A DNA stretch of 64,000 nucleotides. Origin: Eutypella sp. D-1. Its lineage: Eukaryota; Ascomycota; Sordariomycetes; Xylariales; Diatrypaceae. The DNA is taken from assembly GCA_023313575.1 (NCBI GenBank), contig JAJTTP010000004.1, positions 2,356,001 through 2,420,000 on the forward strand. The letters run 5' to 3'. Each line of letters begins with the position of its first letter. Position 1 is the first letter of the stretch. Position numbers and translations under genes: made by a program. This document shows, in pieces, positions 1 through 64,000 of the stretch. Below the pieces are notes generated by a model. The model ran no database searches, had not been told where the DNA came from, and saw only the letters and a program-made list of their open reading frames with translations.

Positions 1-618
1 ACGGATGGGCTGTTGGTTTCTACTGCCCCATAGTATTTGTCGGCACGACTAGTACGAACAGAGGCCTTTGTGGTTTACAGCGCTTTGTGATGTCAAGGTA
101 TGCCATCGAGGAAATAAAGCCCTTGTTCAAGGACACGTATCTTTGTTTTTAGCTTGGCTGTTCATTCGTCACGGCTGGTGCGGACCTCCTGGGCTTCAAT
201 TTTGGAACTGTATGAATTTAAACAATTTGACGTATTATTCCGACTTTTGTACAGACGGGTTGCTCGCTACATAGAGGTTACCAGCCAGCTTATCCAACAA
301 TTGGATCTACGGGCCTTAACTACTACACAGGAATTCATAGTACTCGACGTATTATTCCGGTACAGATTGGACCCTCTAGTCCAATCACTCCTCTTACTCT
401 CGGTGTTCGGGACCAGAAGCATGGAGGTCGTTATGTTCATCCTCCTTATAAAAACCGGGGTTTCTTTGACATAACCATGGCGCGCATCTCCCACTCATCT
501 CCCACTGAAGCTCCACAGCACTGAGAAACGCCCCAAAGCGAGCCGCTCAGACCTTGACCCTTTAACGAGCTGAGAAACAAACCCGACGTTTTTAATTCCC
601 AGTTTATTAGCGATCAAG
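1..618. other. gene-free left edge
   Basis: No convincing gene. Only short overlapping open frames on both strands with no recognisable domain. A phrase near CGACGTATTATTCCGG occurs twice (about 229-244 and 347-362), too short to call a repeat family. The last part is presumably the promoter and 5' leader of the gene starting at 619. Confidence 0.5.
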
Positions 619-2052
619 ATGCCCGAAAGCGGGTTTTTGGAGAGGGGAAGGCCCCTGGCGAACGCGATGCGAGCAATCGAGGTGCGGGCCAATAATGCAC
701 AGCATCGTCTCGACGATATAGAGCAGAGGGCCCGGAACGGGGATGCGGATGCGGTTACAGAACTTACCAAAACAGAGGCACAGCTGCAGGCAGAGGGACA
801 TTCCGAGGAGTGGATAACCAGGCTTCATGGGGTCAGGGATAAGGTGTTCCCGCCTGTTCCTCCCCCGCCAAGGCTGGAGGACACTATTATGGCCTCTGCG
901 AAGATCGCCAATGCTGCGGCTCAAGCTGCCGCCGATGCTGCCGCTGATGCTGCCGCTGCCCTTTTGCCACCAGACGAGGTTGAAGTTCCTGGGGTATACC
1001 TTTGCCCCCCGACTGATGGTATGTCGAATGACGATCTCGGTCAACTCGGTCCTTCGGATCGAATTCGCCTTGCCTGGTCGGACCCGGATGAATACCTTAA
1101 AGCTAACAGAAACATATACAAAATGGATGTCCATCGACAGAGTGTCACTCTGCAGACGAACCCTTGGTTCGATCCCAACTCTACACATTTAATTTCTGTA
1201 ACGGAGGAAACTCCACAGACGACACCCCTTCTCGTATGGGCGATCGAAAACGGGTTCCTCGAGGACGTCGTACGCGATATCGCCCAGGTATACAAAGCCA
1301 ACTACGCGCAGGGGCTCGACTCCATCTGGGGTGTTTACGCCAGGAACATTAGAGCCCCTCTAGCATCAGCGGTCAAATTTGGTCGCTTCGACGTCATTCC
1401 TATTCTACTGAATGCCGGCGCGAACCCCAGAATTCGATGCGCTGAGCTGGACCCCGCGTCGACGTTCGGCGCAATCGAACCGTGTGTGCGACGAGGAGTC
1501 CCGCATACCCAGTGTGTCCGGAATGGTCAGGATACAGACGATCGCATGTGTGATGATCCACTCCGAGCCGGGCTTCGGACCATGCGGTATGCCGGATACG
1601 GGGAACGTGCGAGGCGCTGTGTCGAGGCGCTCATCGCGCACGGTGGCAGAATCGACATTCTCGCCACGGCGGCGACGACCACGGATGAGTTCAAATGGGC
1701 CGTCGACCTAGGCTTTAATTCCTTAGTCATTGATTCGATGAAGGATATAATGAGCCTCCCCGACGGGGACCAGAAAAAAACAGACTTTGTCGCCCTGCTT
1801 GACCAAATCCTCAAGGAAGTACTACTCGGCCAGCCTGACCTCCCGGACAACGCCCCAAACCCGATCAATAGAGACGGCGGCCTCGACGACATTATCGACT
1901 ACCTGCTCAGCATAGGCGCTAAGCCCCAACCTGGCGTGGATGGTATGCCTTTCGCTGATGTGTTGTGGCACCATGCCGACTGCCGGCCCATGAATTCTGC
2001 GTCGCTACGCAAAGTCCTAATACAGGGCGGGCTGGACGATTTTGGAAACTAA
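619..2052 (+). CDS. hypothetical protein with degenerate ankyrin-type repeats
   Basis: A single uninterrupted frame of 477 residues. The N-terminal 110 residues are charged and helical and end in an alanine-rich run (AAAQAAADAAADAAAALL, about residues 95-115). From about residue 200 there are ankyrin-like helical pairs: TPLLVWAIENGFLEDVV, then LASAVKFGRFDVIPILLNAGANP (split here as LASAVKFGRFDVI and PILLNAGANP), then RRCVEALIAHGGRID and a final DIIDYLLSIGAKPQPG. The repeats are irregular, and the second contains a cysteine-rich insert. Ankyrin proteins are binding scaffolds, and no catalytic motif is visible. The start at 619 is the first ATG of the frame and no intron is needed. The neighbours give no functional hint. 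The gene is probably real because the frame is long and its codon use differs from the flanks. The function is unknown. Confidence 0.7.
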   Translation: MPESGFLERGRPLANAMRAIEVRANNAQHRLDDIEQRARNGDADAVTELTKTEAQLQAEGHSEEWITRLHGVRDKVFPPVPPPPRLEDTIMASAKIANAAAQAAADAAADAAAALLPPDEVEVPGVYLCPPTDGMSNDDLGQLGPSDRIRLAWSDPDEYLKANRNIYKMDVHRQSVTLQTNPWFDPNSTHLISVTEETPQTTPLLVWAIENGFLEDVVRDIAQVYKANYAQGLDSIWGVYARNIRAPLASAVKFGRFDVIPILLNAGANPRIRCAELDPASTFGAIEPCVRRGVPHTQCVRNGQDTDDRMCDDPLRAGLRTMRYAGYGERARRCVEALIAHGGRIDILATAATTTDEFKWAVDLGFNSLVIDSMKDIMSLPDGDQKKTDFVALLDQILKEVLLGQPDLPDNAPNPINRDGGLDDIIDYLLSIGAKPQPGVDGMPFADVLWHHADCRPMNSASLRKVLIQGGLDDFGN

Positions 2053-3393
2053 GTCGGCATCAAGTGCGCTCTGTGTGGCAATGGCAAAGGCAAGCAGGGA
2101 GCAGCGTGTGGTTGTCAGCCTTGACTGGGAGAACAGAAAATGCGGAACAAAGAGGAGCGTTTCAAAGGGCAGGGATCCAAGGAAATTGGTTACAACCTAT
2201 GTGTACCGCAGAAAGGACTTCCCCGAGAACAATAGATAGTGGGTTAATCAAACAACAGATGTGAGACTTTGACCGTGTTCAGCTTGAAAAATGTGATAGC
2301 TAATGATTGTTTCTTCATTCCATTATACTCGAAATCTGTAACCGTAACCTCGAAAAGCCTTTCACTATCAACTCTATGCACTAAGATCTCAAGACCACGA
2401 GAGAACGAATCATCCATTTCTCGTCATTTGGAAGGCGACGAGGAGCCTGTACCCATTCTGACTGTCGATATTACAAGGCCCAGCTTCCGGTAGTGATCAT
2501 ACTTCTCTTTTCGACGACAATGTTAATGGGTAAGACGCCATACGCATGGAGAGTCTATAAAAATATGCAATATTAACAGCCCGTAAAGGTTTTCACCTAT
2601 GTCTTTGACTCTTTGTTACCATAAGAGCGTCTTCGCCGTGACGCCGTCTAGGACTAGTGGCGCTAGAGAGACGAGTAGGCCGTGCCGCCGTGGAGGACTA
2701 GATAGTGATCACCAAGGCGACGTGGTGCCCTCGTTCCTGCCTCTTCAGACCTCTTCTCGGTAAAAGGATGATGGATTCTCACTTTTGCATTGAACCCTGC
2801 TGTCACGGTCAGTTGAGCCTCCCCTTAGTGGAGCTATTCTATAATAGGGAGGATCGGATATAGTAGAACAGGGGACTTTAAATCCGGTGATTGACAGGGT
2901 ACATATGTAAGGGACGATTCCCAAGCCCAGGCCTAGTGATCCTTGACTTCTTCATACCAATAAACTGTTCCTACTAATCTGTTTCGATCTTGACGCGATA
3001 TCCGTATACCAATTGGATTGCCCTGAGCAACCCTCCTCACCTCTCTCCCCTCACGCAAACCCAGAACCCCTTACCAAGACACAGATAGTTTTGTCCTTTG
3101 GTGTTGCCGCTATGGATGAGCCTAACCAGCCTAACCCCTAGCCACAGATATAATCTGACGGACTTGGACCCACATTGAGTCTACTCCCTACCCGACTATT
3201 TGGTAGGCATATATATATACGAGGAGCGGCCGCAAGCGCCTGGAATAAGATCCCGCTTGGTTCTTCTACTATATGAGCGCTGACGCTTCCTTAAATACCT
3301 CATAGCACCTTATTCTGAGTCCGATATATTACCTTGCCACTCATTGTGACCAGCACATCGCATCGTATCATTCTATAACCAGGAGCATTCACC
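2053..3393. other. intergenic, 1.3 kb
   Basis: No supported gene; the open frames are short and without domains. The last 200 bases (a TATA-like AT run near 3210-3220, and pyrimidine-rich sequence before 3394) are probably the promoter and leader of the monooxygenase gene. Confidence 0.5.
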
Positions 3394-4738
3394 ATGGTTC
3401 TAACAGCCCCTCCATCTCAGGTAGCCATTATTGGAGGAGGCCTTGCCGTACGTATATGGCCGCGCTGACTCCGACTGAAGGGACTTCACCTGTGGTTTTG
3501 CTGATACTACCTATGCACAGGGTCTCACTCTTGCACTCGCGCTACATGACCTGAATATCCCTTCCGTCATTTACGAGGCGCGCTCAGAGGACTTTGACCA
3601 AGGCGGTGGTGTGATGCTCTCTCCAAACGCGCTGCGTGTTCTCGACAGCGTCGGTGTATATCAGCGCGTGCTTGGCAAGTCTTTGCAGTTCGACGTGCTC
3701 ACGTTCAAGGACAGCCAGGACCAGACGACTGATGAGTACTACTTCGGTTCGGAGAAGCTCTACTGGTACCAAGCAATCCGCATCATGCGCAAGGAGCTCC
3801 TAGACGAGATGAAGGCTATGCTACGAGAGCGACACGTTCCAGTTCACTACGACAGGAGGCTGACCGCCATTACCTCCGACGGCCCAGACTTGGTGGAATT
3901 CGCTTTTGCGGATGGGCAGACTGCATCCACGCCTCTGCTGATCGGGGCTGACGGCATTCACTCGGCAGCGCGAGGGACATTCTTGCCTCAGGTAAAGCCG
4001 ATCTATGCGGGCTTCATGGGAATCAGCGGCGTGGTGCAGAGATCTCAGCTCCGCATCCCCGAGGGTTACAGCTTGCCCGCGACCGTCATGGCGAAGCCGG
4101 GAGCTTTCCTTCTCGTCCCACAGAAACCGGACGGATCGGAGCTCTTCGTCGGGTCGCAGCGACGATTCGCAGAGCTGGACCCGGCTGGGTGGGATGCGTT
4201 GAGAAAGGACAAGCAGAAGCTGTACGACATGATTCAGGAGAACAAGTCGGACTGGCCGGACGTGGTGCAGTCGGCGCTAGAGGCGATGCCGGTCGATCAG
4301 ATGGGTTTCTGGGCGTTCTATGGCATCCCACCGCTGGCCTCGTGGTTATCCGAGTCGAAGAGGATCATTCTGGTCGGCGACGCGGCGCATGCAATTCCAC
4401 CGACCGCTGGCCAAGGCGCCAATCAAGCATTTGAAGACGTCCGGGCCTTGGCTACTCTGCTTTCTAAGCTTTCGCCTGAAGTGCCGCTGGACAAGGCGGC
4501 CGCCCAGTGGCAAGCCTACCGCCAGGCGCGTGTGAAGAAGGTCCTGGACCTAACCCAGCAGATGAATGCTAAGAGGCTGCCTGAGTCGGAGCGTGCTAAA
4601 CTGCCGCCGGGTGCTATCTGGACCGATCAATCCCTTACGCGTGGAGACGGCGGGGAGTTGCGTTGGCTATACGATCCAGATCTCACACAGGAGGCAGAGA
4701 GATGGGTGCAAGAGATCCAGCAGACAGTTCGCTCTTAG
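3394..4738 (+). CDS. FAD-dependent aromatic-hydroxylase-type monooxygenase
   Basis: Two exons, 3394-3447 and 3521-4738, joined across a 73-base GT..AG intron, give 423 residues. The short first exon supplies the start of the dinucleotide fold: the splice joins IIGGGLA to GLTLALAL and completes the GxGxxG motif (residues 13-19). The other two signatures of the class A flavin monooxygenase family are present: the DG motif LIGADGIHSAARG (about 158-170) and the GD motif RIILVGDAAHAIPPTAGQG (about 299-317). Enzymes of this family (salicylate hydroxylase, zeaxanthin epoxidase, many secondary-metabolite oxygenases) use NAD(P)H and oxygen to hydroxylate or epoxidise a substrate. The length is normal for the family. 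There is no C-terminal membrane helix, so it is probably soluble. The substrate cannot be told from sequence, and no polyketide or peptide synthase lies nearby. Confidence 0.9.
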
Positions 4739-5266
4739 GGCAAGCAAATACCGGCACATCATTAAGAGATGACGGACAATTCACCCGGTGCCAAGCGGGA
4801 TCCACGAACTGTACACTAGTACGTAATTTTCAAGGCAGGCACTGGTCAAAATTAGTGAGCCAGAAACTTATAACGACTATCTTTCATCGGTTTGCTCAAA
4901 CCATACCAACCATGGTATAATATAGCAACGAAATGGTTATTCAAAAGATAGAAAGTGGTTATTCGACTTTTATGGTTTATTCTTTTCCAAGGAAAGATTG
5001 GGTATGGGCTTGGCAGTGAAACGGAATGAAACGGCTTCGCTTCGATCCGATATTATGCGATCTAATTCTTGACGATGTCCATTCACACCAAGGGGTTTAT
5101 GTAGTGATGTGTAGTCAACCAATAAAAATGTTGAGTCCTCTTAGGTTGTAGCATTGACACGAACGCGATTCTAATGACACAACAACCCTTTGTTTAACTT
5201 CACTTGCAAAATCGAGCGGCGATAGTTCAATAGCCTAACACTGGCCATCGGTTTAAAGTCGCAAAA
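4739..5266. other. intergenic, 0.5 kb
   Basis: 3' flank of the monooxygenase and promoter of the next gene. It is AT-rich around 4900-5000. I see no gene or repeat. Confidence 0.5.
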
Positions 5267-6871
5267 ATGTCTTCCCACGGGATCCCCGAGGTGCTGATGA
5301 AGAAGGTCGACGATTACGTCGACTCGCTTACCCCGCAGATTCAACCCCGCATTACTTCAGAACTGGAGGATTTCCAACAGAAGACCATCGATGTTTTGGA
5401 GACGCAAGTCATCGACTCCTTCCGCTCCCTTTTCAATCGTGATCGTGATGGCGCTAGCTCCCCAGGTAGGAGCCTGGATGATGCAATCCCGAATGCCTAC
5501 GGCGGCCAGTCTCTCCCCTTCGCCAAGGAGATCGTCGGCCTCACACGGAGCTTCAGTAATATTGCAGACGAGACGAGCGACGACCTGCGCGAAATTTTCA
5601 ACCTTACTGAAAGCCGCACAGGCTCTGGCGACACACGGTCCTTGGGGGATAGCCACTCTGACTCCGACGGAGTTCGGAGCTTCCTCTCCGCCGCTGTTAA
5701 TGTCGTTCAAGACCATCTAGACAACAACAACAACGGTAGCCCAGGCGGTCAGAAATTCGAGCTCGATGGCCTTCTTGGGGTGCTCAGCAGCAACGTTAAA
5801 GACGTCGCGCGCAGTCCAGAGGAGACTGCACGCCGCATCAGCCCTGAGATCAAGGAAAAGATCGCGGCGAAGCTGAGGGAGCAGCACGCGCCCATCGCCG
5901 AGAAGTTCACCCACATTGCCCTCGACCACATAAAGCGCTGGCTACGCGGCAACACGACAACCCGTGACCTCGGCGACGGTGCCAGGGGCGAGATCGAGGA
6001 CCACGTCAAGGATTTAGTGAAAGGGCTCGGAGGCTTGTTTGGAAAGAAGGATCACCACAGCGAGGGGTCTTCGAGAGGTCTGGGTGATCGCGATGGAGGC
6101 GAAGGAGAAGGCGGCAGCAGCGGCACTGGATTTTCCAAGGTCATCAGCGAAAAGCTGAGTACGGGTCTAGCGAAAGTCCACAGGGAAGTTCGCCTTGAGT
6201 TCCGCAAGGTGTTAGGCGGCATCGAGAAGCAGCTGTTCGAGCTGCTCCCCGACGAATTGCAGGGCCCTCTGGAGAAGATCCTCGGTGGCAACCCCTTCGA
6301 CTCACAACTCGAGACGTCTCAGGCAGACCGCGGTTTTCGGGATGACATAAAGACCAAACTGGTTACCAAGATCCGCGGCCTCGTGCGCAAGGTGCAGGAG
6401 ATGTTGCGCGAGAGCATTCTGGGCGTCGTGAATGGAGGCCATCGCAAGTTCGAGCGCGCGAGCTGGGTTTTCGTCCAGAACACTGTCGAGCAGAAGGTGC
6501 AGAGGTACTTGCCCAAGGTGAAGATCAGTGTACCGGATGACATTGGAAACGAGGGTGTGAGCCTAGGGGCGCCGAATCCCAGCACGCAGCAGCCCGGGGG
6601 TGGCAATGCGCCCGTGCCTCCTCCGCCTAGCCACCATCAGAACCAGAATCAACCTCATCAGGAATACAGGCCTGATCAATATCAGCCTCCCCAGGAGTAC
6701 CGACCTGACCAGCACCAGCCTCACCAGCCTCACCAGGAGTATAGACCAGACCAGTATCAACCACATCAACAATATCGACCCGACCAGTATCAGCCGCCTC
6801 AACAGGGCTATCCACAGTCGGGCCAATACCAACAAGGTAACCAATGGCAGGGCCAGAACCCACCATACTGA
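5267..6871 (+). CDS. conserved fungal hypothetical protein with EYRPDQYQP repeat tail
   Basis: One intronless frame of 534 residues. The body (about 1-430) is rich in amphipathic helices with charged faces (for example the opening segment IPEVLMKKVDDYVDSLTPQI and a later run with FEKVISEKL-like helices), without transmembrane helices or a signal peptide. Residues 455-534 form a proline/glutamine-rich tail with about four imperfect copies of EYRPDQYQP, separated by PHQ and PPQ and ending in GQYQQGNQWQGQ. The helical body suggests a membrane-surface or lipid-associated protein, and the tail a low-complexity interaction segment; both are inference. I do not recognise a named family. The tail repeats make its length likely to vary between strains. 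The start at 5267 follows a good context (AAAAATGTC). Confidence 0.75.
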   Translation: MSSHGIPEVLMKKVDDYVDSLTPQIQPRITSELEDFQQKTIDVLETQVIDSFRSLFNRDRDGASSPGRSLDDAIPNAYGGQSLPFAKEIVGLTRSFSNIADETSDDLREIFNLTESRTGSGDTRSLGDSHSDSDGVRSFLSAAVNVVQDHLDNNNNGSPGGQKFELDGLLGVLSSNVKDVARSPEETARRISPEIKEKIAAKLREQHAPIAEKFTHIALDHIKRWLRGNTTTRDLGDGARGEIEDHVKDLVKGLGGLFGKKDHHSEGSSRGLGDRDGGEGEGGSSGTGFSKVISEKLSTGLAKVHREVRLEFRKVLGGIEKQLFELLPDELQGPLEKILGGNPFDSQLETSQADRGFRDDIKTKLVTKIRGLVRKVQEMLRESILGVVNGGHRKFERASWVFVQNTVEQKVQRYLPKVKISVPDDIGNEGVSLGAPNPSTQQPGGGNAPVPPPPSHHQNQNQPHQEYRPDQYQPPQEYRPDQHQPHQPHQEYRPDQYQPHQQYRPDQYQPPQQGYPQSGQYQQGNQWQGQNPPY

Positions 6872-7808
6872 TGGCTGTATTAGGCATCTTATCACGTGCA
6901 AGCTCCATGTAATTAAAAAGAACAGAAGACAAAACACATCAGAGTATGAATAAACAGAGTTATCTCATGTTGAGCACGGAGCAGATCACATACACAGGTG
7001 CTAGATAAAATAAGTAAGCCCCCGCCTGGCAAAGTTTATATTGGCCACTAAAAACAGGGGTTACTTTGTTTTCTTTCTAAGTTGGAAACAGTCCAATTGG
7101 GACCGGCTGTGACCGTCCTTATAGGGAGTGGTAAGTCAATGTCGCCCCTACCACTCCCTTCAATGTTGTCCAGTGCCTGCACCTACTCCTCCCCTACACA
7201 TTCGCCTGAAAGGAAACCCCATTCTCAGGCCGTCCACATGCTCGATGGCAACTACGAGTGTATCCAGCAGGCCGAGCAATAGATTGCAGAGATAGGTCTG
7301 CGTCCGCTTTGCAGCCATGGAAGAACGTTTTGATTAGGTCTCGCGAAGCATACAGAGCTTTTTGAGAGAATGGATCCTGGCTTCTAGGTATGGAAAGAAG
7401 GAGCATTACGCGCAGAAAGTGATATAGAATTATCAAGTCGGTTACAGACTGTCGCTATTTGTCATCCTCTGGTCCGTGTTCACTAGTCGGCTGCTCGTGG
7501 GATACATCACACCAACGCTGAAAATCTACCAGGAGCTTTGTAGCAAGAGTATTTCTATTGTGCTCTTAGTTCTTCAACCTGGAGTAAATATGCTTGAAAG
7601 AGTGCTCTAAAATCTGGACCAAGTGCATTCTGGAGCGCCAATCGAGATCCTGCTGACTGGAAGTACTGTCATTTCCAAGCAAAGCACCGTAACGGACATC
7701 TGACAAAAGTTCTCCCGAGTCGAATCACGCTTCCTGGCTGACTTACTTGCCAATAATGCAGAGGTAGCGACACGTAACTTTTTTAAAAAAAAAAAACAGT
7801 TTGTAGGT
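6872..7808. other. intergenic, 0.9 kb
   Basis: No supported gene. There is an A-run of about 12 near 7787-7798. Small open frames on both strands show no domains. Confidence 0.5.
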
Positions 7809-8304
7809 TCAGTACCAGTGTACCTTCTCCTCCTCAAGTTTTCCCTCTCTATCCAATTGCTCCAGCAATACCTTGATACGTGCCACCAATGCCTTGCCGT
7901 ACTCGGGACCCAATGGTGGAGCGGGCTTGGACATATCAGGTCGGAGCCAAGGGATCGGCTTGATGCCAGCTGAAGCTTCCATCATCAACTTTGTCGCAGC
8001 ATCATCGTATCCAGCGCCCAACAAAACTGCTATGGGTGTCTTTGAGTATTCTTTGCTGCCCAAAGCCGAGTCTGATAATGGAGGCGGGCCACCTCTAAGG
8101 ATGGCTGGAATCTGAGCTGCGCCGCTCTCAGGGGTCATGATAAAGTGAATAACTGCGGCAGAGATTAGCTCCTAAGACATTGCGTTGAGGTCATTTCGTA
8201 GCATAAGTCTTGATAGAATTACCATCATATTCGGGCTTGAGATCGGCGATCACCCCCCGTCCGATTTGCTCCGTCTTCCCACATAAGATGACTGGGGCAT
8301 TCAT
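7809..8304 (-). CDS. small conserved fungal protein, Rossmann-like start, 141 residues
   Basis: Two exons on the minus strand, 8304-8223 and 8152-7809, with a 70-base GT..AG intron, give 141 residues. The first exon reads MNAPVILCGKTEQIGRGVI and the second continues with VIHFIMTPESGAAQIPAILR. The opening beta-strand/glycine pattern (VILCGKTEQIGRG) resembles the first turn of a Rossmann fold, but the protein is too short for a full oxidoreductase. The rest contains PIAVLLGAGYDDAATKLM and a charged C-terminal helix ending KVHWY. It looks like a member of a small fungal family of unknown function; I recall similar sequences but cannot name a domain. The clean splice that restores one frame supports a real gene. 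The substrate and role are unknown. Confidence 0.65.
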
Positions 8305-10006
8305 ATTATGTGAAGACGTTTTTATCATTTATTGGCACAGAAATGTTCACAGCTGAAGGGAGTATAAGGGGCGATGTCAAATGGGTTCAAGCGGGGGCAG
8401 AAAAGGCTCTTTTAAGCTCAAGTATTGTAACCTTCAAGCAGGCCAGTCAATAATGACTAAAAATAGCAAAGCATGTTGGCTACACAATATCCGATAGATT
8501 GGTACGCCAAGATAGAAATTTCACGTCACCATTTTTACTTCCAACTTACTTGAATAGAGTTTTACAGGAAAGTTGGTATTATCAAGGTGATGGGCGAATA
8601 TTGAGGTTCTCCGACTTATCCCTGTAGGTGGTTTCTTTCTGATCCCTGGTTTATCACAATGGTTTATCGCGCCTGTAAAGATGAGCTGAGGCTTTACGTC
8701 CCGGGCGGCGGTTCTGATGTTGATACAGGGCTACAGGGGGGCGTTCCACTAGCAGGGTACACTAGGTGCCATAAGAAAATAGGGCGAAGATCCAGTGTCT
8801 TCAGCTCTTACGTGATCCCGGTTAGCTTAGCTCTAAGCGAAGTGAGAACATAAGCAACGAGATACTTGATATATGATATTTACTTGTAGCCTCTTTTCGA
8901 TAGTATTATGTAATAAGCCGCGGTAGGATATAAGTTGATATACAATTAAGTGTATCAATACAGATGGGTGAATATGTTGATTGTTGGTTTTCGTCTCCCA
9001 GGAACCTGCGAAGCCGAAATGTTTCAGGACGAATACAGTTAAAGTGCTTGTTAAACTATTTCGAGGATCAAGATCGAGGGACTACTTAAGGCGTCTAGTT
9101 GTAAACAGTTCACTCGTCCGTTAGGAAGGAAAATAAGTATACGTTAATATAGGCTTACTTTGTCCGTCCTCGGATTGCACCGTGAGCTCAGCCGATGGAT
9201 AGATCTAATAGCCGATGACGGAGTGGAAACTATGAATGGAAACATGTGGGTCACATATTGGTCCACAGCCGTCAGTTCGGTATAACTCCACTCTAAATGT
9301 CGGCAGGGGGCCGGACGACATGACGGGTCTCAGATCCAGCCGTCACTGATTTTGCTACCTGCTTGTTATACTATGGCAATATCAACCTTAGAAGTCGAAC
9401 AATCAGGTAAATACTTAGATATAATACAGTAGGGTTGTAGGTCATTATATTACTTATTATTACTATTCAACTTTTCTCTATATCAATTTCTAGACTTTGG
9501 TATGTGTCCCGTCTTTCTTCCAGGGGCCTCTACTCCGTAAGCTCTAGCAAATTAGGCAAGTTGACGGGTTGAACCCCTGGCAGGCTGGGCATCTAGGATT
9601 TATGTAGAGCACATAACCCCTTGGGCTGTACTCCTTGCGTTTATAGGGTCAGATGCGGCCGCGCTCACAGCATGCACATAAAATCATTGGCCACATCCGG
9701 AAGCCAGGGCAGCTTTAGGTGTGATCGCCGTTATGTTACTAGATTGAATATGTGGTAGTACTTATTGAAGGGTGCTGAAGGGTGAGACCACCAGGTATCT
9801 CCAGATACCAGCCACTCAATTGTCAAATATTGTCCAATAACTACTGCTGCTTGAATACCGAGTATCAGGTTTGTTATAACTTGCTTGTTTCCCAAGACAG
9901 CCCTTGCTGCGTTGTCATACCACCTTTCCTCCATTTCCCTCGTACTTGGAAAGTACGCAGCTGCAAGGCGCCGTGCAAGACCGCGTATAACAGGCAGTGC
10001 TCGACA
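8305..10006. other. intergenic, 1.7 kb
   Basis: Long gene-free stretch, AT-rich in parts (8860-8960, 9400-9500). I looked for terminal inverted repeats or transposase-like frames and saw none. The final part is the promoter of the glycosyltransferase gene. Confidence 0.5.
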
Positions 10007-11679
10007 ATGGGCCGATTGCGTCAAATAGCCACTGTTGTAGGGGCCTTGGTTGCCTTGGTCGGCATATTCTTGACATCTACTTCCCGGCAGACGGCAGAAC
10101 CTCCAATCGCTCCGGTTCAGGGCAAGAACGAGACGGTGCTGTTTTTCATCAATGCCGAATATGGCCTCAGCAACGTGCATCTGGCAACGGCCGGTGCACT
10201 TCTAGAAAAGCATCCAAATCTTGAAGTTCATATTGCGTCCTTCCCTCGAGCGGCCTCGAAAGTGGATAAAGTATCTTCCTTGGCTCGGCGGAAGTACTCG
10301 ACTACTAGAGATATTCACTTCCATACACTTCCAGGTCCGCAACATACGGAAGCATTTGCGGACCGGAGGGGCGGCCATGGAAAATCTGTTCGTCATATTA
10401 TGCATCCGCCCGGGATGAAAGGCCTCAACGAAATGCTACGTCATATTGAGGCGGCAATGTCTCCCTGGGATGCAGACGATCATATTCAGATCTATGAGAA
10501 GGCTGTGGAGCTTGTTCGAACCGTTGATCCGGCCATCATTGTCTTGGATACGGCTATGAAGCCGGCGATAGATGCTGCGAGGCAGGGAAATCGGTTATAT
10601 GCTTATCTATCTCCTAATCTTCTAGTTGACGTATTCTACGGACACCAACCTTACGCTGGCATGTTCTGGAAATATCCTCGGTTCGTCCTCCTATAATAGA
10701 TTTTGGCAGCGACTAACAAGCTATTTCCAGGATGGGCTGCGACTTTCCTTTCCCAGTGCCATGGCGGAAGATCCCTGAAAACATTTATTTCACTGTGCGA
10801 TTCATATATGGGATTCTAACGAGGCCGGATTTCAAGGACACGAATAAGCAGCTCCAGGCGTATGGAATATCAAAAGCAGCTGCTCTACCACGCCCCGATA
10901 TACCGTGGATTTCGCAAAACATGTTAGAAGCTAGCATTCCCCTCGAAGTGGTTCCTCCCAACGTCACTAGTGCAGGGCCGATCGTCCTCGACACTGAGCC
11001 GGCCGCGCAGCAAGATCCAGAACTGTCGGCCTGGCTTGCGAGAGCACCCACAGTTCTCGTGAATCTCGGGAGTCTCTTTACCTATAGCGAAGAGCAGGCA
11101 ACGGCGATGGCGCAGGCAATACAAGATCTGCTTAGCGGGACGGAAGTACAGGTGTTATGGAAGATGGCCAAGGACAGCACTTATTCTGACACATATGCGT
11201 TACCGGTCAGGAGTTACATAGATGAGGGGCGGCTCAGAATTGTAGATTGGCTAACCATTGACCCGGTGGCGTTATTGGAGACGGGCCATATCGTGGCTTC
11301 TGTCCACCATGGAGGGGCAAACTGCTACCATGAAGCCATTGCGTACGTCACAGCCTCCTCATCCACCGAAATTATGTATCCGCTGACATTTCGCAGTGCC
11401 GGAATCCCGCAGGTCATTATTCCCTTGTGGCTTGACTTGTATAACTACGCACAGCTGGCCGAAGACATCGGCGTCGGCGTCTACGCTACGCGTGGCACAG
11501 CACCGCAGTGGACGGTGGAAGGGTTACGTGACAGCTTTCTCAGGGCCGTGGATGGAGGGGAAGAAAGTCTTCGGATGAGAAAGAAGGCCAAAGAGCTGGG
11601 TGATATCGCTCAAAGGGAGCCGGGACGGTACGTGGCCGCTAGGGTGATAGCGCAGCTGGCGGAGTCCGGGTATGCTTGA
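10007..11679 (+). CDS. membrane-anchored UDP-glycosyltransferase (GT1 family)
   Basis: Three exons, 10007-10680, 10731-11342 and 11397-11679, give 522 residues. Intron 1 is 50 bases (donor GTTCGT, branch GACTAAC). Intron 2 is 54 bases, a multiple of three with no stop, so it is easily misread as coding; removing it gives HEAIAAGIPQVIIPLW, the expected family sequence. An N-terminal hydrophobic segment (IATVVGALVALVGIFL, about residues 6-21) looks like a signal anchor, which suggests an ER-membrane or lumenal location. The C-terminal donor-binding region shows SVHHGGANCYHEA (HH at about 417-418) and WLDLYNYAQLAEDIGVG, as in UDP-sugar transferases. Members transfer a sugar to sterols, lipids or small molecules. 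The acceptor is unknown. An earlier in-frame ATG exists (9782) but the anchor argues for 10007. Confidence 0.88.
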
Positions 11680-12703
11680 TGATGCATCGAAGAGGCTTGG
11701 TACTAGCGGAATGTCTATAATCCGAATAATCAGTTATATAATTGATTACGCATAATAAAATCGTGATTATAGACCTTTTATGAACTGGCTATACGTATCA
11801 GTCCTGATGCTTCAAAACGGCCTACTTGGCTCCCGACGCAAAACAGCGAGACCAGTGCCTCAAACGCGGAAATGTAGTCGTGGAGCCATGAAGGGCAAAA
11901 GCAGAGGCCTCGCCTTACTTCTTCGACCTTGGTGGACCTAGATGGTCAGGTGGACCACGCTTCGTTGGGGTGATGTAGCCCGGCGAATTAGGCGCGGAGG
12001 GGGAGGAACCCGCGGCCTTGCCTTTGCCGACTGCGTAGTCCGTCTTCTGGTCACCATAGACCACTATATTCCAATTGTCAGACATTAATATTTCAGGTAT
12101 TTGTGGACAGGTACTCAATACTCGCACGTCATACGATCGTTATAGTCCTTGAACTCTAAACGATGCTTCCAGAGAGTCTCGTGCAGTCTATACGGGACGT
12201 CCAAAGAGATCGCTTGTCGGTGATGATGATGATGAATGATGTATATTACGTCCAGGTGGACCATACCATCTAGGGCTATCTCCATAGGTACCTCACAGGT
12301 AGGATTATCTAGACGGCTAGGTGCCGCCACTGTGTAGTGTATAGGGCGGCTGGAGTAGGTCTGATTCCTAGAGGGCTCAGACTGTACCAACGTGTTATGG
12401 TTGGCATACCTAGGAAATCGAACCGCTTGTCGGTACGAAGTACTGGCACAAACACTTCTATTCTAGGAAGGTGGACCTCGCTATGCACCGATCTAATTGG
12501 TTACCTGAGAGCCAGGCCGGTGTGAGTGGCATAGTATTATTTCAACGGATAAATCCGGGGTTATTCTTTAGACATAGCCATCTCCCTTTCTCACATAGCT
12601 GTCCTTATCTAGGGGTTTTTTTTTTTCAACTCGGAAGCACCTTAGATTTATCAACGAAGAAAGCTCGGCAGGCCTTTCTCTGTAGCCCTCGGTGATATTT
12701 TTA
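11680..12703. other. intergenic with two doubtful minus-strand frames
   Basis: Two small minus-strand frames (about 12390-12115, 91 residues, and 12127-11915, 70 residues) could be exons of one small gene: the first contains PYRLHETLWKHRLEFKDYND and the second VVYGDQKTDYAVGKGK. I could not find a splice that joins them in frame, and the histidine run in the first comes from an ATG/ATC microsatellite near 12222-12242. I therefore do not call a gene. A T-run of about 11 lies at 12617-12627. Confidence 0.3.
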
Positions 12704-13892
12704 TTATGATGTTATGGTATTGCCCTCGCTCTTTGCGGCCTTGTCTATCAGGGGAGAAATCCCATACCCTCTGCTTATAAGAAGCTTCGTAACTTCTTCC
12801 AATAAACGAGATCCTACCTGCTTCCCCTCCGTGGAATCCGCATAGGGTGTAGGGCTAATATCAAAATCATGAGCATATGACCATAGAAGTAAGTGACAAT
12901 GGCCCATGTATAGGGACTTGAGTCTTGACTCACCTAGTAACCTTTCCGTCTCTCAGATACTTCCCGGAAAGACCGGGTTCCGAAGACGTGACAGCATGGA
13001 CTTCGAGACGTGCCCCTTGCTCCACCGAGCGCGCATGAAGCCGGTAAATGAACCGGGTCGCTATGCTAGCGGCGTCGGGAAAGATGCCCGACGCGCAAAA
13101 TCCCGGAGTCACCGTCAGCACCTCCAGGATGGCCGGGTCTACGCGCGCGGCAAGCTCACGCGTGAACAGGACGATGAACAGCTTCGAGGTGAAGTACTCC
13201 TGCGTGCAGGTCATTTTCAGATCGTGGTCGCTGTGGAATTCAGAGAGCACGTCGTCGGCGTCTGCGGGCGGCGGCGCGTAGCCTGAAAATGCGTGCGCTT
13301 CTGACGTCACTAGTACTAGACGGCCTGGCACCCCGGCCGCGGTATCTGTAGGGGTATCCGGGGCCTCGTGGGCCAGGAATGGGATTAGATGGAGGGCGAG
13401 GTACGCGGTGCTGCGGAAATTAATCTGCATCATTTGGGACCAACCACCGTCAACTCGGCGCCGGTCCTTGAGGATCACCCCGGCGTTCAGGAGCGCGACG
13501 TCGATGCGCCCGATCCCGTCGACGCGCAGCTTCTCGACGAAGCCGTCGACCGACCCGAGGGAATCCATGTCGAGCTCGTACAGCAGGACCTGTGCGCCGG
13601 GTACCTTGGCAAGGAAGTCCTGGCGTGTCTTCTCGGCTTTCTCCATGTTCCTCGCTGCCAAGATCAGCCGCGCGCCTAGCTGCACCACTTCCGCCGCTGC
13701 CTTGAGGCCTACGCCTGCCGTTGCCCCCGTCACGAGTACCGTGCGCCCGGATAGGCATGAGGCCGGTGGCGGGGCTGGATACCCGGTTAGTTTCTGGCGC
13801 ACTGCGAACATTAGCGGTCCGTGGTCCGAGAAGTCGGTTAGACGATGCGCGCCTAGTATCATCTGGACTGGATCAGGTAGGAACGCCATCAT
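12704..13892 (-). CDS. short-chain dehydrogenase/reductase (retinol-dehydrogenase-like)
   Basis: Two exons on the minus strand, 13892-12934 and 12854-12704, with a 79-base GTGAGT..TTAG intron, give 369 residues. The first exon alone would stop right after the splice site; the second adds a tail (SPTPYADSTEGKQVGSRLLE) that matches the usual end of this fungal SDR group. Seen motifs: cofactor-binding TGATAGVG (55-62), NAG (136-138), the catalytic serine in LVTSEAH (about 197) and YFTSK (Y233, K237). These enzymes are NAD(P)-dependent oxidoreductases of alcohols or ketones, and the WW-domain-oxidoreductase-like layout fits lipid or small-molecule substrates. No signal peptide. GC content is clearly higher than in the flanking DNA. 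The substrate is unknown. Confidence 0.88.
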
Positions 13893-15846
13893 TTTTTTCC
13901 GCGAGGATATCGGATGCGTAGTGATAGTTGGCTACGTGATAGCTCCGGGCCGCGTTGCAAGTATGTAGGTGTTGTAAATATGTGGGATCGAAAATCTAGT
14001 TACTCCTGTTAAAGTTTGGCTTCGGACTATTTACCTAGACGGAGCTGGACTCAGCTGGTGCTATCACTATTGGCTTAAACTAGGTTTGGAATGCAATTCA
14101 AAGGTTGTCTGAGACACGACACCGCAGGGCGCTCATTAGATTTACTAGGTATATATAGGCTAGGAGAGGAGATCCGCGTCTCGGCCTAGGGGAGAGGGGA
14201 CCCGGCGATTTTCGGATAGACACTAGTCCCGCCCCGCACTGACTGAATCCTGCGGGGGATGATGGACGACAGATAGTGTCGATAGCGCTATGGACGCTGG
14301 GGAATGTTGATCCTTTGCCAAGATGAGGATGGGAATATCCACGGAAATATCGTGGGCTGAGACAACTGTCATCAGCTTCGCAGAGCCCGGTCCGTAAACA
14401 CAATTTTGCTAGTAGGTAACTCTAGGAACTGGTAGTTTCTGATGCCGAGAAGAAGAAAGTAAATCGTGACAGACAGCTGCGAGGAGGGAGTGCAAAATCT
14501 ACTTTGAGCTGTATAGGCTATGTCACGTAGCCCCCGGCTACCTATAAGGGGGATGGTACTTCAGGCTAGCTATCCTTTGGATCATACATAACGTGGATAT
14601 TATTCTGAATTCAACATGGTGGTTTACAGTATTCGCTTAGATCAAGATGAAGAGCTTTAAACTTATTTAGCAGTTCCAATCCTGAGTCTATGGAAGGCAG
14701 TAAGGGGTTGGAAGGGCGTAACTAATGTCAAACGCTTAGAGAATATGTATCTGATAATACCTAAGTACTGTTCTTCCCGAGGTCGTATTTGGTTATGTCA
14801 ATATGTGTCAATAAGAGCCGAACGCTTTATAGAAACATTGAATATGATGATGGATTTGCTAAATGCGGCAGGTGGGGCTGGGATACGTATATACTTCGCT
14901 GGATGTAATTATTGAACGCGCTTATCACCCGCTCCGGATTTGACAGCACAAGCCACAGAATTTAGACGGGAAGGCGCTTAAATTCGGACAGATTGAAAGG
15001 CGCTACGGCCTGTCTCCAATGCCGTGATTACCAAATGCCTACTACCCAGGTACATGCTCAGGTACCCCGAGGACGGAGAATTGTACCTTGCCCTTATGAC
15101 CTCTTTTGTGATTCCCCATGCTGCACATTTCAGTATAATACGTTTTACCTTATACCGTAGGTACTTCTCAGAAGCAATGAAACCGACGTATTATCGATCT
15201 GCACCTGCAGCCTTTTAGTCGCGTTATCTCAAAACCTATTGTACCTAGGTACTTGTTACTCATGTACTGTACGTAAAGAGGTAGCTTCACTGCTCATACT
15301 TCGAGGTTGCCCAGGTACCAGACTTGCCAGACTTACCCCATCTGGGCAGGTACGTCTCTCCCACAGCTGCACAGGTACCTTCAATGCGACCACCACCGCT
15401 TGCACCTCCATTACATACATGTAGGTCCGGTACTAGTGGTACAGGCCCGGGTTCTTATCGCAATCTTCACTGTTAGGGCACCTACACACTTTCCAAGCTT
15501 AGAAGGAAGGAAAGGGTTCCTCTACTTTTTGTCTTTTCCTCCTCAAATCTAACACAACACAATTCTACTACCTACACAATTATACTCACCTTGACCTACA
15601 CACACTCCTACACATACTCCTACACAAACTCCTACACCAAATACCCCAAATTTCCAATACCAGCTCTGCAAGGAGAATTACTTTCTCACCTTTACATTGA
15701 ACTGCTACGAATTCAAACCCTTTACGCCCCTACGCCCCCGTTTTCTTCCTCCACCACCGTTGACAACACAACTCTCTTGAACTGGTTAAACAGTAGAATC
15801 CCCTCGCATCTCGAGAAATATCTCGAGATAATCATCCAATCCCGAC
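13893..15846. other. intergenic, 1.95 kb, with AGGTAC-rich promoter segment
   Basis: No supported gene. Between about 15045 and 15430 the sequence AGGTAC or GGTACC recurs many times on both strands. From 15590 to 15640 a TACACA/ACTCCTACAC repeat occurs in the presumed 5' leader of the next gene. An open frame at 15591-15944 reads through this leader and is not supported as protein (low-complexity YTHSYTYSYT). Confidence 0.5.
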
Positions 15847-17485
15847 ATGGCGGCAGCCGAATCTGCCCAGTCCTCCGCAATGGCTGCCGCTCCGAACAAG
15901 TCCTCCCGACAATCCCCTCCTCCCACCCAAACCAAACGCGATAAAAAGCGACAGTTATTGAGCGACAGACTGGTCGTATTGGCAGACCAGTTTAACCGTG
16001 ATCGGGACAGAACATACCGTGAAGAATTACAGAAGATCCAAGTCGACGTTAACCTCGTCGGCCGCGTCGACCCTTACGCCGACCGCCCCCTAGATGAGAT
16101 CGATCGTGGTTTCCGGGAATTGTCCCAGGCCAGCGATGGCGGCTCTACGAGAACACTCCTGGAAATGGCAGGTCCTAGTTTCCAGGAGTGGGTGAATGAG
16201 ATTGGTGACTTGGTTGAGCGTCGCGATTTCGAGTTGACTTCTCATAAGGTATGTTGAGCGAGTCCCCCTCCCTTCTTGACTGTTTTTCGATTGTCCATCG
16301 ATCGGTCGCTAACTGATGTTCGCACGCATTATAGTATCAGTACGATCGCAAGGTCCAGTTCCTCCACAACAACCACGCTTATAGGATAGAGGTTGCCAGA
16401 CGAGAACACAAACACCTTTCCAGTACTCTTCGGGATCGTCTTGTCAACACCATCACTTCTAAGAAGTACCGATTAGGTAAAGAAAAGGAAGCCCTCGAGA
16501 TCTCCGACAGCAACGCCCTACTTCTACACCCCAACCAGTTCAGCCTGACCAACCCCGCGAGCCCCGGCGGCACCCACGGGAAGCGAAATACTCGCCTGCG
16601 TAGGGAGATGGAAGACCTTCCGGGGTTTTCCGAGAACAAGAAGAGGAAGCGCAATGGCGGCGACGATGACGGCTCACCCGCCCCTTCGCGGAGAGCCCTG
16701 GACACCTCCAATACCACACCTTTATGGCAGAGTGACCGGTTCCGAACCTTGCGTAAGGAGGCTGGTCCCGTATATAGCATCGACAAGTTGTTCACCGACA
16801 AGGAGCTCTCCCTGACCTACAATCAATCGGCCATGGCGGCTCATAAACATCTTCTCACACGACGCGATGCTAATGGCAACGTCATTACTCCACCGGATGG
16901 AAGCGAAGCGGGCAATGGAGAACGCAATGACGATGAGGACGGCGCGGAGCCGGCCGCTGCTCCCATGATGGAGAGACAACACTCGCATACGACCCGGAGC
17001 ACACGCGGAGGCCACAACAACCACAACTTTGTGGATGATAAGGTTTTGGGTATAGAAGGGCTGGCGAACTTCGACCTCGCCAATCTGGAGAAATTGGCGC
17101 CGCAGCAGCCCAAACTGCCGCCTCTGATCCATTCGCACTACTCCAAGGCGTACGTCAAGTCGGAGTCGAACACGCCTACTTCCCTGTCAACGGATGATGC
17201 GCAGCACGACATGACAGTGATCAAGGTATTCAAGAACTACCAGAACCAGCACGGCACGGGGTCGAACCTCGACACGGCCAACGGCGGCCGGGGCATCCTC
17301 GAGGCCATGGTCCCGGCGCCGCCGCACCACCACCACCGACGAAACAACAAGTTCGTGGGCTACGCGCAGAACGAGCGGCCGCCGATCGAGCAGCTCTCGG
17401 AATCCCTCGGCATCCCGAGCAGCGTGCGCGAGGACCTCATGGGCATGGGCCACGCGCCCCTCAGCGTGCCGACCATCGGCTCGCC

Positions 17486-17519
<34 letters not shown>

Positions 17520-17597
17520 ACGTCGATGAGTAGACAGAGCAGCCTTGGCGGCGTCGCGATGAGTCGCTCTGGAAGCGCAAGGGGAAAGCGGAAGTAA
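15847..17597 (+). CDS. Sds3/Dep1-like histone deacetylase complex subunit
   Basis: Two exons, 15847-16248 and 16335-17597, with an 86-base intron, give 554 residues. After a Ala/Ser-rich start the protein has a strongly helical, charged stretch (LLSDRLVVLADQFNRDRDRT and REELQKIQVDVNLVGRVDPY, about residues 38-80), then a helix-rich segment YDRKVQFLHNNHAYRIEVA spanning the second exon start. This matches the Sds3-like domain of fungal Rpd3-type deacetylase complexes, which scaffolds the complex and bridges it to chromatin. The rest is largely disordered, with a KKRKR patch, poly-histidine and a run of ten glycines (DNA 17488-17519) near the end. Nuclear location is inferred. I am confident of the family but not whether it is the Sds3 or the Dep1 orthologue. 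Confidence 0.78.
17488..17519. repeat. GGC microsatellite coding for poly-glycine
   Basis: About ten GGC units in frame near the C-terminus of the Sds3-like protein. It probably varies in length between strains. Confidence 0.8.
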
Positions 17598-19394
17598 GGG
17601 AGGATTTGGACAACCAGGCAACGCAACCGAAGTCGTGCTTTGGTTTATACAAGATACTACGTACGTCATGTCACGTCGCGTTAGGTTTACACTGGAGTAC
17701 GGTCTTTTTTTCCCTTTCTTTCTTTTTTGTAGATTCGATTGGTAAGACCGGAGAAAGGGGATGGGGGAAAGGGGGGGAGTCGGTGTTATTGTTGTTGTTG
17801 TTGTTGCATAGTTTCCCGGACACGTCAACTTTACGAAAGCATACCTCACTCTTGTTACGGCGCGGATAATACGCCGAGAGAAGAAGAAGGAGAGAGAGAG
17901 AGAGAACTGTAGCGCGAAGCATTAGGATGGAAACATGGTCTTCCTTTTCATTGTTCGATTTCCCTTTCCCTTTCTTCCTATGTGTATTCCACTCTTCAAT
18001 GTTTGCCGTCGTTTTTGGGGGGTTTTGTCATTTACAACTATATCACCCCTCGGTCGGCAGGACATGGCCATGGCGCCTTCAGCCCCTGTGTCTGTTTTCG
18101 GCAGCGCGCGTGGTCGCATGGATGGATGGATAGGATGGATACATGGATGGTTAGGAAATACAGCGATATGAATTTACACCTGATGAAATTTGTATGTGTA
18201 ATAGATGTCATGACGTGAGTAACTACGGATATACCGGCTTGGTATGGTATGGTATGGTATGTTCTGCTTAAGTAATTGCTCTGATCTTGTAGGCTATTGA
18301 CTTTAAGGCGGTGGTAGTGCGATTTGGGTATATATTGCATCGCGGACTGCTGTCCGGGTTATGTTTGGCATAACGGCTGGACTTGGCTATATTGCCCAGG
18401 TGGATGGATGCCGTAGGTTATATAATACGTTCTACGGGTACCGCACTATATACGCACGCAGAAGTAACTTTTCCGCTGTTCGAACATGTGGATACGTGGT
18501 ATAAGATCATGAAATATCCAATATCTTCCAACTAAGGTCCTTATCTGCGGATGTGATACAACCTGGAAACCTTAACTCTAAGTTACTTTCGCGGAGGTAC
18601 CTGAGACGATACGAACCTTACCTAAGTAGACGTGATGACGTGAGCCGTGCTCCGAATCTCGGGGCTGTGATTGGATGAGTTTCAAGGGTGTCTGTTAGGT
18701 GAAAGCTGAACTGCCTCGACAGCTCGACTGCCCAAGATACATACCTAAGTACACTACTGATAAAGACGCTAACCTTATAAAGACAGTGGGGGAAGTTGGA
18801 CCTTGGTGGGCTGGACTGGGTCGGTATTTCCTTTTAGGTAGCGGCGGATGGGAAACGGGGGAATCCACCCAAAGTAAACAAACCAACTAAGGACGGGAAC
18901 TTCTTCAAGGCTGATTGATCATTTGCTTCCGAGGTCCTATACCCGTTCCATGATATATGCCCACCAGTTTAGTATACTTGGAAGATCAACTTGGAGCTTT
19001 CCATTATCTTGGTCGTTATCGATAGCTACTTCCCATACCATACCTTACTATTATTACCTACCTACCCCCCCTGCTACAGGCTCCTGCCACTTACCGGATC
19101 CATCCATAACTAACACACCTATCTATCTATCTAACGTTACGACGCGGTTCCTACGTAACCCGCCACGATCCCACCACCATCACGCAGGGCCGGGAAATAA
19201 CCTTTTTGTATAAAAAAAGAAGATAACATGATGCAAGACACGTCTAGCCAAGCCTAATCGGAACCGTAATCAATCGCGTAGTTCGACCGACTAAACCTAC
19301 TGGACGGGCCTTGCTACCTCGTCGCGACACGTGCAACGTAGTCTCATTCACACCTTCTATTTTAACACATACCCCCCGCCGCCCCCGAGAACCC
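17598..19394. other. intergenic, 1.8 kb, microsatellite-rich
   Basis: 3' flank of the Sds3-like gene and promoter of the AT-hook gene. It holds several simple repeats: GTT units at 17788-17806, AG units at 17895-17905, GGATGGAT/ATGGATGG near 18115-18150, TATGG units at 18241-18262 and CTAT units near 19118-19132. No supported gene. Confidence 0.55.
18241..18262. repeat. GGTAT pentanucleotide repeat
   Basis: About four tandem GGTAT units in intergenic DNA. Confidence 0.75.
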
Positions 19395-22300
19395 ATGGCG
19401 GACGAAGACGACGATGTCGGGCGCTACTACTCGTCCCCGGATCCCCTAACCGATGACATCGCCGCGCCGAGCTCCGCGCGCGGCCCCATATCCACCATTA
19501 CCACCGCGACGCGACGCACCCTTGCTTCCGCAGCTAAGAACAGCAACGGCGACTTCTCCGCCGCGCGAAGATTCCCACCCCCGTATCTCGACCGCTCCGA
19601 CCTCTCGCTCCCGTACAACACCAACGTGAACAGCAGCTCCCCCGTCAAGGGCTCCGCCGTCAGTTCCGGCCGTCGGTCCCCGCGAAAACGCACCTTCGAG
19701 CTAGACGTCGGAGATGACCGCTCGCCGCAGCGCATTTTCGTCACCGTCGAGGCGGACGGTTCCATGGCGTCGACATCGGCGGCAGCGACAGGAGCGGGAG
19801 GAGCATCGTCGACGGCTACGAAACGCGGCGTCAAGCGCAAATTATTCCTTCCCCCCTCTTCCCCGACTAAGGGCCGGGGCAGCGGCAGGGGCAACGGCGG
19901 CGGCCCCACGGTCCTCCATGGCGAGGAGATCGAGACTACGTCTGTTCCGCTGCGCGGCCTCACTGATGATGAGGGCGAGAGCCGGCGCCAAGGTGACGAG
20001 AATGAGAATACGGCGACGCCAAGGAAGCGCGGGCGTCCGCGCAAGAGTAACGGCACGCCTATGCCGACCAAGGGCCGGCGGAGAGCCGGCACGCCCGTGG
20101 CGAAGAAGTCGACGACAGCTACAACGACACAGCAGAAGAAGCGTCGGAAGCCGCCGGTTGAGGCTGCTGCTAGTAGCGATGTACCACTCCCCGGCTCCGA
20201 GATCAGCATGGGCAGCGACGTGCCGACCGTCGAGATGGACATGATGATGGGAACCGAGAGTGTGGACGTAGATGCGGACGCGACGCCGAAGCCGCCGAGG
20301 GCCGCGAAGAAAGCGAGGATCCGAAAAACGCCTGCGAAAGACCCCACCGGAGCCGAGCCCGCCGCGCCGTCCTCCACCGCTAGCAGACCTACCGGCAGGA
20401 AACGCGGCCGGCCCCGCAAGGCCCTGATGCCGGACGAGCTGGCCCCGCTGACCGAGAGCGAGGCCGAACGTAGTATTGTCGCAAGGGCGGATCGTCGTGG
20501 CGTTGATGATAACAACGACAACGATACTGATAATAACGCGCTGCCGCCTCTACCGCGAGCCGATGTCCCGCAGCCGGACGCTGAAGAAGAGGAAGATCTG
20601 CTGATGCTCGATTCCACGCCCCGGGGGACCGGGACGGGGATGCGGGATTTTGCGAACGGGAACATACGGCCGAGCTCTGCGGAACAGCAAGGAACCGGAA
20701 CGTCGCCGCGACACCACCGTCTTACCTCGGACGACGGATATGTCGATGACGACGACGACGGAGGCGGCTACGCGCCGATGATGGAGCAGCAGAGCGAGGA
20801 CGGCGCGTCGGAGTCGGACTTAGGTGCTGGGGAGCCGACGCAGACGCAAAATAGACAGGATACCCTGGCGCAAGCGGCGGACTTCAGCATGATCGGCCTC
20901 GACTCCCTGCAGTCGTTCCAGGCGTCGTTCCAAGGTGATCTGAGCCGTATTCCCTCCGAGGGGGGCGGCCGGCTGCTGGAGCCGCAGTCTGAGATTGGCG
21001 AGGAGACCGGGCTTATTATTAATCAGACTCTCGAGTCCTTGCGTCGAAGTACGCAGACGGAAGGGGAGGCAGAAGTGGAGGCGGAGAATCACGAGGATGA
21101 GAGTCTTGTGGAAGTTAGTCGACAGGCCTGGCCAAGGGAGGAGGAGGAGGAGCCGTCGCGTAGCAGCCGTAGTCGTAGCCCGCGACGCCCGCCGCCCAGG
21201 GCCCGGCCGCTGAGCCGACAGGTCTTGGACCCGAGATCCGACGGCCATAGCAGGATCACCCACGTCGACGACTCCTTCTCTACGATCCCCGATAGTATCC
21301 TGCAGGCCGCCACCCCGCGCCGCGTGCCGATGCGGCGGACCTCCGCTGGCGTCGTCCCTGGGAGCAACGGAGATTTGTCTTCTTCTATCTACCGCCACGA
21401 TGGCGATGGCGATGGGGACGAGTTCTCTGAGATCCCGGATGCTGTTCTTGAAGCTGCTACGCCTGGGCCGTCTGCGCGCGCTATTGCTACTGCTGATGGT
21501 GGGGAGGAGGAGAGGCACGCAGAAGGTGAAGATGCTAATGCACATACACAAGCACCTGAGTCCGCTGCTGCTGCCGCTGCGAATAGGAGCGGGAGCGGCA
21601 GCCGACGGCCGAGCTTGGCGACGGCGTCGAATCGATTGCCCACGCCCGACGATACCTCGTCTTTGAATAATGGCTCTAGGAGAGCCGGGGATGAGGGGGG
21701 GGTTCCTGGACCTGGGCCTGCTAATACCAGCAATAACGTCAATGACAACACCAGCTACGCCAACGCTGAGGCTGCTGAGTCATCGGCCCCGCAAGCGCAA
21801 GCTGACGTCCCCTCCTCGCCTCCTGCGCCCCATACCCAGGTCATTGATTTCGGCGCTTCGGCTTCTTCTCAGTTCCAGCAGCAGCGGCAGCGGCGGGATC
21901 CGAGCGGTACACCCACGCCGCCTGGGCTCCGGAGGTCGTCGCCTACGCCGCGGCAACACCAGTACCAACAGCAAAACCAGCAACAGCACCACCAGCAACA
22001 GCAGCAACAACAAACATCCTCATTAGCGGGGCCGCAGCACACCCTCGAACCACCCGCGCAGACCTTCCGGCCCTCACTGTCCCCCATCGTCCGCGTCGCG
22101 CGCACCCTGCAGAGCGTGCTCTCTGACCGCTCGTCTCCTGAGGCTCGCGAGAGTAATCTCGGTAGTCCGTTTCGCAGCTCCTCGCTTGCGAGATCGCCGC
22201 CGCAGGCGAATACTTCCTCGGCCCACGCTAGCAATACTAATCACGACCGCGGTCTTGACGCACGTGCATCCTCGTCTTTCCATAACCCGAACGGCTCGTT

Positions 22301-23620
22301 CGCGCAGGGGCGGAGGAGCAGCCATACGGATAGTGCCCCTGTCGTCGGCGAGGTCGAAGATCCCTTCGGCCCGGAAATTCACGACGCTACATCGCAGCGG
22401 TCGTCGCGGCGGACGTCGGTGTATGGTCGTGGGGATGGGAATAACGATCGCGGTAGTGGACACTTTCATGGTGAAGTCCGTCCCGCCCAGCCAAGCGACG
22501 ACCCGATGGATATAAGCTGGGCTGGGCCTGAGGATGATCCGCGGACTTCTGCCTCCGCTAGCCTCTTCGGCCCTCACAGGAGTGTTGCGAGATCGGCCGC
22601 GGACGCCCTCGCAAATAGGTCTGGCCTGGAGCGTGGCGATGACCCTCTTGAAGACACAAGACGAGTATCCCAAGCCGCGAACCACGAAGCTGGGCCCGAG
22701 CAGAGACCGGACGACTCACAGGACGACGAGGACATCGGCGGCGTGACGTACCACGAGGACGAGGAAGACATGGATATCTGGGAGATCGAGGCGTCGCGGC
22801 CGACGCCTAGCAAGCACAGCTCCGACAACGACGACGAAGGCAGCGAGGAACAAGAGCAAGAGCCGGCGCCCCCTATAGCACAGGTGGTGCCACGGCCGCA
22901 GACGCGACAGTCCTTATCGCGACAGTCTCTCTCGCTCCTCCAGCAGGAGCCGACCCTGATCCTCGATGTCGAGCCCCCTCGCCGCAGCAAGATCCCGAGT
23001 CCCTGGCGCCGCAGCCGCACCACCAAGCGCCTCATCTATAAGGACGAGGTCATGAGCCCTTCTCAGATAGAGATTGAGGAGGGCACCGTCAGCGAGGAGG
23101 TAGATGAAGATGACTATGGTGATGAGGATCGTGTGCGGGAGCGTGAGCGCGAGCGCGAGGATAAGCGGCGGAGGTCGAGGATGTTGGAGCGTGATGAGGC
23201 TGAGATGCAGGCTCAGGAGGATCTGCTACGGCGGGCGAGTATACACGATCGTGAGGATCACGGAAGCGGAAGCGGAAGGGGAAGCGCAGAAGGCGAGCAT
23301 GGTGAAGAAGAGGGCGATGCTGATGCCTATGCTGATGCCTATGATATGATGGCCCAGCCATCTGACGGCAGCTCCGTGGTGGGTGAGGAGCAAGAAGCTA
23401 TGCCGGAACAAGACGAGCAGGAACTAGAGGAGCACGGGCACGAAGAGCGTTCACATGAGTCCGATGACTATTCTATGGTCGAGCGCCAATTACTCAGCGA
23501 GATCACCGCCGGCGGCGATGTCTCCCCCCAGCCTCGGTCCTCCCCGGCTTCACCCCCCGCCCCCGCCCCCGCCGCCGCTGATGATGAGGAATACTCCCTC
23601 GTCGGCCACTCTGATAGAAT

Positions 23621-23651
<31 letters not shown>

Positions 23652-25832
23652 ATGGACACGGCGGCACCGGAGCATGATAACGGTATCCCGGTGCAGACTA
23701 CGGAGGTGGAGGACGAGTACTCGCTCGTCGCGCAACACCGGAACCGGAACAGGAATAACGATAACCGCCTCAATAGACCCGTACTCGCCACCACCACCAC
23801 CGCCGCGCCCCCGCCCCAGAACAATAATCAGCAGCAGCAGGATGCAGCGGCGAGCGCGAAGCGCAAGTCCCGCTTCTTCGGCGGCTTCGATATCCTCTCG
23901 TTCTTCTCGTCGCCTGCCGCGCTGCCGAAGACCGCGGCCGAGGCTGAGGCTGAGGCTGAGGAGCCGCCGTCGTCGGTCATGGCGCGGAAAACTGTCAATG
24001 CCAATGCTAAGAATAATAATGCCGGTGGTACTACTAGTGCGGCGTTTGCGGCTCGAGAACCGCTTAGTGGGCTTTCTCAGCCGGGGGCGGGGTCAAGGGA
24101 TCATGGCCGGCGGGTGCCTGGTATTACTAACGGTAGCAACAATGGCAACGCCAACACAAACGGGAATACGAACAGGAACACGAGCACGAATACCGGCTCT
24201 CTCTGGTCCAACGGCCTGTTTCCCTCGATCACCAGGAAGGCATTCAGATCCAGCCCCGCCCTATCCTCGCCAGCCCCTCCGACGCCAGCACCGGCGACGG
24301 CACCGGGCTCCGAGGATGTTGTGGTGGCAGACGCGGATGACGACGAGGCGGCGCCCCCCCAGGATTCACTACACTCAGACTCTCTATTCCCGCCCGACGG
24401 CCTGTCCTCGCGCTCGCCTTCTCCTGCTCAGCCCGCTTTCCCGGCCCCGTCTCACGCTCGTTCTTCCGTGGCTCCGTCTACCCCGGAACACCAGCGCGAC
24501 AGCGACAGCGAGGACGACAATCTAGACGGGGGTAACGACGAGGTCTACTTCCCCCCCATCGAGCAGAAGCGTAACTTCACGCCCCAGCCCCGCAGTCGGA
24601 GTCAGTCACCTGGCGCCGTGGCTTCTTCGCTCTTCGCGGCGCCGCGCGGGGCCGCTGGTCTTGGTCCTGCGCAGGAGGATCGACGGGCTGCTGGCGTTAT
24701 GAATCCTGCCGCTGCCCCGCGCTTCCTCCCCAACCAAAATCAGCATCAACAGCACCACCACCACCAAGATCAGGAAGACTCCGTCCTCACGGACGGCACG
24801 GACTACGAGCGCGTCCCGCCGCGGGCAAAGCCGTCACAGTGGGACCGCACCCTCTCGCCCTCCAAGTCCTGCTTCCGGTCCCCGCTGAAACCCACGACCC
24901 CCGGCCGCGTCGTCGCGTTCCAGGGTGGGAGTAGTAGTGTCGGTGTTGGTGGAAGTGGAAGTGGCAGTGGGGAGGTGTCCTCGCCCCTTGGGAATCATGT
25001 GGAATATCAGTTTCAGCTGAACCAGGGAGTGCCCTCTTTTGTGCCCCGTGGCGGGGATGTAAATGGTAGTGACGACGACGTGCCGAATGGCGAGGTCGCG
25101 CACTCGGGTGCCGTAACGTCCCCCCACGACCCGACCTCCGCATCGCTGTACCCCTCCCTACCCGTCTTCCGAGAACAGGAAGATACCGCCACTGCCCGTC
25201 GCGCGACAACGCCACCGACGCAGCAGGAAGAGGAGCCACGGTTACTCACCTCCTCCCCCTCCCCCTCCCCCTCCCCCTCTCCCTCCCTCCACGCCGACCC
25301 CGACCCCGACCCCGCCCTAGCCCCCGCCCTCGCCCCGGACTTCCCGACCTCATTCGCCACACCCCGGACCCTCTCCGTGACGGAGTGGACTAGAGATCAC
25401 TGGCTCCGCCTCGAAGCCCTCGCGGACCTGCGGTGTGCGGATAAGGCAAGGTTCCGGGGTGTTTATTTCCCGTCGTCTTCCGAGTACTCCTCTTCGCCCC
25501 CTGAGTTTAACGGCATCGATGCCGAAAGGGAGGCAGACGCAGACCTGGATCTGGACCTAGATCGCAGATTCGCGGCCCACCCCCTCCGCGGCAAGGAAGT
25601 CGTCGCCCAAGACGCCTGTCTCGTCCTGCAGCCTTGGCATCTGGAAGTTGTCGAGGCGTTCCGGAGGGATCTGGGGCTCGGCGGCGGTGGGAGTGGGGAA
25701 CGGGAAGGGGACTGGGACTGGGACGACGCCGTCCTTGCCAAGCGCCTTTTTGCGCTCCTTGTTGGTCGTCAGAGGAGGGCTGCGCTGAGGGAACGGAGGC
25801 GTTGGGAGCGGGAGGGGAGTTTGGGGGTTTGA
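19395..25832 (+). CDS. very large disordered AT-hook DNA-binding protein
   Basis: One intronless frame; I choose the ATG at 19395 (MADEDDDVGRYYSSPDPL), giving 2145 residues; an in-frame ATG at 19311 would add 28 residues. Two AT-hook cores are visible: KRGRPRKSNG (about residue 211) and GRKRGRPRKALMPDE (about 336), each with the GRP core that binds the minor groove of AT-rich DNA. Most of the protein is low-complexity and acidic, with Q/H runs (about 870), DADADADADA (about 1415) and SPSPSPSPSP/DPDPDP stretches (about 1960). Only the last 150 residues look folded: TEWTRDHWLRLEALADLR, a central part with LQPWHLEVVEAFRRDLG, and WDDAVLAKRLFALLVGRQRR. Similar fungal proteins are annotated as AT DNA-binding proteins. 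A chromatin role in the nucleus is inferred. The high GC content makes long open frames appear on all other frames; those are shadows. Confidence 0.85.
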
Positions 25833-27432
25833 AGGGGGTTACCTTTATTATGGCATATCACATCGTATCCTATCGCGTATTCCCCCTGCCCCTTCAAGCA
25901 CATGGGTTTCGTTGGGAAACAGGGTCCGCACTTCGTCCGTTCGTGGATATAAATCCATACAGTCTTCATGGCGCAATGGTCGGGTGGGACTTTTGTTTCC
26001 CCCCTTTTTCGCCCCTGCTTCCATCCATCCATCCATACATCTATCTCTCTATCTACCCAGTCGAGCGAGTGTACTGCATTCTCTTTTGGGGACATAGGGC
26101 CAGGGAGTGGAACCTACTCTTTTGAATTCCTCTTAAACTGCATTATATCAATTTTTTTTTGGGGGGGGGGCGGTTTTATGCCTCGTCATCGCGGGTCGTC
26201 TGGATGTACATACATACATACATACATATACCGACTTACATTCCAAACCAAACCATTCGCGTCATGATCCCCACCCGGTCCGGAGAGGAGAGGAGATCGG
26301 GGGGGCGTAGGCTAGACACAGGCATAAGCATGACCACCGCCATTGGTATAGGCATACCACATATACATACATATACATAGGGATAGGGATAACCAACCAT
26401 ACGAACAAGGACAAGGACAAGGACAAGGATAAAGATAAAGATAGGAAAATGGGAGGTAAAGGATAAAAGCCGGAATTGGGCTCTTACACTTTTCTACCCT
26501 TCACCCTTCAATACAACCCGGGCGTTTTTTTTTTTTTCCTTCTCTCTTCTCTCTCTTTGTATTATCAAGGGAAATACCACTTTTCTCTGGAGTTTAGGGG
26601 GGGAGGAGGGGGGTTTTGAACTTAACGGGTTTGGGTTCGGCCTTGGGGTTTGGTGCTTTGGTTTGGGGCTTGAGCTTGGGCTTACTTAGTACATAACTAT
26701 CTAGGTAGGATCACGAAATTGAGGAAGTTGAAGAAGTCGAGTTATATCGTGTGAGGTTACATGAAGTTACTTGATGTTTACGTGAAGTTCCCTGAAGTGA
26801 AGAGGAGTGAAGAGGAGTGAAGAGGAGTGGAGTGGAGTTAGGTAAGTGCAGTTAACTTAGGTAGGCAAAGTTGTTCTGCGTAGGGATGTATGTGTGCTGT
26901 ATATACGCATGCATGCGTAAGAGCGAGGAAGAGAGAGTGGAGGGGTGTTGTATGTGTGGTATGCGGAGGAGGTATGGATAAAGTCTACAGAGGGGAAGTG
27001 AAAAGTCAAGCCAGACTGTCCCGCGTTGCGGTTTCCTACCTACCCCTGCTACTAACACGGATGGATGTGGTGAAGGGTGAAGGGAGCGCGAGGTATATGT
27101 GTGGTGTTTGCTTAGGGTATGTGAGTTTACTTCGCTGTATATGATACCCATACGCATGTCACTGGCGTTAATCATCTGGGCGGGTGTGCCTACGGTATTT
27201 TAGATCTACTGAGGTTACGGGTTCTACTGGGTGCTTTATACATGTCACGTGTTCGGGTGTTTAGTTGGATTCATTAGTAGGCGGGTGCATAGTAAATAGC
27301 TATCATGGATGCTCGATTACTACGGGTCCGGGCTGCTGGGACCTTATGTATCTATCTAGCATATTGATCACCGCCACGCTTCGTTGCATTCCCACCTCAC
27401 AGCCCAAATTCGTGAGATGGCCCACGGGCCGG
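25833..27432. other. intergenic, 1.6 kb, low complexity
   Basis: Region between the convergent AT-hook and Rpn6 genes. It contains many simple repeats: CATC/CTAT near 26020-26050, T and G runs at 26152-26170, TACA units at 26206-26228, AAGGAC units at 26405-26430, and GAAGAGGAGT units at about 26800-26830. No supported gene; open frames here consist of repeat translation. Confidence 0.6.
26800..26830. repeat. AGTGAAGAGG decamer repeat
   Basis: About three tandem copies of a GAAGAGGAGT-type unit in intergenic DNA. Confidence 0.7.
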
Positions 27433-28860
27433 CTACTCGAGCATGGAGGCCTGGTTGGTGTAGAGGACATCGACGACATTGCTGAGCTTATCGATGGTCT
27501 GGAGAGCAGCGTCGTAGGACTCGTCGCGGGAGGCCTCGTCGAAGACGGTGAGGCAGCCGGCGCCCTGGTCGAGGACGCCGACGATGACCTTGTCGAGGAT
27601 CATCTGGGAGAGCTTGCGCTCGACCTGCTGGGTGTCGAGGCCGACCATGCGGGCGATGTGGGCGATCTCGACGCGGCTGAAGGGCTCGATCACCTTGATC
27701 AGGTTCTGCTCCAGCATCGCGTCGTACAGCCGGCGCAGGTGGTTCCGGATGAACGCGTCGCTGCCCAGCTCGTACCGGTACGCCGCCAGCGCGCGCTCGT
27801 ACTCCTCGAGCGACCGGTTCGCGTGCGCGCGCGCGATCGCCTTCATGGCTTCGAGGTTCTGGCCCGCGTATTTTTGGGCTTGCTTCGACGCCATCAGGTT
27901 GTTCACGTCGTCGACGAGGTTCAGCATGATCTTGCACAGCAGCATGTACTGCAGGGCGGCGGTGGCCTTGGCGGGCTCGTCCTGGGAGTGGTAGCCGTCG
28001 AGGGCCTCGATGAAGTAGGAGAAGGCGGTGTTGAAGTCCTGGTCCATGGTGTGCAGCATGCCGGACTGCATGTCGAGGTTGGCCTGCAGCAGGGGCGGGG
28101 TGTAGACGGAGGCGGCGCTGGTGCGGGCGCTGGTCAGGGCGGCGCGCGCCTTGGAGATGTTGCCCAGGGCGTGGTAGACGCGGGACTCGAGGAGCTGGAC
28201 CTCGACCAGCACGAGCTTGTCGTCGAGCCGCTTCAGCTCCCGCAGCAGGCCGTTGATCAGGGTCAGGGCGTCGTAGTACGACTGCTTGGTCATGTACAGG
28301 CTCACGAGGCGGGTCTCGAGATTCTGGCGCAGGAAGCTCCGGCGCTCCGACGTCGCCCATTCTATGCAGGACTTGGTCACGGCGATCTGGGTGTCGGTGG
28401 TGTTGGGGATAGCCTCGAAGAGGTCGAGGAGTTGGCGGACTGGGCATGGATATGATTAGATAGTGAAGGAAAGTAGCGGGAAAGTTTGAGGGAATGTATT
28501 CTGCATACCTAGCTTGGCGGTTTTCGCCTTGGCAAAGCTCGACAGGACTGTTCTACTGGTGGTGATGAGGTCCACCAGATCTTGTGCTTTTCTGTGAGAG
28601 AGGCAGCGACGACGAGGATGACGATGGTGTCAGCAAGCACAACTTCAAACTTCCCGATATCCCCACTGGTCATATACTCACTTCTCATCCCGATACAGCT
28701 CCCCTAAACTGATCAAGGCGGACTCGTACTCCTTGACAGCGGCATCTGATGTGACGGAGGGAGGTTTGGAGATGATTTCTTTATATATGGCCTCGGCTTT
28801 TCGTGGATCGGTGCTGGCGAGTTGTTGCGCCTCCTTGACGGAAGGCTTAGTCGCTGCCAT
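27433..28860 (-). CDS. rpn6: 26S proteasome regulatory subunit Rpn6 (PSMD11)
   Basis: Three exons on the minus strand, 28860-28682, 28591-28509 and 28439-27433, give 422 residues, the usual Rpn6 length. The N-terminus (MAATKPSVKEAQQLASTDPR) begins a TPR-like solenoid; the splices join RDEK to KAQDLVDLITTSRTVLSSF and then LV to RQLLDLFEAIPNTTDTQ. Further repeats lead to the C-terminal PCI module (LYDAMLEQNLIKVIEPFSRV, then IAHIARMVGLDTQQVERKLS) and a final helix. Rpn6 is a structural subunit of the 19S lid that contacts both the base and the 20S core and stabilises the 26S proteasome. All conserved segments are continuous. It diverges from sof1 across 661 bases, which may be a shared promoter region. 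Confidence 0.97.
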
Positions 28861-29521
28861 GGTGGGAGGGGGCGGGGGTGGGTTTACTCGATAGATGGAA
28901 GTTCTTCTCGGTGGTGAAGTTGTTATAATTTGTGAGGGCTGTATGAGGTTTTGTTTGTTGGTTGTTGGTGGGTTGTGATGTGTAATATTGGTAGATGCAG
29001 TTCAGTGGTTGCAGGTGCAAATAGTAAGTAAAAGCTACCACCACTGTAACTCAGGGCTGTCAGGTACAGCTCAAAGCCTCTAGAGTAGAATATACCTAAG
29101 TACTAGGTAGCTCTAGGAGTTAGTAAGGATGGAGCTACCCAGCCTTGCATTACCGCATAGTAGGGCCACCTCCAGAATCTCCAGGTTGACGCCGCGCATA
29201 CGACATCAATGCCCGCCGCCTGGGATTTAAGCACTGCGCTAGTGTAGCTACATGTGTACTTAGGTACTTAAAGATAGTAAGTCTTATCGTTATCGTTGAT
29301 AGGTTGTCCGTCCTTATCTTCTACCTTTATTTATTCTTATCTCGGCTTATCAGTGTCCCGTCGCATGGGAACTTTTTGTACCTTGTAGAGAGCTCTCGGT
29401 GCTTCTTACAACGAACATCTCGAACATTATCTGGAACATACCTCAAGCATAACTCTCCCTACAATCCATGGACATTCCCGGTTTTCCTGTCATTTATCTG
29501 TCATAAACGATTGAATCAATC
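28861..29521. promoter_or_regulatory. divergent promoter region of rpn6 and sof1
   Basis: 661 bases between two start codons that point away from each other. It includes CCTAAGTACTAGGTA-type palindromic sequence near 29093-29108 and TTAGGTACTTAAAG near 29260. No exact proteasome-associated control element is seen. Confidence 0.5.
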
Positions 29522-31165
29522 ATGAAGATAAAAGCCCTCTCGCGGTCCGTAGAGGCCTACCAACCCCCCGGTTCCAAAGTACCAAAAGCACCTCGCAATC
29601 TCGACCCGTGAGTTCTGAATACCCTCACCCTCACTTCTGCTATCCCCGCTAACAGAGATTCCCTTTCCTTTCCTTCTCTCTCCCAGCGCCATTCACCCCT
29701 TCGAACGAGCCAGGGAATACACCAGAGCCCTCAATGCCGTCAAACTCGAGCGCATGTTCGCCCAGCCCTTCCTGGCCCAACTAGGCAAGGGCCACGTCGA
29801 CGGCGTCTATTCCATGGCCACCGACCCCAACTCCCTCGAGCGCCTCGCCAGCGCAAGCGGTGATGGCGTCATCAAAGTCTGGAACCTGACTAGTCGCGAG
29901 GAGATATGGCATGGCACCGCCCACGAGAATATCGTCAAGTCCGTGTGCTGGACGAGAGACCAGAAATTGCTATCCGCCTCCTCGGACAAGGCCATTAAGC
30001 TCTTCGACCCTTACAACACCCCCAGCGAATCCAAGCCTATCTCCAGCTGGCTGGGCTCCAGCGCCTTCACCTCGCTCTCCCATCACCGCTCCCGCAACGC
30101 CTTCGCCGCCGCCTCTGCCTCGAGCGTCATCTCCATCTACGACCTCGAGAGACATACCGCTGCGCCCGAGACGCTCCGCTGGCCCTCCGCCACCGATACC
30201 ATCACCGCCGTCGCCTTCAACCAGAGCGAGACCTCCGTCTTGGCCTCGTGCGCGACCGACCGCTCCGTCCTACTCTACGACCTCCGGATGTCCACCCCCG
30301 TGGCGAAGACGGTGCTCAATTTCACAACGAATGCCCTCGCGTGGAATCCCATGGAGACTTTCAACCTGGCTACTGCCAGCGAGGATCACAACGCCTACAT
30401 ATTTGACGTGCGGAAATTCGATCGCGCTCTCAACGTCCTCAAGGTAGGCAATCGGCCCGTACGTTTGCATGCTCTGGGCTCTGCTAACGCTGTATATACA
30501 GGACCATGTGGCCGCCGTCATGGACGTCCAATTCTCTCCGACCGGCGAGGAACTAGTCACGGCGTCCTACGACCGCACAGTACGGATATGGAATCGGGAC
30601 AAGGGCCACTCCCGGGATATCTATCACGTAAGTCATCAACCTTCGTTATCCCAAGAATCAACTAATGTTTATTAACTGTGATCCCCCCCCACTAGACCAA
30701 ACGAATGCAACGCTGCTTCCAAGCGAAGTGGACCCAGGACTCCAAGTACATCCTCACGGGGTCCGACGACGGCAACGTGAGGCTATGGCGCGCCAACGCC
30801 TCGTCGCGCGAGGGCATCAAGTCTACGCGCCAGCGCCAGGCCCTCGAGTACAACGAGGCCTTGTCTAAACGCTACGAGCACATGGTAAGCCCCCCCTCCC
30901 CCTTTTCCCCTTGACAATCCCCCGCCTCCTCCTTCCACATCCAACCCCCTCAGACAATCCTGCTAATACATCACCACAGCCCGAGATCCGACGCATCAAG
31001 CGTCATAGGCACGTGCCTAAGGTAGTCAAGAAGGCGGGCGAGATCAAGAAGGAGGAGCTCAAGGCGATCAAGCGCCGCGAGGAGAACGAGCGCCGCCACA
31101 CTAAGAAGCAGTTTCAGCGCCGTCGCAGTGAGCGCGATAAGGTTGTTTTGGCTAGGGAGAAGTGA
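29522..31165 (+). CDS. sof1: Sof1/DCAF13, WD40 small-subunit ribosome biogenesis factor
   Basis: Five exons, 29522-29607, 29687-30443, 30502-30627, 30696-30884 and 30980-31165, all GT..AG, give 447 residues. The start MKIKALSRSVEAYQPPGSK and the segment FERAREYTRALNAVKLERMF are typical of Sof1. About seven WD repeats follow (GDGVIKVWNL, SSDKAIKLFDP, ATDRSVLLYDL, SEDHNAYIFDV, SYDRTVRIWN, GSDDGNVRLWR). The C-terminal basic helical tail (PEIRRIKRHRHVPKVVKKAG onward, last exon) is the Sof1-specific domain. Sof1 is part of the U3 snoRNP/small-subunit processome in the nucleolus and is needed for 18S rRNA maturation. The length and motif order are complete. Confidence 0.96.
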
Positions 31166-31885
31166 GGGGGGTGTCTGCTCCCCCCCTCCTTTTTTTTCTT
31201 TTCTTTTGGCGTGCATTGTGTTGCGTTGTGCTGGGCTGGGTTTGGGTTCTTTGTTAGATAGTGCATCTGCGTGGCGTTTTTCCTGGACAGGCGGTGGGGA
31301 AAAATTAAAAGCCTTGATATACCATACTACAGGGTTTGGGTTGCTGTTATTCGGATTATTTACATAATTACAATGTATCTTATTGCCCATGTCATCGAGC
31401 GTGTATATAACGTGAATGCCACCCATACAAAAACAGCAGCGCGAAAATCTTATATTCTGGAAAGTGAAGCCCCCCTTTCTGCGGCCAGGCTACCTCCTCG
31501 AGGCGATGATATTCATGGTATTCGACACTTAGTGTTGTCATGTCTTCCCCCCTCCCCCCCCCCCCTTTTTTTTTAATTCACGGGCCCTTGTAAGGATCTC
31601 ATATATGTATGTATATAGTCCCAGACAGCTGGTGTTCATCCCCCAAATACTGGGCTAGGCTAGGCTAGGTACTCGCCGCACCGCGCTTTCCTGGGCAGCG
31701 GAAGCCGAAGGGGAAGGGGAAGAGTTTGCATGATACAACAGTCGACCGTAATCATCTCCCCTACCCGCCTACGAGCTCGGACACCCCCCCTCTATATAAG
31801 AAGGCCGAGCCTGATGAGGGGGTTCTGCTATCTGATGCGCCGCGCCTTATTGCCGCGGAAACCGCGAATGTAGGGTGTGTGTTTT

Positions 31886-31904
31886 GGGGGGGGGGGGGGG
31901 GGGG
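31886..31904. repeat. G19 homopolymer
   Basis: Nineteen consecutive G on the plus strand. It is either a true hypermutable tract or an assembly-sensitive site. Confidence 0.8.
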
Positions 31905-32192
31905 TTAGCGAGCCGGACTCCCGCTATATAAGTACGGGGCCTCGTGGCGCGAGGTCCGGGTTAATAGCGGGAGAGCGGCGTGATAGTAAGCTGGAAGATG
32001 TGGAAGGTGACGCCTTACTGCCTTTTTTTTTTTTTTTACCTTAGTGACAGGTTAAGGAAACGGGCGAGCCATAGGGCCATTGCTTGTAAGTGACTACGAC
32101 AGGCCGTTTATCCAGCTAGTGATTGTGAATGGTAATAGCATATCGCTATTTTAAGGAGGTTAGAAAAGGGGGGAGGGGGGGTTAGATTTACA

Positions 32193-32315
32193 TTGCCATT
32201 AACAAAAGGACATGATACGGTAATGTATTATATCGTGATCAGTTAAAGCCGAGGTTGTATAAGCCGCTGTAGCAGCGCTATGGATAATATCAAACAGTGT
32301 CTGAAGCCAGATCAA
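32193..32315. repeat. duplicated block, copy 1
   Basis: Matches 33369-33490 at a constant offset of 1176 bases at its conserved start. The best part, 32215-32243, differs from 33391-33419 by a single G-to-A transition in 29 bases. It lies 3' of the small membrane-protein gene at 32533. Confidence 0.75.
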
Positions 32316-32532
32316 TGTTTGTCAGCATGTAATCTTGTCACGTCTATAGATCGAAGATAGTATAGTGGGTAAATCGTACATTAGCACGAAAGAGAAAGGA
32401 CGATCTTTTAATTAGATACAGAACTGGTGTGCCCAAGACCTATATGTGCCCTGGCGATCCCCGGGGATAAGACCCTCTGATCGTCTATGTCCGATATTAC
32501 CCCTTATAGAATAGCCCTCTTATGGGCGAGGC

Positions 32533-32868
32533 TCAACTGACCGTGGTAGCAGCTCCAACTGCCCTAATTAGGGCCGCCCAGACATGATTCCATACAGCCG
32601 TCGTAGCAGCCCCGATACCAGAAAGTACAACTACGGACCCAGAAACCATCACCGCCAAGAGCAGGCACATCAGGAGTACGTGGCCGGGGCCGAAGTCTGA
32701 GAATTCGTCGTTGGTGATGGCCGATGGCGATGTTGTTGTGGAGTGGCTGTGGTGCTGGTTGATGGCGATGTTGTTTTTGTATGCGCCTTCTAGATCTTGT
32801 TCCCGTGACGGCCGCCGGATCCAAGTTCGCGTTGTCCGCGTAATGGTCACTCGTATGCCACCCGACAT
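32533..32868 (-). CDS. small one-helix membrane protein, tandem copy 1
   Basis: 111 residues on the minus strand starting MSGGIRVTITRTTRTWIRRP. An upstream in-frame ATG (32997) would add 43 residues translated from a TA/GT microsatellite (THTYIYIYI), so I prefer 32868. The order is: basic N-terminus, the phrase SREQDLEGAY (about residues 21-30), a Ser/Thr/His linker, and a hydrophobic stretch VLLMCLLLAVMVSGSVVVL (about 68-86) that should span a membrane. The protein at 33519 has the same order of parts, and both genes share a downstream DNA block and an upstream GT repeat, so they are probably tandem duplicates. I do not recognise a family. It is short, so it is uncertain without transcripts. 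Confidence 0.5.
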   Translation of the reverse strand: MSGGIRVTITRTTRTWIRRPSREQDLEGAYKNNIAINQHHSHSTTTSPSAITNDEFSDFGPGHVLLMCLLLAVMVSGSVVVLSGIGAATTAVWNHVWAALIRAVGAATTVS

Positions 32869-32923
32869 ATTGCTGGTTTGTTGGTGAATCGGGTTGAAAG
32901 GTAAGTGGTTCTTTCTTTGTGTG

Positions 32924-32925
32924 TT

Positions 32926-32956
<31 letters not shown>

Positions 32957-32962
32957 ATGTGC
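32924..32962. repeat. TA/GT dinucleotide repeat
   Basis: TATATATATATATATA followed by TGTGTGTGTGTATGTG, just upstream of the small membrane-protein gene. A GT repeat sits in the same place upstream of copy 2. Confidence 0.8.
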
Positions 32963-33518
32963 GTGATAATCACCGATATGGCCGGCTTCGTGGTCAACGC
33001 TGCGAAATATGAATATTCTGTTTCGATTAAGTGTGATGAAAATATTAGAAATAAAGAGAAGATAAACGGGATGATTTACTTTTGATTACATTTTTAACTT
33101 CATAACAACCTTAGAGCTTAAGGCAAGAGCCGAGGCATAGGGGTAGTTAAATCTTATCAAGGTGCACCTATTTTTATAAGGATAGATCGGAGATAATAAA
33201 ATAAAGGGGGTCTTACTTCCAGTAAGTGCTAAGATGTTTAAGGTGCTTATCGTCTTGCATTTTTAATACTCGATTCTTACCGTTAAAGACGTTACCTCGA
33301 TATTTTAAACGTGATAAAAAATTACACATTTGTATTAAACCAAGTAAGGAAAAGGGGTTGAATATAGATTGCCATTTATAAAAGGAGGTTATACGATAAT
33401 GTATTATATCGTGATCAGTATTAAATACACGGCTATAAACCCGTGGTAGCGGCGTTTTAAATAATAATAGGCCGTGTTTAAAAGGTTTATTAAGATAGAT
33501 ATATACAGATAATTAATA
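32963..33518. other. AT-rich spacer in tandem duplication
   Basis: Strongly AT-rich, with no gene. It holds the second copy of the duplicated block (33369-33490). The changes relative to copy 1 are largely C-to-T and G-to-A, as left by repeat-induced point mutation. Confidence 0.5.
33369..33490. repeat. duplicated block, copy 2 (AT-shifted)
   Basis: Counterpart of 32193-32315. Shared cores are TTGCCATT, AAAAGGA, and ATACGRTAATGTATTATATC (then GTGATCAGT), followed by GTAGCRGCG with more decay. Confidence 0.75.
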
Positions 33519-33842
33519 TCAGTGTAAAATAGCCCCAGCTGCTTCCTTTAAGTCAACTAAGATCCCACTTAACATACCCAGAAGAATACTTATTGCCATT
33601 AGTAACAAGCAAACTGCCAACGCGAAGAACAGTAACTTTATAGACTTATCCATGCAGCTGTCGCTTAGGCCTTCTGACAATGTGGTAACAGGTGATATTC
33701 CGCAAGTAGTGGTCGATGGCTCAGTCGAGGAGTTGTAGGTGTCGAGGGCGATACAGTCTGCGCGTTCGAGATCTTGTCTTGGTACCGACCAGTACATCCG
33801 ACCCCTTGTCTTCTTTATCCAAATTTTTATATTCTGCGACAT
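33519..33842 (-). CDS. small one-helix membrane protein, tandem copy 2
   Basis: 107 residues on the minus strand, starting MSQNIKIWIKKTRGRMYW. It has the same plan as the protein at 32533: a basic start, PRQDLERADC (about 22-31), a Ser/Thr-rich linker, then the hydrophobic stretch LLFFALAVCLLLMAISILLG (about 71-90). Overall residue identity with copy 1 is low, but the order of parts, the shared flanking DNA and the upstream GT repeat (about 33889-33904) point to duplication and fast divergence. AT-richer codon use than copy 1. Function unknown; a surface or vacuolar membrane peptide is possible. Confidence 0.5.
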   Translation of the reverse strand: MSQNIKIWIKKTRGRMYWSVPRQDLERADCIALDTYNSSTEPSTTTCGISPVTTLSEGLSDSCMDKSIKLLFFALAVCLLLMAISILLGMLSGILVDLKEAAGAILH

Positions 33843-34400
33843 GTTGCTTATTTATTGAAAAGTCTTGATAGAAAGTAGGTTGTCTTTTATGTGTGTGTGT
33901 GTGTCTGGCGGATGTAGTATAAGGTGAAAGTTGGGAGCTTGGAGGATTCGAGTGCGCCAGTTTCTCGTCTCTGTTCAGTATGTGTAGAGGTCAGATATTG
34001 GTGATCAAAGTCTACCCTTCCATGTAGAGATTTAATGGGCGAGACCTCCTACTTATAAGAAAATTACCTTTTCTCGTTACGTATTAATAAGCTTTCTCTG
34101 TGCAGGATTACCCCATTTTCCTGTAAACGTTATATCGAGTTGCGGTGCATAACCCCAAAATCTCGCCAAGTCTTCGTGCAGCAAAACTGGCAGCGAGATC
34201 AATGGCATTTTGGAATGCAGCGAAGCCTCTTGCGTATAATTACATCATGGGCTGTTGCTGTTCTACATACCGATATGGCTCTTTGGTTTTGGTGGATTAA
34301 TATCTCTTTTTGTTATGGTGTGAAGTGACGCATCACTGAGATCTATGATCGTATGGCATATTCTTTTGCTGGCTGAGAACGTGGCTGAGCTTAAAGTTAG
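33843..34400. other. intergenic, 0.56 kb
   Basis: Includes the GT repeat at about 33889-33904. No gene is supported. Confidence 0.5.
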
Positions 34401-34613
34401 CTACGACATATAGCAGCAAGTCACGATACCGGCATAGACACACACGAAGGAAAGCCCGCAGTCGACTGAGGTTTCTATTAAATTTCGATTGGCAGAAACA
34501 AAAGAGCTAAATATTCTGTCGGATGGGTCCGATGTGCATGAACTTGATGTCTCGAACAGGAAGCATGGGTGGTGGTGCGGAGGCAACGTTAGCGTACCAC
34601 TGTATCGCATCAA
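34401..34613 (-). pseudogene. relic of HET-type gene
   Basis: A minus-strand frame of about 70 residues whose middle, CFLFETSSSCTSDPSDRIFS, is clearly related to RFLFQTSSSSTSDPRDRIFA in the full HET gene just beside it; downstream CGLSFVCVYAGIVTCC likewise parallels YALSFEQVYTGVAAYL. It lacks the HET signature motifs, is followed by a stop and has no counterpart for the rest of the protein. I read it as a truncated, decayed duplicate of an internal piece of a HET gene. Confidence 0.65.
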
Positions 34614-34939
34614 TAAGGATGGAGGGTCCCGTTCTCGCTGTCTTGTTCCATGTACAAGGGGTCAAATGCCTTGATTTATCCAGGAGGAAGACCGACATGG
34701 ACCTGTAAGTGAGCCACTACCTGCCTCGTAACGTCCTGACACTTTGTTTTACGGCAGCCAGGAAATAAGACTGCTAAGGACAGAAAATATCATCACTAGA
34801 TTTCAAATATTTTGTGCCTCCGATTTTATGTAGGCAGTGCTCTTCCCTACGTATAGATTTGGCCGTAGGTACTTCTCCCACCAGCACTACCCAGAATTTC
34901 CTAAGAGACAAGGAGAACGAGAATGCCTGAAAGGGTAAC

Positions 34940-37657
34940 TTAGAGAATAATAGCTTTATGGTTCTTTACCATGTTATCGCGTAGATGGTCAAACGCCCAC
35001 AAGATATCCAAATATGCTGGCGCCACGATATATCTCCACATTGGCACCCTTTTTTGGCCCCTGGTAGCTTCAAGTGCAATAGCCGCAGCCCGTATCGCAG
35101 GCTGCCACAGCTCGTCGTGGACAACCGGTTTCGTCCCGCTAGACAGCTTACATATCCAAAGTTGGCCCAGCATCTCCAAGATCTTGCTCTGAATTTGACG
35201 GAGCTGATGGAAGACTGTGCCGATCGTATCCTCAAATAATTCGACAGACTCTGATTCCAGGTCGTTGACTTCGACTACAACCGTCCAGAGTATATATGCA
35301 ATATTTTCCAGAATTTTACTCTCAACGGGGTTATAATCAATCGATGTTGGAAACCGTGCTATCATCTTCAGGAGATCGGATAGCGCCGTTTGTTGCTCGG
35401 TGCAGAGAACATAGGCCTCCACCGCAGGGGTCCGGGGGAAGTCCAAAGGAGACTCTTGAGGAGTTCTAAGGTAGGTGTTGAACGTCTCAATAGACTGGAG
35501 GAGAGATTCGGATAAGCGGAATATATTATTGGTAAGTCTGAATGCACGGACGTCCGCGGCCATTGCTCTCACTAGTACAAACCGATATTCATCCTTCCAG
35601 AGCCAGAAACTATAATTCCTCGTGTAGGTGGTCTCAAGATCTGGTGGTGAATCTGGCTGCGGCCCACTCGTGACTGTAGTTAAAATATCATCGTCTCCTG
35701 TACCAACGGCTGATTCTATTTCGGCCTTGGGCTTAAGCGGGCAAGGTATATGTTGTATGCAGGTCGTAGAAGATAGGGTTTGACGAGCCGCAGAATCCAA
35801 TTCTCTGTACCACCAGACTTTCCCATTGCCTTGGACATCCCCCATCCACCACTGTTCAAGTTTCATAGCAATTTCGTTGTGGAACCTCGAAGAATCATCG
35901 CTGAAGAGCGCATTGGCGCATAGCCGAATCCATTCTATCGTATCAAATCCCGGCCTTTGATCCGCGCCTGGCGGTATAGACATGCTGAGAAGACAGTAGC
36001 CGATCACTTTGTACGAACGAGGGACGAGGCAGTCTCGCAGAAGAAGGAAGACATCGCCGTCACCAAGCGCCACGAGGTAGTCGTTCTTGCTTATCTGTGA
36101 GGTGGAAGAAAGTATTATAGTCTTTCCCATACTATCCGGGATGTCTCTGGTGAGGACATTATCGTGCGACTCATGTCTTGAAAATCCAGACAACCGGATC
36201 ATCACAGGTATAGTAATTAAAAGACTACCCGTAGAGGTGTGTACAGTGATATCGTTATTCAGCGTGTTTTGTATCCCGGCCAAAGCTTGGTGGAAACAGC
36301 GGGCGGATAGATATACTGGTGGGAATTTGGACTCAAGATCCGTGTGGAGATCGCGCCCTGTTATTGACGCTGGGAAGGTCTCCGGACCCGTCGGATCCCA
36401 GTGCTCCGGTTTTACGTGACGCCAATCCGGGACCCATGATGGCAGCCCAGGTTCCCTGTCGACTGAACAACAGTACAGGATCAGCGAAAGCCGCTGTTTC
36501 AAGAGGTAAGCAGCGACACCAGTGTACACTTGCTCGAACGAAAGCGCGTAGTCAGCCGAGAGCCCTTCCTTCTCGACGCCATTGAGTAGTCCAAGCAGAG
36601 CGAAGATTCTATCGCGAGGGTCAGATGTCGACGAGCTCGAGGTCTGGAATAGAAAGCGCGGAAAGTCCGCCGGCCCGTTCATGCGGAGTAGCTCGAAATC
36701 TTTGACCCAGACAGGAACATCGGCTTTTGGAAAGTGCGTCCTCACATTCCACAGCGCCAGATCCCACCTGACGACGGAGTCTCCGCAGTGGACGTAGACG
36801 TCGCGGGCGAGCACGATCTCCTGCAGGATCCAGAGGCGCGAGAAATAGCGCCGCGCGAACAGCTCGGAGACCACTTGCGTCGCGGTATCGGGGAACTCGG
36901 TGTGGTCATACACGTTTCTGAGGTGTTCCATGGCGGCCCTGCTGCCTCCGCTATGCTCACCAAGATAGACCAAGCACCTCTTTGCGTTCGAGTATATGTG
37001 GTCCATTAGGCCTACCTGGTGGGACTGCTCTGATGGGTTCGCCTGGTTGATGCAAACCGCGTCGACCCAGAGATTCCTCACTTTCTTGCGGTGTCGTAGT
37101 CTCCGGAGTGCGCCTTCACAGTTGAGGGTGATTGACAAGACATCCCAAGATGGGCCAATGAATAGGGGTCTCGTGCGCGACGTATCACGTTTCTCGTTGG
37201 CCCACGAGTACGATACTGCCTCGAATTTTGCCCCCCGCTGGATATTGGCGTGCTCCAATGTCCCGTGTAGGGGGTCGTCCCACTCTCCGGGCTGGAGATG
37301 TAGAACCCGGATCTCATCTCGGGCCATCAACGGCTGAAACCCGGTAGTAGAGCGCGATGGTGCAGATAATGATGATGAAGAATTCGGATTGTCTGATTCG
37401 AGATTGAGGGAGCAGATTAGGTCACCGGTCAAATCATTACCTGTGTCGTCGAGCACGCACTCGTCTACGTATTGTACAGACGAAGGCCAGGTCAAATTGA
37501 GTAAGGAGCGGTGGGGCTTTCCCACGTAATAGGGAGTCTCGGTAGGACCCGCGTCCACCCGCGACGGCGCAGTCCTGTCGCAGTAGGCACAAAAGGGGAT
37601 ATCGCCTGCAGGGTATACGTCGGGTTGCCGACATGTTTTGCTGTGCCAACGAAGCAT
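34940..37657 (-). CDS. HET-domain (heterokaryon incompatibility) protein
   Basis: One frame on the minus strand. From the ATG at 37657 (MLRWHSKTCRQPD) it gives 905 residues; an in-frame ATG at 37711 would add 18 residues. The three HET blocks are present: FEAVSYSWAN (about 145-154), LWVDAVCINQ (196-205) and RRYFSRLWILQEI (about 265-277). A region with FLFQTSSSSTSDPRDRIFAL follows, usual in this family. The N-terminus has a CxxC pair (FCAYCDRTAPS) that may bind metal. HET proteins trigger growth arrest or cell death when genetically different hyphae fuse. The C-terminal 500 residues show no domain that I recognise and probably hold the recognition part. No intron is required. The relic at 34401 shows that this locus has duplicated. 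Confidence 0.9.
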   Translation of the reverse strand: MLRWHSKTCRQPDVYPAGDIPFCAYCDRTAPSRVDAGPTETPYYVGKPHRSLLNLTWPSSVQYVDECVLDDTGNDLTGDLICSLNLESDNPNSSSSLSAPSRSTTGFQPLMARDEIRVLHLQPGEWDDPLHGTLEHANIQRGAKFEAVSYSWANEKRDTSRTRPLFIGPSWDVLSITLNCEGALRRLRHRKKVRNLWVDAVCINQANPSEQSHQVGLMDHIYSNAKRCLVYLGEHSGGSRAAMEHLRNVYDHTEFPDTATQVVSELFARRYFSRLWILQEIVLARDVYVHCGDSVVRWDLALWNVRTHFPKADVPVWVKDFELLRMNGPADFPRFLFQTSSSSTSDPRDRIFALLGLLNGVEKEGLSADYALSFEQVYTGVAAYLLKQRLSLILYCCSVDREPGLPSWVPDWRHVKPEHWDPTGPETFPASITGRDLHTDLESKFPPVYLSARCFHQALAGIQNTLNNDITVHTSTGSLLITIPVMIRLSGFSRHESHDNVLTRDIPDSMGKTIILSSTSQISKNDYLVALGDGDVFLLLRDCLVPRSYKVIGYCLLSMSIPPGADQRPGFDTIEWIRLCANALFSDDSSRFHNEIAMKLEQWWMGDVQGNGKVWWYRELDSAARQTLSSTTCIQHIPCPLKPKAEIESAVGTGDDDILTTVTSGPQPDSPPDLETTYTRNYSFWLWKDEYRFVLVRAMAADVRAFRLTNNIFRLSESLLQSIETFNTYLRTPQESPLDFPRTPAVEAYVLCTEQQTALSDLLKMIARFPTSIDYNPVESKILENIAYILWTVVVEVNDLESESVELFEDTIGTVFHQLRQIQSKILEMLGQLWICKLSSGTKPVVHDELWQPAIRAAAIALEATRGQKRVPMWRYIVAPAYLDILWAFDHLRDNMVKNHKAIIL

Positions 37658-38697
37658 GATTATAATAACCGGATGGTGGATTATTATTTCAGTAGAGGAA
37701 ATGTATGACAATTAGATACCGGAACTGGCTATTAAGATTATGGATGTGGTCTTGATGCCATAGATTTACACATTTCGAACCTTTACTTATTCACGCTTAC
37801 GAGCCTCGTAAGGACTAATGTGAGAAAGGCTAAATTTAGGAAACTGAATGACTGGGTTCCGCGGTAAGCATATGGGTTCTTAAGAGACGGGAAAAAGCCT
37901 TTTAAAATGCTGGACCCCACCCCAGACTTGTTATCCCTTCCCCTCACTTTTGATGATTACTGCTGCTTATGCTATGTAAGTTAGTGGCAGTGCATGTCCA
38001 AAGTCATCTTGTGGTTTTCACTGCCACATAAGTCACCCACAAATGCTGGCTTTTTGATGCACATGCTCGGTATTAGGATATATATATAGTAAGACGAAAT
38101 ATCTACACCCGTCAACTGAGTTGATTATTTATATGGGTGTTAATGAGAAGGGGGCGGCACGGATTCGAAAAGGGGGGGTATTCTCGGAAGCAACCGACTC
38201 TCTGACCCACAACTCCGGGCCGCCGCCATAAAGATCCACATCTAAACTTTTACCCGTCAAGCCCCCGTAGACGGCTCACAGACCCCCTGACCCCTTGAAA
38301 GATCCCAGACTAACTGAGTTAAGACTAAACTGTAACTGCCAGGACTGCAGGGGTAGTGTTAAACATGTTTCAGGAACCAGGAGTGGGTTTTGAGCGCTAA
38401 CGAAAGCTACCTAGGCAGTTAATCTTCAGCACGGAGCTCCTATTGATTGATTCTTCCAACTCTTCTTCATCATCTTTCACTTACTTACCGGTGGGATGCC
38501 ATAGTTCGCGATAATATTCAACATTCTCGATCTTTTCTCTTTCTGTATAGTGCTTGCTGGTCAGAATTTGTGTCTGTCTCTATTCTTCGTAATTAAAAAT
38601 CTAATTTATTAACATCCTATTTGAGAATTCCCGTCCCGACATCACCGAAAGTTCTTAATACCTTTCACCCACCATCACCACTGCCACCACCACCAAA
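37658..38697. other. intergenic, 1.0 kb
   Basis: Divergent promoter region between the HET gene and the SDR. The last 60 bases before 38698 are CCACC-rich leader. No gene is seen, and no exact TCTGACA element as found in the 43-50 kb promoters. Confidence 0.5.
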
Positions 38698-39871
38698 ATG
38701 AGTCAACCCGCACATTTTCCGCAGCAGCGGCGCGAGGAACCATGGTACTCTGTCGTGACTATCGACATGCTACTGAAGGTTCTGAATATTACTATACTCC
38801 ACCCGTTCGTGGCGTGGATCATCCCGCTATGCTTTCGCGCTGAGCACCATGCCTGGGATACGCGACCCATGATCGTCTCCATAGTCTGGGCCGTCCTGAT
38901 CACGCTCATCACGCTCTTTGACAAGTTCAGCCACAAGCTCGCTTACGGAATGCACCGCGAAGTTGATCTCTCCGAGGAGGTCATCGTTGTTACTGGTGGC
39001 GCCAGCGGTCTGGGTTTGCTGATCGCTGAGGTTTACGGTATGCGCGGCGCCACCGTCGCCGTTCTTGACATCGCCGACGAGCTGGAGAATCCGGAGGCGA
39101 GGGGTGTTACGTACTATAAGTGCGATGTGGGTGATCGCAAGAGGCTTCAAGAAGTTTCCGCGGAGATTGAACGTGATGTGAGCTTCCCCGTCCTATAATT
39201 CCATACCCCCCAGCGTTTATATAAGTAGACTAACATATGCCCTTCCGTCGCTCCCATAGCTCGGTACGCCCACGATCCTGATCAACAACGCGGCGCAAGT
39301 CATTGGAAAGACGCTCTTGGAAATGTCATTGGAAGAGGCGGAGCGCAGCCTGACCACGAACCTCCTCGCGCACTTCTACACCATCAAAACGTTCCTGCCG
39401 GGCATGCTGCAGGCTGAGACGGGCGGCACGATCGTGACGATTTCGAGCGTGATGGGCTCCTTGGGCGCGGCGCGCCTGTCGGACTACGCGGCGGCCAAGG
39501 CGGGCGTGACGGCGCTGCACAAGTCGCTGGCGGCGGAGCTGCGGCGCGACCACCCAGAGATCAAGACGGTGCTGGTGACGCCCGGCCAGCTCGGCACCCC
39601 GCTGTTTGCCGGCGTCGCCACTCCGCACTCCTTCCTCGCGCCCGTCGTCGAGCCCGTCGACGTCGCCAAGGAGATCATCAAGGCCGTCGATCTCGGTATC
39701 AGCGACCACATCGGCACCCCGCTCTACGCCCGCTGGATCGACTGGTACAACGTCCTCCCCGTCGGCCTGCAGAGGCTCGCGAGGGACTTCTCTGGCGTCG
39801 ATGCGGGCATGGGGACCTGGGTTGGTAGGAGCGGCCGCAAGAAGGCGGAGACTAGCGAGAAACTGATATGA
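38698..39871 (+). CDS. membrane-associated short-chain dehydrogenase (RDH/DHRS-like)
   Basis: Two exons, 38698-39177 and 39260-39871, with an 82-base intron, give 363 residues. Two hydrophobic stretches come first (LNITILHPFVAWIIPLCF, about 29-46; MIVSIVWAVLITLITLF, about 58-74), which should anchor the protein in the ER or lipid-droplet membrane. The SDR core follows: TGGASGLG (99-106), NNAA (169-172), TISSV (serine about 222-223) and YAAAK (Y236, K240). Such proteins reduce or oxidise retinol-like alcohols, sterol-type ketones or fatty aldehydes with NAD(P). It is convergent with the P-type ATPase gene next to it, so it might be the edge of the candidate cluster, but its promoter lacks the shared element. 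Confidence 0.9.
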
Positions 39872-40292
39872 GATTACGCGCTAAGCTAGGATCATGGCAT
39901 GAGGACTGGCTAGCACCTGCAGCTGCTCCGGCCCATGAAGTCGCCTAGGTATTTGTCAAGGCGCTTGCGTATATACCCTCTAATCTACTGTTAATACTCG
40001 TCACGCGCGTTTTCTACATTAGTCTACATCGGGCTTCGAGCTCGCTATTTATCCCTACCCTGGTAGCTGGAAGTCCTGGTGAACTTAAAAGAAGTATTGA
40101 TTGCTGATGATATCACGATCCTGTTACAGGGCCGGGATGTAACTACTGACCGTCAAATTGTTAACTGCTTTGATATTTAAATTTATAACGCTCAGGCTTA
40201 ACTGCAATGAACTTCCAGCATACATGTGCCGCGTACTCCATCATCGACGGACCACGGACCGGGCATATCAACGTTGCATAAACTTCAACGAT
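39872..40292. other. intergenic between convergent genes
   Basis: 421 bases holding the two 3' ends. No gene is seen. Confidence 0.5.
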
Positions 40293-42970
40293 TTAAAAGT
40301 GTATGATTCTAATTCTGGAGCTATTCAACAGAACAACAATACTACTGAACCCCATTCCTACACTAGCAAAAACCCTGGAGACATTGTGAGCTTGAGTCGC
40401 TATACGAATGGATTCCAAAAACTGGGGAGGGGGGGGGAGACTTACGATGACGACGGATACATCTGACCGAAAGCGCCTGCCGCGCCGAGTAGCGAGATGG
40501 TATTGTAGAACACCGCCCATCGGAAATTCTGGGTGACGATGTGTAGAGTACGTCGCGAGAGCTTCACGAGGAAGAGGACTCGGCTTAGTACCTCGTCTGA
40601 GTCCCGACCCGCGGCTGTATGCGGCATCAGCGTCGCGTCGGCGAGATCCGGGTGATCCGAGGACCACGCGTCGGGGATGTAGATACTGAAGGAGGCAGAC
40701 TGGAAAGACGGGATGTCGTTCAGGTTATCGCCCACGAACACCGTCGGTCCCTGGCGTCGGAACCTCCTGACGATATTTGCTTTCTCGCCCGGTAGACAGC
40801 CTGAGAAGACCATATCGACGTCGATGCCGACACGTCGCGATGTCGCCATCGCGGAGGCGTAGTTGTCCCCGGTGACCATGCCGACTTTGAGACCCAGGTC
40901 TTTGAGGCCCCTGATAGTAGAGACGGCGTCGGGTCGGATTTCGTCCTCGAGGACTAAGATCCCGGCCTGGACTCCGTCGACTGCCACGATGACCGGTGTG
41001 ATCATGGCGTTCCTTAGCTCTGTCGGCAGCCGCACCAGGTTGACGCGCACGCCTAGGGATTCCATGTACGCCGGGCTCCCGATGGCTAGGGTCCAGGACT
41101 CCGATCGCGACGATCTGGAGACCTTTACGACCCCCTTGACCCCGCGACCGAGCTCATGCAGGATCTCAGTTACCGTCACCTTACCCTTAATGCTGTCAAG
41201 ACCGGCGATCTCAGGCGCGTGGTTCGTGGTCTGCTGGGCGGCTTCGGACGTAATTGCCTGCGCTACCGGGTGGCGAATGTCGGTCTCGAGGTCCCGGATT
41301 ACGTCCCAGAGTCCGACGCGCCAGTTCTCCTCGTGGATCGTCTGCGTGACTCGTAGCACCCCGCGTGTTAGTGTGCCGGTCTTGTCGAAGAGGATTGTCC
41401 CGGCCGTCGAGGCGCTCTTCATCCGCTTGCTGTTGGTAGCGAGTCGCACGCCGGCTTTCGAGGCCCGGACTGCGAGATGTTAGTTTATATGTGTCTTGAG
41501 CTGATGAGGATGGTATAAGTGAAGCTGAGACTACGGACCTGTTGCTAATAGTTTTGCAGTCGGGATGCTGAGGCTGAATGTGCACGGACATGCTGCGAGT
41601 AACATGGCCGAAGACCGACGCAGCACGTCTTCGAGCGTGGCGCCGGGGTTGCACAGAAGATGGAACACGCCAACTGCCGCGGCAAGTACCATGATGGCAG
41701 TAACGAAATACCGAGTCAATGCCGAATCTTGAGCACTATCTCCGCCAGAGGAGGTTAACTCTGCGCTGATGACGGATTCCAGCACTTTCCGGAGCTGCGT
41801 CGAGCGTCCGCATGCCGTCACTTCCAAGACGATATCGCCCTGTTCCACGCGGCTCCCGGCTAGCACGGTGTCGCCGCCTGCCACAGCTCGTGGGATCGTA
41901 GAACCGCTTATCCATGTCTCGAGGACCAGAGCGCTGCTCGAGCTGTCCAGGACGCCATCGCAGGGTAGCCGATCCCCTTGGCGGACATAGAGTTTATCGC
42001 CGGGGGTAAGCATGGTCGTGGGGACTTCGTCTGACTTTTCCGCGTCACGGCCATGGCATACCAGCGCAGTGGTAGGGATGAGGCTAATAAGCGGCGTTCC
42101 GAAGTCCAGACTCCGCTCGGACACGATGGCCTTGAGAAGCCGGCCGCCGAGGATGGATGTGGTGAGTATCGGTATGACATCCAGCTCAGGCTGGTATAGC
42201 CATTGCTGCGGTCGCGTCTTGACACTGATAACAGCGGCCTGCGCCAGGACCATCGCGATACCGAGAGATCCCAGCGTAGACATGTTGGCCTTCCGGCGAT
42301 GCCATATGCAGCGCGCCGTCTCGAGATGGATGGTTGATCCAGCTGCGAGGCTGAGGGCAACCGCGAGCGATATAATGAGGTTCACCGAGACATTCTGTCG
42401 TAATCCCGGAAACACCGTCGACGACAGATATCTAGCCACTGCAACCGTCGAAGAGCAAAGCGCCGAGACGAAGAAGGCGTGACGCCAGTTCCGGATCCCA
42501 TACTCGCGCGTGACGGCGGATTGCTGAACCGTAGACACGACCTCCGACCAAGAGTCGGAGTTTTTGGCAATTGATAGAAGCCGGGCGTCGTATCCAGTCG
42601 CCTGGATAGCGTCGGCTATAGACCCCGGCGAAGTTTCGGCAGTGAAGGTGACGTGCGCACGCAACAGGCTCAGGGAAACGGACGCGCGCACGACTCCGGG
42701 GACGTCTTCGACGATCCTCTGGACCTCGGAGACACATGAGCCGCACGTGAGCCCGCCGAGGACTAGGACGCATCCTTGAACGGTGTGTTCTTGTTGTCTG
42801 GGTATTGGCGTTGGTTGGGGCTTCTCGTTCGGGCTCCACAGTTCCGGTTCCCGTCCATAATCACACGGGTCTGTCAGTGTTGACTGCTTTGTTTGAAAGG
42901 GGGTCGATAACCACTCGTGCACCTTTAGGAACCGGAAGACGATGTACGCGCCGATGGCACAACAAGCCAT
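40293..42970 (-). CDS. heavy-metal (Cu-type) P-type ATPase with altered catalytic motifs
   Basis: Three exons on the minus strand, 42970-41539, 41469-40446 and 40374-40293, give 845 residues; the last exon adds MGFSSIVVLL, the usual final helix motif. N-terminal HMA domain with GLTCGSCVSEV (about 73-83), membrane helices, ion-site CPC (461-463), phosphorylation site DKTGTL (D506), HP (544-545), TGDN (677-680). Several motifs are off consensus: the A-domain TGE is SGS (about 355-357, ISGSTIP), the CPCALGLATP helix reads CPCTFSLSIP, and GDGxND is GDNLND (724-729). The A-domain glutamate normally drives dephosphorylation, so transport may be impaired or changed. By family it should move Cu+ or a similar ion across a membrane. 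It is the first gene of the proposed cluster; its promoter has three TCTGACA copies. The unusual donor of intron 1 is GTCCGT. Confidence 0.9.
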
Positions 42971-43308
42971 GATGTGATTGTTGACCCATTGATGGAGACT
43001 GGTTGTCTACTCGTCGGGCTGCTAGTGCGTCCTCTCATCTTTGAATGAAACGATATCCGTGCATGCAAGGGTAATTACAGGTAATTCGGCGCGTAATGCC
43101 GCATGATGTTGTCTAATGGATCGACTTGTCCGACCTACACAACTCCGATATCTGACAGTGATTTTTCTGACAAACATCTTCCCCCCTGTGGGGATGCTTA
43201 ACGCGGCCCCACTGGTGTCGGCGCTAACATGTCATGTTTTTCTGACAACTACGAAGTACTAGTCGCTTGCCATGATCACAGGACCATAGTCACTAAATAC
43301 GTCTCGAA
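42971..43308 (-). promoter_or_regulatory. ATPase promoter with TCTGACA elements
   Basis: Plus-strand TCTGACA at 43151-43157, 43166-43172 and 43241-43247. The first two lie in TGACAGTGATTTTTCTGACA (43153-43172), which matches TGACAGTGAATTTTCTGACA in the Ldi-like promoter at 19 of 20 bases. On the gene strand it reads TGTCAGAAAAATCACTGTCA. Confidence 0.6.
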
Positions 43309-45162
43309 CTAAATATACCGGTCCCCCATTCTGGTCCGTTGACCCGGCCTTCCTGAGACCCTACCAACCAAATACCGCGGCAGAGGATGCCACTTCGCAA
43401 GCGGATACGGCTGCGCGACACGAATTAGCTGGCTTTCGTTGATACAGGGAAGTGTTGATGCTGCCTTGGCCTTACCTGTGGAACAGTCCAGAAACGGATA
43501 TTTCGTTGCGAACTCCTTGCTCAGTTTCCACCCGACCATGTCGTCGAGTCCGAAGAACAGGGCGACCTCGTTTCCACCGCGGACGGCTGCTGCTGGTGAC
43601 GCGATCGCGTCTTGGCTGTGACAGCCTACTGGAGCATCATCCCGCATTCGCCGCTCCAGCTCGGACACCAGTGCCTCTTCCACGGGGTCGGCCGCAGTTA
43701 GGTAAAGAGTTTGGGCTTCCGGCCCCAGCTCGAAGAACGTCCAAGAGGGATCGTTGAGGTAGCTTCTCGTGGACGTCGCCTGCGACCCGCGCCTCTTGTC
43801 CCTGCGTTGGATCTGATTTTGGAAGATATCCATTACGCCGACGGCGACGCCCAGATGGGGCTGTTCAATGACCGAGTGAAGGATCGTGTCCTTGATGAGG
43901 GCATCGTAATCGCACTGGTTCTGTTCCAGCATAATCTGGTCACGGATATCCGGCCAGTTGATGAGGTCAATGCTCCAGTAGTCATGTAATTGTTTAGCTT
44001 GCAGAGGTGTCGGTCTAAAGGGCGACGGCACGCAGTCTCTGGCCTCGAGTCCGAGACGCCAGCTCAACACCTTCTCGATGTAGCGCGCCCCGTTCTATCG
44101 AAATCGCAGCATTGGTATTTCAGTAAGCGATTCCGTTAATAAGTAAGCGCCCGGGCTGCTCGCGCGACTTACCACTCCGTAGATATAATTCTCCAAACCG
44201 AGGCAACGGGCTATGAAGCCCGTGGCAGCCGTGATGAGCTTCTTGTTGAACTGCTCGGGGACGATTGTGGTTCTTGACATTGGAATGGAAGGTTCACTTG
44301 CTTGTTTCATGCATCGACGACACGCGTTCAGTATCTTTGAGCCAAATTGGTTCACGGATGTGACGGCGATGGTTTTGAGGGTAGTAGCCGTGGTGTTCGG
44401 AGAAGTGGGGATCAGCAATGATGACAAGGAAACGACACCTATTCCTAAGACGTCCGGCCCGGAACAAAAATCGCCGGACTCGTAGATGTCTGTGCTAAAA
44501 TCAAATGCTGCTGGGCTTTCCTGTAAAGTGTTGTCGTGAGAAATAGACGTGCTATTGAGCATGCCGACATCTCTATCTCCCAAATCTTGCGCGGAAAAAA
44601 AGGTGCCAGTAGACTCATCCAGGTGTGTCTCCGTCTGTCGGTCTTGCTCTCGATCCTGTGATTCTAATCGAGAGCGAGGTGTCTCTTGACATTCGCGGGA
44701 CGTTGTGCGAACGCTCTGATCTTGGCTCCCGTCCTGGCGTCCCAAAATGGAGTGAAATATTGTATCGTCTTACAAAAATAATTAGAACCTTGTAGATCAA
44801 CCGTGCGAAGGCGAAAGGAATAACTGACCAGCGGCGCTAGCGGCGGCATTACTCAAGCTTAGAAGCTTCTTCCGGAGTCTGAATAAGGCCTCTTCTAGCC
44901 TCTGGTTCTCCTTCAACAGCTTCAAATGAGCCTTGACCAAGGTCTCATAACGGTCTCGACAGCCTCCCCCATCGGTATCCGTGATCGTATTCTGAAGCAG
45001 TTCGACCGCATTCTCGAGGTTCCGAACGTATGCGGCATTCTTCTCGCGGAGGCACTGTTGCGATATGCGATTCTGCGCTCGCTTCCGTTCTGCCGGCTCC
45101 GCACCCGAGTCGGCTTTTCTCTTCGGTGGTCGGCGAGAGGACTTATTATCAGCAGGAGGCAT
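43309..45162 (-). CDS. bZIP transcription factor with DUF3425-like C-terminus
   Basis: Three exons on the minus strand, 45162-44829, 44768-44173 and 44094-43309, give 571 residues. Basic region: ERKRAQNRISQQCLREKN (about 25-42), with the N-x7-R spacing of bZIP proteins but an unusual ISQQCL in place of the common AAQR-type core; a leucine-zipper-like coiled coil continues to about residue 105 (LENAVELL, LLKENQRLEEALFRL). The middle is acidic and Ser/Thr-rich. The C-terminal third (SWRLGLEARDCVPSPFRPTP, then LQAKQLHDYWSIDLINWPDI) is the helical DUF3425-type region that follows many fungal bZIPs. Such proteins are often local regulators of metabolite clusters. It sits inside the proposed cluster, and the TGACA half-sites in three neighbouring promoters fit a bZIP (TGAC) half-site; direct binding is inference. 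Confidence 0.88.
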
Positions 45163-45832
45163 TGTTTATTAGTAGCGCAAGACGATGTATGATTGATAAG
45201 GAAATTGGCAACTCCGCCTGTGTTGGAACAAGAGAAACAAGTTTAAGATGCTGTTGGAGTACGTAGAGTGGATACGATAGTCTTTATTAGCACCGGTCTA
45301 GGAGGTGAAGGGGCCACAAGATCCAGGGTCAACTAGATACCGAGGGCCCGGGGCCACGGCTGTGGGGAACCGGCGACAGTAGCCAGGGTTATGCTTGTAC
45401 ACAACTTGCTGACGCTATTCAAAACTCAACAACCTACCATTGGCGCTCGTGCTTGTCGTGTGACCTCGACTTCTCATCTGTTAGAAGCTTTCGACGTCCC
45501 ATGGATAAGTAATGCGTGGATAGGGTTTGGCCAGCCGATCTACGGATTGATTACTCCGCAAACTAATATGAGGATTAATGAGCTGCTTGTTTAATCCATG
45601 AATGAAGAGAAAGATATAATCAACTATTACATGGCGTATATGGTGACGTTATTGTGATCCACCATTCCACCCTTACATCACCGTACTGGAAAGGGGATAG
45701 AAGTTATTGTTTTGCTTCAATTTGCTTGAATAACTATGTAACTGACCAATCATCGAATATCCTAGACCGTGCATAACAATATCTCGCCTGACCCAAATAC
45801 ATTTCATGCATTAGATGATCACTCCTTGCACG
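45163..45832. other. intergenic, 0.67 kb
   Basis: Promoter of the bZIP gene and 3' flank of the Ldi-like gene. No exact TCTGACA element and no gene seen. Confidence 0.5.
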
Positions 45833-48069
45833 TTAGGTCCTTTGGCTATCATCTGGTACGATGTGTAGATGCGTTCTACCGCCGACCAGAACCGACAATG
45901 ATAGGCTGCCTTGATCATCCGCGGTGAACGTCTTCCCCTGGCATGTGTACCGTCTTGCTGGCTCCAGGCGAGTAACGCCCAGCTTGAAGGTTCCTGCATC
46001 CGCAGAGGGATAAAGGACAAGTTCTAGATCTCTAGATGAGTGCGACCGGGCTTTTGCAATGAGCACGCCAGGATAGGGCACCTCCGACAGGATCGGACCT
46101 TTCATGGCCGCTTCGGGTGGACCCTGTGTATGAAGAGACAGAGGTTAGCGTTGAACATAAAAATAATCTCGCACTGTCTGTATCTGGACTTGCCCTCTTA
46201 ACAAGGCGCTCGTAGGCACCCGGTTGAAGGAGCGTCGCCTTCAAAGTCTCATAGTTCAGTAAGGTGGAAGCTCGGGACGGATCGAGGTGCTTCGCGCCCG
46301 ATGGTTCAGTCACGTAGCCCCAGCCCTGCTCCATTTTGTCCAATGCTGCCTTCTTCAATGCTTCGTCGCCATGCTCTGCAGCGGCGCAGGCAGTCTGTGG
46401 TAGTGGAGCCAGTGAGTTCTTCTTATAATTCCCTGGGTCAATAAGATCTGCGCCAATCAAGCCCTCGAAAGTAATATCGCGTGTCTTCTCGTTAAACCTG
46501 ATCGTCTCCTCACGCAGAATTGCCCACATGCGACGGGAAAGATGTCGAACCGACGCGCCGGCCAAGTCTACCGCGGTCAGATCTCCTGTGGCGGCACAGA
46601 GCCCGGGGATGGTGAAGCCAGTCAGCTCAGACCGTATGGTTAGAACACTACCGTCTTTGTTGGAGAAGTTCGTGTTTAGCGACTCCTCAAAGATAGGAAG
46701 AAGTATATCTGTAGACTTGGTGCCGAAGAATCGATCGTATGCGATGGCTCCCATCATTCCCTGCAGGTTGCATACGACGTAAATCCAGTTGGGCTCGCAG
46801 GGGATTAGGAAATACGGATTGGCGGACCACTGCCTGACGAGAGTCGCCTGGAGGTCATGAAGACTGTATTTATAGGTAGCACCCTTCCCAAGGCAAAATT
46901 CCAGGCTACCGGGCTGTGTATATCTCAGATCGCCGGTATTAGCTGTATACAGCATAACGCCTTGCAAGAGGAAGCCCGATACCATGATATTATCATTTTG
47001 GATTGGGTCCGAGTCGAACGAGAACTTTCCCGCAAGCCTCTCCCATTTCCAAAATTTGAGAATATCCGGCGTCAAAGACTTCTCTATCACTCTGCGATAC
47101 GCCTCGTTGATGTAGCCGTGGGCATTGGGGACATAGGTGCACTGATACAAGGCCAGGGCGTACATCATTTGGTATAGCCGATACCGCATCGCAGAAGTCT
47201 GAAATTGGTCGATTCGAACGAACCCAGACCAGTCGTTGATACTCTGAAACGCGTGGTCGAAGAGATATTGTACCTTCCGGAGGGATTCGAGATCGAGCTC
47301 GTAATCTTCCTCTCGCGTTGCAACATTCGAGGCGGTCTTGTCTAGTTCAGCCAATCGCCGGGGTATGTACTTGTTCCTCTCGGCTCGTCTTTTTACTGCC
47401 CTAGCTCTTTCGGACGCTGATGAGGCGTTGGCAGATAAGAACACAATGGCTAGGAGGGTTGGAGCTAAGATGCCTGCGGGTTCCCAAACTGTGTCCTCAG
47501 TCGTGATGTAAGCACCAGCAATGGAAAAAGTCCAAACCAGCAGCGGGAAGACAATAGCGCCAGCTCCAAACCACTTTACAACCAATTAGTTAGTAATTCT
47601 TTTCTCTCCAAGAATACAACAGGTAGTTACTGACGGCAAAGAGTGAAAATGGAACAGCTAGCCATGTGAGGGCTAGGAGTACAGCGCCCAATATGTTGGC
47701 GCTGGCAAGGTATCCGGCGCCCGGGAAGACGAGCCCTAGAACTGCTGCCCTCAACCTTTGATCGAGGCTGTACCATGGTTGGAAGAATATGAACACTGCG
47801 CCTGCAGCAACTAAGGACCATACCACAAGGGTGGTGGTCTGTACACTTTTACGGTGTGGCCCGGTTCCGGCATTAGGTGGTATCAGCTCTCGGAAGTAGG
47901 GATCTAGATATTCCTAGTCGTCAGAAGAGCTGAAAAGCATACCGAGTGGTAAAAGATGGAAGGGCGCAGATGGCGTACTTTTAACCCCCACGACATTAGT
48001 TGAGTTTGACTTGTTCTTTTCATTGTAACGCAAATCCGAGCCTGATTTCGTGTCCTGGTGAAGGTTCAT
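45833..48069 (-). CDS. membrane-tethered linalool dehydratase/isomerase-like protein
   Basis: Four exons on the minus strand, 48069-47943, 47903-47635, 47573-46194 and 46123-45833, give 688 residues. The last intron appears to be GC..AG (GCAAGT..ACACAG) and restores RLVKR to GPPEAAMKG; a GTTAAG donor six bases upstream is the alternative and also keeps frame. Residues 60-190 hold about four hydrophobic helices (VVWSLVAAGAVFIFF, LTWLAVPFSLFAW, GAIVFPLLVWTFSIAGAY, ILAPTLLAIVFLSA). The following (alpha/alpha)-barrel-like part carries PCEPNWIYVVC with C391 and C400, nine apart as in the two active-site cysteines of bacterial linalool dehydratase-isomerase, plus QNDNIMVSG. By family it should act on an allylic terpene alcohol or related prenyl substrate. 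The substrate and the reaction are unknown. The promoter shares a 20-base element with the ATPase gene. Confidence 0.82.
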
Positions 48070-49040
48070 GGTGGAATTTCTCTAAGTTGCTGGGTCAGGT
48101 TGGAAAGTATGTTGCGAAGCAACAGCGTGAGGCGAAGAAACGGGGCCCTGTGATATAGAGTGGGCGAAAAGGTCTAATATCGACTTTACTGAGCGGCTCA
48201 AGGATATTGCAACTATTAGGCAAACATAATACACAGCGTTTGTGCCGAACTTCATAAGGAAAACACCAAGAAGGCCAGTCTCCAAATTATGAAGGTCTGT
48301 TCTACTTGACTCTAGACCTTCATCACTTCATGTTGACCGAGCTCAAATGTGACAGTGAATTTTCTGACATCTTATAAACATTCACGCTACCGAATATGGA
48401 TGGCGTAGCATATAGTTCGTGGGACACAAGTGGGGAAGTGCTTGGCTCTGAATTATATTTATTCACCTCGGTCATGTTGTTGGCGGAATGGATAGGCTTC
48501 TTAGCGAGCTTTCCCATAACTAACAAGGTATGGTGGTAGGCAAGATCATCGTGCCTTTAGGGGTTGAAGCATCCTGAATTTTGAGATCAAAACTCGATCA
48601 TAGTAGGATTATATTAGCATGAGGGGACCTATGTACTCCCGAATACGTGACTCATAGTCTGCCCCCAGCTTTTGCAGCACCTCGGGCGTTGCAACTCAAG
48701 AGAGACCCCCCAAGAATTTATCAAGTCGTCCAAGTACTTCACATCTATCAAGCATATGATACAAACAATTTCATTGCGAGAAAACCCTGTATTTATCATA
48801 TTTTCTGATTTTTCGATTCCTACTTCGTTATTATAATACAATGCTACAATTCACGGCTATCCAGTCCGTTCGAATAAAGCCCGAGGGCTACATGAAATAG
48901 TTTTATCTTCTGTTTCAATGGACAGGGGGGCTTTTTATATACATAATTGTAGGGTCTTGCATAGAGTTGTGTTGGATAATTGACTCCTACCAGTCAATTA
49001 TAGCACTGCCTACTCTATAACTTCGACACTCTATCACTTC
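48070..49040 (-). promoter_or_regulatory. promoter of Ldi-like gene and spacer, 1 kb
   Basis: TGACAGTGAATTTTCTGACA at 48350-48369, about 280-300 bases upstream of the Ldi-like start. On the gene strand it reads TGTCAGAAAATTCACTGTCA. The remainder is AT-rich with no supported gene. Confidence 0.55.
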
Positions 49041-49644
49041 CTAAGCAAGCCTAGTAAGATAGAAATAGTAAGTACCATGTTCTACAAGATCCTTGTTTGA
49101 CATTGCTCCCATGACAACGCCTTCTGACACATAGCGGAAGAAGTCGATAATAGGGAACTTGTCGTAAATCATGGCCGCCGTCACCACACCCCGAAACTTG
49201 ACCTCCCGTAGCTGTAATGACAACGGTTAGATACTGTCTGTTTCAATAAATGCGTTGCCAACTCGACCAACCTGTGCATGCCCGTACTGCTGAAAATGTA
49301 CACGGTTTCCTTTCTCATCCGTGATCATGATAGGGTCCACGTGATCGACTGAGTGGAAATCCTTTCCAGCCCAATTAAATGTGGTCAGTTGCTCGTGAAT
49401 AGGATGGCCAGTGTCGAAGCTCCCGCCTTTCCACTTGCCGACCAGAGTCTCGGGAGCAACTGGTGGGAGAGCATTGTAGACTTCCTCGACCTCGGTCTCC
49501 TTGACCTTACCCCCAGTCTTGACGATCTTATTGAAACGTTCTACCGCACTATGTAATCGCATTGTCAGCGCTACTATTTCACCATGTGGCGCCTTAGAGG
49601 CATACGGAATATGCTTGTGAGGTCCCAACTTACGATGAGGCCAT
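49041..49644 (-). CDS. GXWXG/DUF4334 domain protein
   Basis: Three exons on the minus strand, 49644-49634 (only 11 bases), 49548-49272 and 49211-49041, give 152 residues (MASSAVERFNKIV...). A start at an ATG inside the upstream reading (about 49562, MRLHSAVERF) is the alternative and gives the same downstream protein. The N-terminal part contains LVGKWKGGSFDTGHPIHEQL, the GxWxG motif (GKWKG), and NWAGKDFHSVDHVDPIM. The last exon (LREVKFRGVVTAAMIYDKFP, then IIDFFRYVSEGVVMGAMSNK) is the DUF4334 part, ending in YFYLTRLA. These domains occur together in small, mainly bacterial proteins of unknown function, probably binding a small hydrophobic ligand (inference). It shares a 450-base divergent promoter with the SDR at 50095, which strongly suggests co-expression. 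Confidence 0.82.
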
Positions 49645-50094
49645 TGTGTGTAAATTCGTTATTCAACAGGATATAGCTTCAGATGCGTTGCTTTAGAGTA
49701 TGAAGTGTAGGATATTGCGAGAATTAAAGTTTTTCGGTCATGTAGCGCGGTGCTTTGATATACAAGAATGTCCTCGGCCGGAACTAGCGGGTGGATGTGG
49801 AGCGGAAGTGGACTGCGGGAAAAAATGTCTCAGTCAGAAACATCTGACAAGATCAGGTACGATGGAACTGACCAGGTGATCTGCAAAACCTACGTATGTA
49901 GTGAAACTTAAATGCCTCTGTCAGGGATTCGTTGTCAGAAAAAAGTGACAATTGTTCAATCCTTAGACCCGTAAGTTATACAGGCGGAGGAGCAACGTAG
50001 TCAATTCGTTTAGGTATAAGATTCAGAGGTTGATTGTGGAAACTACGGGTGGTAATAATTAGCTAGTATTCCAGCTGCCGCTATCTATTTCACC
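49645..50094. promoter_or_regulatory. divergent promoter of DUF4334 gene and SDR
   Basis: Contains a perfect inverted repeat GTCAGA-AACA-TCTGAC at 49833-49848; TGTCAG at 49919-49924; and TGTCAGAAAAAAGTGACA at 49933-49950, itself an inverted pair TGTCA..TGACA. These resemble the elements in the ATPase and Ldi-like promoters (TGTCAGAAAA). Confidence 0.6.
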
Positions 50095-51319
50095 ATGGAA
50101 GCAGCAAGTATCCTTGACATCACTGCCTCTAAAGGCCGCGAGCTGTTCGCTCTTGCCCATTCGTTTCTTAGCGGTGACCAAACATCACATTTGGCCCGCG
50201 CTGGCCTCGTAGCCTCGGCTGCTGCATTGTCTCTCTACACATTGAATAGGGCCTTGAATATTAGGGCGTTGAACCATGGGACGAAAGCCTCGTTTGATTG
50301 GTCGAAGGAGATTGTTGTTGTCACGGGAGGATCAGGTGGCATCGGTGGTGAGACCGTGAAGCGCCTCGCTGCCTCGGGCACAACAGTCGTAGTGCTGGAT
50401 CTGATCCCCCTGACGTATAAAAAAAGCAAGCCAGCCCCACCAAAGCGGGAATATTCAGGAGGAAATTGCTAACTTTGAGTACTACAGCGAGAAACATTCA
50501 CTATTACCAGTGCAACTTGACCAACTTTGACCAGCTTCAAAGCGTAGCCGCTAAGATTCGAACGTGAGTTGACGCAGGATATGCGCCAGTTAACATTGAG
50601 CCATATTTGACAATGCAATTTTAGCGAGGTTGGCGAGCCGACAGTAATCGTTGCGAATGCTGGAATATGTCGCGGGAACCCAATACTTAAGGCTGAAAAG
50701 AAGGATCTTGAGCTGTCAGTCACCCCACCCCCCACAAAAAAGGAAAATTCTTCTATCCCCTATTTTTATAGCGTTCGTCTAACTTCAACCTCTTACCTTA
50801 CCTAGTACTTTTGGCGTCAATGCCCTAGGCATCCTATTCACCGCGAAGACCTTTCTTCCCGCTCTAGTCTCGCATAATCATGGCCATTTCCTGATAGTGG
50901 CTTCGCAAACCGGCTATCTCACCTTGACTGGAGGGACCGACTACTGTGCAAGCAAGGCGGCAGCGATATCCATTTACGAAGGTCTACACAGCGAAATGAA
51001 GCATTACTACAAGGCACCGGCTGTCAGGGTGTCGTGTATCTCACCCACTCATGTCCAGACTTCACTCTTCAAAGGCATTGATAATCCACCGGGAATGGCG
51101 AGCATCACCCCACAGTCACTTTCAGAGACAATTGAAGGCGTCTTGAAGAGCGGGCGTGCGCAGAATCTTCTTGTGCCCAGTTCCATCGCACTGACCCTGA
51201 CTAGGGCGCTTCCAGATTGGGTGAGAATTTTCTTGCAGGACTGGTCGGCAGGTGCTCTTAAGGACTTGGTGCCGCGCAATGATGTAGCAAAACTTGCTAC
51301 ATCTGGTGCAAGAGACTAG
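50095..51319 (+). CDS. short-chain dehydrogenase/reductase in the cluster
   Basis: Four exons, 50095-50425, 50488-50563, 50625-50714 and 50806-51319, give 336 residues. The first intron reads best as GC..AG (GCAAGC..CTACAG, branch GCTAAC), joining LTYKK to TRNIHYYQCNLTN; a GTATAA donor 11 bases upstream paired with a nearby AG is the weaker alternative. A hydrophobic segment LVASAAALSLYTLNRAL (about 38-54) may tether the protein to a membrane. SDR motifs: TGGSGGIGG (77-85), ANAG, and YCASK as active-site tyrosine and lysine. It belongs to the same membrane SDR type as the gene at 38698. The likely role is NAD(P)-dependent oxidation or reduction of a cluster product. It is transcribed away from the DUF4334 gene from a shared promoter. 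Confidence 0.9.
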
Positions 51320-53407
51320 GTTGCCACTTCCAATCTGGTAGAATCTCATAATTCTGTTAAAGGGAAAGGACGAAAGGATGGATAGATTTCTCGGAATATT
51401 GTATATATAGTAATGGATTGTTTTGCTTTGGAAACGTGACCGAGCATGAATGGCATACCATGTAGTCCGTACAAGACGAACTATATGACATGCGATAGAG
51501 GTGGCAGAGGAGAAAAAATGTCCTCCATTTCAACGGGACCGGCAAACACTACATGTAGAGCCTCTATTGACATGGCACAGCGTGGTTACTGTACGCTCCT
51601 TAGATGCATTTATAGGTCAAAGTGTATGACGCGGTGACTTCCGTCCTGGAGGTGCGAAGCTGATTGACGTGAATAAAGGGAAAGTGGCGCGTAATTGGTA
51701 GGAAAGTTGATCTGTAACGGTCTGACCTATCTAGGCAACTTATTTAGAGATGCTGGCTCTTGATGGAGACTAGGCCGGCGAGATCTTCGAACTGAGCATC
51801 CGGATGCCGAATACAACTACCTTCGAAAGCCGCTTCTGCCGCTCGGCGTCTCGGATCACTGCCGGCTTCTGGATGATGATAGGGCTGGTAGACGGGTATG
51901 GGGATATTGGCGAGGGCTTCACCTTCCGCACGGTTATTCAAACTGGAACTCGTCTCCTCTCCATAACAGTGATGTTCCCTGGATGGGGAACGCCTGCACA
52001 GGTTGCGAAGTGGCGTGGATTGGGAGAGACATCGCCGCGCATCCCTGGGAAAAGGATCGCTCATGGTTTAAAAAAGGGGGCTAGCGTGCTTGTTTAGTAT
52101 TGCCCAACAAACCATTCAGGTCGACGTTAACCACATAGGTCGTGTCCTAATGACGGGTCGTCGCTGACCGGCTACCTAGTGCAGTGCTCGCAAGAATCAG
52201 GACAGTAGGGCTCCACATCAGCCCACGTGGCTGCCGGGCCGGGCCGTCAAGATTTACTGGTCCAAGACATCAAAATGTGTACATAGGGAACCTATGATTC
52301 TCGTTCAGAAATAATAGCCAGCGTTTTTTAGTTGTTACATTATCGTACAGTTCAGCTTATTGGAACGCGATTGAGCCCTAAAAAGCTGGCGTCTAATCTG
52401 CAATGGATAAGGGGTAGCCTCTTGGCACCTAGCTACTTAGGTATGCACTTAAAAGTCTTCCGTGGGGGGATCCTACCCTACTCGAGCCACGCACGAAAAG
52501 GAGTATAATTTCGGACGAATCAGAAGTAAACATTGGCCTACAAGGCCACCGATCGTAAAGAGATCGAATATGTCTCGTGCCAGTACCAGAGATAAGAAGT
52601 ATACCCGAATTAGATCCGTTTAATAAGCTCGGCATAAGACGACGTTCCACCGCTTCAGTTCCATCTGAGCCTCTAGCGACGGGAGCCGTTATTGACAGTG
52701 AAATGCAGGCGCCGTATTCACGCCTGTAGCATAAGGCAAGGATCTGCTGATACCGCCGGCGCGGAATTACGACGCCTACATCAGACCAAGACTTTTCCCT
52801 TATCTCTACCCATATTTCGCCCAATCAGGATCGTCACAGCCAAACTAATGACAGCAGACGGTGACCAAGGTGTTGCCATGTCCTACCACGAGCCCGGAAT
52901 CGACCCCTTCTACTATCTAGAAATCGAAAAGGAGGCAGCTAGGCATCCGGGTACATTTACCTGTTGAGTTGCGCGTTCATCTTACTCGCCGAATCCGATA
53001 AGAAATATGTCGCCTAGTGACGCCGTTGCCTTAGCATGCCTTATCGCAGGTTGCACCGCGGAAAAATGGCGGACCACGTATAGCTGAAAGGCCGAGGGGA
53101 CCGTGAAATAACATGTGTGCACGGAAGTCAGATGTGGCGCAGATAAATATAATGAAACCATAATTTCTTTGTGTGTTTGGGGAGTTTAATTCCAGTATTC
53201 TCCACCGGTCATTTGAAATAGGCTTCGGGCTTCCCCAGATTCTCTGTTCGGCTTCACCAATCCGTCAGTTCGCTAGCTTGACCCGCCCAATCTTCATGCG
53301 GATGTACCTGCGTGATAGCCACATATCTACTACGTACGTAACTACGCAGCCTTGTATCAAGACATATAATGCCACTGTTGGCGGCGCCAACTCCAAACTA
53401 GTCTGCG
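51320..53407. other. intergenic, 2.1 kb, with one doubtful frame
   Basis: No supported gene. A minus-strand frame at 52064-51744 (106 residues) contains NIPIPVYQPYHHPEAGSDPR and HPDAQFEDLAGLVSIK, which looks more protein-like than its surroundings and could be the 3' end of an old gene; no upstream exon is found. A plus-strand frame ending at 52967 has MSYHEPGIDPFYYLEIEKEA, likewise isolated. Confidence 0.35.
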
Positions 53408-55216
53408 ATGCTGTGGGACACTACCACAATAGCGGCCACTGTTACGCGGCAGTTCGTGTGTTCCAATCTTCCCACTGATGAGATCGAACACTTAGATCGA
53501 CCGTTGGCATTCGCCGGTGGGTTAACTGACGGCACCTATTGGGAATGGATCAACGAAAAGGCAAAGAGGTTATTCCTCATTCTCGTCGACCTTGGATGCC
53601 CAAACCAGATATTCGCCCTAATCGACGATTCCTGGGATGATGACGATCTTCCAATTTCCATGGAACAGATAGGGCGTCTGGCCTTACCAGGTGTACGAGA
53701 CGAGCGGTTCGATCGCAAGTTTTATTCCCGCCAGTTCCACTATTTAATAAGATACCTGGATCAGGGTAGTCACATAGTGTACCATGAGGACGAAGTCGTA
53801 CCTCTAAGCGTTGTGGATAGACGCCCGGCCTTAAACAGCGTAGCAGATCGCGTTGAAATATCAAATAGGCCTGGTGAGGTCTTCTCCCGTCGACGTATTC
53901 CTCTAGGTAGTGGCGCAGGCCTCGTCTCGTACGAAGAGTTCATCCATGAAGTGAACAACGCGAAAGACGTCCAAAACAATCATATCGCATCGTACTATGG
54001 ATCATACACCCAATTGGGGTTCGGGTACGTCCTTTTCTCCCCGGTGAGCGACTTCAGCCTCAAGTCTCTTTTGACTAGCATGCCCACGCCGGTGAAGGCA
54101 CTTGACAAGCTGGTCCGGCGGGAACTGGTGATGAATTGGATCCACTGCCTGGTCGACACACTCTGCTATATCCACTGCCGCGGCAGCTCGTACGGGAACA
54201 TTAAACCATCATCAGTCCTGTTCGATTCAAGGAACAATGTATTCTACACCGATCTTACGCGCTTAAGCGGGGAATCCCTTTCACTCGCGACGTCTGACAG
54301 ATCTGCATTTGACAAGGAGACATACGACTATGCAGCACCAGAACAATGGTATAGGTCCTCCGCAACCAGTCTCGCCACTTCATCATTTCGGAACAATATG
54401 TCAGGCCCCACATCACCAGATAGTACCAAATTCAGCATCAATCGAGAACTAGGAAATAGCAATCGCAGTGGAAGCAATAGCGAAGGCAGTACCTCGCCCC
54501 GCGCCCTGCACGGCACACCAACCCCTAATCTGAACCCCCAGGCGGCTGACATATTTTCTCTTGGATGCGTGATCCTGGAACTCCTCAGCTTCCAGATGAA
54601 ACGCCAGACGAAGTCATTCGCAAGTCACCGGGCGACCCGGCACAAAACACCAGGCCGTGGCGGCGCTATCCCGGACTCCTCGTTCCACAAGAACCTGACG
54701 CAGGTAGAATCGTGGATGACGGGTCTCGCGAAGGATGCGGAGAAGAAGATTGGCGCGAAGAAGACCAGTAGCGACGACGAACAGTCGAAGAGGGTGTTTC
54801 GTGGTGTCACGCCGACCCTCCACCTCGTTGCCCGCATGCTTGCCGCCGCGCCCCACGAGAGACCCACCGCCAAGGAGGTCGAGCGGCGCATGTATAGCAT
54901 CCTCACCGAGGACTGTGGTATCGTAGAGCCGCATTGCGTGCACGAGTATGGCGACTGGGACTTCGGGCTGGGAAAACTACGGATGGCAGATGGCGAGTTG
55001 GGTGATAGCGAGCGAATAGTATCCACCGCGGCCGCGACCGCGCCGATGCAGGACCTGATGAGACCTGATAGCGGCTCAAGATCTGAACCACATTCCCTTT
55101 TGCACGGTCGGCATAGAAGCAAGGATCGCGAGACCATAGGTAGTTACGGTGGTCATAGCGATCCTGGAATCTCTCGTCCCGGCATTAATGACGGATTCCA
55201 TGCGCGGGCCTGGTAG
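53408..55216 (+). CDS. fungal protein-kinase-like protein, probable pseudokinase
   Basis: A single frame of 602 residues starting MLWDTTTIAATVTRQFV. The first 160 residues (LAFAGGLTDGTYWEWINEKA, ALIDDSWDDDDLPISMEQIG) belong to a known fungal-specific kinase-like family. The kinase fold spans about 160-520: RRRIPLGSGAG replaces the glycine loop, the catalytic loop reads YGNIKPSSVLF (about 262-272) where HRDxKxxN is expected, DLT (282-284) stands where DFG should be, and AAPEQ (309-313) keeps the APE motif. A 100-residue Ser/Asn-rich insert precedes DIFSLGCVILELL. Without the catalytic Asp and the metal-binding Asn it is unlikely to transfer phosphate, so a scaffold role is inferred. A short upstream exon cannot be excluded. 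The C-terminal tail is disordered. Confidence 0.85.
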   Translation: MLWDTTTIAATVTRQFVCSNLPTDEIEHLDRPLAFAGGLTDGTYWEWINEKAKRLFLILVDLGCPNQIFALIDDSWDDDDLPISMEQIGRLALPGVRDERFDRKFYSRQFHYLIRYLDQGSHIVYHEDEVVPLSVVDRRPALNSVADRVEISNRPGEVFSRRRIPLGSGAGLVSYEEFIHEVNNAKDVQNNHIASYYGSYTQLGFGYVLFSPVSDFSLKSLLTSMPTPVKALDKLVRRELVMNWIHCLVDTLCYIHCRGSSYGNIKPSSVLFDSRNNVFYTDLTRLSGESLSLATSDRSAFDKETYDYAAPEQWYRSSATSLATSSFRNNMSGPTSPDSTKFSINRELGNSNRSGSNSEGSTSPRALHGTPTPNLNPQAADIFSLGCVILELLSFQMKRQTKSFASHRATRHKTPGRGGAIPDSSFHKNLTQVESWMTGLAKDAEKKIGAKKTSSDDEQSKRVFRGVTPTLHLVARMLAAAPHERPTAKEVERRMYSILTEDCGIVEPHCVHEYGDWDFGLGKLRMADGELGDSERIVSTAAATAPMQDLMRPDSGSRSEPHSLLHGRHRSKDRETIGSYGGHSDPGISRPGINDGFHARAW

Positions 55217-55724
55217 CAGCAGTCTGATGGGAATACATTCCCCTCCGTGGAAGCAGTAACTGATCTATCGACTATTCCATATCGTGCCAATGAGTATTGG
55301 ATTTAACACCTTAATATCTCACACCGTTAACGAGTATATTCCTTCAATTGAAGCACTGTTCTTTTTCTTGTCGAAACCAATAAGCTTCACAATTTTAGCT
55401 TTAGATAGCCGCTCCAGTCCATACTTTTCAGCCTGTAACCACTCATACGACGATCAGCGACACTGCGTCGCAGCCATCACGACTGCGATACCAGAGACTA
55501 GTCTTTACTACTTGAAAATATTACAAGATCTAACCATCCGATTGCTTTATATCCAGAACTTGACGTATGGACATACCGATTCGATGTACAAATGCAGCAC
55601 ATAATGATTGACTCTAAAGCACCTAGGTACACACCCATCCGTTTGGGGGGTGGAGGCAGTGAGGGGTCCAGCCCCTGTTTGCCCTAACTCGTAATGATCA
55701 AGTATCACAATCTCTCACCTCTCA
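55217..55724. other. intergenic between convergent genes
   Basis: 508 bases. An open frame at 55284-55604 lacks any domain. Nothing else is seen. Confidence 0.5.
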
Positions 55725-58700
55725 CTATTTCTTCCCTTTCCGCTTCTTACTCTCCTTATCCTCCTTATCCTTACTAGGAACTTTCTCCTTGTCTTTGCCT
55801 TTGTGTTTCTTCGCCTTCGCCCTCTTCTTCTTGCTCGATTCATCATCAGAGCCGCTAGAAGCTCCGTCGGACGCGCTCAACCCACCTTCCGAGCTAGATG
55901 ATGAGCTGCTGCTATCTGATGACGATGACGATGAACTTGAATCTGAACTCGAGAATGGGTCACGCCTGTCTTTCCTTCCGAGAGGCATATGGTCTCTACG
56001 TTTGTACTCATAGTCGTCGTAGCGTACCATTTCTTTGAGTGCGTTCCTTGCCTCGTCGTTTTTGCCATGTGTGTGGAACAGATAATCATCAAATTGCATA
56101 GACGCCTTCGCGATGGTCTTGAATTGCTTCACGGAAAGGATCGGCTGGCTGTGTTTCTCGCCGCCGACATCGAACTCGGCTAGCGCAACGGCCGTCTGGA
56201 ACGCGTTCCGAATCTGTCTGCCGTTCCACGAGAGCGTTTCCCAGTTGTTCTTAGCGAACTTCATGATCTTCTTGTGCTGAATATCGATGGTTAAGTTTCC
56301 GCTCTCTTGACGCTTCTGGTTGAGCTCCCTGACTCGACGCAGGTTCATCTCCCAGATTTTTGCTGTTTGCGTCCGAGCCAGCTTTGGATAATATAGTGTC
56401 AAGTGGAGGCGCGATCGAAATGCATCATCAAACGTGCCGACTCGGTTTGTCGTTAGAAATAGTATACCTGGATAATACTCTAGAATCCGGAGGAATATAG
56501 ATACCAGTCCATTTCGCTTCAGGTCATCTCTCTGTTTCATGATTAGTGTCTAAGATCAACTGAGAAAAACGGGTCATTGCATACACTTCTCTTTGCTAGA
56601 AATACGTCTGCTTCATCCAGGAGCATGACACATCCCCACTTATGAGCTAAGTTGAAGTGGTTCTCCAAGTTGCGTTCAACATCTTCAGGCTCATACCCAA
56701 TATCTCCTGAGGCTGATGTTAGTAATATGCAACACGCATGGAGGGCAAGTGACTGTAAAATGGGGCATACCACAAGTGATTGGAAATAGCGGGCGCTTGG
56801 TAAAAGCGGCGACACATTCTGCGCCAGAGTAAGTTTTGGGCCTCTGTAAAAACACAAGGTAATAAGACGCACCAGCTGTTGAGGTTTTCCCTACGCCAGG
56901 TTCGCCATGGAGAAGGATGATGCAGCCTTTGCCTAGTAAAAATTAGTAGGGGTAGCTTATCTGTTCTCTCGTGTTTCCCATACCTTTACCGCGGACAATA
57001 TCTACTTCCGCGGTTGCCTTGTCGATTCCAGCGGTCGATCTTGACCCTGCTGTGTGATTTTCAACCACTGCCCTCACCATGTTCTTGTGACCCGATGGAA
57101 GAATCAGATCGCCCCATCCTTCCTCTTTCGGGATATTCTGGAGATTACTCAGATTAAGGGTAACTGTGAAAATTGTCAGAAAAAGGAACCCCAATTTTCT
57201 CAGATGCAACGAACCCCATCGCCGATTCCGTAGCGCAAATGCATAGACCGTGCCAGGCAAGAGGAGAACGTGTTCGTTCTTTATCATTTCCTCAATGAGG
57301 CGTTCCTTGTCAACGGGACTTGAACATGGTAGAGACGGATATGATTGTAGCTTATTTGATAGGTTATTCTTAGTATTTTGGATGGAGAGTACTTGGTATC
57401 GCCTGTACCAATCTTCTGGAAACTCATGTGACGCCGGTCTATCTACCGAAATTTCTCCGTTCATCGGGCCCAATTTGTCAACAGCAACTGGAGAAAATGG
57501 CGGGACTAACCCGGGCTGATTTTGATACGCTAGGCTAAAATCAACAATTACGGGTGAGTTTATCTATAGCGGTGTCAGTGGATGATCTTCGCTAGTAAGC
57601 TCAAGTCAAAGCCACGGTTCGAAATTGAATATTACCTCTTCAATCCTTGAGCCGACGGTTAAGTTTTCGTATAATTGATGTGATATTTCACAAACCTCAA
57701 TAAACCGATGGCCTCGCTCTTTGAGTGCTTCAGGGATGGATGTTGTTCTTGTGACCTTCATACCATCACCGTGCATATCCGCAGGAGAAGCATAGAGTAA
57801 AGGGTATGCCTCTAAGCTAGTGACATCAACAGAACCATCAAACGGCTTGAAAGTAAATGAAGTAGCGACGCAATCAAATTTCGAACCAGTAAAGTCGACA
57901 TAGTAACATTCTACTATCAGCGGCGCGACTCGACCGGACAATTGTCTATTCCTTGGTCCTACATGATGAGAAGGATAACTTATTACCCCACCGCTGACTG
58001 CGGCAACACGAAATGCTTGAGGAGCATAACGATTCGCACTTTTGCGTGGGTTACTTGTACTCAAGGGGTCATATGGCTGCGATGGCTGTTCGTAGGCCCC
58101 TGTTACTACACCCGGTGGAGGCGGTCGTTGTGGGGCTGGTGCTGTTGCTGTAGACCGCGTTGGTTCCGGTACCCGCCGGAATGGTGTATATATGATGTCG
58201 CCTGGTGTAAACAGTGTCCAAATCCTCTCAAACTAGAGCGATTCGATCTTTCCAGCTCGAGCATCTCGGTACGCAGCCAGGTAGTTATCAAGATGCTTGT
58301 CCAAGAATGAAACCAAAAACTTGAGTTGACTGACCAGGTCAGTTTCATCTCTCGCTTCTGAGGCTCTGTATTCGTAACTGGTATGTTGGGTTCTTTGCGA
58401 AGAATGCTCCTCCCCCTTTTCGACTTGGTCACCCAATGAACCGTTGTCATCAGAGTCTCTACACTCCTTGGAGTTGGCGGTGCGAAGGACGCCTCCGACT
58501 CTGGGTGGTTCTTCCCGATCACTTTTGCTGCCCTTTTCGTCTTGGCTATTGGAGGAAGTTAATTCGCTTTCTCTAATATGGTACTCAAAGAGATCTCGAT
58601 GTTGGATCAGCCAACGGAATGGCTTCCTAAAGTGCAGCATGTTTGGTAAGAATTCATCTGCTGAGTCTGAGGATTCCGCGGTAGTTGATCCCCGGGAACT

Positions 58701-59645
58701 ATGTCTACTCTGTATCTTAGGTCGCCAAAAAATTGCTCGATTAGAACTGTAGGGCGTGACAGGAGGGAGCGGCGCTACTGGACGTATGGAGGAAGCTGGC
58801 CACGAATCTCCTCCAATTGGGCCGATTGGAGGCTGATCATTTGACGAGATGCTGCTGACATATAGTAACATTTGAAGTGATTCAATATTGATTTGGAGGA
58901 TATCGTTGTCCTGGATTGTATCAGATCTTTGTTGTTGCTGAGTATCTATATCCATGGTTGATGGTGGGCTATAGAGCACTCTTATGAAGGGATAGATTGA
59001 TGTATCCTCAAAGGCAGGATTATCCGTGGAGAAGAACTGTGCTTCAAGCTCAAAAGCAGGTCCCTGCTCCCCAGTTCGACTTTTCTTGGTATTTATGTCA
59101 TGAGCTGAGGAACTAGAACTATCACTTTCTGTCCCTGAGGCCTCAGACTTCGCGGAACGAGACTCAGGTTTCTCTTTACCGCGCTCCAGACGGCGAATTC
59201 GATCCTTCAGTTTCTCAACCTGTTCAACCCGACCATTCAAATGGTCCGTCAGCTTCTCCAGCTTTCTCAGTGCGGTTGAATATGACTTGCTCAGGGACCC
59301 AATGTGTTCGATGTCGGATCGCAAGGAAGTAGCTGACTCTGAGTCCGAATTAGAAGAGTTGAGTGGTATGTTTCTCCTCCATTTTCGGCCATGTCTTCTC
59401 GACCCTCGCTTCTTCCTCCTTCCCTTGCGCTCGTCCTTTCTCTTTTCGGATTCATTATCTGCGTCGGAAGCTTCATCTTGAGTCCGGATGCTGCGTTCGC
59501 TGGAATCTTGTGAAGATGCGCGTGCTGGAACTTTTCCTGCGCTAATGGCATTGGACTCTGTCACCTCCACTTCATCCAGTACTGGTGAGTTATTTGTCTT
59601 GCCGGCGGGGGGTACTGTATCGTCAATGGCAATGTCTGAACCCAT
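55725..59645 (-). pseudogene. large fungal AAA+ ATPase interrupted by an in-frame TAG
   Basis: Minus strand, seven exons: 59645-57636, 57563-57215, 57163-56984, 56932-56873, 56818-56771, 56706-56585 and 56531-55725, in total 1191 codons. Every splice keeps frame. The coding sequence has a TAG at 58235-58233 (codon 471), between GKIESL and FERIWTLFTPGDII, a join that is conserved in this family, so the stop falls in the middle of a domain. Downstream is intact: Walker A GEPGVGKT (856-863), Walker B VMLLDEAD (909-916), LFLTTNRVGTFDDAFRSR with the arginine-finger region, and a Ser/Asp/Lys-rich tail. The N-terminus is charged and has a coiled coil (about 125-160). Either the gene is freshly inactivated, the stop is read through, or this base is a sequence error. 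Members are large fungal ATPases of unknown client; a remodelling role is inferred. Confidence 0.75.
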
Positions 59646-60394
59646 GGCTTAGAGAGTAGAGGTCAGTTGCAAGAATACTAGAATCTCAAGGTTCTCTTGT
59701 GGTGTTGACGATAAGGGGGAATTCTCGAACTTGGGAGCCTAGAATAAGCTCAAGCACCAGCTGTGTGGATGGTGCCTAGGCTTGGAGGTCTCTGGAAGAA
59801 AGGGGACGGTGTGTACTCCTAACAACACCAGAAATCGATGTAGAAATAAAGTTAATTGGGGATAACAAGGAAGTAAGCAGTATATAATCACTACCCTCCT
59901 GTATTTCTCTATTCATTTGGCCAATTACTCGAATGCCAAGGTTAGTAGGTACTGCGATAGTATAGAAGGCAGCAGAATCAACGATGGTGGATGTGAGGTC
60001 TGTCTGGTTTCTTGTCGACACCTCGAGCCAGGTTGAAGTAACTGGCCTCAGGCATGGTATCATGACGGGAAGGCTACCCTAGTAACCCCTCTTTTAGGTT
60101 CTCTATTCGTAGGGGTGCATGGTAAGTGAGCGGGCACCAATCATTTCGTAAACTACACCTCCTCGCTGTGACACAAGCCGTTGAGCAATTGCAACTGCAG
60201 CTGACACCTGAAGTCCGCAATGGGGAGTATGGATTGTGCAGCTAAGCCACATGTCAATGCATCCTCTTTTGAACCTAGGTAGCTTGTGCCGGTTGCCTTA
60301 ACATATAACACACATCTTTTCCATCGTAGCCTTTGTCGCACTTCGTATAGATCGAATTTCACGATCCGACCGTACTATTCCAGTACTCATTGCG
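59646..60394. other. divergent promoter region of AAA gene and STAND-like gene
   Basis: 749 bases between two start codons facing outward. The small open frames are without domains. No clear motif. Confidence 0.5.
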
Positions 60395-63018
60395 ATGGCA
60401 GCATCGATAGCCATCGGGATGTCGTCGCGGTCGCGCTTGCTGACCAACAGCGCGGCAGAGTTTATCGAAAATCGAGCAGACACTGCGCTGGGGCCTGACG
60501 TGGCCGACACCTCACCTGAATTCGTGCCGGAGCTTGATCGCTTCGCCGCAAATGATGAAATACCACAGTAGGCTGGATCCAACCGTAGGGAGAAGAGCGG
60601 TGCAGCTAAAATGCAACCAGTGAGGACTACTATAAAGAGTCTAGAGAGCATGTTAAACAGTTCCGGGCCACTCTTGCCGCTTTCCAGAAGAACCTCGTCG
60701 AGAGGAAGCTTGACCAACGATTCGATATCGACATAAAAGATGCCACCGAGTATACCCTTAAAGATGTTTTGAAAATCGCCCAGATCGTGGAGCAAAGCCA
60801 TAAGAATGCCGAGAAGGTACATACCTGTATGGGCAGGATTAGGAAGTTTTTCCGAGCGAGTGGGAGAAACGCGTCGACCTTTAAGAGACTCCTAGCATTC
60901 GTTCCAGAGGACTCGTATGGGTCTATAATATGTGGTGGATTCACGGTTATCCTTGGCGTAAGTAGAGACTTAGCATGTGTCAGGGCATATCGGGTTCACA
61001 TATCTTGCTGCTATATTCACTAAACGAGCACCTGTATCTTGGCCATCCCTTTGCCATGAGCAACAAGAACATCTGACTCCGGCTCACTGAGTTCACTGGC
61101 TTGTGACGGTCATATTGATCCCACCATCACAGCGTCATGCTGGTGAACAGAGCCCGCACAGCCAACTCTATCATTCGACAGGCTATTCCGTACCAATTAC
61201 AGTGTGAATAATGATGGACGTTGCGCTGACAGACATTATACCCCAAAGACACTGCAACGACTTGATACACTTCGGAACGACATATACGCGGCCTTGGGCA
61301 ACATCCCGAAGATAATGCGCAAAGTCCACGACCTACTTGACGTCCATTTCAAATCAGAGCGCCTGAAATTCTGCGCGGACTCGGTACTAGTCTCTATTTT
61401 CACGCTGCTTGAGCTAATCATCCGGGAGCTATCGGGGAATGTTGGAAGTAAGTCATGAACCCTGCACAGTAGCCATCAAATAGCTGAACTCACCCACTAC
61501 CCTCCAGAGAAAGTTATCAAGTCTTTTAAAGGCGACAGATACGGCGCTAGCATCGATGAGGCCATCCAAGGTCTCGAAGAGTCAGTCAAAGAATTTGAGA
61601 CCGAGGCGCGGATATGCGATGCGCACCGCCTAGGGCAGATAGACAAGATCACCAAGGGTACCCACGCCCGGACGCAAAACATTGAGTTGGGGGTTCGTAA
61701 ACTGGCCGAAGGTTTGGATCGCCGTCATTTACATCTGGGATTACACGCCGCTGACCATTTCCCAGGGCTCACTGGTAACTTCCAAGAATTCCAGACGCAG
61801 CTAAAGCTGGACAAAGAGGCAGTCGAACAGAAGCAGCTTCAGTTTCTTGCACAGTCAGACCAAGTTCTGCAGAAACTAAGCGAGAAAGAGGTTGTGAGGA
61901 AGGAGGTGGTTACTGAAGAGCATGGGGTGCAAGTGCACAACTATTTCTACTACTTCTTAGCATCGAACCCCCTATTTGACAACAGAACAGGCAAGTGTAA
62001 GAGTCCTTGCAACTATCACCACAGGGTTAGCTTAATTAATGATCCTATGCTAGTAAACGAGTACCAGGCGGATAAACACCTGTTGAAGTCGAAAGAGTTT
62101 AGTGAGGATAACAAGGCTACTGTGGCGAACTGGCTCGCCGCCTCCGGAAAGCCCCACAGGGTCGCAGCAGGGGATCTACTGGAGTGCTTCCAGTCACTCG
62201 AGGCCGGGCCGGAGCGTCCCGAGAAGGACCGCGGCATGCACATCCTGATGGCTGGCGAGCTGCGCGAATGGCTGCGAAGCACGACGTCGAAGCTCCTACT
62301 GGTCGAGATCTGCACCGACCGCGACCAGTACTTCTCAGCTGCATCGTACGCCTCTACCATGCTCGTCCGGGCCATACAGAAGATCGGCACGTTCCCCGTG
62401 CTGTACCACTACTGCGTGCCGCGCGCCATGGACCCGAAGCAAGACGGACTCTCCGGCGGGGCCGGTATGCTCGTGTCGCTCATCGCCCAGCTGCTGGGCT
62501 ATCTTCAGCGCGGACCCGACGCCGATCTGCAGTTTATGAGGAGTAGGAAGCGACAGTTCGACAAGATCAAGTATGATGTCGAGAGGCTGCTGCACGTCTT
62601 TAAGGAGTTGGCGAAACTGCTGTCGGGTAATCAGTGCCTTTATATAGTCATCGACTCAGTCTGGAAGCTACAGCTCGGATCAAACGACGATGCGGAGGCA
62701 GTCATAGGACTTGTTAAGCTCATCAGAAAGGAAAACCTCTTCATGAAGATCTTCATTACAGATCCGTTCTCAGACGACCTTGCGGACGTAGTCGACCCGA
62801 GACCCGATCGGGAATCTGGCGATATCGCGCGAAAGGCGATCCGTATATATATTCCGGAGCACGTGGAGCCGGGGATCCATGGCATCAACACTTCGTGGGT
62901 GGAGAGGGAGATGGCTGATATAGTGGAGGAATGCAGTTCGAGCTCCTCGGAAGGTAGCTCGGGATCCGATGATAAGCAGGTTGAGAAACCTCGCAGAGAG
63001 AAGAGACACCGTTCTTGA
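60395..63018 (+). CDS. STAND/NACHT-associated fungal protein without P-loop
   Basis: Four exons, 60395-60567, 60621-60957, 61249-61447 and 61508-63018, give 739 residues. The 291-base second intron is long for this window, and its acceptor (CCCCAAAG) is the weakest splice call. The N-terminal helical domain (TLKDVLKIAQIVEQSHKNAE, LLAFVPEDSYGSIICGGFTV, LRNDIYAALGNIPKIMRKVH) matches a domain often found before NACHT in fungal STAND proteins (DUF7708-like, from memory). The middle (TSKLLLVEICTDRDQYFSAA, SGGAGMLVSLIAQLLGYLQ, CLYIVIDSVWKLQL) looks like the Walker-B side of a NACHT-type fold, but no GxxGxGK P-loop is present. The end is Ser/Lys-rich (VEECSSSSSEGSSGS, then basic). A role in allorecognition or immunity is inferred from family context. 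It is divergent from the AAA gene. Confidence 0.75.
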
Positions 63019-64000
63019 GAGAGATCTAGGGGAGAAAACAAGAGTGGATGGCGCCGTAGAAAAAACGAAAGCACATCTGATGAGGAGTCGGAGCCAGAGT
63101 AGGACCTAGAAGACGGCAAGGATTCGTAACTTGGAGAGCTCTAATGGTGGCAAAGTAGTGTATATATGGCAACAACAGAGCGTGTCATCTATTAATGTGA
63201 AAATACCCCTCCCCTTGGAAAGTCTATAGCGAAGCACGGATCGCAAATGTGAATAGGGGTAAAACCCCACTAGCCACACCGATACCCCACCGGCACTAGC
63301 CATAATTCCACGCCACCCCCGTAAGTAGCGCGTAACTTGTTGAGCCCGTCGATTACACCGTAGACATTTGTGCACGATGCAACCAGACCAATGAATGACA
63401 AGAAATTCCCCCCAGGACGGAGGCGGAATCCCCCCCACCGGTGCTCCGCTGCTAAGAGTCCTCCATCGAAACTGCTTGATCAGATTAAGCTCAATGTTCT
63501 GGTCCAGAGCCCGGGCCTGTGTACTCGTTCTTGGACCTCTCGGCGCTCCCTGTCTACCCGTCCACCCGCCTTCGATTTTCTTTTAGTCTAGGCCGATAGG
63601 TACCGCGCACATACTTCGTTCACCGTTTGCAAGGTACCTAGAGTAGTAGCACTTAATATTTGACGACTCAGAGACAGGCAAACGGCCAGCACACCGCTAA
63701 GCGTTGGCTAATTCTAAGCTTTTGCTGTCTGCCATTCAGCTAAACGTGCAATCCTGCGATCTGTACGCCGCCACCCGCGTCCCCTAGAGACGGGACGCGT
63801 TTGGGGTGGTGCGCACAGCAGTTACATCTGAGATAGACCCATCTACTTGCATCGTTGGCAGATAGCGACTGTGGGTCTTCCTGGCTGGAGCCGAATCGGC
63901 CAGGGCCCCTGGCCGCATCGTGCCTTGGTTTTGAAAGCTTGGCAGAGCTTGATCAGCCAAAGACGCAAGAGCAGCAAAGAGCTTATCTCCCTTCTACACC
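63019..64000. other. gene-free right edge
   Basis: 982 bases. An ORF on either strand (about 63106-63438 minus, 63370-63591 plus) lacks domains. I see no gene, although one may begin beyond the window. Confidence 0.5.

Follow-up and report, generated by a model that had tools for sequence, protein, structure and literature searches.

Do five adjoining genes of the fungus Eutypella sp. D-1, none of them a synthase gene, work as one pathway, and if so on what? They sit in a stretch of 64,000 nucleotides (the window), for which the first-pass annotation had proposed a cluster built around a protein of the linalool dehydratase/isomerase (Ldi) family. Pfam matches and spliced models confirm the five genes and their order: a P-type ATPase, a bZIP transcription factor, an Ldi-type membrane protein and a GXWXG-DUF4334 protein, all on the minus strand, and a short-chain dehydrogenase (SDR) on the plus strand, divergent from the GXWXG gene. 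As for polyketide synthase, peptide synthetase and terpene cyclase, which were said to be missing, no such domain was found among the 30 ORFs or exons, a subset of the window's ORFs, that were scanned against Pfam. A second SDR gene at 38698-39871 was considered as a sixth member and left out, since its promoter is without the shared element described below. Our search of the open-access literature found no paper on this cluster or on an Ldi/Lis-type cluster of a filamentous fungus.

The central gene (45833-48069, minus strand; exons 48069 to an uncertain junction with five options, 47907-47635, 47573-46194 and 46123-45833, the last an additional 3' exon preceded by a GC-AG intron) encodes a membrane-anchored protein of about 675 aa that matches the Ldi family PF18566 with 283 bits (curated cut-off 26.1). 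About four N-terminal transmembrane segments (hydropathy maxima at 52-70, 100-118, 117-135 and about 147-172) are followed by the Ldi domain and a C-terminal extension. By its published layout, the linalool isomerase (Lis) of Thauera linaloolentis 47Lol is similar, with 644 aa, four N-terminal transmembrane helices and a C-terminal part that alone resembles Ldi (PMC4791888). It differs in host and in company, as the fungal gene has GXWXG-DUF4334, copper-type ATPase and bZIP partners, whereas Lis is described with atu and geoAB genes. The Thauera enzyme was inactive when made in E. coli, according to the available text of the same paper, so a negative activity assay would carry little weight.

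Like the solved Ldi of Castellaniella defragrans (5hlr, 5g1u), the fungal protein has the Ldi domain and the catalytic cysteine pair: the two cysteines of its CEPNWIYxxCN stretch, invariant in 44/44 alignment rows, align with C170 and C179 by a residue count made by eye, and their exchange is reported to abolish activity in the bacterial enzyme (PMC6600392, available text). Unlike that secreted, soluble enzyme, it has membrane segments and the C-terminal extension. It also lacks a counterpart of the C48-C101 disulfide: N-terminal to the segment that aligns with chain residue 102, the window protein has a single cysteine (264), and no alignment column of that region has cysteine in at least 30% of rows. 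Finally, the histidine of the Castellaniella GHL motif is replaced by F, Y or W in all 44 rows, and substrate or chemistry may therefore differ. On a midpoint-rooted tree the fungal sequences group as a single clade amid those of bacteria.

The SDR (335 aa; 50095-51319, plus strand; exons 50095-50414, 50480-50563, 50625-50714 and 50806-51319) scores 118 bits against adh_short and carries TGGSGGIG (found by eye), NAG and YCASK motifs; its N-terminal segment is hydrophobic, with a hydropathy peak of only 1.17. Its best solved relatives are HSD17B11 (1yb1) and HSD17B13, followed by borneol dehydrogenases. All of these are enzymes of hydrophobic alcohols. An isomerase with an alcohol dehydrogenase nearby, joined by an aldehyde dehydrogenase in some Fusarium, recalls the ldi/lis-geoA-geoB modules for linalool and myrcene, as far as the available texts describe them (PMC4109377, PMC4847356). 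Unlike those modules, the fungal locus has an HSD17B11/13-like SDR, no atu genes were seen, and comparison with the Fusarium SDR-aldehyde dehydrogenase fusions gave no aldehyde dehydrogenase match in the window.

The GXWXG-DUF4334 protein (152 aa; 49041-49644, minus strand; exons 49644-49634, 49548-49272 and 49211-49041) matches its two Pfam families, GXWXG and DUF4334, with 87.8 and 93.9 bits. Its solved relative, 4mve, is uncharacterised; the predicted structure of a Clonostachys relative (P0121) shows a lipocalin-like barrel, a fold tentatively predicted for the cluster protein too. A Macrophomina population paper has one GXWXG gene in a table, with no function given, and its available text is without linalool (PMC10282554). 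The ATPase (841 aa; 40293-42970, minus strand; exons 42970-41539, 41469-40446 and 40362-40293) matches E1-E2_ATPase (99.8 bits), HMA (37.8) and the HAD hydrolase family (95.8), and bears the marks of a P1B-type heavy-metal ATPase, namely an HMA domain, a CPC motif and DKTGT. Copper is its likely metal, and only likely, because both NCBIfam models match below their cut-offs (TIGR01525, 328.8 bits against 346; copper model TIGR01511, 253.4 against 397). The bZIP protein (571 aa; 43309-45162, minus strand; exons 45162-44829, 44768-44173 and 44094-43309) falls below the cut-off for bZIP_1 (24.1 bits against 27.6) and exceeds it for DUF3425 (39.3 bits).

A 10-bp element, TTTTCTGACA, ties most of these genes together. 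Its four copies, at 43163, 43238 and 48360 on the plus strand and 49933 on the minus strand, fall in three of the four cluster promoters, those of the ATPase, of Ldi and of the divergent GXWXG/SDR pair (49933-49942), which together serve four genes. The ATPase promoter (42971-43308) holds two copies and one copy of a 23-bp repeat (43150-43172), to which a plus-strand element in the Ldi promoter (48347-48369) is identical at 21/23 positions, an identity reached in 0/200 shuffles; the 21-mer STGACAGTGAWTTTTCTGACA occurs only twice in the genome. Across 48.47 Mb of genome, TTTTCTGACA occurs 80 times and the reversed pattern 72 times; from the former count 0.011 copies would be expected in 6.8 kb where four are observed. 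In shuffles evaluated without choosing a motif, 0/1000 gave four copies of any 10-mer. The bZIP promoter has no copy, even with one mismatch allowed. The proposed sharing of promoter elements thus stands for three promoters and four genes and fails for bZIP. Because the element is common to their promoters, the sequence supports co-regulation of the ATPase, Ldi, GXWXG and SDR genes.

Linkage recurs in other fungi, as judged by common contigs and locus tags. A comparison of 120, 14 and 87 listed matches yielded 10 Ldi contigs with a partner: an SDR homologue lies on eight of them (with locus tags one or two apart from Ldi on four), a GXWXG gene on two and an ATPase on two. Two Fusarium species, F. 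subglutinans and F. phyllophilum, have the linked SDR annotated as a fusion with an aldehyde dehydrogenase. The contig comparison showed no relative with all five families on an Ldi contig, and it did not show bZIP on any. The first-pass annotation had taken missing co-occurrence in related genomes as evidence against its proposal; co-occurrence was found for Ldi with SDR and, in fewer genomes, for Ldi with GXWXG or ATPase, but not for bZIP. Gene order, whose conservation had been suggested as a check, varies among fungi.

Our preferred reading, to which we give a probability of about one half, is a co-regulated cluster that pairs an enzyme isomerising allylic prenyl alcohols between tertiary and primary forms with a membrane-type alcohol dehydrogenase, in the service of use or detoxification. 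We infer substrate, direction of reaction and partner roles as follows. The Lis-type isomerase would convert a tertiary into a primary allylic prenyl alcohol by a hydroxyl shift, as from linalool to geraniol, with the cysteine pair of CEPNWIY..CN acting in acid-base catalysis. The membrane-type SDR would oxidise the primary alcohol to the aldehyde, and an aldehyde dehydrogenase, whose gene would here have to lie outside the window, would carry it on to the acid. Two guesses may be added: the GXWXG-DUF4334 protein, as a barrel, could bind the hydrophobic substrate or present it, and the ATPase of copper type could protect the thiol enzyme from copper. The bZIP protein is probably the cluster's regulator. 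The earlier suggestion that a prenyl alcohol is the substrate of Ldi and SDR agrees with the evidence from the families. Isomerisation with oxidation is the better supported chemistry; for terpene cyclisation, also suggested earlier, we found no support.

A broader substrate is possible, though doubtful: the Ldi-fold protein may act on another isoprenoid (a polyprenol, a sterol side chain or a prenylated compound), the family being wider than monoterpenes. The conserved aromatic residue in place of the GHL histidine is in line with this, as are some neighbours in our sample of 79 bacterial Ldi loci, 28 of which fall on the fungal side of the midpoint-rooted tree and 51 on the other. Long-Ldi genes there directly precede a DAGK-family gene at 8/79 loci, an undecaprenyl-diphosphate synthase gene accompanies that pair at two (and also on an Aureimonas plasmid), and an MPAB/Lcp oxygenase gene lies near Ldi at eight (Pfam-confirmed in three). 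Such neighbours, however, were found only outside the tree half that holds the fungal clade, again under midpoint rooting. Other features of these loci count against our preferred reading: at 52/79, six catabolic families are all absent within 3 kb of Ldi, SDR and aldehyde dehydrogenase genes are not enriched within 3 kb relative to 3-10 kb (p 0.24 and 1), and acyl-CoA dehydrogenase genes are rarer there (p 0.006). Nor does the fungal side of the tree have more loci with an SDR neighbour (4/28, against 10/51). By blastp and phmmer, GXWXG is beside bacterial Ldi at 0/79 loci; of five entire genomes that encode a long Ldi, one contains a GXWXG gene somewhere. Of 399 genomes in the order of a Massilia genome two matched, the strong match being that genome itself, and the Thauera Lis was not recognised among the records.

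Would the fungus instead make the alcohol? A biosynthetic cluster, in which a prenyl alcohol from the cell's own GPP or FPP is tailored by isomerase and SDR to a small volatile or signal, with bZIP as regulator and the ATPase for self-protection or cofactor supply, strikes us as unlikely. It would suit the compact layout with a bZIP-DUF3425 gene, the co-regulated promoters and the small number of fungal GXWXG relatives (14 matches). Yet no prenyl-diphosphate synthase, phosphatase, P450 or non-ATPase transporter domain was found among the 30 scanned ORFs and exons, the aldehyde dehydrogenase fusion in related fungi is what oxidation to the acid would lead one to expect, and, in the available accounts, those Ldi and Lis enzymes that have been characterised serve catabolism (PMC4109377, PMC4847356). 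Biosynthesis is no more likely than the use or detoxification of a terpenoid alcohol from plants or the environment, and it is the latter that we favour. For comparison, a 2014 review of fungal monoterpene transformation deals, in its available text, with laccases, P450s and, in Grosmannia, efflux (PMC4097962), and a Meyerozyma yeast genome paper mentions, in the part available, a nerol route with a geraniol isomerase (PMC7789178).

The boundary of the cluster bears on a further alternative, rather improbable in our view: that only Ldi, GXWXG and SDR form the unit, with the copper-type ATPase and bZIP a metal-response pair adjoining by chance. The bZIP gene invites this, having neither TTTTCTGACA in its promoter nor linkage to Ldi in other fungi, and a P-type ATPase lies beside bacterial Ldi at just 1/79 loci. 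Against it stand the 23-bp repeat common to the ATPase and Ldi promoters, the ATPase homologues on two fungal Ldi contigs (10,929 and 74,791 bases) and that one bacterial locus (L024), where Ldi is followed on one strand, after 5 bases, by a heavy-metal ATPase that exceeds the cut-off of the copper model, an overlapping DsbD-family membrane-protein gene and then an aldehyde dehydrogenase; the first three genes form an apparent operon. This locus also counts in favour of our preferred reading. A chance neighbourhood with no common function is very improbable: gene order does differ among fungi, and the genome has another spot with two elements (contig C23, 272 bp apart, inside an apparent subtilase coding frame), but the shuffle tests, the linkage on 10 other contigs and the position of the single GXWXG match found in the whole genome, adjacent to one of its two Ldi genes, all speak against it.

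Returning to the isomerase and dehydrogenase cluster, we tentatively envision a eukaryotic pathway of the linalool-isomerase type, with hydroxyl shift and oxidation of a tertiary prenyl alcohol, a dedicated promoter element, and a thiol isomerase that works together with the copper-type ATPase and the GXWXG-DUF4334 barrel; we consider this whole rather less likely than not to be right. If true, it would be the first pathway role for DUF4334 and would tie the Ldi family to the control of metals or thiols. The isomerase route could spare a fungus the need for oxygenases in dealing with tertiary terpenoid alcohols, provide new biocatalysts for linalool/geraniol chemistry and show how cluster finders can miss loci that have no synthase gene, and the cluster gives GXWXG-DUF4334 proteins a setting in which a role can be tested.

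The second Ldi gene of this genome (contig C1, about 549.1-550.7 kb) was considered as the centre of a paralogous cluster and rejected, the other four families not being recognised among the surrounding ORFs when these were read by eye. By the same reading, those ORFs resemble an acyltransferase, a sugar transporter and a phospholipase D.

The five-gene set around a fungal linalool isomerase (Lis)-type enzyme is a real cluster, its genes are probably co-regulated, and its isomerase–SDR core recurs in other fungi; the best-supported reading is that a prenyl alcohol is isomerised and then oxidised, with substrate and direction putative. Pfam matches and spliced models, built manually from reading frame and splice-site evidence, bear out all five genes at the positions given by the first-pass annotation; the genome around the window measures 48.5 Mb in 72 contigs. 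The ATPase (42970–40293, minus strand) has HMA, E1-E2 and HAD parts and a CPC motif, and its matches to the NCBIfam heavy-metal and copper models fall under both cut-offs. The bZIP protein (45162–43309, minus) contains DUF3425; the linalool dehydratase/isomerase-like (Ldi) gene (48069–45833, minus) has an extra 3' exon behind a GC-AG intron, backed by alignment with relatives; and the GXWXG protein (49644–49041, minus), complete with DUF4334, is the single GXWXG match found in the genome. Together with the SDR (50095–51319, plus), these genes contain introns and encode proteins whose closest relatives lie in Fusarium, Neonectria and Clonostachys, both of which point to a filamentous ascomycete. 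A second membrane-type SDR adjoins the cluster (38698–39871, plus), and its promoter is without the shared element described below.

Our homologue search found 178 Ldi relatives among 8000 candidates scored, and the 120 listed come from many ascomycetes and also include bacterial proteins of full length; identity is 33–38% for those with a name. Nineteen aligned homologues share an N-terminal hydrophobic part, the Ldi domain and a C-terminal extension, the start being shortened in one. A cysteine pair, invariant in 44 of 44 aligned rows, falls on residues 170 and 179 when aligned to the chain of the solved Castellaniella enzyme, whose disulfide pair 48/101 is not conserved in the family alignment. 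The histidine of that enzyme's GHL motif, a catalytic residue, is replaced by an aromatic one (F, Y or W) in all 44 rows. One further Ldi copy in this genome (contig C1, about 549,100–550,730) has retained the GHL histidine, unlike the window protein; the frames read there show no obvious membrane part, and inspection of its flanks by eye revealed no member of the cluster families.

Residues 170 and 179 are described as essential in the Castellaniella enzyme (PMC6600392). By published description, the best match in layout to the window protein is the Thauera linalool isomerase, a 644-aa protein with four transmembrane helices inside its first 139 residues and Ldi-like only behind these, which has inner-membrane activity, converts geraniol to both linalool isomers and needs a reductant; on expression of its gene in Escherichia coli there was no activity (PMC4791888). 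Fungal homologues had already been noticed, since the best hits for Ldi in the Castellaniella paper include a fungal one, from Stereum hirsutum at 25% (PMC4109377).

The proposal that the five genes share promoter elements holds for the ATPase (two copies of the 10-bp element TTTTCTGACA), Ldi (one) and the GXWXG–SDR intergenic region (one), and fails for bZIP: within one mismatch, TTTTCTGACA was absent from the promoters of bZIP and the neighbouring SDR, from the stretch between that SDR and the ATPase, and downstream of the cluster SDR. Four sites in 6.8 kb compare with 0.011 expected (P = 6e-10, for a motif picked after the region was seen). When the four intergenic stretches were shuffled with no motif chosen, any 10-mer occurred four times in 0 of 1000 trials. 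The ATPase and Ldi promoters share a repeat with 21 of 23 bases identical, their best match at that length; 0 of 200 shuffles reached this value, and the 21-base form of this repeat occurs in the whole genome only in those two promoters. Genome-wide, TTTTCTGACA has 80 sites versus 72 for the reversed pattern, so the word as such is neither rare nor common. A fifth site in the window (57174) lies outside the cluster, and a pair 272 bp apart elsewhere, within an apparent subtilase reading frame, is a reminder that such sites also arise without meaning.

We deduced linkage in other fungi from records on contigs of identical size and from locus tags, covering every row of the three listings compared (120 for Ldi, 14 for GXWXG and 87 in the third; two rows without contig size). 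Among the matches listed, Ldi shares ten contigs with at least one partner: an SDR on eight (Neonectria ditissima, Fusarium phalaenopsidis, Fusarium sp. NRRL 66182, F. subglutinans, F. phyllophilum, F. tjaetaba, Claussenomyces and Grosmannia clavigera), GXWXG on two (N. ditissima and a contig of 74,791 bases) and the ATPase on two (74,791 and 10,929 bases). Locus tags are close in N. ditissima (GXWXG g8233, SDR g8235, Ldi g8236), F. phalaenopsidis (03519 and 03521), NRRL 66182 (1097 and 1099) and Claussenomyces (003010 and 003011, Ldi and SDR in these last three). In F. subglutinans, F. phyllophilum and F. tjaetaba, linkage means a shared contig of 26–105 kb; the shared G. clavigera scaffold spans 2.3 Mb and is therefore no proof of closeness. 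Among the matches listed, Clonostachys rosea has GXWXG, SDR and bZIP, and no Ldi, on a single contig, whose 1.35 Mb is again no proof of closeness. Co-occurrence with Ldi extends to SDR and, in fewer genomes, to GXWXG and ATPase; among the matches listed, no bZIP shared an Ldi contig and no relative had all five families. Gene order varies. None of the 14 GXWXG matches (17 candidates scored, some matches nameless) is named F. oxysporum or F. fujikuroi, both Ldi carriers. The linked SDRs of F. subglutinans and F. phyllophilum are annotated as fused to aldehyde dehydrogenase (ALDH), either a real fusion or two merged neighbours; like fusions are annotated for Fusarium sp. NRRL 52700 and for F. 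proliferatum, these without a shown Ldi link.

Around bacterial Ldi genes (79 distinct loci fetched, from the best 80 of 119 relatives), SDR lay within 3 kb at 14 loci, ALDH at 7 and AMP-ligase at 10, and 52 had none of six tested families in that range. Across the 79, these families showed no enrichment over the 3–10-kb flanks and acyl-CoA dehydrogenase was rarer near Ldi than in them, so a catabolic context is limited to some loci. On a Rhodococcus opacus plasmid, Ldi is flanked by ALDH, SDR, P450 and alcohol dehydrogenase genes. In an Oscillospiraceae metagenome bin (locus L024), four plus-strand genes span 9986–17020: a long Ldi (9986–11911), a heavy-metal ATPase (11917–14043; scoring 508 bits with the copper model, whose cut-off is 397) and a DsbD-family membrane protein (from 14043) apparently form an operon, followed by an ALDH gene (15536–17020). 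No other locus among the 79 had a full P-ATPase match, and L024 is the longest end branch in the Ldi tree.

In another part of the family, a DAGK-family gene directly follows Ldi at 8 of 79 loci, and an undecaprenyl-diphosphate synthase gene accompanies the pair at two plus an Aureimonas plasmid. The long Ldi–DAGK order is listed for L041, L054, L066, L068, L069, L070, L072, L085 and L095, with the synthase gene before Ldi in L054, L066 and L095, possibly an unstudied prenol-lipid operon. Rubber-oxygenase-type MPAB/Lcp genes lie near a long Ldi at 8 of 79 loci (L045, L047, L052, L053, L057, L058, L063 and L077; actinobacteria in 7 of 8), Pfam-confirmed in three.

A quick tree of 105 rows groups the 21 fungal rows, the window's among them, in a single clade (support 100). 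Under the midpoint root, this clade sits in the half that lacks DAGK, undecaprenyl-diphosphate synthase and MPAB neighbours, whereas an SDR neighbour is found in either half, at 4 of 28 bacterial loci in the one with the fungi and at 10 of 51 in the other. The family is rare: within one bacterial order 2 of 399 genomes match, the strong match being the genome used as centre.

Around the cluster lie frames for a HET-domain protein (34940–37711), a protein kinase (53408–55216), AAA-lid plus DUF7025 (55725–58064) and a weak, below-cut-off NPHP3_N match (61687–63018). The left part of the window has an FAD monooxygenase (3611–4738), a weak UDP-glycosyltransferase match (10732–11679) and another SDR (12930–13892). 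A 2173-codon open frame at 19311–25832, without match in a Pfam scan, is rich in S, A, P and R and includes an AT-hook-like RKRGRPRK stretch; its product looks like a disordered nuclear protein.
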